Notes under the pieces: generated by a model
Databases searched by the model: none
What the model was told of the DNA's origin: nothing
What the model saw: the letters and a program-made list of their open reading frames with translations, nothing else
Program-made: the position numbers and the translations under genes
IMG/VR virus record: IMGVR_UViG_3300042907_000764
Span: 1 to 35,500 of that record
Source of the DNA: a virus
Direction: 5' to 3' (one strand)
DNA: 35,500 nt
In this document: piece by piece, positions 1-35,500 of the stretch
Layout: the number at the start of each line of letters is the position of its first letter
Position numbering within the stretch: the stretch's first letter is position 1

Positions 1-40
1 GTCTTCCGGCCCACCCCCCAGCTTGCCTCACCCCCCTAGG
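1..40 (-). other. Candidate cos/pac region upstream of the terminase genes
   Basis: On the minus strand this stretch carries two direct copies of GGGGGGTG, 17 bp apart, just upstream of the small terminase on the closed circle. G/C-rich repeated blocks upstream of terS are where cos and pac sites commonly lie. There is no gene here apart from an 11-codon ORF starting in the phosphoesterase stop. Position and composition are the only support, and the cut site cannot be placed. Confidence 0.4.
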
Positions 41-47
41 TGATAGC
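1..47. repeat. Left copy of 47-bp terminal direct repeat
   Basis: These 47 bases recur at 35454-35500 in the same orientation with one difference (A at 20, C at 35473). Such an overlap is what a circular or circularly permuted genome gives when assembled as a linear contig. The repeat lies between the metallophosphoesterase stop and the small terminase start once the circle is closed. Confidence 0.9.
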
Positions 48-62
48 AGCGCCTAGCCTGCA

Positions 63-944
63 TCATGTAGGCACAGCCTTGATATCAACTGTGTATGTGT
101 TACTCTTAACATTCTTGGACTTGTTGCCGGTCAGCTCTAACCACCATCCGCCTATTGGTCTTGCTGCTCTACCTTTCTCAACATGATAGCCATCTTTAGA
201 TTCATCTTTCCAAGTCGAGCAACGCAAGTACAGTTGCGGTGTTTGCTGGATCTTGCCGCGTGCGCTGACTCGGGTAATCACGTTCTCGTCACAATTGCGC
301 CGATGGATGTGACCACTAACATGAATGTCGCAGTCATAGTCGCTGCGTGTACGGCTATGGTCTATCAGGCCTCTGGTTATCATTCCTCCGCCGCCGCTCC
401 CATGCGCATAGTGCATCTTGATTATCTCTGATAATCCTTTAGCGCCAAACAAGCAGCCAATGACCACGAATCCCCAATAGGGACCAGACACGACTGGCGA
501 GCCTTCACGCCTAAGATGCCCAACTAACTGTTGGTTCAGGTCAACCTGATGGTGCCGCCTGATTGCTGTTTCATGGTTGCCCAGGCTAATCATGGCCAGG
601 CTGCTGGCATATGGCTTAAACCAATCGGCGCAGGTGTTTACAAGTAGGTCTAGATAGTTGCCGCCTCGGTGCTCATCACGCATGGCATCAGCGCTAGAGC
701 GTTTATCCCATTTGCCTTGCATAGCACAGAAGTGATCGCCAAATGAAAATATAGGCGCGCCTTCGGCTTTGGCTATGTCTAATGTCTGCTTTAGCAAATC
801 AAGCCGGCAATGCGCATTATCCCAGTGAATGTCAGCCAATAGCAAGATGCGGCGCTTGTGACCAGTGCCATCAAACTGGACATCCAAACGCCAAGCATGG
901 CTATCAGTCTTTTCAAGTGACCACCATGGCTCGGCTGTAGCCAT
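63..944 (-). CDS. Calcineurin-like metallophosphoesterase
   Basis: This 293-aa protein has the ordered metal-binding motifs of the calcineurin-like phosphoesterase fold: DIH (Asp38, His40), GD (Asp70), GNHE (Asn123, His124), His178 and GHIH (His212, His214). It should bind two metal ions and hydrolyse a phosphoester; the substrate cannot be read. No signal peptide is seen. Its ATG overlaps the upstream stop (TAATG), so translation is coupled to a virion-type gene. On the closed circle it is the last gene before the small terminase, an unusual place for such an enzyme. It could act on DNA ends, nucleotides or a cyclic signal. The fold is clear; the role is open. Confidence 0.85.
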   Translation of the reverse strand: MATAEPWWSLEKTDSHAWRLDVQFDGTGHKRRILLLADIHWDNAHCRLDLLKQTLDIAKAEGAPIFSFGDHFCAMQGKWDKRSSADAMRDEHRGGNYLDLLVNTCADWFKPYASSLAMISLGNHETAIRRHHQVDLNQQLVGHLRREGSPVVSGPYWGFVVIGCLFGAKGLSEIIKMHYAHGSGGGGMITRGLIDHSRTRSDYDCDIHVSGHIHRRNCDENVITRVSARGKIQQTPQLYLRCSTWKDESKDGYHVEKGRAARPIGGWWLELTGNKSKNVKSNTYTVDIKAVPT

Positions 945-1255
945 TACGCAAACACCGTAGTGACTACGGTAAAACTGCTCTCATCCGCAGCGGTATAGGC
1001 ACCAGTGCCAGCCCAGTTGAAATAATGCGTGCCGGATACCGTCACATCAAAATCGTAGTAGTACACGCCAGCCGAGGCGCGGGTGATGGTGCCAGGGTAG
1101 TTGTATGTGGTGACTGTGCCGGCTGAATTCTTGACCTTTAGCACCACCGCTGTGGGATCGGCCACAACATCATTGAGGTCAGTGAATGTGGCCTGCAGCC
1201 TCAGCTTGTCGCCAATGTTGTATAGGCTGGTGCCTGTGAACGGGTCGAGTGGCAT
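944..1255 (-). CDS. Small Ig-like virion protein (putative)
   Basis: 103 aa, rich in Thr, Val, Ala and Tyr, with alternating hydrophobic residues that suggest a beta-sandwich. The pattern 'GDKLRLQATFTD...DPTAVVLKVK' followed by 'GVYYYDFDV' and 'GTHYFNWAGTG' is typical of small Ig-like phage structural proteins. There is no signal peptide. The ATG follows GAGGCGGTTAAAC, a good ribosome site. It sits between an unknown small gene and the phosphoesterase, downstream of the tail fibre. I infer a virion accessory or tail-tip role from fold style and context only. Confidence 0.5.
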   Translation of the reverse strand: MPLDPFTGTSLYNIGDKLRLQATFTDLNDVVADPTAVVLKVKNSAGTVTTYNYPGTITRASAGVYYYDFDVTVSGTHYFNWAGTGAYTAADESSFTVVTTVFA

Positions 1256-1257
1256 GT

Positions 1258-1521
1258 TTAACCGCCTCGGATGATGTAAGAAATAGATGCGTTCTTTGCT
1301 ATCGTCGTCGTGATGACTGTGCTGCTGGAATGCTCAGTCACAATATTCGCAGGCTCCGCCGCACTAACCGAACCACCAGCCAACAGCCCATACCCAGCCA
1401 GTGCAAAATTAAGCCGGTCGGTAAGCCTGCGAGTTGGCAGAGCCTTAGCCGCGCTGTTAGCAGATCCGCCCAGGCTGGTGGACTGCGACAGGCAGAGATT
1501 CAGCTTGCTTGTGTAGCTCAT
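1258..1521 (-). CDS. Hypothetical small protein of the fibre region
   Basis: 87 aa, not recognised. The sequence is Ser/Ala/Thr-rich with few charges, and ends in a beta-like Thr/Val/Ile run. Its ATG overlaps the upstream stop (ATGA, 1518-1521), so I prefer it to a GTG six bases upstream. Its position between the tail fibre genes and the Ig-like protein suggests a minor virion component, but nothing in the sequence gives a function. Confidence 0.55.
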   Translation of the reverse strand: MSYTSKLNLCLSQSTSLGGSANSAAKALPTRRLTDRLNFALAGYGLLAGGSVSAAEPANIVTEHSSSTVITTTIAKNASISYIIRGG

Positions 1522-1859
1522 GCCCACACCTGGTTGGGTATTGCTGGGTTTGCTGGGTCACGTTCGACGATGAACGGCAGAATCTGTGCTGGCAGCTCAA
1601 TTTCTACCAGGCTCCTCACCATAACCCACCATTTGCCATCCTTAGCCATAACCGGAACAAGCTCACCGTTTGGCCCTTCGGTGGTTTCCCCGGTTGGCGC
1701 GTAATGCTCACCGATAACGCAGATGGCCAGATCTAGCGTGGCTTGAGTGGTTTGCCAATCACCTGTCTCTGGGTCTTGTGTCGAGTAGCCAAGCGCTTGG
1801 CCAATCTGTGCGGCCTGTGTTTGGGTGTCAAATCGCAACAGCACATCTTGTATGGTCAT
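1518..1859 (-). CDS. Hypothetical protein next to tail fibre
   Basis: 113 aa, not recognised. The N-terminus is helical with Gln/Ala-rich turns. A middle segment (GELVPVMAKDGKWWVMVR) looks like two beta strands, and the end is Pro-rich (PANPAIPNQVW). It overlaps both neighbours by 4 bases (ATGA), tying it translationally to the tail fibre. A small protein after a fibre gene could be a fibre chaperone or tip accessory. That is a guess from position. Confidence 0.55.
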   Translation of the reverse strand: MTIQDVLLRFDTQTQAAQIGQALGYSTQDPETGDWQTTQATLDLAICVIGEHYAPTGETTEGPNGELVPVMAKDGKWWVMVRSLVEIELPAQILPFIVERDPANPAIPNQVWA

Positions 1860-3193
1860 AAGGTTAACCCCTGCAATTGGGAGTTTGTTAGGCGTGTATT
1901 GTAGTAGCGGAGGCGGGATATGTGGCCGTTGATCTGCGCAGATCCTGAGTGAGCATGGCCAATGAAAAAAGTAGAAATGCTGGAAGTAGAAAATGAATTA
2001 TTCCTACTATCAATTATTGATCCATTAGCCAAAATGACCGAGTCTCCAGACTTATAGCCTTGTGCCAATTTTATCGGTGTGTTTCTTGCCAATTGCTCCG
2101 ATGTTGTGATGTTAAAAATGTCGGAGCCGCCAGCTCGTATTCTGTGACGCAAGCTGCTTAATGTCCCACTTGAAAAAATAAAAGGCGCAGCATTATTAAA
2201 TGTTGCGCCATCGGAGCAAATTAAGAAGTAATTGTCAAATGCTGTAGTCGGGCCGCTCGAATCGCCCTCGAAGCAAACGCTCCCTTCGATTGCGTTATAA
2301 AACCCGCTAAAATCACCCCCAGTAATCTGACAAACATCTGCTGAGCGTGTTACCGCTGCTGTGGTGGTTGGGATGTAGCTGGTGGGGAATGCGCCTATTT
2401 CAACTTGCGCGCCGTAAATCAAAAGCCCTTTGGTCGGGTCGCCAACATATGCCGTGTTGTTGTCCGAATTAGCTGGACCGGCTTGAAAATATTGATCGAC
2501 AGTTGATGACACAGTTCTAGTGACGCTGCAACGATACCATCCATTTCCTACCGCTGTTATTGTCGCTGTATTTCCTGCCGCGTTTGTGCCCACAACTCCT
2601 GTAGATAGATTAAACCAAGTATAATAGAGATTTGGACTGTCGTAAGCAATTAACTGCAGCCAACTTCTTTCCTGCGCTTTAGCAAAAACCGAATAAGTAA
2701 ATGTAGATGCTGAAGGGGTAATAGTGTTGTACACCAGATGCCGCTGGTTACTTGTAGTCGTTTCAGCTATTCTGAAAGCGTTTGTCCCGCCAGCCGGATC
2801 GGTTTCACTAGATGCTGCAATAGTCGAATTAAAAGCTGCCCAAGCTGCGTTTAATTGGTTGCTGCTAAATGTGCAAAGATTCGTCCTCTGCTCTTCAATC
2901 AACAGCCCCTTACTAATCCAATTCGTTCCATCGTAAACATGATCGAATCGTGGATCGTTTACTGCTGCTGAAGTCAATACACCGGATGAGTTGAAATATG
3001 TCCCAGTCGATGCCCGGCTAAACGATGGCGTGATTCCGCTAGTGCTGGTAAGCGATAGGCTGGATGCAAAATTAAGATCCAGAGTTGCTAGAGCCCCAGG
3101 CGGATTTACCCTGAATCCACTCAGCCCCAACCCAATCCCAGTGCCAATCATCTCACACCCCCGGCTAGTGCCTATGCTAAGAAGGTCACGCAT
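1856..3193 (-). CDS. Tail fibre / carbohydrate-binding virion protein with LamG-like C-terminus
   Basis: 445 aa. The N-terminus is Gly-rich (GTGIGLGLSG). The centre has signatures common in phage tail proteins with carbohydrate-binding modules: 'GLLIEEQRTNL' near residue 97 and 'GAQVEIGAFPTSYIPT' near 265-280. The last 150 residues resemble a concanavalin A/LamG-type domain ending 'GHISRLRYYNTRLTNSQLQ'. It probably contacts host surface glycans. The start is an ATG at 3193 preceded by GGAAGGTGG; an ATG at 3151 is an alternative. The interior is visibly richer in A/T than neighbouring structural genes, which fits module exchange at a host-range locus. Fibre versus tailspike cannot be decided. 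Confidence 0.7.
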   Translation of the reverse strand: MRDLLSIGTSRGCEMIGTGIGLGLSGFRVNPPGALATLDLNFASSLSLTSTSGITPSFSRASTGTYFNSSGVLTSAAVNDPRFDHVYDGTNWISKGLLIEEQRTNLCTFSSNQLNAAWAAFNSTIAASSETDPAGGTNAFRIAETTTSNQRHLVYNTITPSASTFTYSVFAKAQERSWLQLIAYDSPNLYYTWFNLSTGVVGTNAAGNTATITAVGNGWYRCSVTRTVSSTVDQYFQAGPANSDNNTAYVGDPTKGLLIYGAQVEIGAFPTSYIPTTTAAVTRSADVCQITGGDFSGFYNAIEGSVCFEGDSSGPTTAFDNYFLICSDGATFNNAAPFIFSSGTLSSLRHRIRAGGSDIFNITTSEQLARNTPIKLAQGYKSGDSVILANGSIIDSRNNSFSTSSISTFFIGHAHSGSAQINGHISRLRYYNTRLTNSQLQGLTL

Positions 3194-3204
3194 TAGCCAC
3201 CTTC

Positions 3205-3468
3205 CTAGTACAGATTGATGATGCTTGTGGCTGTCGTGCTGGTGCTTTTAACCCTAGTCACACGCACCGGCAGAATGCTTCCACCTGGCACAGCCGTGAA
3301 GGTCACATCGCCACCACCGGCCATGGTTACCACGATGTTGCCAGCCCCGCCCACATAGAGCGCGCGGCTTGTAAATGCCAGGTCGGTTGAGTCGCTTGGC
3401 GTGACTGCTGTGGCATTGTCCGCCGGGCTCGTCAAACCTTCTACAAAACTACTGTGTTGATCTGCCAT
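3205..3468 (-). CDS. Small phage structural protein (spike/head-fibre-like)
   Basis: 87 aa. The core 'TSRALYVGGAGNIVVTMAG' followed by 'VTFTAVPGGSILPVRVTRV' and a C-terminal 'TSIINLY' is a pattern I recognise from a widespread family of small phage virion proteins, all beta. Exact role varies or is unknown in the family. It starts at ATG 3468, preceded by GAGGAG inside the upstream stop region. It forms a cluster with the 139-aa protein and the tail fibre. Confidence 0.6.
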   Translation of the reverse strand: MADQHSSFVEGLTSPADNATAVTPSDSTDLAFTSRALYVGGAGNIVVTMAGGGDVTFTAVPGGSILPVRVTRVKSTSTTATSIINLY

Positions 3469-3469
3469 C

Positions 3470-3889
3470 TTAGTACTCCTCGATTAATGCTAGTACATCC
3501 GTTTGTTTCGCTGCGGTCATTGTTGCCAGACAACCAACCTTCAAGATGTAGCCATTCTTTAGCGGCAGGATAGTCCTGTTGTTCAAATCCCTCGGCAGCC
3601 CAGGTAACAGGCTAGATCCTAGAATATCCACGGTAGCCGCCGCGCCATCGGTGCCACTGGCTAGCGCCACACGCACTGTGCCAAGCAGGAAATCCGTAGT
3701 GCCATCGTTGATGGCAATCTTCAGGTTTACCGCTGCCGTGTCTGTGGTGGTGGCCGTGATGCTTTTTACCACCGCATCATCTGTGCTGGCTGTGTAAAGG
3801 GTTACAAAGGTGGTGGTGTCTGCGCTAGTTAGGCGCTTGCCTAGCACATTGATTTCTTGGGTGAAATTTAGATTAGTGCTCTTAGCCAT
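3470..3889 (-). CDS. Putative virion structural protein
   Basis: 139 aa, Thr/Ala/Val-rich, predicted all beta, with 'TTTFVTLYTASTDDAVVKSI' near residue 26 and 'LLPGLPRDLNNRTILPLKNG' near the C-terminus. The same arrangement occurs in small phage structural proteins next to fibre genes; I cannot give a family number. The ATG overlaps the HNH stop (TAATG), with GAGGATAGG upstream. Context with the 87-aa and fibre genes supports a virion role. Confidence 0.5.
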   Translation of the reverse strand: MAKSTNLNFTQEINVLGKRLTSADTTTFVTLYTASTDDAVVKSITATTTDTAAVNLKIAINDGTTDFLLGTVRVALASGTDGAAATVDILGSSLLPGLPRDLNNRTILPLKNGYILKVGCLATMTAAKQTDVLALIEEY

Positions 3890-4176
3890 TACCTATCCTC
3901 GGTTGCTGTTTTTATGCTGTGACATGAATGACAAAGTGGCTGTAGATTCTGCGGGTCAAGCCGTGCTCCGCCTTTGCGAATTGGCGTGATGTGATCCACC
4001 TGGCTAGCGCCTTGGCCGCACTTCACGCACAGCGGTGACCGCCGCAGAACCATCAGCCGCAGATTCTGCCAGGTGCGGTCGTAGCCTCTGGCGTGTGCGC
4101 TCTCGCGTGGTACTTCCGCCTTGGGCACGGTTAGCCTGGCGTGCGGTGGTCGATGCTGTGGAATGCGGTTGGCCAT
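3889..4176 (-). CDS. HNH endonuclease
   Basis: 95 aa. The C-terminal half holds a complete HNH/treble-clef motif: CVKCG, then 'VDHITPIRKGG', 'NLQPLC' and 'CHSCHS'. The His of VDH and the downstream Asn/His are the expected catalytic residues, and the two CxxC pairs bind structural zinc. Small HNH proteins near terminase genes assist cos cleavage or packaging in several siphoviruses. Here it is about 4 kb of structural genes away from terS on the circle. The N-terminus is basic and Pro/Arg-rich. It could instead be a homing-type nuclease. Confidence 0.8.
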   Translation of the reverse strand: MANRIPQHRPPHARLTVPKAEVPRESAHARGYDRTWQNLRLMVLRRSPLCVKCGQGASQVDHITPIRKGGARLDPQNLQPLCHSCHSIKTATEDR

Positions 4177-4205
4177 GCGTTCAGTCTGCTAGATGCCCAG
4201 CACGA

Positions 4206-4673
4206 TCAGCCAATATCCAGCCGGGTGATGCGAATGATGTTGCTGTCAGTTCTGGGAATCGGGTGGCTGGCCTCGATTATTTCCGAGTAGAGAAATAGCT
4301 CTTGCTGCCGACTCGTCACGCTGTCAACGAACGAATCATCACGATGCCACAGGCCGTGTAGAGCTTGATGCCTGCGCTGAAGTGCTGCTAGTCTGGCACG
4401 GCTTTTTGGCAGCGCATGGCTGGCTCTTGGTGGCGCTGGTGGCTCGCCGTATAGCTCTGGTGCCAAGATCTCGCACACATCAGCCAGCATCTCTGCCGGC
4501 ATGTTGGGAACCTTAAGGATTAGTTGCTCAATAGCAAGCTCGATGCGCCATAGCCGCTGCTGTGGTTCTAGCAGTAGTTTGCCAAGCCAGATGATGGCCG
4601 CTTCGGGTAACAGTCGCTCGTCTTTGATTTGCTCGATGCGCTTGGCCATCTCGGCGCGGTCAATGTGTGCCAT
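4206..4673 (-). CDS. Hypothetical protein after RusA
   Basis: 155 aa, not recognised. Residues 1-75 are strongly helical ('EMAKRIEQIKDERLLPEAA', 'LWRIELAIEQLILKV'), then a Pro-rich linker (GEPPAPPRAS) and an Arg/His-rich C-terminal part. I chose ATG 4673 because upstream codons overlap RusA out of phase and look like shadow sequence. The ribosome site is weak. It lies between the resolvase and HNH genes, so a DNA-processing or transcription role is possible, but nothing identifies it. Confidence 0.5.
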   Translation of the reverse strand: MAHIDRAEMAKRIEQIKDERLLPEAAIIWLGKLLLEPQQRLWRIELAIEQLILKVPNMPAEMLADVCEILAPELYGEPPAPPRASHALPKSRARLAALQRRHQALHGLWHRDDSFVDSVTSRQQELFLYSEIIEASHPIPRTDSNIIRITRLDIG

Positions 4674-4693
4674 GTCCGAATGCAGACCGGGAA

Positions 4694-5074
4694 CTACAGC
4701 GACGATGCCCTCCGAATTCTCAACCTCACTTGGTTCGATTGCAGGCGCTCCGACTGGAACTGAACTACCACACGCCGGATATGCTGCGTGCTGTCGTCCG
4801 CCAGTACCGAGCGGTACACCAGAAAATCGAGCAGCGGTTTGACAATGTTGTCCAGGTCGCGCTGCCGGTATTGCGGACCAGGGAACAGATCGATCTCGAC
4901 ACACACCGGGTACGCGCTCCATGGTCGAAGACCTCCCGCTTGAATGAATGCCAGATCAGCCTCCTGCTGCCACCGTTTGTAGCCGGTCGAGCGGTAGACT
5001 CTGCCCCGCCCCGAGCGGTACATATTGTTAACGCTCGGCGGCGCAGGCAGCCAGAGTTCTACGCACTTTACCAC
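4694..5074 (-). CDS. rusA: RusA-type Holliday junction resolvase
   Basis: 126 aa, the usual RusA length. It begins with 'LPAPPSVNNMYR', the family's N-terminal signature, and carries the acidic catalytic cluster 'RDLDNIVKPLLD' (Asp73, Asp75, Lys79, Asp83) followed by 'LADDS' (Asp93, Asp94). RusA dimers resolve four-way junctions formed in recombination or by branched concatemers before packaging. The start is a GTG overlapping the upstream stop; no better codon is near. It sits downstream of the sliding clamp and a coiled-coil gene, completing a replication-recombination set. Confidence 0.88.
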   Translation of the reverse strand: MVKCVELWLPAPPSVNNMYRSGRGRVYRSTGYKRWQQEADLAFIQAGGLRPWSAYPVCVEIDLFPGPQYRQRDLDNIVKPLLDFLVYRSVLADDSTQHIRRVVVQFQSERLQSNQVRLRIRRASSL

Positions 5075-5268
5075 TCCAGATCTTCTGCATCACGCTCTAT
5101 CAAATCCTCGTTTAGGTTGTCGTTCTCGGCGTTCAGGCGTTCGATCTCGGCTAGCAGATCCTGCAGCACCTTGCGCAGCTCAGGGTCTGGGTAATACTGG
5201 GCGCGGCTCTGGATTTCCAGTAACCGCGCCTTGCTCATGGCTGGTATTTCGTGCATGTCTAACCTCAT
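5068..5268 (-). CDS. Small coiled-coil protein
   Basis: 66 aa. After a short lead, residues 27-60 form a regular Leu/Ile heptad helix ('LRKVLQDLLAEIERLNAEND'), very acidic toward the end. The ATG overlaps the dnaN stop (ATGA, 5265-5268) and its stop overlaps the rusA start, so it is coupled on both sides. No family recognised. It may be an adaptor between the clamp and other replication proteins, but only position supports that. Confidence 0.6.
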   Translation of the reverse strand: MRLDMHEIPAMSKARLLEIQSRAQYYPDPELRKVLQDLLAEIERLNAENDNLNEDLIERDAEDLEW

Positions 5269-6341
5269 GTTTGTGGCATGATCAGTGTGTAAATCTTGCC
5301 TGCCGAAAGCGTCACCGGCCCATTGCCGCGGGTCTGGAAAATGACCTCTTCCTCGGTGTCAAATGCCTCCAATGCCTCAAGCAAAAACACCGGGTTTAAA
5401 CTGACATGCGCTTTGCCTTCGCCTGCAAAGAACGCTGTGATCTGGCTACTTCCAGCAGTCGCAGACCTCCCACCCAAAACCATGGCGGCACCACCCGGCC
5501 CGGTTGCGCCTAGTTGCACATCAAGGCGCAGGCTTTCCCGGTCAACCATCACCTGTGCCTGGCGCACCGCCCGCGCCAATTCGGCAGGCGCAAAGCCTCG
5601 CCATGCTGTGCCTCCATCCTTCGGGATAACAGCCTGATAATCAGGGTATTTCCCTTCGACCAGCAGGGTTTTCATTTTAAACCCATCGTTGGTAGATAAT
5701 GTCATGCCTCGCTTGGAAAACACTAGCCGCACAAGGCCGGCAAGATTTCCTGCCATGCGCCAGGCACTGGCCGGAACCACTGCCGAAATCACCCCAGTAA
5801 AGTCAGCCTGTTTGGTTACCTTGGCTAATCGCCGGCCATCGGTAGCCACAAAATCGAGCGTATGGTTTTGCCCAGATACAAACACGCCCATCATGGTGAA
5901 CCGCGCCAAATCCTTGGCCGCTGCGTAGCTGGTCGATGCGATTGCCCTGGCTAACTCCTCGCCCTCGATGCGCACCTCAACACCTTCTAGATCTTCGCAG
6001 CTTGGAAAGGCAGCGCAATCCTGCAGCGGTAACTCAAACCGAGCGCCACCAGCAGACACAGCCAGAACCTTTTCCTCTATGACAAACTCAACTTGGCCGC
6101 AGTCGCTGCGCTTCAGGATCTCAGCCAGCCTCGATGCGCTGACCAATACCTTAAACTCTTCTGTGGTGTCGCCCTCGATCAGGCAGCGCAGGTGTTGCTC
6201 CTGGTTCGTACACTCCACAGAAATGACCAAAGGCTTCACATCGATCAGCACACAGGTCAGCACTGGCCGGTTGACATCTCGGCCAACAGCCGGCATCACC
6301 CTGGTCAATGCACCCAGTAAATTGGCCCGATTAAATTTCAT
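5265..6341 (-). CDS. dnaN: DNA polymerase III beta-type sliding clamp
   Basis: 358 aa, the standard bacterial beta-clamp length of three tandem domains. Landmarks: 'SASRLAEILKR' in domain 1, 'FVATDGRRLAKV' in domain 2, 'KYPDYQAVIPKD' at the domain 2-3 junction, 'LNPVFLLEALEAF' in domain 3, and the C-terminal tail 'IYTLIMPQT'. It should form a ring on DNA and tether polymerase. I chose ATG 6341 because GGGAGGG lies just upstream and clamps usually begin 'MKF'. No phage polymerase or clamp loader is present, so it probably captures host polymerase III. Identification is firm; the recruitment model is inference. Confidence 0.93.
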   Translation of the reverse strand: MKFNRANLLGALTRVMPAVGRDVNRPVLTCVLIDVKPLVISVECTNQEQHLRCLIEGDTTEEFKVLVSASRLAEILKRSDCGQVEFVIEEKVLAVSAGGARFELPLQDCAAFPSCEDLEGVEVRIEGEELARAIASTSYAAAKDLARFTMMGVFVSGQNHTLDFVATDGRRLAKVTKQADFTGVISAVVPASAWRMAGNLAGLVRLVFSKRGMTLSTNDGFKMKTLLVEGKYPDYQAVIPKDGGTAWRGFAPAELARAVRQAQVMVDRESLRLDVQLGATGPGGAAMVLGGRSATAGSSQITAFFAGEGKAHVSLNPVFLLEALEAFDTEEEVIFQTRGNGPVTLSAGKIYTLIMPQT

Positions 6342-6342
6342 G

Positions 6343-6555
6343 CTAGCCCTCCCATTCAATCCCTAGGAACGCCTGCAGAACCCCCCGCAAACGCTCCACC
6401 TCGCCCACCAACCTCACCACTGCGGTGAGTGCCTCGTCTAGCTCGCCGATCTCATCAGTCGGTCGAGCCTTGATTTGCGCCAGCTCTTTAAGCCGGCCCG
6501 CTGCCCACGCCCTTATCTGGGCCAGATGTTCCGGGTCGTCGCTTTGGTATTTCAC
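6343..6555 (-). CDS. Small helical protein upstream of the clamp gene
   Basis: 70 aa, not recognised. Nearly all helical: 'IRAWAAGRLKELAQIKA' then 'ALTAVVRLVGEVERLRGVLQ', a likely coiled coil. The start is a GTG at 6555, about 68 bases inside the preceding gene in another frame. The stop lies one base before dnaN. It resembles the other tiny coiled-coil genes of this operon in style. Function unknown. Confidence 0.55.
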   Translation of the reverse strand: MKYQSDDPEHLAQIRAWAAGRLKELAQIKARPTDEIGELDEALTAVVRLVGEVERLRGVLQAFLGIEWEG

Positions 6556-6733
6556 GTCTCACAAGCTCCCGTGCGGCCTCAATTTCTTTCTGACTTCGGC
6601 GTAACCACTGGTCGATAGTTCGCATGTGTGCCATGTTCGGCCAGTCCACTCGCATCCTCTCGCCAGAATCTTTAATCAGATTCGCCGCGTTGATCAGGTG
6701 CATCACTATCTGCTCGTAGTTCTCGAACTCCAT
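6488..6733 (-). CDS. Small helical hypothetical protein
   Basis: 81 aa, not recognised. It is helical with 'EQIVMHLINAANLIKDSGER' at the start and 'WLRRSQKEIEAARELVRREI' in the middle, then a Gly/Pro-rich tail. It overlaps the upstream 54-aa ORF by 62 bases and the downstream 70-aa ORF by 68 bases. The ATG is preceded by CTGGAGG about 12 bases away. The tail beyond residue 58 lies over the next gene and may be a poor part of the frame. Confidence 0.55.
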   Translation of the reverse strand: MEFENYEQIVMHLINAANLIKDSGERMRVDWPNMAHMRTIDQWLRRSQKEIEAARELVRREIPKRRPGTSGPDKGVGSGPA

Positions 6734-6836
6734 TGCGCGCCTCCAGCGCCGCTAGTAGCTGCTTGATTACCGGGTGCCGGTCAGGACACAGCCCGTAGTG
6801 CCGTGCCAAATTACGTAGCGTTTCAACCTCACCCAT
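6672..6836 (-). CDS. 54-aa hypothetical miniprotein
   Basis: A short ORF that begins 'MGEVETLRNLARHYG', followed by 'LCPDRHPVIKQLLAALEAR', amphipathic helices like those of neighbouring small genes. It overlaps the sigma-factor stop by 8 bases and fills an otherwise empty gap of about 95 bases. No Shine-Dalgarno is obvious, so it may depend on coupling to the sigma gene. Its C-terminal third overlaps the next gene. Function unknown. Confidence 0.5.
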   Translation of the reverse strand: MGEVETLRNLARHYGLCPDRHPVIKQLLAALEARNGVRELRADSDAPDQRGESD

Positions 6837-7545
6837 TTTTTTGGGCCAACTTTAGACGTTTTAATCGTCCACGCTCGCCAGACAGCTTGCGCTCGTGCAG
6901 TAACTGGTAACTGCACTGGCAGCAGTAAAGATTTTTATTCAGGTTGTATTGCTGAGCCCCGCCACCGCAGCGGATGCATTTGGTTGTCTGAATCAATTCC
7001 CCTGGCATCGCGCTGGCACACTTGCGGCGTGCAATCGTCAAGTGCTGGCAGATGCGCTGGTGGCTGACGCCATAGTGGTCAGCGATTTCCCTAATGGTGT
7101 AATCCTTTGCCAAGCGCTGCAGAATATCAGCCTCTTGCGGTGTGCAAAATCCTAATGCCTGCTTGGTCACCATGGCGGCATCCAGCCCATTCCAGTGATG
7201 ATCTCGGCCTTGCATATCGAGCAAACTAACCTCTGCATCAAGCGAGTATTTAATGACTCGGCCCCTTTTCCCACGCTTGAAATAGTCGTTCAAATGCCCA
7301 CGCCTGCGGTATACGAAGTGATCTAACACCGTTGACAATTTGCCACGCGCCGGGTCGTGATACTGCACAGCCCGCACCAGCTGAACCATCACCTCGCTCT
7401 GCCAATCGTCCTGGTCCATGCCTAACGGTGGTCTATATTTTCGCGAGAGAAAATAGACCAGCCGCAAGTTTTCCTCGACCATCAACTTCTGCTCAGGGGT
7501 CAATGGCTCATTCGTTTTCTTCTGATTCGTCTGGTTCGCCTGCAT
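6829..7545 (-). CDS. Sigma-70-family factor with C-terminal zinc ribbon
   Basis: 238 aa. Residues 15-95 match sigma region 2: 'ENLRLVYFLSRKYRPP', then 'DDWQSEVMVQLVRAVQYHD' and 'FVYRRRGHLNDYF'. Residues about 131-175 match region 4, with 'TPQEADILQRLAKDYTIREI' and a helix-turn-helix 'DHYGVSHQRICQHL'. The end adds a zinc ribbon (CIRCG...YCCQC), unusual for a sigma factor. It should direct host RNA polymerase to phage promoters, perhaps late ones. I prefer ATG 7545; an ATG at 7587 adds 14 residues but overlaps the upstream gene more. It could also be an RNAP-binding transcription activator with a sigma-like fold. Confidence 0.8.
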   Translation of the reverse strand: MQANQTNQKKTNEPLTPEQKLMVEENLRLVYFLSRKYRPPLGMDQDDWQSEVMVQLVRAVQYHDPARGKLSTVLDHFVYRRRGHLNDYFKRGKRGRVIKYSLDAEVSLLDMQGRDHHWNGLDAAMVTKQALGFCTPQEADILQRLAKDYTIREIADHYGVSHQRICQHLTIARRKCASAMPGELIQTTKCIRCGGGAQQYNLNKNLYCCQCSYQLLHERKLSGERGRLKRLKLAQKNG

Positions 7546-7756
7546 CGTTACAATCCGCCTCCACCTCGGCCATTTCAGAACAAACATCCAAGTGAGTAGC
7601 TAATACACGAGCTTGCTGATGTGTCATAAGAAAGCAGGCAGTTTCCTGACCATCTCGCAACAATGTCATCAGCACCTGCCCTGGCTGCAGTGTGTCCACT
7701 GTGGTCACAACTTCTAAAAGTCCTTCGTCCACTTTCAAACTCATCCGCTCTGCCAT
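7508..7756 (-). CDS. Acidic hypothetical protein
   Basis: 82 aa, not recognised. Residues 1-55 look like a small alpha/beta domain ('GLLEVVTTVDTLQPGQVLMT', 'TACFLMTHQQARVLATHL'). The last 20 residues are mostly Glu/Asp and overlap the sigma gene in another frame. Its ribosome site GGGGAGGG lies in an 11-bp palindrome (TCCCCTGGGGA), so mRNA folding could affect translation. Directly before the sigma gene, it could be a partner of the sigma factor; this is positional only. Confidence 0.6.
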   Translation of the reverse strand: MAERMSLKVDEGLLEVVTTVDTLQPGQVLMTLLRDGQETACFLMTHQQARVLATHLDVCSEMAEVEADCNDAGEPDESEENE

Positions 7757-7795
7757 GGTGCGCCCTCCCCTGGGGAATAAATATTTTGGCCACCT

Positions 7796-7954
7796 CTACT
7801 CACGAAGCGCACGCTCGGCCCACTCCGGGTAAAACGTCTGGCCTCGGCATTCAACTGCGGTGTAGGTCCGTATAAACTCCCGCAGTCTTTCCACCTGGGC
7901 GATTAGCTTGGCGATCTTCTCTTCTTGGATTTGCTCCAGATTTTGCTCTGTCAT
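7796..7954 (-). CDS. 52-aa coiled-coil miniprotein
   Basis: Starts at ATG 7954, overlapping the upstream stop (ATGA). The body is a helix with heptads ('EEKIAKLIAQVERLREFIR') and a short tail 'FYPEWAERALRE'. Longer upstream extensions in this frame overlap the previous gene and look like shadow sequence. It resembles the 70-aa and 66-aa coiled-coil genes near the clamp. Function unknown. Confidence 0.6.
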   Translation of the reverse strand: MTEQNLEQIQEEKIAKLIAQVERLREFIRTYTAVECRGQTFYPEWAERALRE

Positions 7955-8178
7955 TGGTTTACCCACAGATGTTTGCTGAAATGCCTGACCGCCTGCATCG
8001 CGACCACCCTGCCATTTGCCCCGGTGTAAACACCGACCACCCGCGAGTTCACCATGGCTCGCCATTTGGTTGGCTGCCCTTTACGGATTGGCGCAACTGT
8101 GCCAAGGATTTTTCCTTGCCATACCCATGCGTACTCATGGCCAAATTCGTGTGGGTATCTCTCGACTTCTGGTTCCAT
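7951..8178 (-). CDS. Small beta-rich hypothetical protein
   Basis: 75 aa, not recognised. 'YAWVWQGKILGTVAPIRKGQ' and 'WRAMVNSRVVGVYTGANGRV' suggest four or five beta strands, ending in a helix 'AMQAVRHFSKHL'. The ATG is preceded by GAGGTAGGA, a good ribosome site. Codon choice and balance look like real protein, unlike the competing frame of the 77-aa ORF over the same DNA. Possibly a small nucleic-acid or protein-binding domain, not assigned. Confidence 0.65.
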   Translation of the reverse strand: MEPEVERYPHEFGHEYAWVWQGKILGTVAPIRKGQPTKWRAMVNSRVVGVYTGANGRVVAMQAVRHFSKHLWVNQ

Positions 8179-8282
8179 TTCCTACCTCTTACTACTTTAT
8201 TTTTAAGCCAACCGGCCAGTTCTTCGTCAAAGAAATCGACAATTTCAACAACAAGAAAAATCCAGTTAATTGGGTTTAGCAT
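8049..8282 (-). CDS. Possible 77-aa ORF with hydrophobic N-terminus
   Basis: Starts at ATG 8282 with GGGAG about 8 bases upstream. Residues 1-35 begin 'MLNPINWIFLVVEIVDFF' and could be a membrane or surface helix. The last 43 codons overlap the better-looking 75-aa gene in another frame and are probably not constrained. It may be a real short protein, a decayed gene, or chance. It is included because otherwise 8179-8265 would be unexplained. Confidence 0.35.
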   Translation of the reverse strand: MLNPINWIFLVVEIVDFFDEELAGWLKNKVVRGRKWNQKSRDTHTNLAMSTHGYGKEKSLAQLRQSVKGSQPNGEPW

Positions 8283-8598
8283 CACCAACTCCCGGCAGCG
8301 GTTTAATAATTTTGTTTATGTACTGAACTCTAATATCTTCATTTCTGAACACAAAAATTGCCGTGGAAATTAAGAAAAACGCAACAACAACGACCACGCT
8401 CCAAGCCGAAAACTTCAGCCAGAACATCAAAGACTTTTTCCAGCTTTCGATTGCGGTAACACGCTTTCGCACCTCATGCAATTCGTGATATCTGCGCGCG
8501 GCATCGCCGTAATAGTAGTCCAAACGGCCTTTATTTTCCGCAAGTTGGTGCTGGACCTTTTTCCAGTCGTCAGCAGAGATATTAATCGACTCGTTCAT
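8266..8598 (-). CDS. Small membrane protein with N-terminal coiled coil
   Basis: 110 aa from ATG 8598, which overlaps the preceding stop (ATGA). Residues 10-60 are helical and charged ('DDWKKVQHQLAENKGRLDYY'), then 'WKKSLMFWLKFSAW' leads into one strong transmembrane helix, 'VVVVVAFFLISTAIFVF'. The last 25 residues are basic and polar. The layout fits a tail-anchored or bitopic inner membrane protein. With the 52-aa membrane gene just before it, it could form a holin-like or superinfection-exclusion pair, but it sits in the early operon, away from the peptidase genes. Confidence 0.65.
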   Translation of the reverse strand: MNESINISADDWKKVQHQLAENKGRLDYYYGDAARRYHELHEVRKRVTAIESWKKSLMFWLKFSAWSVVVVVAFFLISTAIFVFRNEDIRVQYINKIIKPLPGVGDAKPN

Positions 8599-8753
8599 TG
8601 CCCATCTCCAGTCGCCCAGTGAATAAACGCCTTGACAGTCGGCCATATGTGCGCAGAAAGAGCTCCTGCGAAAAATGAGATAGCTGCAATCATCACGACA
8701 GCGACACCCACGGCTTTTATTCCTAGTGCTCTAGCTAAATCGTTGCCGGTCAT
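8595..8753 (-). CDS. 52-aa single-pass membrane miniprotein
   Basis: Begins 'MTGNDLARALGIKAVG', followed by a transmembrane helix 'VAVVMIAAISFFAGALSAHI' and a short tail 'WPTVKAFIHWATGDGQ'. Its ATG overlaps the previous stop (TGATG) and its stop overlaps the next ATG, so three small genes are coupled in a row. Tiny phage membrane proteins often modify the host envelope, inhibit host functions or act in lysis; no family signature is visible. Missed easily because it is only 159 bases long. Confidence 0.6.
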   Translation of the reverse strand: MTGNDLARALGIKAVGVAVVMIAAISFFAGALSAHIWPTVKAFIHWATGDGQ

Positions 8754-8917
8754 CACTCAGTATCTCCCGGCAGCCTTTCAAGTATTTGCATTTGGCGCTT
8801 GTGAATAGCCAAAGCCAGATCCTCAGCAAGTCTCTTTATGGCTTCATGCCGCTGGTTTTCAGGCTTATCTAACACTTCGTCTAGTTCCCTCCAGTAGCTA
8901 TTCCAATCACTATTCAT
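8753..8917 (-). CDS. 54-aa soluble miniprotein
   Basis: Begins 'MNSDWNSYWRELDEVLDK' and continues as an amphipathic helix 'RHEAIKRLAEDLALAIHKRQ'. There is no membrane segment. Start and stop overlap both neighbours (TGATG), so it is translated as part of a chain with the two membrane genes that follow. It could be the cytoplasmic partner of that pair. Function unknown. Confidence 0.6.
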   Translation of the reverse strand: MNSDWNSYWRELDEVLDKPENQRHEAIKRLAEDLALAIHKRQMQILERLPGDTE

Positions 8918-9126
8918 CACTCATCTCCCAGCACTTCCCACAATTCGTAATCCGCAGCGCTCAGCCTTATCTTGGGATCTTCTATAACCATCTGCAGACT
9001 GCGCTGCTGGTGCCTTTCGATTGCTAACCGCAGGCGCCAGATCTCCTCATCACATGACTCGCGCACCACGCTCATCAAGTCGGCCAAGATCTGATCTGCT
9101 CGTGCCTTCTGCTCATCCGTTAACAT
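8917..9126 (-). CDS. 69-aa helical hypothetical protein
   Basis: Starts at ATG 9126 with GAGG seven bases upstream and begins 'MLTDEQKARADQILADLMS'. It is helical and charged, with 'EEIWRLRLAIERHQQRSLQM' in the middle. It overlaps the zinc-binding protein gene by 14 bases. No known family. It begins a run of short coupled genes leading to the sigma factor. Confidence 0.6.
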   Translation of the reverse strand: MLTDEQKARADQILADLMSVVRESCDEEIWRLRLAIERHQQRSLQMVIEDPKIRLSAADYELWEVLGDE

Positions 9127-9760
9127 TTTGATACCTCGCAATAATCGCCTCGACTGTCTTCTTCCAACTCGCCTGCCCATGCTCTTGCTCCCATGTCGCC
9201 ATCTCGGCTGCCACCTCGACTCGGCGCAACTCTTGGTGCGTCTGCCAGTGCGGGTTGCGACATTCGTATTCTGCAAAGCTCATCACCTGCTTGGGATCTG
9301 GCTGTGCGTTGGTCCATTTGCCATGCACATGCCGGCCCAGTCCGCAGTCGCAAGTCACCGCCATGGTGCGCCTCGGCTTCAGCCATTCCGGTCCAGACAC
9401 AAACTCAACATGCGGCAGACCGATCACCCAGCCACAGTCACCGCAGCGATGGCACCGAGTAGCCTTGGTCAGTTCAGCCAGGCGGGATTTTTCGGTGGCC
9501 TCGCGGATTGATAAATCTTGCCGCCGCAATTCACTGCGCAGTGCATCCAAAAACTGAGTCGGGAACTGCGGCACCGGGTTATGCCTGGAGATTGCCTGAA
9601 GCGCAGACACTAGCTCGGAGTTACTCCGGCCCTCGGCATGGAACAGTACCGCCCAGGTGCCGAGTGTTCGCTGCCACTCTGGAGAGTTGGCACCGAATAG
9701 CGCCGCAAATAGGTCTGACCACCGAGTGGCACTCAGCCGCTCCATCACTGCACTAGCCAT
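9113..9760 (-). CDS. Zinc-binding protein of the replication region
   Basis: 215 aa. The N-terminal 95 residues are helical. Residues about 102-140 hold paired cysteines, CHRCGDCGW and CDCGLG, a plausible zinc site, then a helical C-terminus 'QELRRVEVAAEMATWEQEHG'. The ATG lies inside GAGGTGAGGC ATG, a strong ribosome site, and overlaps the replication gene by 8 bases. A Cys-rich protein directly after a replication initiator is often a helicase loader or accessory. That is context only. Confidence 0.6.
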   Translation of the reverse strand: MASAVMERLSATRWSDLFAALFGANSPEWQRTLGTWAVLFHAEGRSNSELVSALQAISRHNPVPQFPTQFLDALRSELRRQDLSIREATEKSRLAELTKATRCHRCGDCGWVIGLPHVEFVSGPEWLKPRRTMAVTCDCGLGRHVHGKWTNAQPDPKQVMSFAEYECRNPHWQTHQELRRVEVAAEMATWEQEHGQASWKKTVEAIIARYQNVNG

Positions 9761-10556
9761 GCCTCACCTCAAGTCTTGGTGCCGGTGGAATTTCCCCATA
9801 GATTTCAGCCGCCAGATGTGCCGGCATCATCTCGCTCGCCAATGGCTTTAATTTGCGTTCTGGCGCACGATCAAAAAAGGTGGGAGCTTTGGTCGGCTTA
9901 GGCGTGTTTGTCGCTCTAGAGAGCCAATTAACAAGGAAGCGTGGCATGCCGCTTGCAGTCTTGCGATTGTCTGGGTTGGCTTCGATCCACAACAGCGCCT
10001 TGCGGCATTCTAAAACAATGTCTATAGCTGGGTAAACTGCGCACCATGCGTTGACTTGATTCTGGCGTAGATCGTAGCTGTCTTCTGGTCCGTCTGTGGG
10101 GTAGCTGAGGACGATTTGGGAATCATCCTGCTGCTTCTCTTTTTTCTTCTTATTATCTCTATTCTTATTCTTTTCTAGGCCCGCAGAGCTTCCGCTCGGA
10201 TGCGGACACGATGCGGACATTTTGCGGACATCATTTTTGCGCTTGGATTCGGATGCTCTACGTTTAGCTGAAGCGCCGTTATGTGCTAGGTAGTTAACGA
10301 GTTGCAGCCCTTCTGGTGTGCCAACTATCCAGCCTACCTGCGACAGTTCCTGAGTCAGATTTGGCGTTTCTGTCATGCGATCCAGTGCCGCTGGTGTCAT
10401 GTTCCGCAGCAAATCACCATCGGCATGGCTATCTGCAACGGACCAAAGGTGGACAAGTGCGCCCAAGACGTGGACACTAGGCAGACACAATGCGGACGCA
10501 ATGCGGACAACATGCGGATGCGTTGCCAGATGCGTGCGGACCTTGATCCAGTTCAT
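9753..10556 (-). CDS. Phage replication initiator / helicase-loader-like protein
   Basis: 267 aa. The N-terminal 100 residues start 'MNWIKVRTHLATHPHVVRIA' and have the helical, winged-helix-like pattern of phage replication proteins, including 'LVNYLAHNGASAKRRASESK'. A low-complexity basic linker (KKKKEKQQDD) follows, then a C-terminal helical domain ending near 'MPRFLVNWLSRATN'. This two-domain layout with a charged linker is common in phage O- or DnaD/DnaT-like initiators. ATG 10556 follows AAGGA. The zinc protein after it could be its partner. An origin inside the gene, as in lambdoid phages, is possible but no iterons were seen. Confidence 0.6.
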   Translation of the reverse strand: MNWIKVRTHLATHPHVVRIASALCLPSVHVLGALVHLWSVADSHADGDLLRNMTPAALDRMTETPNLTQELSQVGWIVGTPEGLQLVNYLAHNGASAKRRASESKRKNDVRKMSASCPHPSGSSAGLEKNKNRDNKKKKEKQQDDSQIVLSYPTDGPEDSYDLRQNQVNAWCAVYPAIDIVLECRKALLWIEANPDNRKTASGMPRFLVNWLSRATNTPKPTKAPTFFDRAPERKLKPLASEMMPAHLAAEIYGEIPPAPRLEVRHG

Positions 10557-10566
10557 GGGTTTTTCC

Positions 10567-11484
10567 TTAAAACCTTGCCACAATTCCAAAGCTGGAAAAG
10601 ACTAGGCAAAACTTCTCAGCATTCCCGCCCACATAAATGCACACCTGCCCCTGCACTGGCGAGTTGGCCGGCTTGCCGTTTTTATCGTTGAACTTGACGC
10701 GGCCTCGAACAAAGCAGATGGCCGTGGCCACTGAAGCTATTTCATGGAACCACTGCGTATCGGTTGCGTTGTTTACCAGGACAATTGCTTGCGATAGGTT
10801 GGCTGTTTCCTCAACCAGCTTGGCCGCAAACAAGCCGACAGATTCCTTGGAATACGGAGGGTTAAGCCAGACGTTCCCGCGCCATTCCTTGATTAGTCCG
10901 TTTTCATCTATCGTGAAGTACTGGCTAGCCTGAACCGTTTCCTGCGCCAGTTCACAGCTTGCCGGGTCCAAGTCAATGGAACCCATCACAGTGCGTGCGG
11001 CCTCAATGTATTTAGATGGCGTGTACCATTCATTTTCCACGCTGTTGTGGGAGACATGGCAAGGGTCCGCAAGCTTCAGCAATCCAGCCTGGGTAACCTC
11101 CCGCTGCTCATCGTTGCATTCTCGAATGTATTCCTCGAACGTATCCTCATTAACCTTGGCCTCTTTCTGCCAACGGGATGATTGCTTGTATGAAACGCCA
11201 AAGGACTCCAATGGTGCCCCTGACATCGTGTCAGGGGCAGATTTACCGTGCTGGTTTACCGGCTTCTCCATCGCAGCCAGCAATTCCCCGGCCCGTCTTT
11301 CAGCCCGCAGCTTTATTTCTGAGGCTGAATTAGCAGCTTCAAGGCTGTCTGATGCCGCCTTGATGTAGATGCGTAAAGCTTCAGCCTGATCCCTGATGCG
11401 CAAAACATCATCAAGGTTCTTTGCGGATACCAATGCCAACTTAGCCTGGCTTATCCTTGCCAATGTTGTCGTTTCAGTAGCCAT
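10567..11484 (-). CDS. Dam-like N6-adenine DNA methyltransferase with N-terminal helical domain
   Basis: 305 aa. Residues about 150-300 contain 'ENEWYTPSKYIEAARTVMG', 'IDLDPAS' and the catalytic 'NVWLNPPYS' (NPPY), which define the phage Dam-type adenine methyltransferases. The N-terminal half is helical with 'RAERRAGELLAAMEK', a motif found in phage proteins with ParB-like or DNA-binding N-termini. It probably methylates phage DNA against host restriction. The start is ATG 11484; a GTG nine bases upstream is also possible. No cognate restriction enzyme is nearby. It is the second methyltransferase in this operon. Confidence 0.8.
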   Translation of the reverse strand: MATETTTLARISQAKLALVSAKNLDDVLRIRDQAEALRIYIKAASDSLEAANSASEIKLRAERRAGELLAAMEKPVNQHGKSAPDTMSGAPLESFGVSYKQSSRWQKEAKVNEDTFEEYIRECNDEQREVTQAGLLKLADPCHVSHNSVENEWYTPSKYIEAARTVMGSIDLDPASCELAQETVQASQYFTIDENGLIKEWRGNVWLNPPYSKESVGLFAAKLVEETANLSQAIVLVNNATDTQWFHEIASVATAICFVRGRVKFNDKNGKPANSPVQGQVCIYVGGNAEKFCLVFSSFGIVARF

Positions 11485-12109
11485 GGATTGCACCGAAAAA
11501 TGGCAGGCATTGCTGTGTTGGTTTAAAATTGGGATCGTTTAAGGTTCCTTTTGCCCATCGAGGCAGCAGCCATTCTTCATGCTTGTCTTGAAATCCAAGC
11601 ATTCGGACATGCTCAATAATCATGCCGCTTGGAAACTTTAGCTTCCCATTGTTATGTGTCCGCTTGTGGCATTCAGAGCAAAGCGTTTGAAGATCTCTCA
11701 TTTCCTCGCAGAAAAGGTTTTCATAGGTTAGGTGATGGCATTCAAGGCTAGCTTCTGTCTTGCAGGTTACGCAGCACCCGCCATCTTGTACCCTTCTTGC
11801 TTCCCTAGTCTTTCGCCAATGGTCCGACTTGTAGTAGGCATCCTGTATTTCCTTGGTCAACTTGAGCTTGGTAGGAATTTGGTCAATGTCATCTAATCGG
11901 TACGGGTTTTTAAAAGAGCCATCGCCAGAAATAATAAAGCCGTAACAATTGCGTAGCTGCTCGACAGTAGGCGCAAGCCTGCTACCCTTGCCGAGGATTC
12001 CGGTAACTTCACATTCGGTTTTTCTAAGTTTTTCTCCTTGGCGAAGGTGTGCCAATATAAGTTTTTGCGCTTCAATCCTTTCATGGTGTGCCCTAGCTTC
12101 CATGTTCAT
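11474..12109 (-). CDS. HNH endonuclease with helical N-terminus
   Basis: 211 aa. Residues about 112-155 carry 'CCVTCKTEASLECHHLTYEN' then 'LQTLCSECHKRTH', a full HNH/treble-clef zinc motif. The first 90 residues are helical. Its ATG overlaps the helicase-methyltransferase stop (ATGA). Placed between two DNA methyltransferase genes, it could be a nuclease working with them, or a mobile HNH that settled here. The overlap on both sides argues for a stable operon member. Confidence 0.78.
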   Translation of the reverse strand: MNMEARAHHERIEAQKLILAHLRQGEKLRKTECEVTGILGKGSRLAPTVEQLRNCYGFIISGDGSFKNPYRLDDIDQIPTKLKLTKEIQDAYYKSDHWRKTREARRVQDGGCCVTCKTEASLECHHLTYENLFCEEMRDLQTLCSECHKRTHNNGKLKFPSGMIIEHVRMLGFQDKHEEWLLPRWAKGTLNDPNFKPTQQCLPFFGAIHGY

Positions 12110-14328
12110 ACGTATTCCACCTCCGAAAATAGAGACTTGTTTTCAGATTTGGCGTTCTTAAGATTCAAAGATGCCTGCTTCCAATAGCTTTCCTTAAGCT
12201 CGCAACCAACAAACCGCCTACCCATCTGCAGAGAAATAAAGCCTTCAGAACCAATCCCAGCAAATGGTGATAGGACAACATCGCCAGGGTTGGACCACAT
12301 CCGCAGTGCTCGGCGAATCACCTCAAGCTGCAGTGGGCAAATGTGTCGCTCGTCTTCTTCTTCGCGGCAGCTTCTCCGCTGCAATGTGTCCGATGCGTTT
12401 ATGTCCATCCACACAGGCGAAGCAAACTTCTGCCATTCAGCAACAGGGAACTCTTCAGGCTTGTGACTGACTGGGTTGGCGTTCACGCCTGGCTTACGGC
12501 AGACAACCAGATAATCCGGTATGCCTTGCCGGCTAATGGTCGAGTCTTTTCTGAGTTGTTTCCACAGCAGGCCGATAGCTTTGGTTCTCTGCATTGCTGT
12601 GACTGGGTCTTTCCAGATGCAGACTTCGCTGTGATAAATCCAGCCTTCTTCAACATGAATGCGAATAAGCTCGCCACGGAAATCACGCAGGCCTATTTCC
12701 CCATGGTGCGCCTTGCTGCTTGGCAGCAGCATGCAATGAAACGCCGTCAACCTTCCCGGCTTGGTGACGCGGTAAAGATTGCGCACCAAGAATCGGTACT
12801 GCTCTAAAAACTCCTTATCTGTCTTGGTGTTTCCCATGTCACGAGGTGATGCGCTGTAAGTGTACAGGCTGGCAAATGGTGGAGAGTAAACCGAGAAATC
12901 AATAGAATTGCTAGCCATTTCTGCTGTCTCTTCGACGCAGTCGCCAAGCCTCATTTGCCATCCTTCGCCTTCCTCAACCTGTCGCTTGTGTTCCACCTGA
13001 ATGCTCCTCCCATCTTTAAGTTCATCCGTGACAAAAACCGATGCTTCCGCAATCATGCGGTCGGCCATTTCTTTAGCCTGCTTGTCTTTGCGCTCAATGT
13101 TTGCAACAACATTTCCCTCAATGTCAGCCGCCACAAACCACACATCGACATGCCTTTTCTGACCAAAGCGCCAGCACCGGCGGATGGCTTGGTAAACCTG
13201 TTCCCATGAATCATTTAGGCCGACAAAAACCATCTTGTGGCAGTGCTGCCAGTTAAGGCCAAAACCGCACATAGATGGTTTGCCAATAAGAATGCGGATT
13301 TCTCCGCTGGCAAACTCACGTAGGATGCGTTCCTTGGTTTCCTCGTTCTGGTCGCCGCGCAACTCAACCGAACCGGGAATAGCTTCCGCCAAGGCTTCGC
13401 TTTCGCTGTTGAGGTGGCACCAGATAACCCAATGTTCAGAGGTGTTAGACTGAGAAACAATTCCAGCGGCTTCAGTCACTCTCCTATCTACGGTTTTGCG
13501 CTTGGCAGCCAGCCTTTCCTGTAGGGTTGCTGCTTCTATTACGAACAGTTCGCCAGGCATGACGCTGTTGCTGGTAATGGTTGCCAGATGTTGGCGCAGT
13601 TCTGGTAGCTTGTGGCGTGAACCATCAAAACCAATATCTTCAGGTGACTGAAGCAGACATGCCCAGGAGCAGACCCACTTCCAGAACGCTGTGGTGGCGT
13701 GTCCCTTTAGCCGCCACTTCTGGGTTTCCCCGCCATCATGAACAAAATAGGTGGCCAGCATTTCCGCTCGGGTACAGACACCCAGAAACTCGGCATGGCT
13801 GGCAAGCTCCATCCAGTCATTAGGTGCTGGCGTTGCTGTGCTGGCTAGCCGGTAATCAATGCCAGCGGCAAACTCAATTAAATCTGCCTTAGTCGCACCA
13901 TCGTGGTGCTTGATAATGCTCGACTCATCCAGAACAAGGCCTGACCATTCCTCATCCCTAACCATGTGCAGCTTGGCGTAATTAGTCACATAAATGCCAG
14001 GTCCGCCAATGTCCTGAGACGTGCGGATCTTGTTGACCTTTATGCCAAACAGCTCGCCTTCACTTACAATCTGGTCCGACACCGCCAGCGGTGCCAAAAC
14101 TAAAACGCGCCACTTTGACCAGCGTTGAACATTCTCGGCCCACGCCAACTCCATTAGCGTTTTACCCAAGCCGGTACCAGCAAAGATGCATGCTCGCCCT
14201 TTTCGCAGTGCCCAACGGATGATGGCTTGCTGGTAGTCAAAAGCTTCGGAAGGCATAAAGCTTTCCAGAATCTGATTGAATGTGACCGCCCTATCCTTTG
14301 ATGCAATAAATTCCAAGTATTCAGACAT
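12106..14328 (-). CDS. SF2/SNF2-like helicase fused to DNA methyltransferase
   Basis: 740 aa. The N-terminal part is an SF2 ATPase: 'FAGTGLGKT' (Walker A, about residue 51), 'LVLDESS' (motif II, about 134), 'STATP' (motif III) and 'QAIRRCWRFGQKRHV' (motif VI, about 380). The C-terminal 270 residues are an amino-methyltransferase: 'GDCVEET', 'VYSPPF' (catalytic SPPF, about 482) and 'SPFAGIGSEG' (AdoMet site, order-swapped as in beta-class enzymes). It may track along DNA and methylate it, protecting phage DNA. I chose ATG 14328 with AAGGGGGAAG upstream over a TTG at 14376. Both halves look intact. Confidence 0.85.
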   Translation of the reverse strand: MSEYLEFIASKDRAVTFNQILESFMPSEAFDYQQAIIRWALRKGRACIFAGTGLGKTLMELAWAENVQRWSKWRVLVLAPLAVSDQIVSEGELFGIKVNKIRTSQDIGGPGIYVTNYAKLHMVRDEEWSGLVLDESSIIKHHDGATKADLIEFAAGIDYRLASTATPAPNDWMELASHAEFLGVCTRAEMLATYFVHDGGETQKWRLKGHATTAFWKWVCSWACLLQSPEDIGFDGSRHKLPELRQHLATITSNSVMPGELFVIEAATLQERLAAKRKTVDRRVTEAAGIVSQSNTSEHWVIWCHLNSESEALAEAIPGSVELRGDQNEETKERILREFASGEIRILIGKPSMCGFGLNWQHCHKMVFVGLNDSWEQVYQAIRRCWRFGQKRHVDVWFVAADIEGNVVANIERKDKQAKEMADRMIAEASVFVTDELKDGRSIQVEHKRQVEEGEGWQMRLGDCVEETAEMASNSIDFSVYSPPFASLYTYSASPRDMGNTKTDKEFLEQYRFLVRNLYRVTKPGRLTAFHCMLLPSSKAHHGEIGLRDFRGELIRIHVEEGWIYHSEVCIWKDPVTAMQRTKAIGLLWKQLRKDSTISRQGIPDYLVVCRKPGVNANPVSHKPEEFPVAEWQKFASPVWMDINASDTLQRRSCREEEDERHICPLQLEVIRRALRMWSNPGDVVLSPFAGIGSEGFISLQMGRRFVGCELKESYWKQASLNLKNAKSENKSLFSEVEYV

Positions 14329-14381
14329 GACTTCCCCCTTACCCCCAATGGGTTTGCGCTTTTTAAATTGTTTCAACCTTG

Positions 14382-14654
14382 CTAGTTTTTCTGTCCGCTA
14401 ACCCAAACTTCCCAGCACTCTTTGCAGACTGGCCGACCAGCTAGGAACGGTCCCATCTCGACCAGATAGCGCTGATCTACCAGCGTGGCCACCTGTCGCC
14501 AGCGCCTCCAGTTGCCGGTGACGATGCCGCGCCCGCAGTGGTGGCACACCCGCAGGCGCAGCGCCGAGGGCAGATAAAGAGATCTGCACTCAGCGATGTC
14601 TGGGCTGGTTTCATCAGTCCAGTACTCCGATTTGTCGGCTTTGATCTCAGCCAT
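14382..14654 (-). CDS. Small zinc-finger protein
   Basis: 90 aa from ATG 14654, which overlaps the upstream gene by 8 bases. The middle and end carry CHHCGRG and CKECW, a two-CxxC zinc knuckle separated by about 40 residues. It could be an RNA- or DNA-binding adaptor. It lies between the putative recombination protein and the helicase-methyltransferase. Family not recognised. Confidence 0.6.
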   Translation of the reverse strand: MAEIKADKSEYWTDETSPDIAECRSLYLPSALRLRVCHHCGRGIVTGNWRRWRQVATLVDQRYLVEMGPFLAGRPVCKECWEVWVSGQKN

Positions 14655-15399
14655 TGGCTGGCTCCGCATCACCGCTGAACGGGTCGTAGTTATCGTCGGA
14701 CTGCTGCGGTTGCTGTGTCAGGCCACCGCCTTTAAGGAATTCGATGACAGCGCTGGCACCCTTTTTGTCCAGCTTGTCTGATGGTCCAAATCGTGTAACC
14801 AGTTCCGCTAGCTGGCCTGCGTCCAAATCCTTGGTCAGCATCTTCAGCATCCCGCGCTGCTTCGGTGTGATCAGGTTGTAGTCGGCAGGCTGCCGGTCCA
14901 TCGGGTGCCGCACTGGTGGCATATCCTCAACCGGCTCGGTGTGAGCGACTTCGACCGGGATTTCTTCAGCAGGCGTAGTGCTGAGGCTGGCATCGATCAG
15001 AGGCACCAGAAAGGCCAGCGCAGAACGGCAGGCTCTCGATGTGGCTCGGGTCTGCGCCATCGCTCGGCGTGCGTAGCGTGCACGATTCGCCCAGGTGCGC
15101 TCGTCAGTGCCTACATAGCCCTCAGCCCTGGCAATAATCTGGCCATCGTCAAGCCGCACCAGACTGCACACAGCACGGCAGTCGCCGTTGTCAAGTTCCT
15201 GCACCTCATCGATGCGCGGTGAGTAGCCGCTAAGGTTAGCCAGCGCCTGCCAGCCTTCAGCCTGGATGTATTTCTTACCCTGCAGCATCACGCTGCAGCG
15301 CAGCACGATTTCCCGGCAGGCATTCGCCACATTTTGGTTGCGCAGCATGACATCACGCGGCTGAATTTCGCCATTAACTGGCACCAGTGCAGTACTCAT
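14647..15399 (-). CDS. Putative phage recombination / ssDNA-annealing-type protein
   Basis: 250 aa. Residues about 1-140 contain 'YIQAEGWQALANLSGYSP' and the helix 'ARRAMAQTRATSRACRSALA', ending 'LSTTPAEEIP'. The 'A-QTRA-RA-R' helix and the following acidic proline segment recur in phage proteins annotated near Rad52/ERF-like annealing proteins, though I cannot place the family firmly. The C-terminus 'ITPKQRGMLKMLTKDL' begins a separate helical module. ATG 15399 follows GGGGAGGGG and overlaps the membrane miniprotein stop (ATGA). An exonuclease partner is not seen. Confidence 0.5.
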   Translation of the reverse strand: MSTALVPVNGEIQPRDVMLRNQNVANACREIVLRCSVMLQGKKYIQAEGWQALANLSGYSPRIDEVQELDNGDCRAVCSLVRLDDGQIIARAEGYVGTDERTWANRARYARRAMAQTRATSRACRSALAFLVPLIDASLSTTPAEEIPVEVAHTEPVEDMPPVRHPMDRQPADYNLITPKQRGMLKMLTKDLDAGQLAELVTRFGPSDKLDKKGASAVIEFLKGGGLTQQPQQSDDNYDPFSGDAEPANG

Positions 15400-15497
15400 C
15401 GACGACCCCTCCCCTCGAAACATGCGAGAAAAATAGAAACCAACGCAAACACGCCCATCGAAATGACCAGGAGGATTGCTGCGATGTGACCAGCCAT
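15396..15497 (-). CDS. 33-aa membrane miniprotein
   Basis: A very short ORF: 'MAGHIAAILLVISMGVFALV' then 'SIFLACFEGRGRR', one transmembrane helix with a basic tail. ATG 15497 has a perfect GGAGG four bases upstream, and its stop overlaps the next ATG (ATGA). The frame stays open upstream to a GTG at 15593, which would add a Cys-rich segment (TRCFFCGG); no ribosome site supports that start. Role unknown; candidates are host membrane modulation or a leader for the next gene. Confidence 0.55.
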   Translation of the reverse strand: MAGHIAAILLVISMGVFALVSIFLACFEGRGRR

Positions 15498-15613
15498 AAA
15501 ACCTCCGCAGAAAAAACACCGGGTGGACTGCCAGCACCACCATTCCCGGAACACAGGTAAACCGGTTCTTGATTCCGCATCATGCGAAGGCACTTAGACG
15601 ACGGTGTGGCTCG

Positions 15614-15943
15614 TTAATACCTGCAGACGCAAACCCAAAGGCCGTTTGCCATCTGTGCAAATCCGCGCTCCCTTGGCAGCAGGCGGCCACGGTAGCAGCA
15701 GTTGGCTTCGGCAGCGGCTGGAGTAGCACCCATGCCGATTCCTTCGTAGCCGTTGTACCCACCGAAGTGACGGAAGCGGCCAGTGGACACAATCAGCACG
15801 GCAACGCCCTGCGCTGTACTGGTGTCACCTGCTGGCTTAGCCGCTGGTGCTACCACTGTGGCAGTCGCCTTGCGGTGAAAAACACCGGCATCAGCCTGTG
15901 CAGCTACCGCAAAAACAGCAGCAAGAGTAAGAAATTTTTTCAC
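15614..15943 (-). CDS. Small secreted protein of planctomycete-type 'ANCCY' family
   Basis: 109 aa. It has a clear signal peptide, 'MKKFLTLAAVFAVAAQADAG', then a mature domain with 'TAQGVAVLIVSTGRFRHFGG', 'GIGMGATPAAAEANCCYRGR' and a C-terminal 'GLWVCVCRY'. I recognise this pattern from small secreted proteins common in Planctomycetota genomes; their function is unknown. The four cysteines may pair outside the cytoplasm. The start is a GTG. Carriage in an early phage operon suggests it modifies the infected cell's surface or excludes other phages. Host assignment partly rests on this gene. Confidence 0.65.
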   Translation of the reverse strand: MKKFLTLAAVFAVAAQADAGVFHRKATATVVAPAAKPAGDTSTAQGVAVLIVSTGRFRHFGGYNGYEGIGMGATPAAAEANCCYRGRLLPRERGFAQMANGLWVCVCRY

Positions 15944-15946
15944 TTT

Positions 15947-16135
15947 TCAAATCATCCTTGAATGTGCTGCAGGTGGCGTGACCTGCTGCGATACCAACGC
16001 CCCACGCCGGGTGTTCTCTAGTTGATCCTGGCACTGCTCGGTTGCTGCCAGTAGTCGGCGCACCGCTGACTCGATGCGCTGGTCAACAAACCATTCGGAC
16101 CACATGGTGTCTGCTAGTACCTGTTCGTAACTCAT
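15947..16135 (-). CDS. 62-aa helical hypothetical protein
   Basis: Begins 'MSYEQVLADTMWSEWFVDQR' and continues helical and charged, ending in a polar tail. ATG 16135 follows TAACC, the same junction sequence seen before the lipoprotein gene; GAGG lies about 12 bases upstream. No family recognised. It sits between the CsrA-like and the secreted protein genes. Confidence 0.5.
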   Translation of the reverse strand: MSYEQVLADTMWSEWFVDQRIESAVRRLLAATEQCQDQLENTRRGALVSQQVTPPAAHSRMI

Positions 16136-16137
16136 GG

Positions 16138-16401
16138 TTATCTGCCCTCAGTCGTCAGAGTTTTCGGCTCGGTAACATGCGCCGCAGATGTCTGACCCGT
16201 ACCCATAGGCCCCAGATAAGATTGACCCGCAGCGCCAGCAGGCGCAGACCTGAACTTTTTGCGCTGGACTGTCACTGCTGGTGGTGCCACTATCCTGACC
16301 TTGCTTTTGGTCGGTGACGATTTCTCTATGTTCACCCAAATTTCAACTCCTCGATGTGTGATTTTAAATGGTTCGCCTGTTGTCACTGTGATGCAGAGCA
16401 T
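16138..16401 (-). CDS. CsrA-like RNA-binding regulator, possibly frameshifted to a zinc ribbon
   Basis: The first 50 of 87 residues align by eye to CsrA: 'MLCITVTTGEPFKI' at the start and 'KVRIVAPPAVTVQRKKF' at residues 34-50 match CsrA's GE-I and V-R-APP-V-V-R core. CsrA binds GGA motifs in mRNA leaders. A perfect AGGAGG precedes ATG 16401 and contains such a motif, so autoregulation is possible. After residue 49 this frame becomes low-complexity, while the -1 frame encodes a zinc ribbon (see 16148-16261). The protein may end by frameshift, or an indel may have broken the gene. Distant CsrA similarity is seen; function is inferred. Confidence 0.6.
   Translation of the reverse strand: MLCITVTTGEPFKITHRGVEIWVNIEKSSPTKSKVRIVAPPAVTVQRKKFRSAPAGAAGQSYLGPMGTGQTSAAHVTEPKTLTTEGR
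16148..16261 (-). other. Zinc-ribbon coding in the -1 frame of the CsrA-like gene
   Basis: From a CAAAAAG run (16255-16261), the -1 frame reads 'VQVCACWRCG' then 'YGYGSDICGACYRAENSDD' and a stop. Two CxxC pairs 18 residues apart look like a genuine zinc ribbon. No good start codon lies in this frame nearby (a TTG at 16339 is the only one open). A -1 slip at AAA-AAG would join it to the CsrA-like domain, giving about 82 residues. A sequencing or true indel is the alternative. Confidence 0.45.
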
Positions 16402-16415
16402 GCTCTAACCTCCTG

Positions 16416-16553
16416 TTAGTTGCGGTAAATCCGCGCGGTAATGTCGCAATCCGTTGCGGGTGAATAACTAACTTGAACTTCGTAACGCATAGCCGAGCAT
16501 CCAGTAGATGCGGCCAGCAAAATCAGCAGAATGCATGTGACGATTCTGCTCAT
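16416..16553 (-). CDS. 45-aa lipoprotein
   Basis: Begins 'MSRIVTCILLILLAASTGCS': a basic start, a hydrophobic helix and a lipobox ending at Cys19. The mature part is about 27 residues ('RYEVQVSYSPATDCDITARI'). ATG 16553 has GAGGGG upstream, two bases after the preceding stop. It is probably lipidated and attached to the cell envelope. Tiny phage lipoproteins are known in superinfection exclusion and as lysis spanins; its early-operon position favours exclusion. No family match is claimed. Confidence 0.65.
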   Translation of the reverse strand: MSRIVTCILLILLAASTGCSAMRYEVQVSYSPATDCDITARIYRN

Positions 16554-16555
16554 GG

Positions 16556-16783
16556 TTAGCGCCCCTCTAGCTGGGCAACTCGCTCGCTCAGCGTTTCAAC
16601 CTGGCTGATTAGCTTGCGGACATATGCGCTCATTTGGCGCTGTGTCAGATTTGAGCGTTCGCTTTTAAGCGCAGCGGCGTATTTCCTTTTGCCCGCTTGG
16701 CGTTGCCACTTCCAGTAGCGGACGCGGCGCTCGGAAACGGACTCGCCTGCTATTTCTAGAAAAATATCAGAACATATAGACAT
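16556..16783 (-). CDS. First gene of the early operon, small basic protein
   Basis: 75 aa. It has a basic, aromatic middle ('RRVRYWKWQRQAGKRKYAAA') and a coiled-coil C-terminus ('LISQVETLSERVAQLEGR'). Basic charge plus a dimerising helix would suit a nucleic-acid-binding regulator, and it is the gene nearest the control region. No helix-turn-helix is obvious. ATG 16783 follows GGTGGTG. It is a candidate for the missing switch regulator, on position alone. Confidence 0.55.
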   Translation of the reverse strand: MSICSDIFLEIAGESVSERRVRYWKWQRQAGKRKYAAALKSERSNLTQRQMSAYVRKLISQVETLSERVAQLEGR

Positions 16784-16800
16784 AGTTACACCACCAGAAA

Positions 16801-16823
16801 CCTCGAGAAAACGAGGTCTTTTT
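16801..16823 (+). terminator. Plus-strand intrinsic terminator, weak
   Basis: CCTCG-agaaaa-CGAGG followed by TCTTTTT: a 5-bp stem and U-tract on the plus strand. On the minus strand the hairpin lies in the leader of the early operon, just before its first ribosome site, where it could act in mRNA folding. No plus-strand gene is known to its left. Confidence 0.55.
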
Positions 16824-16875
16824 AGCTTTTGCGGCTGGTAGGCTTAGGCTGCTAGATGATTTGGCGCAGCTAAAA

Positions 16876-16905
16876 TTGACGGTTTGGTGCAATCGCATAT
16901 AGAAT
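16876..16905 (+). promoter_or_regulatory. Sigma-70-type promoter, plus strand
   Basis: TTGACG (-35, five of six matches) and TAGAAT (-10, five of six) separated by 18 bp; an overlapping TATAGA at 16-bp spacing is the alternative. It points rightward, against every protein gene in the genome. Transcription would start near 16912. Confidence 0.6.
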
Positions 16906-16911
16906 GACGAT

Positions 16912-16991
16912 GCCACCTAGCGGTGCGCAAGCTGAGGCCTCGGCCTTGGCGAGCTGGCAGGAGAGTCTCACTTCTCTTGCCAGCTTTTTTT
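16912..16991 (+). ncRNA. Predicted small RNA between promoter and terminator
   Basis: The promoter at 16876-16905 and the terminator at 16952-16991 define a transcript of about 80 nt. It can fold CACC-tagc-GGTG, then AGGCC-tc-GGCCT, then the long terminator hairpin, so most of it is base-paired. Its 3' end touches the excisionase stop codon and would be antisense to that mRNA's end. A 42-codon ORF from 16910 runs through the hairpin and past the terminator, so a protein product is unlikely. Possible roles: antisense control of xis, titration of the CsrA-like protein (one GGA in a stem), or a lysogeny switch. Confidence 0.5.
16952..16991 (+). terminator. Strong plus-strand intrinsic terminator
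   Basis: AGCTGGCA pairs with TGCCAGCT and the stem continues through GGAGAG/CTTCTC with two G-U pairs, about 14 bp, followed by seven Ts. On the minus strand no T-run follows, so it stops plus-strand transcripts. It overlaps the excisionase stop codon. Confidence 0.8.
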
Positions 16992-17199
16992 ATCGCCCTG
17001 GCTTTGACCGCTTGCCTTGGCTGGAGTTTTTCCAGTGAGCTTCTAGGTCTTCCGGATGCCAAATTCTTTTGGCTCCCAGCTTGGTGCCCTCTGGAAATTC
17101 ACCAGCCGAAATCAGCCTCGAAAGTGTTCGCCGCGAAATGCCAGTCACCTGGCAAATGTCATCAGCAGAATACAGCCGAGGCAAATCGGCGTGAGTCAA
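16990..17199 (-). CDS. xis: Excisionase / AlpA-type DNA-binding protein
   Basis: 69 aa. 'RLYSADDICQVTGISRRTLS' followed by 'RLISAGEFPEGTKLGAKRIW' is the MerR-like winged helix-turn-helix of phage excisionases and AlpA regulators. The C-terminus is short and basic. The start is a TTG at 17199, supported by GGGAGGGA upstream; no ATG or GTG fits. It follows the integrase by 128 bp in the same direction. It probably binds attachment arms and steers integrase to excision. A role as transcription regulator of the adjacent control region is also possible. Confidence 0.8.
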   Translation of the reverse strand: MTHADLPRLYSADDICQVTGISRRTLSRLISAGEFPEGTKLGAKRIWHPEDLEAHWKNSSQGKRSKPGR

Positions 17200-17284
17200 T
17201 CCTGTCCCTCCCTAACAAATTACTACAGACCCTGACTGGTTTTGACTTGGTTATGGTACTCAAGAAAAAACATAAAGCAACTTA

Positions 17285-17299
17285 TCAAATTTAATTTGA
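17285..17299. promoter_or_regulatory. Palindromic operator candidate
   Basis: TCAAATT-T-AATTTGA is a perfect 7-bp inverted repeat with a one-base centre, in the 128-bp gap (17200-17327) between the integrase stop and the excisionase start. This gap is visibly A/T-rich. Such symmetry suits a dimeric repressor or the excisionase itself. No clear promoter was found in the gap. Confidence 0.45.
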
Positions 17300-17300
17300 C

Positions 17301-17327
17301 GCAAACCTTTCATTGCAATGAGTTTGC
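17301..17327. promoter_or_regulatory. Second inverted repeat after integrase
   Basis: GCAAAC and GTTTGC flank a perfect palindrome CATTGCAATG (17311-17320), directly after the integrase stop. It could be a protein-binding site or an mRNA 3' hairpin. No U-tract follows on the minus strand, so it is not a standard terminator. Confidence 0.4.
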
Positions 17328-18476
17328 TTACCCAAATACTTTGTCAATTTCACCTCGGCTTCTAATAGGGCTGAGGTGCGCATAGTGCTTAGACAGTACT
17401 CGCAGAGTTTTCCAACCACCCATGCGCTGGACGAGTAAGACGGAAACTCCTTTTTCCAGCAGTTCTGTAGTGCCACCATGGCGCAGGCTGTGAACCACGG
17501 CTATGCCTCGCTCTGTCTCATGCTCTATGCCAGAACTCTTCAAATCACGCCTAAACATGTGGTGGATGTTTAATCCACTGATACTGTGAAATAGTGGCAC
17601 ATTAGCCGGGCATTCATCAATCAACTGGCGCAATGGTTCCACTAGCCGTTTAGGCACTGGCACCTGTTGGGTTATTTTTGTTTTGGCGTGTTGAGCTCGT
17701 AACAGAATAGACGAATCGTCTTCGCCTAAATGCACATCAGACTTAGTCAGACTCAGCAGCGCACCGCGCCTGGCTAATGTCGCAAAGGCCAGAGCGTAAA
17801 ACAAACCGCGCGGCCAAGGCGAGTTGGCTTGCAGCAAATCCACTTCGGCTCTGGTTAGTGGTCGGCGAACATATTTGGCGACATCCAATATTTTCGGAAA
17901 CTCTGGCACTTGGCGTATCAGGTTGCCGGCCAGCAGCCATTTCATAAAACCTTTGAGCTGGATGACTTTTTGGATCTTGCTGCCATTGCTGAGAGGCAGA
18001 CCATCTAGCCATTTCTCTAATTGCTTGGCGGTCAATTTTTTAACCCCGGCAAGGGAATCAATTTTCAGTTGCGCCAGCGCTCCGGCCAGCCGTGCCTGCG
18101 CCTCACGCAGGTATACATCCGTACATGTCCTTGCTTTGAGAGCCCAATATCTTGCAGTCAGGGCAGAAAATTTTTCGGTGGTGACGGTCGTAGCGCTGGA
18201 AATCCCCACGGAAATGCGTTCCTGCTCGGTTCTGAGCTTGGCCAATAGCATCTCAGCTGCAAGTTTGTCCCGGCATAATTTGACCAACTTGGTGCTGCCG
18301 TCCGCCATCCGCAGGCTGGCATACCACTCAGGCCGAACAACCTTAGCGCGGCCCGTAGGTGTGAGGTCGCACCAGACATCCTTGCCCCAGACGGTTAACA
18401 TCGCCTGAGCAACGCCCTTGCTTACCCGCCTTTTTGCGTCTGGTGGCACGTCTCTAGTATCGTGTTTGCGTTTCAT
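17328..18476 (-). CDS. int: Tyrosine-recombinase integrase
   Basis: 382 aa. The C-terminal catalytic domain has 'FATLARRGALLSL' (Arg of box I in a divergent setting), 'HSLRHGGTTELLEKG' (H-x-x-R), 'GGWK' (Trp in place of the second His) and 'LSKHYAHL' (nucleophile Tyr). The N-terminal half has an arm-type part and a core-binding helical domain ('LEKWLDGLPLSNGSKIQKVI'). It should integrate the phage genome at a host attachment site. ATG 18476 has AGGAATAGG upstream. TGTGCCT repeats straddle its start and the facing HNH end, so attP probably lies in 18496-18658. Confidence 0.9.
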   Translation of the reverse strand: MKRKHDTRDVPPDAKRRVSKGVAQAMLTVWGKDVWCDLTPTGRAKVVRPEWYASLRMADGSTKLVKLCRDKLAAEMLLAKLRTEQERISVGISSATTVTTEKFSALTARYWALKARTCTDVYLREAQARLAGALAQLKIDSLAGVKKLTAKQLEKWLDGLPLSNGSKIQKVIQLKGFMKWLLAGNLIRQVPEFPKILDVAKYVRRPLTRAEVDLLQANSPWPRGLFYALAFATLARRGALLSLTKSDVHLGEDDSSILLRAQHAKTKITQQVPVPKRLVEPLRQLIDECPANVPLFHSISGLNIHHMFRRDLKSSGIEHETERGIAVVHSLRHGGTTELLEKGVSVLLVQRMGGWKTLRVLSKHYAHLSPIRSRGEIDKVFG

Positions 18477-18495
18477 GTGCCTATTCCTGTGCCTA
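18476..18495. repeat. Paired TGTGCCTA repeats, integrase side
   Basis: TGTGCCTA at 18476-18483 and 18488-18495, 12 bp apart, about one helical turn. A matching pair lies at 18659-18678 with the same spacing. The pairs bracket the intergenic region next to int, as arm-type integrase sites do. Confidence 0.55.
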
Positions 18496-18507
18496 CTGTA
18501 TCGGCTC

Positions 18508-18537
18508 AGTATGACCCAGCTTGTCCACAGATTGCAA
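18508..18537 (-). promoter_or_regulatory. Possible integrase promoter
   Basis: On the minus strand TTGCAA (18537-18532) and CATACT (18513-18508) are 18 bp apart, each four of six matches to the sigma-70 consensus. It is positioned to drive int, about 30 bp from its start. Weak match. Confidence 0.4.
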
Positions 18538-18658
18538 GCATTGTCTCGGTTTTTCTAGTGAATTTTTTGCACGACCTTAATAACTAGGTGGTTTGAACAA
18601 TACAGCAACTATGCGGTACCTTGGTAAATTGCTGGGGTTTATTGCGGTTTTTTTGCAG

Positions 18659-18678
18659 TGTGCCTAGATGTGTGCCTG
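18659..18678. repeat. Paired TGTGCCT repeats, HNH side
   Basis: TGTGCCTA at 18659-18666 and TGTGCCTG at 18671-18678, again 12 bp apart and in the same orientation as the other pair. They overlap the last codons of the HNH gene. The 187-bp gap between the pairs (18477-18663) has no gene, is rich in A/T, and is the best place for attP. Confidence 0.55.
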
Positions 18679-18984
18679 GCTAAACCGGCTAAGCATCAGC
18701 GCCGCATCTGCCAGCGCGTGCGGGTTGTGCTTGGTCCAATCTTTGAGGTGGCCGATATAGAAATGGCAGTCGTTGCACAGTGTCAGCAGGTTGGTCGGGT
18801 CTAGCTCGCGGCTGGCATCGAGATGAAATGGCACTAGGTGATGAACTTCAAGCTCTTTAGTAGTGCCGCAGGCAGCGCAGTACGGGTTGGCTCGGACCCA
18901 GCTCCTGCGGACTGCCGGCCATTTGCTGGAGCGGCTAGCGCCCCAGTATTCGCCGACACTCCGCAGCAACCTATCCCAAATCAT
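18664..18984 (-). CDS. HNH endonuclease
   Basis: 106 aa. 'YCAACGTTKELEVHHLVPFH' followed by 'NLLTLCNDCHFYIGHLKDW' is a complete HNH motif with its zinc cysteines. The N-terminus has 'SSKWPAVRRSWVRANP', usual for this subfamily. Its ATG overlaps the upstream stop (ATGA). It is the third HNH in the genome, at the end of the late operon next to the attachment region. It could assist packaging, act on host DNA, or be a mobile element relic. Confidence 0.8.
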   Translation of the reverse strand: MIWDRLLRSVGEYWGASRSSKWPAVRRSWVRANPYCAACGTTKELEVHHLVPFHLDASRELDPTNLLTLCNDCHFYIGHLKDWTKHNPHALADAALMLSRFSQAHI

Positions 18985-19307
18985 TTGGCCAGATGCTTCA
19001 GCAGCGCCGAAATTGCAAACTCAATAATGATTGCCCAGGGGATGAGCGTGAAGGTTTTTGCCTGTGGCTCGGCCTGCTGGTCGAGTGCTGCCTGCAGCCC
19101 CTCGATTACCACGGTCTGGATAGGTGCCGGGTCTGCCAGCGCAGCACCAATGGCTTTTGGCAGTGCAGCCATGCCGTAGCCGTAGGCAACCACGGTCAGC
19201 ACCGACTCGAAAACCTCAACATCCCATTCGTGTTTGCCACGCGCAAAGTCGAGCAAATTGCGAATGCTTACCCCTGGAAACTCTGTGGGAACTCTTAGCG
19301 GATCCAT
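18981..19307 (-). CDS. Small protein with C-terminal membrane helix (holin candidate)
   Basis: 108 aa. It has a moderately hydrophobic stretch near residues 38-60 ('LTVVAYGYGMAALPKAIGAA') and a clear C-terminal one, 'FTLIPWAIIIEFAISALLKH'. ATG 19307 has AGGAGG seven bases upstream. It follows directly after the papain-like peptidase gene. One or two membrane segments next to a possible lysis enzyme fit a holin, but membrane proteins of virion or host-modifying function cannot be excluded. Confidence 0.5.
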   Translation of the reverse strand: MDPLRVPTEFPGVSIRNLLDFARGKHEWDVEVFESVLTVVAYGYGMAALPKAIGAALADPAPIQTVVIEGLQAALDQQAEPQAKTFTLIPWAIIIEFAISALLKHLAK

Positions 19308-19318
19308 AGCCCAACCTC

Positions 19319-20227
19319 CTAGACGATCCAGTCGATTGACTGGTTCTTTGGAAACCCAGTGAACTTGCTGTATGCAAACGAGTCACGCGCTCGCAGCATG
19401 TTGTCAGCAATCTTGGCCTCCACCCACCAACCAGATGCCGGCCCGCCTTCGGGTGCCGGCCCCGTGGTTGAATCGCCGCCCCAGCTATTCACTACGAACA
19501 GGCCGGGCCTACTACCTTTGCGGTAGCCAATGAATGCCATCGAATGGCCCCAGTTACCTGCAGCAGTGCAGAACCCGGCACTATCGCGGCTCATGCGAAA
19601 ACCTTGATTGCTGCAGACGTTAATCCCAAAGCCTTGAGACAAGGCAATACAGGCATCTTCAAAGCTAGTCACTAAGGTGACGCTGCCGACTGGATTCTTT
19701 TTGGCAATTGCCTCTAGCTCATTCGGACAGCCTGCACCTGGTGCACCCCATTTGCGTGCGCGTGCGCCATCGTATTTAGTCAGGTCGTGTGAACCGTAGA
19801 CATCCTGCGGAACCACGCCCCACAGATTGACCCACTTAGCTGCCCATGCGCCAACGCTGCCATCACCACGGATGCGGCCACCGCCAACCTCGACACGGCT
19901 GCCAGCGTAGATGACCTCCATTGATGGCGTTTTCGGCTGTTCATGGTCGCCGCGTTTAATCTCGCTGATTTGCGTGAATAACATGGCCGCGCTGGTTCCG
20001 AATGAAACGCAGGTGCCGTAGCTGCCCTGGTTGAAAATCGGCCAAGGCTTGCCAGCTATTTCCTCGTACTCTTTCCAGCCATAGACATGGTCTGGGATTT
20101 CGTCGAATGACACAGCACCGGCATCGGTTGCGCCAAAGTTTGACCAGGGCAGATCCTGCACCACCTCGGTGACTGCCTCTTGATCATCTACCCAGCCTGT
20201 GGCGTACTCGGTCAGTTCGTCACTCAT
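19319..20227 (-). CDS. Papain-like (C1-type) cysteine peptidase
   Basis: 302 aa. The catalytic triad is visible in order: 'NQGSYGTCVSFGTSAAM' (Gln67 oxyanion, Cys73), 'NWGHSMAFIGY' (His228) and 'FVVNSWGG' (Asn247). No signal peptide; residues 1-60 are acidic and could be a propeptide or targeting part. The ATG overlaps the previous stop (ATGA). Position after tail genes and between two membrane-protein genes suggests an endolysin-like role against a protein-rich envelope, or processing of virion proteins. The peptidase assignment is strong; the lysis role is inference. Confidence 0.85.
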   Translation of the reverse strand: MSDELTEYATGWVDDQEAVTEVVQDLPWSNFGATDAGAVSFDEIPDHVYGWKEYEEIAGKPWPIFNQGSYGTCVSFGTSAAMLFTQISEIKRGDHEQPKTPSMEVIYAGSRVEVGGGRIRGDGSVGAWAAKWVNLWGVVPQDVYGSHDLTKYDGARARKWGAPGAGCPNELEAIAKKNPVGSVTLVTSFEDACIALSQGFGINVCSNQGFRMSRDSAGFCTAAGNWGHSMAFIGYRKGSRPGLFVVNSWGGDSTTGPAPEGGPASGWWVEAKIADNMLRARDSFAYSKFTGFPKNQSIDWIV

Positions 20228-20901
20228 TTCGCCAGCTCCTCCAATACATAACCAAGACGGCTGAAATAGCTGGCCGCCTTGCTGGCGAGCGCTGGAGTTA
20301 GCTGCGCTGTTGGCTGGTCACCTAGTTGCCGAATGGTTTCCTGCGCGATGCGCTCCCTAATAGAGCGAATGGCGCCAGATGGGACTACTTCGCTGGCACT
20401 TGTCTTGATGCCGCCGTAGAGCGTGCCAAGGTCGGCAAACTGGTCAACGGTAGCGGCTGCTCGGCGGTAGATGCCTGCCAAAGCCTTGACGTGCTTTTCC
20501 TTATCTTGCTCCTGCAATCCGCCATAGATGCCGATTAGCGCATCGAGCAGTTTGTCTTTGTCTGGCGTAGGCGGCGTAGGTGGTATTGGCTCGGGCGGCA
20601 CATTGTCAGGCTTGCCACCGCCAATAACAACCTTGCAGATCTGCGGCTCGCTGGGAATATCCCCAGCAGCGGTGTAGGCCAGCAGTCTGTAGGTGCCGGC
20701 TTTTGCGGCCACCACAACAGTCGCTTTTTGGTTGGCCAGCAGCGCTGCGGGGAAGACCGATAGGCCTGAATCGATTGGATAAAACTTGACTTGTTTGTTA
20801 TTCGTTTCAGCAATCACAGTGACAAACGCAGCAACTTCGCCTGTGACTTCGGCTGGAATCTTGAGGTCTTGCCCAGCCAGTAAAATTAGCGCCCAAATCA
20901 T
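20224..20901 (-). CDS. Secreted or envelope protein with Ig-like and helical domains
   Basis: 225 aa. It starts with a short hydrophobic segment, 'MIWALILLAGQDL', that may be an export signal. Residues 15-95 look like a beta-sandwich ('ATVVVAAKAGTYRLLAYTAA'). A proline linker (PPEPIPPTPPTPDKDK) leads to a helical domain of about 110 residues. This 'signal, Ig-like, Pro linker, helical' layout is one I associate with planctomycete phage and host proteins. It is coupled to the peptidase gene by ATGA and could be its partner or inhibitor. Confidence 0.5.
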   Translation of the reverse strand: MIWALILLAGQDLKIPAEVTGEVAAFVTVIAETNNKQVKFYPIDSGLSVFPAALLANQKATVVVAAKAGTYRLLAYTAAGDIPSEPQICKVVIGGGKPDNVPPEPIPPTPPTPDKDKLLDALIGIYGGLQEQDKEKHVKALAGIYRRAAATVDQFADLGTLYGGIKTSASEVVPSGAIRSIRERIAQETIRQLGDQPTAQLTPALASKAASYFSRLGYVLEELAK

Positions 20902-21135
20902 TTAGTCTCTCCGCAGACAGGTGATGTCGTTTATTCTGGTATGCACTTCTTTGATGCTTTCTGCGATGGTTTTGTTTGTTTGTTCAAGCGATGTTAGGAA
21001 ATCGAAGTGCCTATTACGCAGCGGAACTAATAGCTCTTTGCCTAGCCAACTGCCAGCAGTCCAGATGGCGTAGCCCATGCCTGCGATAATCACGGCAGGG
21101 AATCCTAGGTCACGAGCGGCAGTTATCCAGTCCAT
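20902..21135 (-). CDS. Small membrane protein, holin-like candidate
   Basis: 77 aa. One membrane helix near the N-terminus ('FPAVIIAGMGYAIWTAGSWL'), a basic junction (PLRNRH), then a helical cytoplasmic or periplasmic tail ('LTSLEQTNKTIAESIKEVHT'). That layout is common among small phage holin-like proteins. ATG 21135 has AGGAG nine bases upstream. It starts the 21135-18664 cassette with the secreted protein and papain-like peptidase. Confidence 0.5.
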   Translation of the reverse strand: MDWITAARDLGFPAVIIAGMGYAIWTAGSWLGKELLVPLRNRHFDFLTSLEQTNKTIAESIKEVHTRINDITCLRRD

Positions 21136-21156
21136 AGTGACTATCTCCTATTTACC

Positions 21157-22506
21157 TCATTCTGAGGTAGTAGGCTCACGAAGCTCGGCCAGCGCCTTGG
21201 CCTTGGCTAGAAAATGCTGATAAACAGCCTCGGCAGGCAGGTTGTTGTGCGGCTCTGTGCCGTTGCCGTGCTGCGGTGTGTAGAAACTATTGGCGCTTGG
21301 ATTGACCTTGCCTCGGCATCGATGGACAAACAGCGGCTCGGCATCTGGTCCAAGATGAATAAATGCTGGGCCAACCCATTTAGGAACTTTCTCATAAATA
21401 GCGCGGCTGCGCTTAGTCCACGCCCAGGCTACCCGTGCCGGTCCTTTGTCGCCATAGTCCCAGTGGTAGGTGAGGTCTGACATCTCATTGAGCTTGCTGG
21501 CTATTTGCGCCTCTTCCCATACTTTGCCTAAATGGTACAAATATTGTCCTGTTTCGATTGGTGGTGAATCATCACGCTCGATGCCCCAGCGCTCCCAGCG
21601 CGTCCATGGCTCAGCGTTGGCCAGGTCTGGATAGTGAACGCTGCCGGTTTGCTGGTACAGGCTGCACCCGTAGAGTAGGTTAGGATCTCGTGCCGGATAG
21701 CAGTCGGAATCTAGCCAGAGCGGTTGCTCAATGCCGGAATGGAGCACAGCGTAGAGCTTGATCTCGAATCCGTTGAGAATGCGGTATGGGTTGAGCTTCC
21801 TGACTTCGTAGGCATCGACGCAAAGCACATCCAATTTGCGCAGCTCGGAAATCCAGAACTCGTCGTATTCCTGCTCGCCGAGATACCACGCCTGAATCGT
21901 GTGCCTCCAGCCCATCTCACGGCAGATAGCCGCCATCGTCCAGGTGCCCGGCCAGTAGCGACCGCCTCCACTGGTGACGATGCCACGCTCGACGGCAAAG
22001 GCTGATTGGCTGCCGCTAATTGCCTGGCGCAGGTCGTCGATGATCCTATGCACCGCCTTGGTCTGGTTGCCGGTGTAAACTCCGCCATCGTTAGTGAGCT
22101 TGGTACTTGTCAGCAGTTGCGCCCACTGGTCAACGGTTAACTGCTCCTCGGCTTGGTACTCTGGACAGCGCCAGCAGGTCATCACCGTTTCATCGTTGCC
22201 GTAGCGCCGGCAGGTGCCATGGATGCCGCAGGCGTGCAGCTCGGTACCGCCACCGCATCCGACTGGGCAGGTGGTTTTTAGTTCAAGCTTATCGCCTAGG
22301 TGCTGGCATTTGATTCTGCCGCGTTTGGCTCGCTCTTTGGCTAGGTCGGAGTTGCTGGCAAAGGTTTTGCCAGGGATGATTGGTGCTGGTTGCGCTGGTC
22401 CTTCGCCGTTCCAGAGTTTGCGGTAGCGCTCGTCGTGCAGAAACAGCTTGCAGATGTGGCAAGTGCACAGCTTTGGATCAAGCGGACAAGGCTTGTGTAA
22501 AACCAT
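21157..22506 (-). CDS. Glycosyltransferase with N-terminal Cys-rich module
   Basis: 449 aa. Residues 1-20 hold CPLDPKLCTCHIC. Residues 67-116 hold 'KCQHLG', CPVGC, 'LHACGIHGTC' and CWRCPEY, a zinc-binding pattern I associate with planctomycete glycosyltransferases. Residues 170-290 look like a mannosyltransferase-type GT-A fold: 'RGIVTSGGGRYWPGTWTMAA', 'GFEIKLYAVLHS' and the metal-binding DSD in 'PLWLDSDCYPARDP' (266-268). It probably moves a sugar from a nucleotide donor to a virion protein or cell surface. It abuts the GSGS tail proteins, which are Ser-rich possible acceptors. Donor and acceptor unknown. Confidence 0.75.
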   Translation of the reverse strand: MVLHKPCPLDPKLCTCHICKLFLHDERYRKLWNGEGPAQPAPIIPGKTFASNSDLAKERAKRGRIKCQHLGDKLELKTTCPVGCGGGTELHACGIHGTCRRYGNDETVMTCWRCPEYQAEEQLTVDQWAQLLTSTKLTNDGGVYTGNQTKAVHRIIDDLRQAISGSQSAFAVERGIVTSGGGRYWPGTWTMAAICREMGWRHTIQAWYLGEQEYDEFWISELRKLDVLCVDAYEVRKLNPYRILNGFEIKLYAVLHSGIEQPLWLDSDCYPARDPNLLYGCSLYQQTGSVHYPDLANAEPWTRWERWGIERDDSPPIETGQYLYHLGKVWEEAQIASKLNEMSDLTYHWDYGDKGPARVAWAWTKRSRAIYEKVPKWVGPAFIHLGPDAEPLFVHRCRGKVNPSANSFYTPQHGNGTEPHNNLPAEAVYQHFLAKAKALAELREPTTSE

Positions 22507-23330
22507 TAGATAACCGGACCTCCACCGCCACCACTAATACTATTTTCCGTCAGAATCATGGTTGCCTTGATGCACGAACAGTCAAATTTCACATCGGCTA
22601 AAGTTAGGTTTTGATCTATCCAACTAGGGTATTCCCAACCATTTCTGCCAAGGCAATTTGCAAGACATGGAGCAGAAATATCGTTAACTTGATCACCACA
22701 AAAAGCTTCTGAATTTATTGTAATTTGCAAGGGATCGCAACTGTCAACGCTGATAGCGCCGTTATAGCCAGGAATATAAAAATGCAAGACCCAATGGTCT
22801 ATAGGCAAAGCCAAATGTCCGGTTCCATCGCTAAAAAATACAAAATATGGGCACTTCTTATATGTCAAACATGATCCAATTGACCCGCCTATGAAAGGAC
22901 TGTTGCCTGATCCACCAAAACACTCAATGTATTCTGGTGAACCATCAACCATATTTTTGGAAACAATCAAATCCCCATAGCAAACCAACGGAATTTCAAA
23001 TGATTTTCTAAATAAATCGCAGCAGCTAGGGCAATCGGTAACGCAATCTTGAGTGCTTCCTGTTTCAGGACCATCTAGAATAGCTCCGGCACCCAACGAA
23101 CCAGAACCAGAACCAGAACCACAACTTCCAATTGGTAAACCAGAGCACTGAGAATAGCTTAAAGTAACTGATAAATAAAACGCTGTCTTACAGGCTGTTT
23201 TAACGCTTGAAGTAGAGCACTCACTTAGTGCTTTACCAGCGTCAAAAAACGAGCATTGGCAACTACCACTACCGGAACCCGAACCGGAACAGCAGTTGCA
23301 ATTAGGATATACTAAAGTTATTTCTGCCAC
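22506..23330 (-). CDS. Cys-rich tail-tip candidate with Gly-Ser linkers
   Basis: 274 aa with more than 20 cysteines. It opens 'NCNCCSGSGSGSGSCQCSFF' and has a second run GSGSGSGS near residue 75. The rest is beta-rich with paired Cys (DCPSCCDLF, CLTYKKCPYF, FDCSCIKA) and ends in GGGGGP. Many cysteines suggest zinc or disulfide stabilisation outside the cell. DNA here is noticeably more A/T-rich than its neighbours, a hint of separate origin. After the tape measure and before the glycosyltransferase, it is likely a tail-tip or receptor-binding protein. Unknown family. Confidence 0.5.
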   Translation of the reverse strand: MAEITLVYPNCNCCSGSGSGSGSCQCSFFDAGKALSECSTSSVKTACKTAFYLSVTLSYSQCSGLPIGSCGSGSGSGSLGAGAILDGPETGSTQDCVTDCPSCCDLFRKSFEIPLVCYGDLIVSKNMVDGSPEYIECFGGSGNSPFIGGSIGSCLTYKKCPYFVFFSDGTGHLALPIDHWVLHFYIPGYNGAISVDSCDPLQITINSEAFCGDQVNDISAPCLANCLGRNGWEYPSWIDQNLTLADVKFDCSCIKATMILTENSISGGGGGPVI

Positions 23331-23863
23331 TAAGGGGATCCACTAGACGGAGCAGATGTAACAGTACCACCAGGAATAGTCAGGATTTTCTTAGTCACCA
23401 CCAGCGTGGAACCAGAACAAGTCACATCAGTCACCACAGTCTGCGTCAAATTGGTCGCCGTGCTGGCCACACTACCAGCCACCACCCACAGACCAGCAGC
23501 ACTGCCAGAACCAGAACCGGAACCAGAACCAGAACCACTGCCGGCATACCAGCCAACGCAGAGCGCAACGTATTTATTGCCGTTGGTTAATGTGGCGTTG
23601 TTCGGTTCGATGACGCTAACGATCTCATAGTCTGACCAGGTCGAGCTGTATGCATCGCTATTCCTGCCAAGCAGTTTGGCCGGATAGGTGCCGTCTGACT
23701 GCTTGGCACCTGTCACCTGCACCACACGCACAGCAACGCCCTGCACCTCGTACTGCTCGGTGAGATGCTCGCGGAATGTTGGAGCCATCCCACCGCCTTC
23801 AAACGCCTTAAGCATTTTGCCGAGGCGCTTGATCGTCTCTAGCTCTAGCGAATAGCCAGCCAT
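23330..23863 (-). CDS. Tail-tip protein with (GS)n hinge
   Basis: 177 aa from ATG 23863 (TAATG overlap). Residues 1-100 start 'MAGYSLELETIKRLGKMLKA', include 'YEVQGVAVRVVQVTG' and a compact beta region. A hinge of seven GS repeats near residue 110 follows, then a Thr/Val-rich beta domain 'LWVVAGSVASTATNLTQTVV'. The hinge is encoded by near-perfect hexamers (GGTTCT). It may join an inner tail-baseplate domain to an outer binding domain. Not assigned to a known family. Confidence 0.5.
   Translation of the reverse strand: MAGYSLELETIKRLGKMLKAFEGGGMAPTFREHLTEQYEVQGVAVRVVQVTGAKQSDGTYPAKLLGRNSDAYSSTWSDYEIVSVIEPNNATLTNGNKYVALCVGWYAGSGSGSGSGSGSGSAAGLWVVAGSVASTATNLTQTVVTDVTCSGSTLVVTKKILTIPGGTVTSAPSSGSP
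23502..23540 (-). repeat. Hexanucleotide GGTTCT repeat encoding Gly-Ser
   Basis: Six or more tandem GGTTCT/GGTTCC units code for the hinge of the 177-aa protein. Shorter runs occur at about 23102-23125 and 23262-23290 in the next gene. Such tracts can change length by slippage in steps of two residues, altering hinge length without breaking the frame. Confidence 0.75.
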
Positions 23864-24846
23864 TAAAGCGGACTCGGGAAGGTGATAGTTCGGTAGATGT
23901 CCCAAGCTTTGTAATAGGGTTTAGTGTCGGCGGCTAATCTGTTGGTGCTGCCGTCCATCAGCACAGCCTGTGTGACTGGCTGTTGCCCAGGTGGATCACT
24001 AAACGCGGTGTATCGCGTGCCATCCCATCTACGTTTGCCGGCATCGAGCAACACCAGCTTCCAGCCGAGCACTGGCCAACTGGCACCTAACTGCACCCAT
24101 CCGCTGGTGTAGGTTGTGGTGCTTGGCCTAAACTCAAACGCCAAAGTCCAACGCCAGTAGGCCAACCCGTTTTCGTAGACGGCCTGAGCGTTGAGGCTGT
24201 TTAGCCTGGTTGTTTTGGCCGCCAGCGAAATCGTTGAGCCTGGCGGTGTGATAGTTAGCGTGCTGGCGTTCAGTTTGCCGACTGCGCTCATCCACGCCTC
24301 AGATGGTGGTGTGGATGCGTTCAGGCCGATGGTGATCTGAGCGCCAAACTTCTGGATCTCGCTAGCTGGCAGAAACGGATCGTAGGCACTATTGAGAATT
24401 GCGTTGCCGTCCACATCTCCGCGCAGCGCCTCTGGGTAGGCGACTGTGGAGATCTGGTAATCACGAGGCCTAGACAGTGGCGACTGCACCCGCTCAGCAG
24501 GCGCTTGGCCTTGCTGCTGCGTGTCTATCGCAGGATTGCCGGTTGCACCAGTGCCAGTGCCACCGCCTTGGAATGTGTCGGCGTTGTAGGCGTAGTTGGC
24601 TGTTACTCGCCAGAGCGTGCCATCGTTTTGATCTTGATCTACCGAAAAGCCAACGCAGTAGGCCAGCGAGTCTTCTGGGTGAACTGACCAGACAAGCGGC
24701 AGGCTGGGATGGCTGCCAGCGTAGTAGGGACCATAGCCAGCCGAATCAGTCTTGACCAGAAACGCGCGCTTGTACGCTCGCTGGTAGCGCTGGTCAACGC
24801 TGCCGCTTCGGCCTTCGATGACTTCCCTGAATAGCGTGTAGGCCAT
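23863..24846 (-). CDS. Tail protein after the tape measure (distal-tail candidate)
   Basis: 327 aa, not recognised. N-terminal 95 residues 'MAYTLFREVIEGRSGSVDQR' and on, with a Gly-rich linker near 95-105 (GGGTGTGATG), then a beta-rich C-terminal domain with 'YWRWTLAFEFRP' and 'GWKLVLLDAGKRRWDG'. No enzyme motif. The first gene after a siphovirus tape measure is usually the distal tail protein; length and beta content fit, but no sequence signature was seen. ATG follows GAGGTAAGAC. Confidence 0.45.
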   Translation of the reverse strand: MAYTLFREVIEGRSGSVDQRYQRAYKRAFLVKTDSAGYGPYYAGSHPSLPLVWSVHPEDSLAYCVGFSVDQDQNDGTLWRVTANYAYNADTFQGGGTGTGATGNPAIDTQQQGQAPAERVQSPLSRPRDYQISTVAYPEALRGDVDGNAILNSAYDPFLPASEIQKFGAQITIGLNASTPPSEAWMSAVGKLNASTLTITPPGSTISLAAKTTRLNSLNAQAVYENGLAYWRWTLAFEFRPSTTTYTSGWVQLGASWPVLGWKLVLLDAGKRRWDGTRYTAFSDPPGQQPVTQAVLMDGSTNRLAADTKPYYKAWDIYRTITFPSPL

Positions 24847-24854
24847 GTCTTACC

Positions 24855-26402
24855 TCAGATGCCTACTTGAACTGTGCCGGGTAGTTTAATACCAGCCAGT
24901 AGTGTCAGCATTTCTGCGCCTTGGCGAGTTTGTTCTTTAGCCTCTGCTAGTATCTCTTGTTGCGGTTCTTTACCGCCGCCAAGCTGGTTGCGAACCATGG
25001 CCTCAACTGCTGCCGCGCTACCTGCTTGCAACCGCTGAACAGAAAAATCCGCAGCACTTGCAAGCTGGCGTTGTGGGATTTTGATAGCGTCAAGAGGTTG
25101 GCCGCCTTTTGGAAGACCCAGATCGTTTGCTCTACGAATATCGGCAACTGCTGCACCTTTTTTAATGTTGTCAAAAAAAGCAGTAATCTGCCCTTCTCTA
25201 GCAACTCGGTCCTGCTCAGCTTGTTTAACGCCTATCTGGTCTAGGAATTCTCTAGTCTCTAGCAGCGCTGCAGTCTCGCCGGAAATCAATCCTGATACGC
25301 CTTGGTCAAAAACAATCAGCACTTTTTTGGCCATCGTCTCCAGATTGATAATGATCTTTTGAAACTCTGAAGCAAAATTATTTGCAGTCTTTGCAATTAT
25401 TTCAGCAATCTCAAAAGCAAAATCCCTGCTTTTTTGGAAAGACGATTGGAGCCTGTCCGCCTCCCCAGCCGGACCAAGCGCTTCTAGTAGTCCTTTGGTA
25501 ATCTCCTTGACTATGCTGCTAATAGCATCAATCACACCACGAAGACTTGCTAGGAATGCTGGAATATCCAAGCCGTCTATTAAGCCTTTTCCAATGTCCC
25601 TGAACAGTTCAACAACGCCTTGTTGCAAACGGCTTAGCTGGCCATCAAAACTGTTAAACAGCCGCTGCGCTGCCTCGATAGCTTCCGGTGTTTTGACTGC
25701 ATCCTGCATAGCCAATACCGCAGTACTCGCCTGAACGGTCTTATTGTTGACCGCATTGATGGCATCTTCCACCGAGTGGAACTGACCGGTTACATTGCTG
25801 AGCCTGACAGCCAAAGCCTCATAAACCTTTAGGCCGCTTGACTGCATTTGTTGCAGGGTCGAGGCCTCTGCAACACCAGATTTGACCATCTCACTAATGC
25901 CGCCAGCCAATTGACCTAGGCCACCCTGCCCAAGCAGTGGTGCCACATTGGCAAATGTTCGCATTAACTTTTCGGCGCTGCCGGCATCAACGCCTGCTGT
26001 GGCAAGCTGCTGAAATCCTCCGACAACCTCACTAAGCGGCACACCCATATCGCGAGTTATCTGGCGCAAATTTTCTAGGCTTTCAGCACCTTTATCGAAA
26101 CTGCCTGCCATCAGGCCCATTTTGACTTGCATGGTTTCCAGCTCGCCGCCAAGCTTAATCATTTCACCGACAGCGGCAATTGGCGCGCCTATGAAAAACT
26201 GCGTTACGCCTCGCAGCATGTCGAATCCAGACTTGACATCGTTGGCACCCTTCAATGCCTGTGCCAGCCGGCCAAATGCACTACCAGCCTCATCAGCTTT
26301 TTTGCCAGCCTCGCTTGTTTTCTTTGCTGTTCTAGCTAATCCGTCTTCAGCCTGTTGGCCGTTCCAGCCAAGGTTGATCGCTAGTTTGCTAATCGTCGCC
26401 AT
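24855..26402 (-). CDS. Tail tape measure protein
   Basis: 515 aa. It starts 'MATISKLAINLGWNGQQAED', then coiled, Ala/Gly-rich helices with 'LGGELETMQVKMGLMAGSFD' and 'GVPLSEVVGGFQQLATAGVD', the conserved tape-measure region. Hydrophobic helices ('FFIGAPIAAVGEM') suit a membrane-passing role in DNA ejection. At about 1.5 angstroms per residue the tail would be near 75 nm, short for a siphovirus. No lysozyme or peptidase domain is inserted. ATG 26402 has GGAGG upstream and lies 14 bases inside the chaperone ORF. Confidence 0.82.
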   Translation of the reverse strand: MATISKLAINLGWNGQQAEDGLARTAKKTSEAGKKADEAGSAFGRLAQALKGANDVKSGFDMLRGVTQFFIGAPIAAVGEMIKLGGELETMQVKMGLMAGSFDKGAESLENLRQITRDMGVPLSEVVGGFQQLATAGVDAGSAEKLMRTFANVAPLLGQGGLGQLAGGISEMVKSGVAEASTLQQMQSSGLKVYEALAVRLSNVTGQFHSVEDAINAVNNKTVQASTAVLAMQDAVKTPEAIEAAQRLFNSFDGQLSRLQQGVVELFRDIGKGLIDGLDIPAFLASLRGVIDAISSIVKEITKGLLEALGPAGEADRLQSSFQKSRDFAFEIAEIIAKTANNFASEFQKIIINLETMAKKVLIVFDQGVSGLISGETAALLETREFLDQIGVKQAEQDRVAREGQITAFFDNIKKGAAVADIRRANDLGLPKGGQPLDAIKIPQRQLASAADFSVQRLQAGSAAAVEAMVRNQLGGGKEPQQEILAEAKEQTRQGAEMLTLLAGIKLPGTVQVGI

Positions 26403-26673
26403 GGATTACTCCTCCCAGCGACCTCAAGTATGGCAAAATGGCTGACTGATCAGGCTCATGTTTATCGAAACGAGGTATCCAATCGCTTACCTTGGTGTTT
26501 TTGCACCAAGGCGCTGCGCTGGCATAGCAGGAAATGGCATTCAGCAGATCCTGCCGATATGGTCCCCATGGCTCAACTGCCAGCAGGGCGATCCATTCAG
26601 ACAGTTCGGAACTGGTCAACCGATCACCCAGCTCGGCCACAGTCATGCCAAGGTGGCCGGCTAAGGCAAACAT
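26389..26673 (-). CDS. Tail assembly chaperone, downstream (T-like) ORF
   Basis: 94 aa as an independent ORF, but the frame is open upstream into the preceding gene. 'MFALAGHLGMTVAELGDRLT' and 'SSELSEWIALLAVEPWG' are typical of the second chaperone ORF in siphoviruses, which is normally made only as a frameshift fusion. If the ribosome slips at 26706-26712 the fusion adds 'LREPGGSTRRL' before this ATG, giving about 220 residues in all. The ATG at 26673 overlaps the upstream stop (TGATG), so independent translation is also possible. Confidence 0.78.
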   Translation of the reverse strand: MFALAGHLGMTVAELGDRLTSSELSEWIALLAVEPWGPYRQDLLNAISCYASAAPWCKNTKVSDWIPRFDKHEPDQSAILPYLRSLGGVIHGDD

Positions 26674-27050
26674 CAGGCGGCGGGTGCTTCCGCCTGGTTC
26701 TCGTAGTTTTTTTCCAGCTCATCCACATCTGATTTAGTTAGCCTGTTAATTCGCATGGACGCTTCAAAGATGCGATCCATTGCCGAGGCCGGCAACTCGC
26801 CGAGGGCGGCCACATCAGAATCAGCAAACATGCGCAGGCCAGTGCTGTCTGACAAGGTCAGCACCGCTAGCCTGGCGCGGATATTATACATCTTTGCGCT
26901 GCCTTTTTTATCGATAGACGAAGCCTCAAAGGCATCTCTTTCGCTGGCAGTAATTTCCTTAACGAACACGGTGCCACCCCACTCTGGCACCTTGATTTCC
27001 TCAACACGTCCTCGACTTTTGCCAAGGATTTCGTCCCTATTCAAGCCCAT
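26673..27050 (-). CDS. Tail assembly chaperone, upstream (G-like) ORF
   Basis: 125 aa. It lies between tube and tape measure, the fixed place of the G/T chaperone. 'VKEITASERDAFEASSID' and 'RARLAVLTLSDSTGLRMFAD' match the general pattern of G-type chaperones. Residues 104-120 contain 'ELEKNYE', coded over the slippery AAAAAAC. It should bind the tape measure and recruit tube subunits. ATG follows GGAGAAATTGA. Confidence 0.78.
   Translation of the reverse strand: MGLNRDEILGKSRGRVEEIKVPEWGGTVFVKEITASERDAFEASSIDKKGSAKMYNIRARLAVLTLSDSTGLRMFADSDVAALGELPASAMDRIFEASMRINRLTKSDVDELEKNYENQAEAPAA
26706..26712 (-). other. Probable programmed -1 frameshift site (AAAAAAC)
   Basis: The minus-strand heptamer A-AAA-AAC sits in zero-frame register, 31 bases before the stop of the first chaperone ORF. 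It is an efficient X-XXY-YYZ slippery type. After a -1 slip, reading passes without a stop into the second ORF. This matches the conserved frameshift strategy of siphovirus tail chaperones. No stimulating stem was worked out. Confidence 0.82.
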
Positions 27051-27062
27051 TCAATTTCTCCG

Positions 27063-27494
27063 TTAAACAGCAGTTACTTGCAAGGTTACTGAAAAGCGCA
27101 AGGCTTCATCACTTGCGCCAACAGTTGGTTCAGTAATTCCGCTGATGTAGCCTTGGTAGCTGATCAGCGCATCGATGGTTGAGCCAGGGAAATTAAGGCT
27201 CAGCGTGACGCTGTTGTAGCCAATGCTTGAACCAGTAACAGTCGCTTGCCAATCGCGCAGCGTTTTAAGCGTATTGGTGGCCGTAGCTGTGTCTTCGAGG
27301 TAAACCTCAAAAGTCACAGTGCCTGGATCAACCCGGCTTGGCAGGCGCTTCAACGTGTAGTCAGACAAACCAGTAATTTCAGCCATTGCCACTGATCGAG
27401 TGGTGCCGGTGACGCTGATGCAATTCAGGACAATCGCAGTGCCAGTTGCTGGCGTAAGTGTCGCAATCGTCCCAAGTGGTAGTACTACAGCCAT
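27063..27494 (-). CDS. Major tail (tube) protein
   Basis: 143 aa, Thr/Val/Ala-rich and all beta. Residues 38-60 ('AEITGLSDYTLKRLPSRVDP') and the end 'ALRFSVTLQVTAV' match small siphovirus tube proteins of the lambda-V/HK97 type. It polymerises around the tape measure. A strong ribosome site (GAGGAG) six bases before ATG 27494 suits a highly made protein. It follows the tail terminator and precedes the chaperones, as expected. Confidence 0.78.
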   Translation of the reverse strand: MAVVLPLGTIATLTPATGTAIVLNCISVTGTTRSVAMAEITGLSDYTLKRLPSRVDPGTVTFEVYLEDTATATNTLKTLRDWQATVTGSSIGYNSVTLSLNFPGSTIDALISYQGYISGITEPTVGASDEALRFSVTLQVTAV

Positions 27495-27504
27495 TTTTTA
27501 CTCC

Positions 27505-27921
27505 TCATTCCGTGTATGTGCCTACAATCTCAATTGAGATTATGCGGGCTGACTCGTCCGATCCGTCTTGATAAAGCTCGTTAGAGCTTGCCTCTTCCTC
27601 GACCAACCATTGATGGACGAACAAGCTGCCAATAGTCTGCCGGCTTGGTGTTGCAGCAATGGCAGACGCGATCCAGTTGGCTGTAGCCTGTGAGCTACTG
27701 CGCGTCTCGCCGACAACTGTGACCTGTACACGTTCAGTAGTTGCAACCACGGAGCCGCCAGTGGTCCTTTGCCGTTGCCTGCTAACAGACTGGTAAACAG
27801 CATAAGGCTGGCTTGTATTGCCTTGGCCGGTTTGGTCGGGTGATATTCCGCCAGGCAAATAGGTGGCATAGTTGGCGTAGGCGGCCAAATAGGTGCGCAC
27901 AGCTTGACCAAGTACGCTCAT
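27505..27921 (-). CDS. Tail terminator protein
   Basis: 138 aa. The N-terminal 'VLGQAVRTYLAAYANYATYL', a central beta region with 'TTERVQVTVVGETRSSSQAT', and 'ISIEIVGTY' at the end match the DUF3168/gp11-like tail terminators. It caps the tube and joins the tail to the head. The ATG overlaps the neck gene stop (ATGA). Confidence 0.72.
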   Translation of the reverse strand: MSVLGQAVRTYLAAYANYATYLPGGISPDQTGQGNTSQPYAVYQSVSRQRQRTTGGSVVATTERVQVTVVGETRSSSQATANWIASAIAATPSRQTIGSLFVHQWLVEEEASSNELYQDGSDESARIISIEIVGTYTE

Positions 27922-28496
27922 ACTGTGGCAGTCCTTTTGGCCATCGCCTTTTGCAACTCTTCACTAAGGATGCGTGCTGTGATGTCTTCGCATTGCGATC
28001 TATTGGCATTTAATGCCGGCTTTAAAAATGGTTTCCCAGCTACTGGCCGTAGCTTGCCAGACCGCCATAGTTTGGCCGTAAACCCATTCTCAATTAGGTG
28101 GCTGTAATTAGTTGGGTTAACAGGCACCATTACGTTGCGCTGCGCTGCAACGCTTCGTTTTGGCTTGTGATAAGTCTTAAAAGCCATGATTTTAAACTTG
28201 CGGCGCGGGCCGATGATTGCGTAAACTGCGCCTGTTTTTTTAGATGTCGTTACTCGGTAGCCGAGACTCTTCTTAAGCTGCCCAGTTGTGCCGTAACGAA
28301 AAACCTTTTTGCCTTGGTACATAATCCGCTTGCGCTTGGCCGGCACGAGCGTGCGAGCAGTGCGAAGGATAGGCGTAGTGCACGCTCTTGCCACACGGCG
28401 CAAGGCAGGCTTGATCTTCTTGCCAGCATCTCGCAGAGCATCTATTAGATCAACTGCTCCGGCCAGATTTAAGCGAAGGTCGCGAGAGCTAGCCAT
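27918..28496 (-). CDS. HK97 gp10-like neck/tail completion protein
   Basis: 192 aa, strongly basic. The N-terminal helix 'LIDALRDAGKKIKPALRRVA' and the later 'YSHLIENGFTAKLW' with 'VAGKPFLKPALNAN' are hallmarks of the gp10-like family: a helix, then an 'E-G' turn and 'P-F-PA'. It forms part of the head-tail interface. Order connector, head closure, neck, terminator matches HK97-type phages. Confidence 0.8.
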   Translation of the reverse strand: MASSRDLRLNLAGAVDLIDALRDAGKKIKPALRRVARACTTPILRTARTLVPAKRKRIMYQGKKVFRYGTTGQLKKSLGYRVTTSKKTGAVYAIIGPRRKFKIMAFKTYHKPKRSVAAQRNVMVPVNPTNYSHLIENGFTAKLWRSGKLRPVAGKPFLKPALNANRSQCEDITARILSEELQKAMAKRTATV

Positions 28497-28813
28497 TACG
28501 CATTTTCCTCGGCATCAATCTCAAGCGAAATGCCTCGCTCCTCAAGATCACGCACGCCTCGAACATTCAACTCGCGGCTGCCAAATAAAATACGATGCTC
28601 AGCAGTTACATCAGCTCGGTGGCGTATTGTCACCCGGTGCGTGATGTCAGCCTGCTGCTGGTTGGCTAGCTGGCTCTCGGTCGCAGTCACCGGCAGCACC
28701 TTGCCCCAAACAGTGGCGTAGGTCGCCCAAGTGCGAGTGGGTTGCCCATAGCTGTCGGTGCTGTCGGTTGCCGACTGCAGCGCCAGACGGTGCCTCAACT
28801 CGCCAATAATCAC
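28496..28813 (-). CDS. Head closure protein (SPP1 gp16 / HK97 gp7-like)
   Basis: 105 aa, usual length. 'GELRHRLALQSATDS' at the N-terminus and 'ADITHRVTIRHRADVTAEHR' in the middle are characteristic of the head-tail joining family, a small beta barrel. It seals the portal-connector channel. It overlaps both neighbours (ATGA at 28810, one base at 28496). Confidence 0.82.
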   Translation of the reverse strand: MIIGELRHRLALQSATDSTDSYGQPTRTWATYATVWGKVLPVTATESQLANQQQADITHRVTIRHRADVTAEHRILFGSRELNVRGVRDLEERGISLEIDAEENA

Positions 28814-29424
28814 TGGTAGTCACCAACAGAGTAAATCTTCAGGATTGAATCGACCGCCAATGGCACTTCGCTTCCGGCACCTGGCTGAACCGCAGAGCGG
28901 TTTTCATACCAGTGCGCCACCAGCAGCTTGATGCAGGTGGTCAGCAGCGCCGGCACGTTGGCAGCAGCAGTGCCATAGCCGGCAACATAATCAACTTCGA
29001 CTGCGTTTGCCTTGCCATTTTCGGTGTTCGGCCAGATGTCCAGCGGTGTCAGGTTTAGCCTGGGCGGGTTGCCATCGAGGTCTAACTCGAAATCACCACC
29101 GGCAAATGTCATCGTGGTAAGTGTGCCGTTTTCGTCGTAGTAGCGGATGCGCGGCATCGCATAGCTGTAGGCACCACCCACTGCGATTTGCACCGCAGGC
29201 CCACGCAGCAACTCAATAGCGCCTTCTGGAAAATAGTCCATGGTTTGGCGGTAGGTGGTGTTAACCAGTGGCCGCCTGGTTTGCCGCTCGACATAATCGC
29301 GTCCAGCAGATATTAGCGCACCAATCAGCGCATCGTCTGTGCTGTGGTCAACGCGCAGGTGGAGCTTCATGTCAGAGGTTGACACTGGCTCCACTGTTGC
29401 GGCAGTTAATACTTTGAGGCCCAC
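28810..29424 (-). CDS. Head-tail connector (HK97 gp6-like)
   Basis: 204 aa. 'VEPVSTSDMKLHLRVDHSTD' then 'LIGALISAGRDYVERQTRRP' is the clear N-terminal signature of the gp6-like connector, a helical domain that stacks on the portal. A beta insertion follows and the C-terminus returns to helix ('ALLTTCIKLLVAHWYENRSA'). The start is a GTG right after the upstream TAA, with GGAG 11 bases before. Confidence 0.85.
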   Translation of the reverse strand: MGLKVLTAATVEPVSTSDMKLHLRVDHSTDDALIGALISAGRDYVERQTRRPLVNTTYRQTMDYFPEGAIELLRGPAVQIAVGGAYSYAMPRIRYYDENGTLTTMTFAGGDFELDLDGNPPRLNLTPLDIWPNTENGKANAVEVDYVAGYGTAAANVPALLTTCIKLLVAHWYENRSAVQPGAGSEVPLAVDSILKIYSVGDYQ

Positions 29425-29628
29425 TTAGCGCTTGCTCCGTTTAGCGGCTTGCTTGGCCTCGGGTGTTTCCACCTCGTTAGCTTTATATTCGACAATGCCG
29501 TCCACGCAGATCGCAAAACCAGCGGCAATGATTCGATTCGCATCGACTGCATCGGGATGATCCCAGATGTCACCGACACGGTAGGTGCCGAGAGGACCGG
29601 AGATACATTCGAGCATTTGAATCTTCAT
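29425..29628 (-). CDS. Small head-region hypothetical protein
   Basis: 67 aa. 'MKIQMLECISGPLGTYRVGD' and 'ANRIIAAGFAICV' suggest a small SH3-like or beta-barrel fold, ending in a basic tail (KQAAKRSKR). Short genes of this style often sit between capsid and connector genes in HK97-type phages. Function unknown; a decoration or connector accessory is possible. Confidence 0.55.
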   Translation of the reverse strand: MKIQMLECISGPLGTYRVGDIWDHPDAVDANRIIAAGFAICVDGIVEYKANEVETPEAKQAAKRSKR

Positions 29629-29664
29629 TGCCTTGGTTTCCTGATCTGCGTGGGCTATTAAAAG

Positions 29665-31629
29665 TTAGGCTTGAACCATGTGCTTGATCGCACCGCTGGC
29701 CAAGATCTTGCTGTCAGTTCTGGCCCATGCCGTGAATCCAACTGCACCGTTAGCGGCATAGAGCTCGTCGAGCCTTTGGATGCGGATATTAGCCACATCG
29801 CGGATCAGGAACTTGTTCATGGCACCGAACACCATCGTCTTGAGGCCAGTGGTGATGGCGCTGTTCAGGCTGTTGCTGATTACCAGCGGGAAGCCATGAA
29901 TGCGAATCTCACCAGGGATGCGGTAAGACTCCTGGAACAATGGCTGGCCGTTGCTGTCCACCAGCTTGCGCACATACAGCCAAACGCTGTCGTGCATCAC
30001 CAGAGCGCAAGAAGGATCTTGGCGATAGGCGATGTCGACGCTGTGAATCAGGTCGAGGATTTCGGCTGATGTGATAGCGGTTGCGCTGGCAGTGGTCTTG
30101 CCTGCGGTGCTGGCTGCAATGCCTGTTGGTTGGCTGGAGCCTGTGCCGGTTGCGACATAGTCAGCCATGATTCGGCCAAGACGCTCGCCGAGCAGGTCGC
30201 CGATATAGGTTTCGAGGTCAACAGCGTTGTCGTCCAAGAGCTGCCAAGATACCTTGAGCGCCTTGCTACTCATGGTGTAGGCACCAAGAGAGATCTGGCC
30301 GAATGAGGTATCGGCTACAGTGAGTGCGCCATCTTCGGCCAACAGCACGCCTTTGGTGCCGGTGTCGTCGTTGGTTGGCATGGTCATCGGCTCGCCAGAC
30401 TCGGTGCGCAGCACCTGAGCGTATTCGCGCAGCGGGTTGAAATAAAGCAGCGCCTTTTCGATGCGCTCGACCAGGACAGTCGGCACGTTAAAACCGCCGA
30501 GGCTGCCGGTGCTAATCACCTGTGTGGCTGTGCCGCGCTCTTCCAACTCACGCCTGCTGCGAGGCGCGGTGTCAAACAAGCGAACATTGAAATCGCGGCT
30601 ACGCAGGCTAACACCAACGCGCTCAGCGGCGGCTCGGTGCGCATCAGTCGCGCGGCCATTGCCTTCTAGGAACCAGCCACGCATGGCCAGCTTGCGATCA
30701 TTGTGGTAGTTTTTATCTGCAACATCCTTCACGATGTAAGGCGTGTTCAATGGCATGGGTTTGCTCCTGCGGGTGGTCTGGGATTCCAACTTTTCCAATA
30801 GGCTGGCGCAACGCGCGCCAACCAAATCCAATTTCCTTTCAGCCTCGGCAGCCTTGTCAGCGCCGGCCATCTCCTCTTCTGGCACAAAGTTCATGGCCTC
30901 CTCGATGGCGGCCACCCGCGCATCGAGATCGGCAACGCCTTGGACTAGTGCGTCCATGGCGGCTTGCTCTTCTGGAGTGAGCGCGCGAATCTGCTCAATC
31001 AGCGCGGCTCGCTCGTCAATCAACTTTTTCAATTCGGCAACCTTTTCCATGTGAATCTCCTTTGAGTCAGAAAATAAAACACTGGCAGCACGATAGCCGT
31101 GCGATGCAAGCCATCGCGCGCGCCTGATTTCAAACTCCACTTGTCGCAGGCCGCGCAAGGCAACAGTGGTATCCGGGTAAGCAGGTATCGAAACAACCGA
31201 TACCTCATGTAGATCTATGCTGTTTAGCGTTCTCAGTGCGTTGCCGTATTCGTCCTTGTCCCAAGTGTCGCCACCGGGTGGCACAAGAAAGCCGAATGAC
31301 ATTTGGTTCACCACGCCAGAGCGCACCAACTGGCGCAGGTCGTCGGCGTAGCTCACACCTTCAGGCAAATCTATTTCAACTCGCAGGCCGCGCTTGTCGC
31401 TGGAAACCTTGAGAGAACCGTTGGTTGTCCTGGCTAATGGCTGGCTGGTGTTGTGGTCCCAAAGCGCTCTAATGTCGGCGTTGTTTTCGAGTGACTTGTC
31501 GAATGCGCCAGGTGTAATCTTTTCCCTGAATCCGCCTAAGTCTTCGCTCAATGCAGGCGCGTAAACTGCAGCATAACCGACCAGCTTGCCGCCTTCCTGC
31601 TCAAGTTTGCTAGTTCGTTTTTCGAGCAT
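29665..31629 (-). CDS. Prohead protease fused to HK97-type major capsid protein
   Basis: 654 aa in one frame. Residues 1-165 are an S78-type prohead protease: 'VGYAAVYAPALSEDLGGFRE', 'LWDHN' (His59), 'NQMSFGF' (Ser111) and 'HEVSVVSIPAYP' (Glu142). Residues 194-290 are an acidic coiled coil, like the capsid delta/scaffold domain. From about 300 the HK97 fold follows, with 'GGFNVPTVLVERIEKAL' and 'DRA-type' loop regions up to 'GFTAWARTDSKIL'. Elsewhere protease and capsid are usually separate. An internal ATG (31050) with a perfect ribosome site probably makes capsid protein alone. Start ATG 31629 has GAGGAGG. Confidence 0.88.
   Translation of the reverse strand: MLEKRTSKLEQEGGKLVGYAAVYAPALSEDLGGFREKITPGAFDKSLENNADIRALWDHNTSQPLARTTNGSLKVSSDKRGLRVEIDLPEGVSYADDLRQLVRSGVVNQMSFGFLVPPGGDTWDKDEYGNALRTLNSIDLHEVSVVSIPAYPDTTVALRGLRQVEFEIRRARWLASHGYRAASVLFSDSKEIHMEKVAELKKLIDERAALIEQIRALTPEEQAAMDALVQGVADLDARVAAIEEAMNFVPEEEMAGADKAAEAERKLDLVGARCASLLEKLESQTTRRSKPMPLNTPYIVKDVADKNYHNDRKLAMRGWFLEGNGRATDAHRAAAERVGVSLRSRDFNVRLFDTAPRSRRELEERGTATQVISTGSLGGFNVPTVLVERIEKALLYFNPLREYAQVLRTESGEPMTMPTNDDTGTKGVLLAEDGALTVADTSFGQISLGAYTMSSKALKVSWQLLDDNAVDLETYIGDLLGERLGRIMADYVATGTGSSQPTGIAASTAGKTTASATAITSAEILDLIHSVDIAYRQDPSCALVMHDSVWLYVRKLVDSNGQPLFQESYRIPGEIRIHGFPLVISNSLNSAITTGLKTMVFGAMNKFLIRDVANIRIQRLDELYAANGAVGFTAWARTDSKILASGAIKHMVQA
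30754..30768 (-). promoter_or_regulatory. Possible second internal start at the capsid body
   Basis: AGGAGCAAACCCATG places an ATG (30756) in frame at 'MPLNTPYIVK', at the end of the coiled-coil domain, near where the mature capsid chain would begin. It would give 363 residues. The match may be accidental; the spacing of eight bases is acceptable. Confidence 0.4.
31048..31063 (-). promoter_or_regulatory. Internal ribosome site for capsid protein alone
   Basis: Minus strand reads AAAGGAGATTCACATG, an ideal Shine-Dalgarno and spacing, inside the open protease-capsid frame at codon 194. Translation here would give 461 residues starting 'MEKVAELKK', exactly where the delta domain begins. This would supply many capsid subunits per protease fusion. 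Confidence 0.75.
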
Positions 31630-32947
31630 TGCCGCCTCCTCGTTTGCGTGTTGGTGTGTCCCCGACACTGGCTGGGTTAGGGCTAGCGCTGGGCGAAAGC
31701 GCGGGGACCAGTGCCGGGGTGGCTGATGGCGCTGAAGGGCCGTTTGGCGCACTCAGCGGTTGCATGTTGAGCGGTTGCAGATACTGGTCGCCACCCTCGA
31801 TTGGCGGCAGGTTTTCACGCTCGCGTATCTCGTTGGTTGAGAGAATGCCCCAGTTCTTCGCAACCGCATAGACTTCATAACGGGTCTTAATATCCGCTCT
31901 TAACAGGCCTTCGATTAGATGCTCAAAGTAGTATTCTCGGCGCTCGACTGTGTTCAGCAGTTTTATCTGCAGTTCTTGCTCCAGGCGAATTAGCCAGGGG
32001 CGAAGTGTCTCGGTGTAAAACGCTTGGTTTTCAGCCTCGATGCTTGAGTAGGTCTGGCCGGTGTTGTCCCGTAGTTTGCTCGATGGACAGTTAAACCAAC
32101 GAGCCACCTCGGCAACTTGGAACTGCCGAGTCTGCAAAAACTGCGCATCGTCTGGCGGCACACCAAGCGCCTGCCATTTCATGCCTTCCTCAAGGATTGC
32201 AATTCGGTGAGCATTGTCGAGGCCGCTGTGCAGGCGCTCATAGTCGCCACGCAAACGCTGCCGTGCGTCGTCGCTCAATCTGCCTGGGTGTTCCAACACA
32301 CCAGATGGCCTAGCTCCAGTGCCAAACAGCTTGGCACCAAACTTCTCGGCAGCCAATGTCAAGCCTAAGCTCTCACGAGCAGTGCGAACCACGCTGTAGC
32401 CCATCACGCCATCACCACCGAGGCCGCGTAAATGAATGACATTGGCACCGGCAAGAGTGACATGGCCGCCTTGCGGTTGGCGCACTTTGTAGTAGATGTT
32501 GCCGTCCACTTCGCGGTATGGCTCTACGCGCTCTGGTGCGAGTAGCCACAGCGCCACAGGCACGCCATCGCTAGCTCTGCGCTCAATCTCGGCGTAGCCG
32601 TTGCCGTAGGTCAGAGCGTGCGCAAACAGGCTTTCACGAAACACCAGCGAACCGATGCCAGGGCAAGGCTCGTCGTGCAGCAAACCATAGAGCGGGTGCT
32701 CGCTGGCTCGGGTGCGGGTGGCTCCGTCTCGGCGGTAGGTGATTAGCGGTAGGCTGGCAGCGCCTTCAGAAATCACACGCACTGCAGCCCACACGGTGGC
32801 GCAACTGAGTGCGCTTGCCTCATCGACACGCACTCCCGACTCGGTGTTCCTACCGCCTAACAAATCTATCAAGGCAGGATTATTGAGCACCGCAGCGGGT
32901 GATATGCGCTTCTGCAATCCGAATATGCGCTGAATGAAATTAGCCAT
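31610..32947 (-). CDS. Portal protein (HK97 family)
   Basis: 445 aa from ATG 32947. 'SALSCATVWAAVRVISEGAA' and 'LPLITYRRDG' open the wing; 'VFRESLFAHALTYGNGYAEI', 'HLRGLGGDGVMGYSVV' and 'VAEVARWFNCPSSKLRDN' are classic HK97 portal signatures; 'NWGILSTNEIRERENLPPIE' is near the end. The C-terminal tail is Pro/Ser/Ala low-complexity. It forms the dodecameric DNA channel. It overlaps the protease start by 20 bases. No strong ribosome site is seen at this ATG or at the one four codons upstream. Confidence 0.9.
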   Translation of the reverse strand: MANFIQRIFGLQKRISPAAVLNNPALIDLLGGRNTESGVRVDEASALSCATVWAAVRVISEGAASLPLITYRRDGATRTRASEHPLYGLLHDEPCPGIGSLVFRESLFAHALTYGNGYAEIERRASDGVPVALWLLAPERVEPYREVDGNIYYKVRQPQGGHVTLAGANVIHLRGLGGDGVMGYSVVRTARESLGLTLAAEKFGAKLFGTGARPSGVLEHPGRLSDDARQRLRGDYERLHSGLDNAHRIAILEEGMKWQALGVPPDDAQFLQTRQFQVAEVARWFNCPSSKLRDNTGQTYSSIEAENQAFYTETLRPWLIRLEQELQIKLLNTVERREYYFEHLIEGLLRADIKTRYEVYAVAKNWGILSTNEIRERENLPPIEGGDQYLQPLNMQPLSAPNGPSAPSATPALVPALSPSASPNPASVGDTPTRKRGGGNARKTN

Positions 32948-32976
32948 ACAGCTAATCATTCAAACTGCTGACACGA

Positions 32977-33420
32977 TCAGCGCCAAACGCAGATAGCCCA
33001 CTGGTGGTAAACAGCACCGAGCCTGTCCACCTCATGCCAAGATTTCATCCAGGTGCGCTTGCCAGATCGGCAAGGTCCCTCGGTGCTGCATTGATAATGG
33101 ATGGTTGAAGTGTCTATTCCGGCAACTACCACATAGTGACCAATGCCGTGCGCTGGTGTGGTCAGACAAATGATGGCGCGGTCTGTTAAGGTGAATGCTT
33201 TAAGGTCGTCCCATTGCATACTGCCTGCCAGCACATGGCAGCCAATTGAGCGGAAAAATGCCTCGATGCTGCGCGGGTCGGTGCCGTCTAGGCTGGTGCA
33301 GTTTAGGATTTGGAAATGGCTGGCCTTGGGTCTGCGCTTGATGTGGCGCAGCACTACCTGCACAGCAACCAGCCCGCAGTCATGATCACCCGACTGCCGC
33401 AGGTCAGGCAGAGAAATCAC
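32977..33420 (-). CDS. C39-like cysteine peptidase in the packaging module
   Basis: 147 aa. The motif 'RQSGDHDCGLVAVQVVLRHI' gives Gln9 and catalytic Cys15, followed by 'GIGHYVVVAGID' with His95 and Asp103: the layout of C39/papain-like peptidases such as those that cleave Gly-Gly leaders. There is no transporter or signal peptide. GTG 33420 overlaps the large terminase stop (GTGA). Its place between terminase and portal is odd. It may process a head protein, act in the host, or be a non-catalytic fold relative; the triad looks complete. Confidence 0.7.
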   Translation of the reverse strand: MISLPDLRQSGDHDCGLVAVQVVLRHIKRRPKASHFQILNCTSLDGTDPRSIEAFFRSIGCHVLAGSMQWDDLKAFTLTDRAIICLTTPAHGIGHYVVVAGIDTSTIHYQCSTEGPCRSGKRTWMKSWHEVDRLGAVYHQWAICVWR

Positions 33421-35063
33421 AGCATTCCCAGCCCGCGACCTTCGTAGACGCTGGTGCCGGTCACCTCGCCTAGCTGTGCCCTGGCTATTGCCATCACGCC
33501 TGCCACGCAGAGGTCTATTTTCTCGGTGCTTTTCGATTTGCTTGGCTTGATATTGCCTGCGCTGTCGCTCTCGATCACCGCATTGCCCCAGCACCAGCGC
33601 TGCACCGGGTGGCCATCGTGCCAGAGTCTTCCCTGTAAAACCAGAGACTCGGCAGCTTTAGCCGCTGGTGACATCGAGGCGTAGCCTTGGCCAAACGCCA
33701 CCACGCTCAGGCCTTCCGCCTGCAGTTCCTGCGCCAGTTGCGCCGCGTTCCAACGATCGATGGCGATCTCACGAATGCGGTACTCGCTGGCCAATGCCAT
33801 GATTTGCGCCTTGATTTCGCTGTAGTCAATGACCTCGCCTTCGATAAGCGTTAGATGGCCTTTGGCTGCCCACTGGTCGTAGCGTTGCTTGTTTCGGCGT
33901 TCGCGTTCTTTTACTGCGCCAGTCGGTGCCCAGGCAAACGGCTTCAGAATGATTTTGTCGTCAAATGGAAACGCCAGCACCAAGGCGCTCAAGTCCTGCG
34001 TGCTGCTGAGGTCTAGCCCAGCCCAGCAGGCTCGGCCTTTCAGGTCTGGCAATGGCGCGGCGCAGGCATCAAAGCGTTCCATGTTTAGCCAGCGTGTGCT
34101 ACTCTGCGTCCATTGGTTCAGGTGTAGCCTGCGGAAAGACTGCTCCTCTGCTGGGGATGCAAGCGCTTCGTTGACCTTTTGGCGGAAGTAGTCAGGCTTT
34201 ACGGAAACATTGTATCCGGGATTGGCCGCCTTCCATGTGGCCTCGATGCGCCAGTCCGCCTCTGGTGGTGCCTCATAGATCACCGGTAGCATCGTCTCAT
34301 CAAGCTCTTGGCCGGCAGTCCGCGCATCGGCTACGGCTCTGCCTCTGCTGTAGATCTCATGCCATAGGCTCTCGCGGTCGTAGCCTGCTGTGGAAATCAT
34401 GATGACGCTTGGCTGCCTGCGTGCCAGCACTGATGTAGTCAGCGCCTCGTATAACTCACGATCTGGCCAGACGTGTAGCTCGTCCATCACCACTGCTGAG
34501 CAGTTCAGGCCGTGCTGTAGCTTGCCATCGGCGGCAATGCAGCGCAAGAAACCGCCTGACTTTTTCACGATCTCGCGGCGCAGAACCGTGCATCGAGAGG
34601 CTAAGGTTGGACAGCTTTGCACCATGGCCGCAGCGGTATCAAAAACAATGGCCGCCTGATCTCGGCTGCCTGCAGCACACACCACCTCGGGAAATTGTTC
34701 GCCATCGGCAAACAGGTGGTACAGGCCGAGCATTGCCGCCAATGTGGATTTGCCTTGCTTGCGTGCCAAGGCGATTGGCATGGCTCGGTATTGGCGCAGT
34801 CCATCTGGTCGCAAGGTGCCATAAAACGGGCGCACGATGTCCCGCCACTGCCAGTCGGACAAGATGAAAGGTTGGCCAGCGTGCTCGCCCTTGATGTGTT
34901 TCAGGCTTGCCGAGAAGATGGCAACACGCTTGGCAGCGGCAAGGCTTAGCCGAGAATCTTGAGCAAGGCCGATGGCATCTCGTCGCCCTGATTGGCCTCG
35001 GCTTGGCTTTCGGCTGGGAGCCTTGTCGTGCCCCGCGTCCTCGGGCTCAGGTACAGGCCGCAT
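33417..35063 (-). CDS. terL: Terminase large subunit
   Basis: 548 aa, usual length. Walker A-type 'LARKQGKST' (about residue 91), Walker B 'AVVMDELH' (181-188), coupling motif 'STAG' (214), and nuclease acidic residues in 'AGLDLSSTQDL' (Asp341), 'AIDRWN' and 'KIDLCVAG'. It pumps DNA into the prohead and cuts concatemers. I start at ATG 35063, with GAGG eight bases upstream; longer versions overlap terS with Arg-rich shadow sequence. It overlaps terS by 118 bases, larger than usual, so residues 1-27 may be non-homologous. Confidence 0.92.
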   Translation of the reverse strand: MRPVPEPEDAGHDKAPSRKPSRGQSGRRDAIGLAQDSRLSLAAAKRVAIFSASLKHIKGEHAGQPFILSDWQWRDIVRPFYGTLRPDGLRQYRAMPIALARKQGKSTLAAMLGLYHLFADGEQFPEVVCAAGSRDQAAIVFDTAAAMVQSCPTLASRCTVLRREIVKKSGGFLRCIAADGKLQHGLNCSAVVMDELHVWPDRELYEALTTSVLARRQPSVIMISTAGYDRESLWHEIYSRGRAVADARTAGQELDETMLPVIYEAPPEADWRIEATWKAANPGYNVSVKPDYFRQKVNEALASPAEEQSFRRLHLNQWTQSSTRWLNMERFDACAAPLPDLKGRACWAGLDLSSTQDLSALVLAFPFDDKIILKPFAWAPTGAVKERERRNKQRYDQWAAKGHLTLIEGEVIDYSEIKAQIMALASEYRIREIAIDRWNAAQLAQELQAEGLSVVAFGQGYASMSPAAKAAESLVLQGRLWHDGHPVQRWCWGNAVIESDSAGNIKPSKSKSTEKIDLCVAGVMAIARAQLGEVTGTSVYEGRGLGML

Positions 35064-35386
35064 AGGCAGTCCCTCAGCCGGCTTTCGCACCGGCCTAGCT
35101 CGGCGTAGAGTGGGTGCATCACCACGCCTCCTGCTGCGTTTTTGACCGTCGAGCTCGTCAGTGCGTCTAGCTCCACTTGCAGGCGTTCGCACCTGGCTGC
35201 GGATCTCGCCGCCAACGTCACGCTCATCAAATCGGACTTGCCGCCCACGCCCAGCGCGGCCATCGCCCCGATTAGCCATTTATATATCCTTTGCTCATCT
35301 GCCTTCAGTCCCGGTGCTTTAGCTGGCAATGCTCCCCCCGGACGCATCCAGCCGCCCCGATCCTGTGATTTTCTGCCCCTAGCCAT
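34946..35386 (-). CDS. terS: Terminase small subunit (P27-like)
   Basis: 146 aa from ATG 35386. It begins 'MARGRKSQDRGGWMRPGGAL', like P27-family small terminases, followed by helices 'DEQRIYKWLIGAMAALGVGG' and 'LQVELDALTSSTVKNAAGGV', then 'LGRCESRLRDCLCGLYLSP'. It recognises cos or pac and recruits the large subunit. GGGGTGA precedes the ATG. An in-frame GTG at 35467 would add 27 residues coded in the terminal-repeat region. Confidence 0.75.
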   Translation of the reverse strand: MARGRKSQDRGGWMRPGGALPAKAPGLKADEQRIYKWLIGAMAALGVGGKSDLMSVTLAARSAARCERLQVELDALTSSTVKNAAGGVVMHPLYAELGRCESRLRDCLCGLYLSPRTRGTTRLPAESQAEANQGDEMPSALLKILG

Positions 35387-35453
35387 GTATATCACCCCAT
35401 ACGCCAAGCCTATCGTAAATGGCGGACCAAAAACCCGCTCAGCTTCCCTAACG

Positions 35454-35500
35454 GTCTTCCGGCCCACCCCCCCGCTTGCCTCACCCCCCTAGGTGATAGC
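35454..35500. repeat. Right copy of 47-bp terminal direct repeat
   Basis: Matches bases 1-47 at 46 of 47 positions. Closing the circle here gives about 35,453 bp. The single mismatch sits at the edge of a C-run, so it may be a population variant or a homopolymer error. Confidence 0.9.

Follow-up and report, generated by a model that had tools for sequence, protein, structure and literature searches.

A conserved candidate small-RNA gene at the xis-early gene junction in a small group of uncultured phages

The locus and its neighbours

The stretch analysed here, referred to as the window, is a virus record of 35.5 kb whose two ends share a short direct repeat. In the gap between a xis-like gene and the first early gene (Table 1), the plus strand carries the window's best sigma-70-like promoter and then its longest terminator-like hairpin, with 45 bp between them, which together frame an RNA of about 80 nt. 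A previous sequence-only reading of this DNA had proposed a lone plus-strand small RNA here, and its promoter is found exactly as claimed, being the sole 10/12 match in the window. Promoter-like sites as a class are not commoner than chance (11 in the window versus 13.7 in shuffles); the credibility of this one thus derives from its conservation, not from its score. The hairpin of the putative terminator (16951-16986) comprises 15 pairs, a loop of 6 and a T-run (16985-16991) that overlaps the stop codon of xis (TTA, 16990-16992), hence the 3' end of the RNA abuts that codon, as had been read. The high foldability attributed to the transcript was likewise borne out: the folding energy computed for the 82-nt RNA is -47.2 kcal/mol (z = -5.8), and 0 of 200 shuffles folded equally well.

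Table 1. Features of the xis-early junction and the integrase region in the window
Feature	Position	Strand	Remarks
First early gene past the RNA locus	16556..16783	-	conserved 75-aa protein, predicted single long helix
Conserved non-coding stretch	16784..16875		5' of the promoter; short hairpin 16800-16817 and CTAGA element
Sigma-70-like promoter of the small RNA	16876..16905	+	TTGACG-18 bp-TAGAAT, 10/12 matches; -35 and spacer kept in L002-L005
Candidate small RNA, ~80 nt	16911..16991	+	start predicted ~6-7 nt past the -10; 3' end in the T-run
Hairpin 1	16911..16929	+	CACC/GGTG stem; loop 4-7 nt, variable among relatives
Hairpin 2	16931..16950	+	8 bp, CUCG loop; covarying
Hairpin 3 and T-run, predicted intrinsic terminator	16951..16991	+	stem letters largely replaced in L003-L005, pairing retained
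xis-like gene	16990..17199	-	HTH_17/AlpA; excisionase and transcriptional regulator; likely target transcript
Tyrosine integrase (int)	17328..18476	-	
Likely attP region	18476..18677		paired TGTGCCT repeats, 183 bp apart; arrangement kept in relatives

An Rfam search of the window and its relatives returned nothing above the gathering score, the best sub-threshold match being RcsR1 (18.1 bits versus 60). No open reading frame within the RNA is conserved among the relatives, and a leaderless small ORF was discarded, for the reading frames differ from one relative to another. Within the non-coding stretch, the short hairpin immediately precedes the first early gene, and its window copy is followed by T-rich sequence on the plus strand; a hairpin occupies the equivalent place in the relatives L003 (~7676-7697) and L005.

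Pfam scans covering most early proteins agree with the statement that no repressor is recognised. The product of the first early gene was considered for this role and rejected, its structure model being one long helix without a recognisable DNA-binding fold. A CsrA-family gene is conserved in the window (16138-16401, minus strand; below the Pfam cut-off) and in three relatives, where it scores above that cut-off (L003 8659-8829, L005 8300-8470, L012 8167-8352). Elsewhere on the minus strand of the window, an early gene at 6829-7587 has weak Sigma70_r2 and Sigma70_r4 matches and may encode a phage sigma factor, 5265-6359 encodes a DNA polymerase III beta clamp, 12106-14376 an SNF2/DEAD-type helicase fused to an N6/N4 DNA methylase (a fusion present in many phages), and at 29665-31752 a single reading frame joins prohead protease and major capsid protein.

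Between int and the gene preceding it, paired repeats 174-183 bp apart occur in the window (18476-18677) and in four relatives (L002 5800-6001, L003 5798-5991, L005 5782-5999, L012 5798-5998). Their letters vary by clade (TGTGCCT, TTGCAC, TGGCACG, TCACAAGA) and their spacing is kept. They are probably arm-type integrase sites around attP, lying across int from the RNA locus.

Conservation, fold and strand of the RNA

An integrase search of IMG/VR yielded a near clade, comprising L002 (96% identical), L003 and L004 (58%) and L005 (54%). Conservation of promoter and hairpin in relatives had been set beforehand as a check, and both are kept in all four. Directly behind the xis stop, each of them has TTGACG, an 18-bp spacer, TANAAT (variants TA[GCA]AAT), five bases, TGCCACCT and then three hairpins, namely the CACC/GGTG hairpin, the 8-bp hairpin with its CUCG loop and the terminator at the xis stop. 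The predicted RNA measures 80-81 nt in the near clade and 80-83 nt over all relatives. The TGCCACCT and GGCCTCGG blocks are invariant in the five near-clade members despite a largely replaced terminator stem, whose letters in L003 and L005 differ widely from those of the window while its pairing is complete. Between the window and L002, identity amounts to 97% in the 92 bp upstream of the promoter, 91% in the RNA, 90% in the promoter, 88% in int and 80% in the int-xis gap; the differences within the RNA fall in loops or preserve pairs, with the exception of one deleted base at the foot of the terminator stem.

Integrase searches also identified a distant clade (L012, L013 and L014; 36-38% identical). 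L012 and L014 carry TTGATA-18-TATACT, five bases and TGCCA; hairpins follow, the terminator again lies at the xis stop, and the predicted RNA measures 83 nt; the copy in L013 is cut off by the contig end. A covariance model built on the near clade found no match in L012-L014 up to E = 10, and the CUCG loop is absent there; agreement between the two clades is limited to layout, promoter spacing and the 5' TGCCA. Common descent of the two sets of RNAs is accordingly suggested by place and layout, not by a model score. The distant clade has in addition an ORF on the RNA strand, upstream of it (L012:7688-7894, minus strand), which by eye looks like a ribbon-helix-helix protein and matched no family in Pfam or PHROG; neither such an ORF nor a remnant of it was found in the near clade.

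Searching for more relatives with patterns of the integrase, xis, the early protein and the RNA brought up no contig beyond these seven. In a bacterial genome collection the sole match was a 52-residue integrase segment, with no prophage, and among annotated phages there was no DNA match, integrase matches being weak.

Another feature of these loci is that the terminator loops of L003 (CTGTAA, 7508-7539) and L005 (TTACAG, 7502-7533) seem inverted between the same arms, and those of L012 (TTAGCG) and L014 (CGTCAA) are nearly so, which fits template switching within a palindrome.

Hairpins 2 and 3 together contain 21 pairs; following these through the near clade, which has four distinct sequences, gave 84 cells. 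All 84 pair, with double changes at 9 of the 21 pairs; since the four sequences form two groups, most of these double changes reflect one divergence, and the support, though genuine, comes from few independent events. When the partner was shifted by one column as a control, pairing fell to about half, and RNAalifold, unaided, predicted the identical 21 pairs. Fourteen cells hold G-U pairs, which would break on the minus strand, where 70 of 84 cells pair versus 84 of 84 on the plus strand; selection therefore appears to act on a plus-strand RNA. Conservation, compensatory changes and strand-specific G-U pairs thus uphold the lone plus-strand RNA gene proposed from the window. Comparison establishes the predicted promoter and the RNA together with its fold, strand and position, and a conserved, undescribed small-RNA gene in a small group of uncultured phages is well supported, its expression and function being what I infer.

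Readings of the RNA's function

The reading given an even chance of being right is that of a cis-encoded antisense RNA against the xis/early-operon mRNA, which would lower its expression and favour prophage maintenance. Transcription of the RNA would begin within the xis-early gap, at a promoter of its own, and proceed against the minus-strand transcript as far as the strong terminator on the xis stop; the product would fold into three hairpins. It would then pair with the xis/early-operon mRNA just 3' of the xis stop codon, leading to RNase III-type cleavage and to less xis and/or early-gene expression, so that the prophage would stay in the chromosome. The xis-early gap was scanned in the window, L003 and L005, and no minus-strand sigma-70-like promoter (8/12 or better) was seen in any of them. 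Upstream of xis, L003 and L005 have TTGANT-17-TAGATT, and the window shows no clear promoter at the same threshold. The empty gap and the promoter-like site upstream of xis indicate that the early genes are probably read through from xis, in which case an mRNA crossing the RNA locus is likely. Expression of the RNA, its pairing partner, cleavage and an effect on lysogeny are all conditional here, as is the direction of that effect, presumed to be towards lysogeny, its sign depending on which gene is the target. The earlier proposal of antisense control of xis survives in this form as the best reading, tempered by an overlap with xis that amounts to the stop codon only.

Small antisense RNAs of this general kind are known. 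RNAI and CopA, which control plasmid copy number, are tightly folded cis-antisense RNAs with their own promoter and terminator; the RNA described here would share these traits, yet no replication-primer or initiator-leader target was identified for it. The c4 RNA of P1/P7 and the CI RNA of P4 are small structured antisense RNAs controlling immunity and are processed from the strand of their own target, whereas this RNA would be read from the other strand, between a promoter and a terminator of its own. The sar RNA of phage P22 acts on translation of ant mRNA, at the ant start region. Like sar, a 68-69-nt antisense RNA of the immunity region (PMC12197685), the present RNA would be a small phage antisense RNA; unlike sar, it sits behind the stop codon of xis.

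The closest parallel drawn is with lambda OOP, an RNA of 77 nt (PMC12197685). Like OOP, the predicted RNA is short and runs from its own promoter against an early transcript, the promoter in lambda lying between the early regulator and the replication genes, and each RNA stops where the regulator gene upstream has its 3' end. OOP itself is further characterised by a LexA-controlled promoter and by RNase III-dependent loss of its target mRNA. The OOP-like traits legible here are a promoter and an intrinsic terminator opposite the genes, and a non-coding RNA within 70-90 nt. The OOP promoter also requires upstream sequence (PMC5869508), and here the 92 bp upstream are highly conserved. On the other hand, no sequence relation was seen, the neighbour is xis and not cII, and the overlap with the upstream regulator is confined to the stop codon, whereas OOP partly overlaps the 3' coding part of cII. 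Nonetheless, the cleavage reported to depend on OOP lies 12 nt beyond the end of the cII coding sequence (PMC5869508), hence overlap with a coding region is not required. OOP opposes cII and thereby favours lysis (PMC12197685).

Possible, though on balance unlikely, is a structured RNA acting in trans or through a protein, in which the three-hairpin fold and the CUCG loop would bind a protein, whether of the phage or of its host, or else a distant RNA. Such a partner could account for the two sequence blocks being fixed while the terminator stem was largely replaced and for the covariation of hairpin 2, of which termination has no need; selection for plus-strand pairing and the presence of the CUCG loop in all five near-clade members could suit it equally well. 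Yet the distant clade lacks the loop, and few unpaired bases are available for a seed. Moreover, the target prediction against phage mRNAs advised by the sequence-only reading gave complementarity at chance level (4 ten-mers versus 2.6 in shuffles); this search used 10-mers, unconstrained duplex energies being uninformative. More doubtful is an insulator, whereby plus-strand transcription and the terminator would separate int-xis from the early operon through transcriptional interference and the RNA would be a by-product. The convergent geometry and a strong terminator right at the xis stop in every relative are what such a device would look like; hairpins 1 and 2, however, are needless for interference and conserved all the same, the second of them with plus-strand covariation. 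Harder still to credit is an extension of the antisense reading in which the RNA would be the main lysogeny switch, alone restraining xis and the early operon as a repressor-less, RNA-only immunity unit; its setting would be a near clade lacking the ribbon-helix-helix-like ORF found next to the RNA in the distant clade. Some role in a lysogeny switch is plausible.

The remaining readings are very improbable. Inverted arms around a variable spacer, with int nearby, resemble the core of a tyrosine-recombinase site, and the hairpin was therefore considered as the core of attP. It does not lie between the arm-type-like repeats, which in the window and four relatives sit beyond int in the usual attP layout and so make it unlikely to be attP; moreover, every hairpin copy is flanked by a T-run, always on the same side, and is preceded by a promoter ~40 bp upstream. 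Slighter still are the chances of a decoy for CsrA, an idea of the sequence-only reading that did not hold up. CsrA-family genes do lie a few genes downstream in these phages, but a CsrB-type sponge is expected to present several GGA motifs in loops, whereas ANGGA occurs in no member and GGA only in L012 and, once and within a stem, in the window, with none in L002, L003 or L005. A chance promoter and hairpin without RNA function is as improbable as the decoy: promoter-like sites are indeed no commoner than in shuffles, but position, spacing and compensatory changes are conserved in the relatives.

To sum up, control of lysogeny by small antisense RNAs is known in only a few model phages, and the RNA described here represents an undescribed conserved family, situated where the excision genes meet the early genes, for which covariation suffices to define fold and strand. 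If the antisense reading is true, RNA control of excision would extend to a new group of phages without a recognisable repressor.

Follow-up and report, generated by a model that had tools for sequence, protein, structure and literature searches.

The virus record IMGVR_UViG_3300042907_000764 of IMG/VR (positions 1 to 35,500; this whole 35.5 kb stretch is referred to below as the window) carries four co-directional genes on its minus strand (18981-21135), which in reading order encode proteins of 77, 225, 302 and 108 aa. We read these genes as a lysis cassette with a C1-type cysteine peptidase as its endolysin, and from the sequence analyses collected here we put the probability of this reading at about 0.6. 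A lysis-like cassette centred on the peptidase had been proposed in a preliminary description of this DNA, and the linkage of the genes, their membrane context and the absence of a canonical endolysin in the relatives scanned support the proposal. Should the lysis role be true, the papain-type peptidase would probably be an enzyme type not previously recognised as a phage lysis enzyme, and a whole phage lineage would have swapped the classical endolysin for a cysteine peptidase. A literature search found no study on phage lysis of planctomycetes, which appears undescribed; the cassette, if correctly read, would provide a handle on planctomycete envelope architecture, testable in the cultured host Planctopirus limnophila with its element pPLIM01.

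The four genes and the papain-type peptidase

A direct repeat of 47 bases with 46 identities (one mismatch) is found at both ends of the window (1-47 and 35454-35500), and the record is therefore probably a complete virus genome, circularly permuted or terminally redundant. Nearly all genes lie on the minus strand, in the order TerL, a C39-family peptidase, portal, a fusion of S78 protease and capsid protein, connectors and tail genes with the tape measure, followed by a glycosyltransferase, the cassette, an HNH gene, an integrase and replication genes. The S78 prohead protease and the HK97-type major capsid protein share one fused ORF (29665..31752, minus strand; Pfam Peptidase_S78 8.4e-44, Phage_capsid 2.4e-55), while two ORFs encode them in the relative G007. 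A further ORF of 756 aa (12106-14376) apparently joins a SNF2-like helicase to a DNA methylase domain.

Within the cassette, all on the minus strand, the 77-aa product (20902..21135) is a small membrane protein with an N-terminal, weakly hydrophobic TM segment and a coiled-coil-like tail, which makes it a candidate holin or inner-membrane spanin-like protein. It is followed by the 225-aa partner protein (20224..20901), the 302-aa peptidase (19319..20227) and a 108-aa protein (18981..19307) predicted to be tail-anchored by a C-terminal hydrophobic segment, whose gene is kept behind the peptidase in most relatives. The partner and peptidase genes share a 4-bp ATGA overlap, and each of the four genes is preceded by a purine-rich, Shine-Dalgarno-like stretch. 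Comparison with three relatives gave dN/dS values of 0.02-0.10 for all four genes (0.03-0.08 for the 77-aa protein), similar to those of the portal gene; all four are under strong purifying selection. The HNH endonuclease gene downstream (18664..18984, minus strand; Pfam HNH 1.1e-7) shows values above these (0.16-0.24) and is probably a neighbour outside the lysis function. Neither the 77-aa protein nor the other small TM proteins gave a significant match to a holin or spanin family in profile searches, the best scores being insignificant (holin 0.18, Rz-like 0.02-0.3).

The AlphaFold model of the 302-aa protein (pLDDT 91.6, pTM 0.91) has the fold of papain, with structural alignments that span about 200-247 residues and Z scores of 23.4 against xylellain (3ois) and about 19-21 against cathepsins and papain. 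The predicted catalytic residues are C73 (codon 20009-20011), H228 (19544-19546) and N247 (19487-19489), together with Q67. Among 120 homologues, counted where aligned, the Cys is found in 114/114, the His in 118/118 and the Gln in 111/112, and the Asn in 109 of 117, with Gln replacing it in the other eight. From these residues and the model, it is very likely that the protein acts as a cysteine peptidase, and the initial description of a papain-like peptidase with an intact triad, lying among membrane proteins of 77 and 108 aa and an Ig-like protein, was borne out by ORFs, residues and fold. That description overlooked a second papain-fold enzyme elsewhere in the genome, considered below.

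As a single query the peptidase found no real relative in Pfam, PHROGs, NCBIfam, the PDB (by phmmer) or phage records, and its relatives were recognised through family alignments, first built with sequences from 25 IMG/VR loci. In the family Q67, C73 and H228 are invariant, and there is a signature, RGDGSVGAWAAK. Searches with Pfam gave Peptidase_C1 matches for 7 of 18 members (best 1.3e-6) and none for the window protein; the family profile in turn picks up plant C1 proteases (6e-5). No peptidoglycan-hydrolase domain was recognised in the cassette enzyme by Pfam, PHROGs and NCBIfam searches, and it is therefore not placed in any known endolysin family. C1A papains normally cleave proteins made of L-amino acids, which counts against the lysis reading. 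One homologue (L065:1-1056) apparently holds an intein, the C-terminal end of which (...HYLHTFLEGSGAAISN) abuts the catalytic Cys (CVSQG).

Linkage, export and hosts

The 225-aa partner consists of a short hydrophobic N-terminus, a BIG2/PKD-like Ig domain (about residues 12-95), a Pro-rich linker and a five-helix domain (117-224). Its AlphaFold model has a pLDDT of 90.5, and a fold search covering the Ig domain returned structural matches with Z scores of 8-10.7. It had been described as an exported Ig-like protein; export is clearer in the homologues than in the window copy, which has a hydrophobic stretch of only about 9 residues. The bacterial copies frequently have, beside the peptidase, a shorter protein that is a lipoprotein or anchored by a TM segment, and the helical domain appears to be common to these and to the Ig partners (profile comparison, E 1e-4, probability 58).

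The Ig partner is encoded at 80 IMG/VR loci, and at 78 of these the peptidase was detected beside it by HMM; at one further locus (L210) it is present but uncalled, and at another (L202) the contig ends beside the partner. Wherever the contig allows, the linkage is thus obligate across the 80 loci. The overlap is exactly 4 bp in 58 partner-peptidase pairs, and in one case (L173, 3763-5211) the two form an in-frame fusion that is led by the export signal of the partner and lacks the first ~40 residues of the peptidase. Homologues of the 77-aa protein occur at 30 IMG/VR loci, nearly all adjoining Ig partner and peptidase. At four loci, including that of P. limnophila, the partner ORF also encodes holin-like TM segments, which precede its lipobox or hydrophobic export segment.

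Several lines of evidence place the module at the envelope. Across 15 viral contigs, 30 small TM genes were found at most three genes from the peptidase against 10.9 expected, and the gene upstream of the peptidase is exported in 11 contigs against 1.3 expected, values reached in none of 2000 resamplings in either case. The window's own peptidase copy has no signal or anchor; several homologues carry an N-terminal hydrophobic segment of their own, and this anchor changed at least five times on the tree, counted on well-supported branches and leaving out L068, whose hydrophobic stretch is an upstream start artefact (that of L173 belongs to the partner fusion). Exported thioredoxin-like proteins, identified by Pfam, adjoin five chromosomal copies (L099, L101, L104, L106, L107) and fit a cysteine enzyme acting outside the cytoplasm. 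Because of the enrichment in TM genes, the exported upstream gene, the anchors and the thioredoxin neighbours, we consider it very likely that the module has its site of action at the inner membrane or outside it.

A planctomycete host had been suspected, and the bacterial homologues found are all in Planctomycetota: an exact-motif scan of 84,980 species' genomes, which was not exhaustive, returned seven loci, all seven from this phylum and mostly from Gemmataceae. The cassette peptidase is present in 14 of 392 sampled Planctomycetota genomes, and TerL relatives in 17 of 95 Gemmataceae genomes, which together support Planctomycetota as the hosts of this virus and its relatives. Among 50,697 phage records there was no match to the partner or to the three peptidases tested. 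A plasmid search gave one weak match, pPLIM01 of P. limnophila (L266, NC_014149.1), a circle of 37,010 bp with genes for TerL, portal, head protease, capsid, tape measure, tail, integrase, ParB and Gam, which reads as a complete phage-plasmid of this cultured species; its cassette comprises three hypothetical proteins, among them PLIM_RS21795 as the partner and PLIM_RS21800 as the peptidase, and stands just ahead of an HNH gene and TerL. The proposed survey of planctomycete phages thus reveals a widespread cassette, at the 80 IMG/VR loci with an Ig partner and in pPLIM01.

The probable lysis role and its alternatives

The preliminary description recognised no peptidoglycan hydrolase in the genome and named the discovery of one elsewhere as evidence against its proposal. 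None was found by Pfam in the 57 candidate proteins of the window, among the best 25 of 28 families listed, nor in two closed relatives (G420, with a 127-bp terminal repeat, and G426) and in G421, the matches seen in G426 and G421 having E values up to 1e-7; divergent hydrolases can escape Pfam. A six-frame search of 21 contigs, the window included, found neither Amidase_2 nor Phage_lysozyme; the annotations of pPLIM01 list no lysin, and none was recognised by eye in the TerL relative G011. At the loci with the Ig partner or the 77-aa protein, the slot holds the peptidase only and no classical endolysin, whose presence instead of the peptidase would have been the clearest sign of a lysis slot. 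No cell-wall-binding domain was recognised.

The second enzyme of the papain clan is encoded between TerL and portal (32977..33420, minus strand) and has a Peptidase_C39 domain (Pfam 1.5e-8). It could itself be the lysin in place of the papain enzyme, given its fold, the conservation of its gene (dN/dS 0.05-0.15) and the occurrence of C39-like N5 domains in mycobacteriophage lysins. It is kept in the window's near relatives, in G007 and in G416. However, it has no membrane genes nearby, and beyond the near relatives and G007 only one of 17 other virus contigs with the papain cassette has it, the remaining 16 lacking it, which makes this the least probable of the alternatives, and a very improbable one.

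A role in the virion, with the peptidase packaged for entry or maturing tail or fibre proteins and the Ig partner serving as a decoration protein, would be in keeping with the resemblance of BIG2-like Ig domains to phage decoration and tail proteins, with the position of the cassette inside tail-fibre gene blocks in L239-L251 and with its place immediately before the capsid gene in G421. The signal peptides or lipoboxes of the partners and the membrane anchors of many peptidases are, however, unsuited to virions assembled in the cytoplasm, and dedicated head proteases exist, so that we regard this role as improbable. A prohead maturation protease, the structural role that had been named as the competing outcome, was rejected for the papain enzyme, since a separate S78 protease is fused to the capsid protein in the window, G421 also has an S78 protease and pPLIM01 a ClpP-like one.

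The main caution comes from bacterial chromosomes. Four cassettes (L069, L074, L104 and L106, at about 9-12 kb in each locus) lie amid housekeeping genes, and up to 10 kb away no phage genes were recognised; one of them (L104) has five membrane or export genes as well as an exported thioredoxin. These copies may be remnants or lysis modules that have been domesticated, or they may point to a different function, and another or additional role of the module is therefore possible. Such a role could be that of a moron, remodelling the envelope or excluding superinfection by altering the host surface, for instance by cutting receptors, without lysis. The stand-alone copies would fit this, as would the integrase present in 13 of 21 cassette contigs, which in the window lies two genes away from the cassette. 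Yet the cassette also occurs in large contigs in which no integrase was detected (G413, G414, G417, G422, G423 and G428, which may be fragments), in many lineages it lies inside late regions of tail-fibre or terminase genes, and the phages would be left without any lysis gene; we therefore judge a moron unlikely, though less so than a virion role.

We favour lysis because no other hydrolase was recognised, the head proteases are separate and papain-clan enzymes have a precedent in lysins; the act of lysis, its steps, the substrate and the assignment of holin or spanin functions are all what we infer from this evidence. Late in infection, the 77-aa and 108-aa membrane proteins and the exported Ig-helical partner would build up in the envelope, and the cytoplasmic peptidase would cross or leave through the inner membrane once a holin-like protein permeabilises it. 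In several relatives the peptidase would already be outside, tethered by its own signal anchor in the manner of a SAR endolysin. There it might dock on the partner and cut peptide bonds of the envelope, either in the stem peptides of peptidoglycan or in proteins that tie the wall to the outer membrane, after which the cell would burst.

The earlier rationale, lysis by proteolysis of a protein-rich planctomycete envelope, is outdated: planctomycetes, Gemmata included, have peptidoglycan that contains DAP and is sensitive to lysozyme (PMC4432640). A protein wall is for this reason one of two possible substrates, and, given lysis, we see peptidoglycan peptides and envelope proteins as about evenly balanced candidates. 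A bolder version, which we advance tentatively and regard as doubtful, would have Planctomycetota phages share a dedicated C1 papain lysis machine whose Ig-helical partner is tethered to the membrane and which in some cases includes an exported thioredoxin. This machine would open the envelope by cutting its proteins (and disulfides) and not the glycan or amide bonds of peptidoglycan, and host chromosomes would have domesticated it too.

Comparison with known systems

The peptidase resembles the papain family C1 (xylellain, cathepsins, papain) in its fold over nearly the whole length and in the Gln-Cys-His-Asn set, but differs from it in an identity of about 15%, in its own signatures (RGDGSVGAWAAK and SNQGF) and in being encoded by phages beside membrane proteins. 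The cassette as a whole is reminiscent of the holin-endolysin-spanin cassettes of Gram-negative phages, with which it shares its late position and a compact, co-directional arrangement in which a hydrolase is accompanied by small membrane proteins and by a partner that is exported or a lipoprotein; unlike these, it has a C1-type peptidase without a known peptidoglycan-hydrolase domain and lacks significant holin or spanin homology. The N-terminal anchors of several homologues, and the coexistence of anchored and anchorless forms in one family, recall the SAR endolysins (P1 Lyz), a likeness that rests on predicted anchors, whereas the window peptidase is a different enzyme and has no anchor.

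A parallel in enzyme type is offered by mycobacteriophage LysA proteins with an N5 domain, likewise a papain-clan cysteine peptidase of the papain family (PMC3314691), and Foldseek gave weak matches between the window peptidase and Lysin A (E 3e-4, about 108 columns). The N5 domain is C39-like and in most cases belongs to a multidomain lysin that also has an amidase or glycosidase and binding domains; the L5 lysin, for its part, consists solely of a peptidase and a presumed binding domain and lyses cells (PMC3314691).

Follow-up and report, generated by a model that had tools for sequence, protein, structure and literature searches.

A recurring phage gene cassette couples a predicted glycosyltransferase to low-complexity hinge proteins and may glycosylate the stalks of a variable tail tip

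Serine-rich repeat adhesins of the GspB, PsrP and SraP type comprise a Ser-rich stalk and a binding domain, and dedicated glycosyltransferases (GTs) are encoded alongside them. In actinobacteriophages, virion glycosylation by phage-encoded GTs was reportedly described by Freeman et al. in 2023 (cited in PMC11256854 and PMC13313380), with the major capsid protein as the reported target. Capsid glycosylation by phage-encoded GTs in the mycobacteriophages Che8 and Rita is cited in PMC11256854, and a phage-encoded GT found together with a methyltransferase in Rhodococcus phages has been interpreted as virion glycosylation (PMC13313380). Phage XacN1 has glycoproteins, and its authors state that glycosylation of structural proteins has rarely been identified in phages (PMC5852040). 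Phage-encoded virion glycosylation is already known, and our full-text literature search, made in an incomplete library, found no description of a tail-tip cassette with a swappable stalk and GT. The locus analysed here resembles the actinobacteriophage systems in that a phage GT, sometimes accompanied by a methyltransferase, is reported or proposed to modify a structural protein. It differs from them in the genes to which the GT is linked: their target is the major capsid protein, whereas here the GT is coupled to hypervariable candidate tip genes whose stalks are of low complexity and contain Ser/Thr, a Cys module is present, and the type of enzyme changes along with the type of stalk.

The window, that is the whole stretch of DNA that was analysed, comprises a virus record of 35,500 bases; it encodes terminase, portal, a protease-capsid fusion and head-tail proteins. 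Pfam and PHROG scans of its ORFs also identified the tape measure, a tyrosine integrase (17328-18476) and DNA methylases of the Dam and N6/N4 types. Its proteins have what we take to be a planctomycete look. A virus collection was scanned with the GT, D24 and GT2 queries; the relatives obtained are metagenomic contigs, many of them near-duplicates, and are designated by L numbers. No relative of the window was confirmed in scans of genome contigs, and none was found among INPHARED phages or PLSDB plasmids. The features on which the analysis is based are the following, ORF starts and lengths being automatic calls:

24855-26402, minus strand: tape measure gene (TMP)
23863-24846, minus strand: D24, conserved tail gene that comes next after the tape measure, distal-tail-like from its position; it anchors the cassette
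23330-23863, minus strand: GS1, 177 aa, ATG at 23863 (ORF and relatives)
23501-23542, minus strand: Gly-Ser hinge of GS1, (GS)7, 14 aa, GSGSGSGSGSGSGS, aa 108-121, GGTTCT-type hexamers
22506-23330, minus strand: GS2, 274 aa, GTG start, Cys-rich, with two GS hinges, hypervariable (ORF and relatives)
23262-23285, minus strand: first Gly-Ser hinge of GS2, (GS)4, GSGSGSGS, aa 16-23
23097-23120, minus strand: second Gly-Ser hinge of GS2, (GS)4, GSGSGSGS, aa 71-78, GGTTCT hexamers
22495-23360, minus strand: hypervariable segment that nearly coincides with GS2 (breakpoints from blastn comparison with 8 relatives)
21157-22506, minus strand: GT, 449 aa, predicted glycosyltransferase with an N-terminal Cys module (PF11051, profile and model matches to MNT2)
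22130-22506, minus strand: CYS module, GT residues about 1-125, 11 Cys (alignment with relatives)
21694-21711, minus strand: DxD motif of the GT, D266-S-D268 within DSDCYP, invariant in 16 relatives
20902-21135, minus strand: holin-like small protein (HOL), after the GT in most cassettes (hydrophobic segment at aa 10-28; synteny)
19319-20227, minus strand: C1P, papain-like peptidase-like, last in the conserved gene order (synteny; motif by eye)

The GT is encoded among the structural genes of the phage. Behind the tape measure, D24, GS1, GS2 and GT form a chain in which the stop of each gene overlaps the start of the next by 1 nt (TAATG, TAGTG and TAATG in turn), and the ATG start of GS1, which overlaps the D24 stop in the first of these, is conserved as MAGY. 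D24 homologues, 28 to 100% identical, lie immediately upstream of GS1 in the relatives; Pfam and PHROG scans gave no match for D24. At the other end of the locus, C1P had no match in the Pfam scan, and its papain-like motif (NQGSYGTC..GH..NSWGG) was spotted by eye. The order TMP-D24-GS1-Cys-rich protein-CYS-GT-HOL-H225-C1P recurs in relatives that share only about 45-52% D24 identity with the window. An earlier note on this DNA, made from the sequence alone, had proposed a unit of three genes, the two GS proteins and the GT; the conserved cassette proved to contain more genes than that.

That note had also recognised a GT-A-type glycosyltransferase, and this assignment was confirmed. Residues 174-297 of the GT match PF11051 (Mannosyl_trans3) with 36.7 bits against a cut-off of 22, and a search of the PDB with a profile of the GT family found yeast MNT2 with an E-value of 1e-5. 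The AlphaFold2 model, which is confident only for the catalytic domain from about residue 170 and poor for the Cys module, was superimposed on MNT2 (PDB 7xjv) with a Z-score of 20.9 and an rmsd of 4.1 over 285 aligned residues, at 13-14% identity over this alignment; glycogenin and UGGT gave Z-scores of about 16-17. The nearest folds include enzymes acting on proteins, namely glycogenin, UGGT, GlyE and MNT2 of O-mannan chains. Besides D266 and D268, the residues GQ (320-321), GD (352-353) and H395/K400 are invariant in the 16 relatives. As judged from the Pfam match and the predicted fold, the GT belongs with the GT71-like enzymes, with a GT-A fold and DxD. It shares the sequence domain and a GT-A fold with DxD with the GT71/MNN1-type α-mannosyltransferases (PF11051; MNT2) and differs from them in being phage-borne and fused to a Cys module. 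This module had likewise been noticed from the sequence, and indeed 11 of the 16 Cys of the GT fall within its first 125 residues. The GT lacks a membrane segment.

GS1 consists of an N-terminal domain, the (GS)7 hinge and a C-terminal β-like motif (VVTDVxCxxxxLVVTKxxLxIPGG). Among the ORFs of the window, it is the only one with a 24-aa stretch containing at least 70% G+S+T. A Serglycin Pfam match of GS1 was discarded as low-complexity similarity (20.4 bits against a cut-off of 30). GS2, with its two (GS)4 hinges, contains 23 Cys in 274 residues, many of them at positions conserved in the relatives; the adjacent proteins with (GS)n linkers, one with over 20 cysteines, are thus as first noticed. 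Pfam, PHROG and further family scans gave no family match for GS2, its predicted model is poor (pLDDT 56.5) and the PDB search gave no reliable match. The statement that the linkers are coded by GGTTCT hexamers holds for two of the three GS tracts, which TRF resolved as hexamer arrays of 5.5 and 4.7 copies with 92-95% matches, but not for the third, GGTTCGGGTTCCGGTAGTGGTAGT, which has no clean GGTTCT array. The suggested length variability is seen between phages: in the relatives of the window, the GS1 hinge counts about 5-9 GS dipeptides and its flanks are nearly identical, a pattern to be expected from slippage. In L016 and L021 the hinge codons are scrambled with retention of the Gly/Ser composition, and the long hinges of other relatives use a mixture of TCN and AGY Ser codons. 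Because codons are mixed at synonymous positions, it is at the level of the protein that hinge composition is preserved, and the scrambled codons rule out DNA slippage as its sole cause.

Sequence divergence is concentrated in GS2. Identity between the window and its relatives is 87-99% for D24, 90-98% for GS1 (in GS-type relatives), 75-95% for the GT and 40-49% for GS2. The blastn breakpoints lie near 22,494 and at 23,358-23,361, about the ends of GS2. L018 and L007 have two other proteins in place of a larger block (22,393-23,756), and one of these proteins has a Thr/Ser/Gly linker. Such variability between conserved neighbours is what one would expect of a receptor-binding cassette, and we propose GS2 as the tip protein; position and hypervariability together suggest a tail-tip location for the GS proteins.

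The CYS module has the pattern CxHLG..C..CG..HxC..HG.C..CxxC.xY, in which C27, C40, C44, C53, C71 and C74 (numbering of the aligned window segment) are invariant and C59 nearly so. In most relatives it is a separate gene. Fusions join it to the GT in the window group, to a GT2 in L144, L148 and L149, and to a poly-Thr protein in L072, L075 and L125. Its fusion to either partner suggests that CYS is an adaptor between the enzyme and the hinge protein.

Three types of protein occupy the enzyme slot of the cassette: the GT71 type, a GT2 (PF00535) with an invariant DxH, and a third type (L083, L090), a 243-aa protein that is GT-like by eye and for which family scans gave no GT family match. In the GT2-type relatives, D98 and H100 of the DxH metal-binding motif are invariant in 14 sequences. 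In L026 and L037, a SAM methyltransferase is fused to the C-terminus of the GT71 enzyme. A hinge of at least 71% G/S/T was found upstream of all 15 distinct cassette-type GT71 genes. The same was true, at a threshold of at least 70% G+S+T and where 4 kb of upstream sequence was available, for all 18 close GT2 genes; under this sequence requirement, 10 of 24 more distant GT2 homologues have an upstream hinge and 14 have none. Of 22 background genes, all located over 6 kb away from any GT, none has one. The composition of the hinge also follows the enzyme. All GT2 cassettes contain a 24-aa stretch of 100% S/T (e.g. TTTTTTSTTTT, SSSSSTTSS), whereas the S/T content of a 24-aa window is at most 62% in all GT71 and third-type cassettes, most hinges of which are Gly-Ser or ESGSVSGS. 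The pairing is thus (GS)n or ESGSVSGS with GT71, mucin-like Thr/Ser runs with the DxH-type GT2, and SGGT with the third type.

One D24 sub-group offers a comparison within a nearly constant background, since GS1 is nearly unchanged there up to the hinge position. At this position L030 (GT71) has TTSTTSGSESGSGSGS... and L083 and L090 (third type) have SSASTSSGSGGSGTSGG..., and CYS and an enzyme are present in both cases. In contrast, L084-L095 have a few residues such as NAGGAGST at the hinge position and possess neither CYS nor enzyme. Although few events are involved, no other single observation speaks as strongly as this comparison for a hinge that serves the enzyme. In independent-pairs tests on the D24 tree, the 1-3 pairs available were all concordant with expectation and the association was not significant. 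Cassettes that are inherited or swapped as blocks may yield such an association without any specificity of an enzyme for its substrate. GT homologues without GS proteins, which the earlier note had named as grounds for rejecting its proposal, do occur in some relatives. In L004/L018 and L007 the GT remains 89-91% identical and the linker is a weaker one of Thr/Ser/Gly instead of (GS)n, and the distant GT homologues of L033-L035 have no hinge within 6 kb upstream. Therefore the GT does not track GS repeats as such. The idea of hinge and GT as a unit gains support from their association, their joint presence or absence and the CYS fusions; its restriction to GS repeats does not stand. In two further distant homologues, L027 and L028, no hinge of at least 71% was found upstream, L027 offering one upstream ORF only, and the genes beside the GT encode a methyltransferase and other enzymes and do not form a recognisable tip cassette.

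Taken from gene content and sequence patterns, the explanation we favour, and think probable, is that the locus is a dedicated cassette O-glycosylating the Ser/Thr-rich stalks of a variable tail tip. In keeping with this are the absence of a membrane segment from the GT, its nearest folds, which include protein-acting enzymes, and the methyltransferase fusions of L026 and L037, which recall the pairing of GT and methyltransferase in the Rhodococcus phages (PMC13313380). GS1 and GS2 would be structural proteins of the tail tip, GS2 being the fast-changing part in contact with the host. The low-complexity Gly/Ser segments, elsewhere Thr/Ser, would form extended stalks and also multi-site acceptors. 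Brought to its acceptor by the CYS module, the GT would draw on a nucleotide sugar of the host cytoplasm and attach the sugar to Ser/Thr of the stalk, before or during tail assembly, and the methyltransferase fused to it in several relatives probably methylates the glycan. The decorated, extended stalk would carry the variable tip domain. Glycosylation would give the stalk rigidity and protection, and it could modulate or hide contact with the receptor. What the sequences themselves show is the gene order, the association of hinge with enzyme, the fusions, the hypervariability, a hinge composition maintained in the protein, and the GT fold by model with its conserved catalytic motifs. The tail-tip location, the hinge as acceptor, the identity of the sugar, the role of CYS and the effect on adsorption are elements that we infer. 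If this reading is correct, glycosylated stalks sit on the part of the phage that recognises the host and are exchanged together with their enzyme, which bears on receptor binding, tip protection and the evolution of host range.

The GT of a temperate phage could also alter the surface polysaccharide of its host and so block superinfection or change the receptor. The hinges would then be flexible stalks only, and the tip and GT genes would adjoin since both adapt to the same receptor. Such lysogenic conversion would agree with the tyrosine integrase at 17328-18476, with the position of the GT next to a variable tip gene and with the distant GT homologues that lack hinges, including those of L027 and L028 outside recognisable tip cassettes. 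We nevertheless consider it unlikely, as the GT lacks a membrane segment, no flippase-like gene was recognised next to it, and it sits within an overlapping chain of tail genes. Moreover, hinge, CYS and GT are gained or lost jointly, and three contigs have a fusion of CYS with the hinge protein. We consider a different target for the GT, with the hinges as plain spacers, less likely still. This target could be another virion protein such as the capsid, or another residue of the tip such as the Cys of the Cys-rich module; S-glycosylation of Cys occurs in glycocins, and Cys-rich proteins are present with every GT type. This last point also weakens the proposal, since the composition of the hinge tracks the GT type whereas the Cys-rich proteins accompany all types. 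As to the capsid, the phage GTs of Che8 and Rita offer a precedent (cited in PMC11256854), but the capsid gene of the window is about 7 kb from the GT, outside the swapped block.

Dedicated O-glycosylation must further be weighed against simple hitch-hiking, in which the hinge is a structural spacer, the GT has an unrelated purpose, and their association results from descent and block exchange in a few phage groups. Independent switches are indeed few on the D24 tree. However, the same pattern is seen with more than one enzyme family and in other gene neighbourhoods, where poly-Thr proteins lie upstream of more distant GT2 genes (e.g. L131, L138, L167, L171, L173), and CYS is fused to both partners, so that hitch-hiking appears very improbable. 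Glucosylation of phage DNA, known for T-even phages, might be considered because the window encodes Dam and N6/N4 DNA methylases. We rejected it as having almost no likelihood: neither a hydroxymethylase nor another base-hypermodification gene was found in the Pfam-scanned ORFs of this record, which may be incomplete, and the GT is located in a tail operon.

Two protein-glycosylation systems akin in logic to the proposed stalk cassette are those of serine-rich repeat adhesins and mucins. With the former, the locus shares a Ser-rich low-complexity stalk with a proposed binding part and an adjoining GT, and one of the folds matched by the GT model is GlyE of S. pneumoniae; it differs in its phage tail context, its Cys-rich domains and the short stalks of the window. 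GtfA/GtfB and accessory Sec genes were absent from the Pfam matches of the window's scanned ORFs, and the GT is of the GT-A type by its model. Resemblance to the GT27 mucin-type polypeptide GalNAc-transferases concerns the GT2-type relatives only, with their DxH and a poly-Thr, acceptor-like neighbour. In contrast to GT27, no lectin domain was seen in these relatives and their closest solved relatives are bacterial GT2 enzymes; in their profile search GALNT12 appeared with a non-significant E-value of 0.61, ranked below bacterial GT2 enzymes. By analogy, the cassette would work like these systems, but we do not file it under either because GtfA/GtfB and accessory Sec genes were unseen and the similarity to GT27 is not significant.

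A broader reading, which we offer tentatively as a real possibility, is that many environmental phages carry interchangeable protein-glycosylation cassettes (GT71 with Gly-Ser, DxH GT2 with mucin-like Thr/Ser, and the third type) that decorate hypervariable tail-tip proteins, the enzyme being directed to its stalk by a Cys-rich adaptor. As part of this same tentative reading, such cassettes would be a viral counterpart of mucin-type and serine-rich-repeat glycosylation. If so, they would be a source of tools, namely compact enzymes for protein O-glycosylation paired with their acceptors, and would suggest a function for Cys-rich, low-complexity phage proteins that, where scanned, have no Pfam, PHROG or NCBIfam match. 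The stalks themselves span a wide range of sizes, from the short (GS)4-7 of the window to the hinges of L025, L026, L030 and L037, which are roughly 50 to 200 residues long.

The tape measure gene (window 24855-26402) was compared with its counterparts in the related metagenomic virus contigs L003, L015, L016 and L023. Its forms are only about 40% identical, despite 93-99% identity of D24, the conserved tail gene that directly follows the tape measure in the contigs carrying these divergent forms. Judged from these sequences, the divergence is a second mosaic exchange, located immediately upstream of the tip cassette.

In most relatives, the Cys-rich module CYS, which forms the N-terminal part of the window's glycosyltransferase, is a separate gene. 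In stand-alone CYS proteins (L025:5679-6086, L030:4530-4928 and L037:7517-7918), an N-terminal stretch roughly 70 residues long resembles, by eye, TubC-type docking domains. A Pfam scan of the L037 protein returned no match.

Other relatives encode proteins in which Cys modules of the form CxxxCxWxWN..W..C..GCxCxxP are repeated, with poly-Thr/Ser runs in between (L041:7159-9057, L063:9663-11342 and L072:9467-10900). These contain up to 45 cysteines per protein, and 73-81 are found in the proteins of L131 and L138. All of these high-Cys repeat proteins are presumably made in the cytoplasm, which makes so many cysteines puzzling. In L158, a TPTPTPTP repeat protein is encoded about 1.1 kb upstream of the gene for a distant homologue of the GT2 glycosyltransferases.

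The window also encodes the following proteins:

1856-3193, minus strand, 445-residue protein with a Laminin_G_3/ConA-lectin-like C-terminus (weak match)
5265-6359 and 6829-7587, minus strand, DNA polymerase III beta-clamp-like protein and sigma-70-like protein
10567-11493, Dam methylase
12106-14376, minus strand, SNF2/DEAD-type helicase region and N6/N4 DNA methylase in one 756-residue fusion

From its sequence, the 445-residue protein, encoded outside the tail operon, is a possible additional surface-binding protein.
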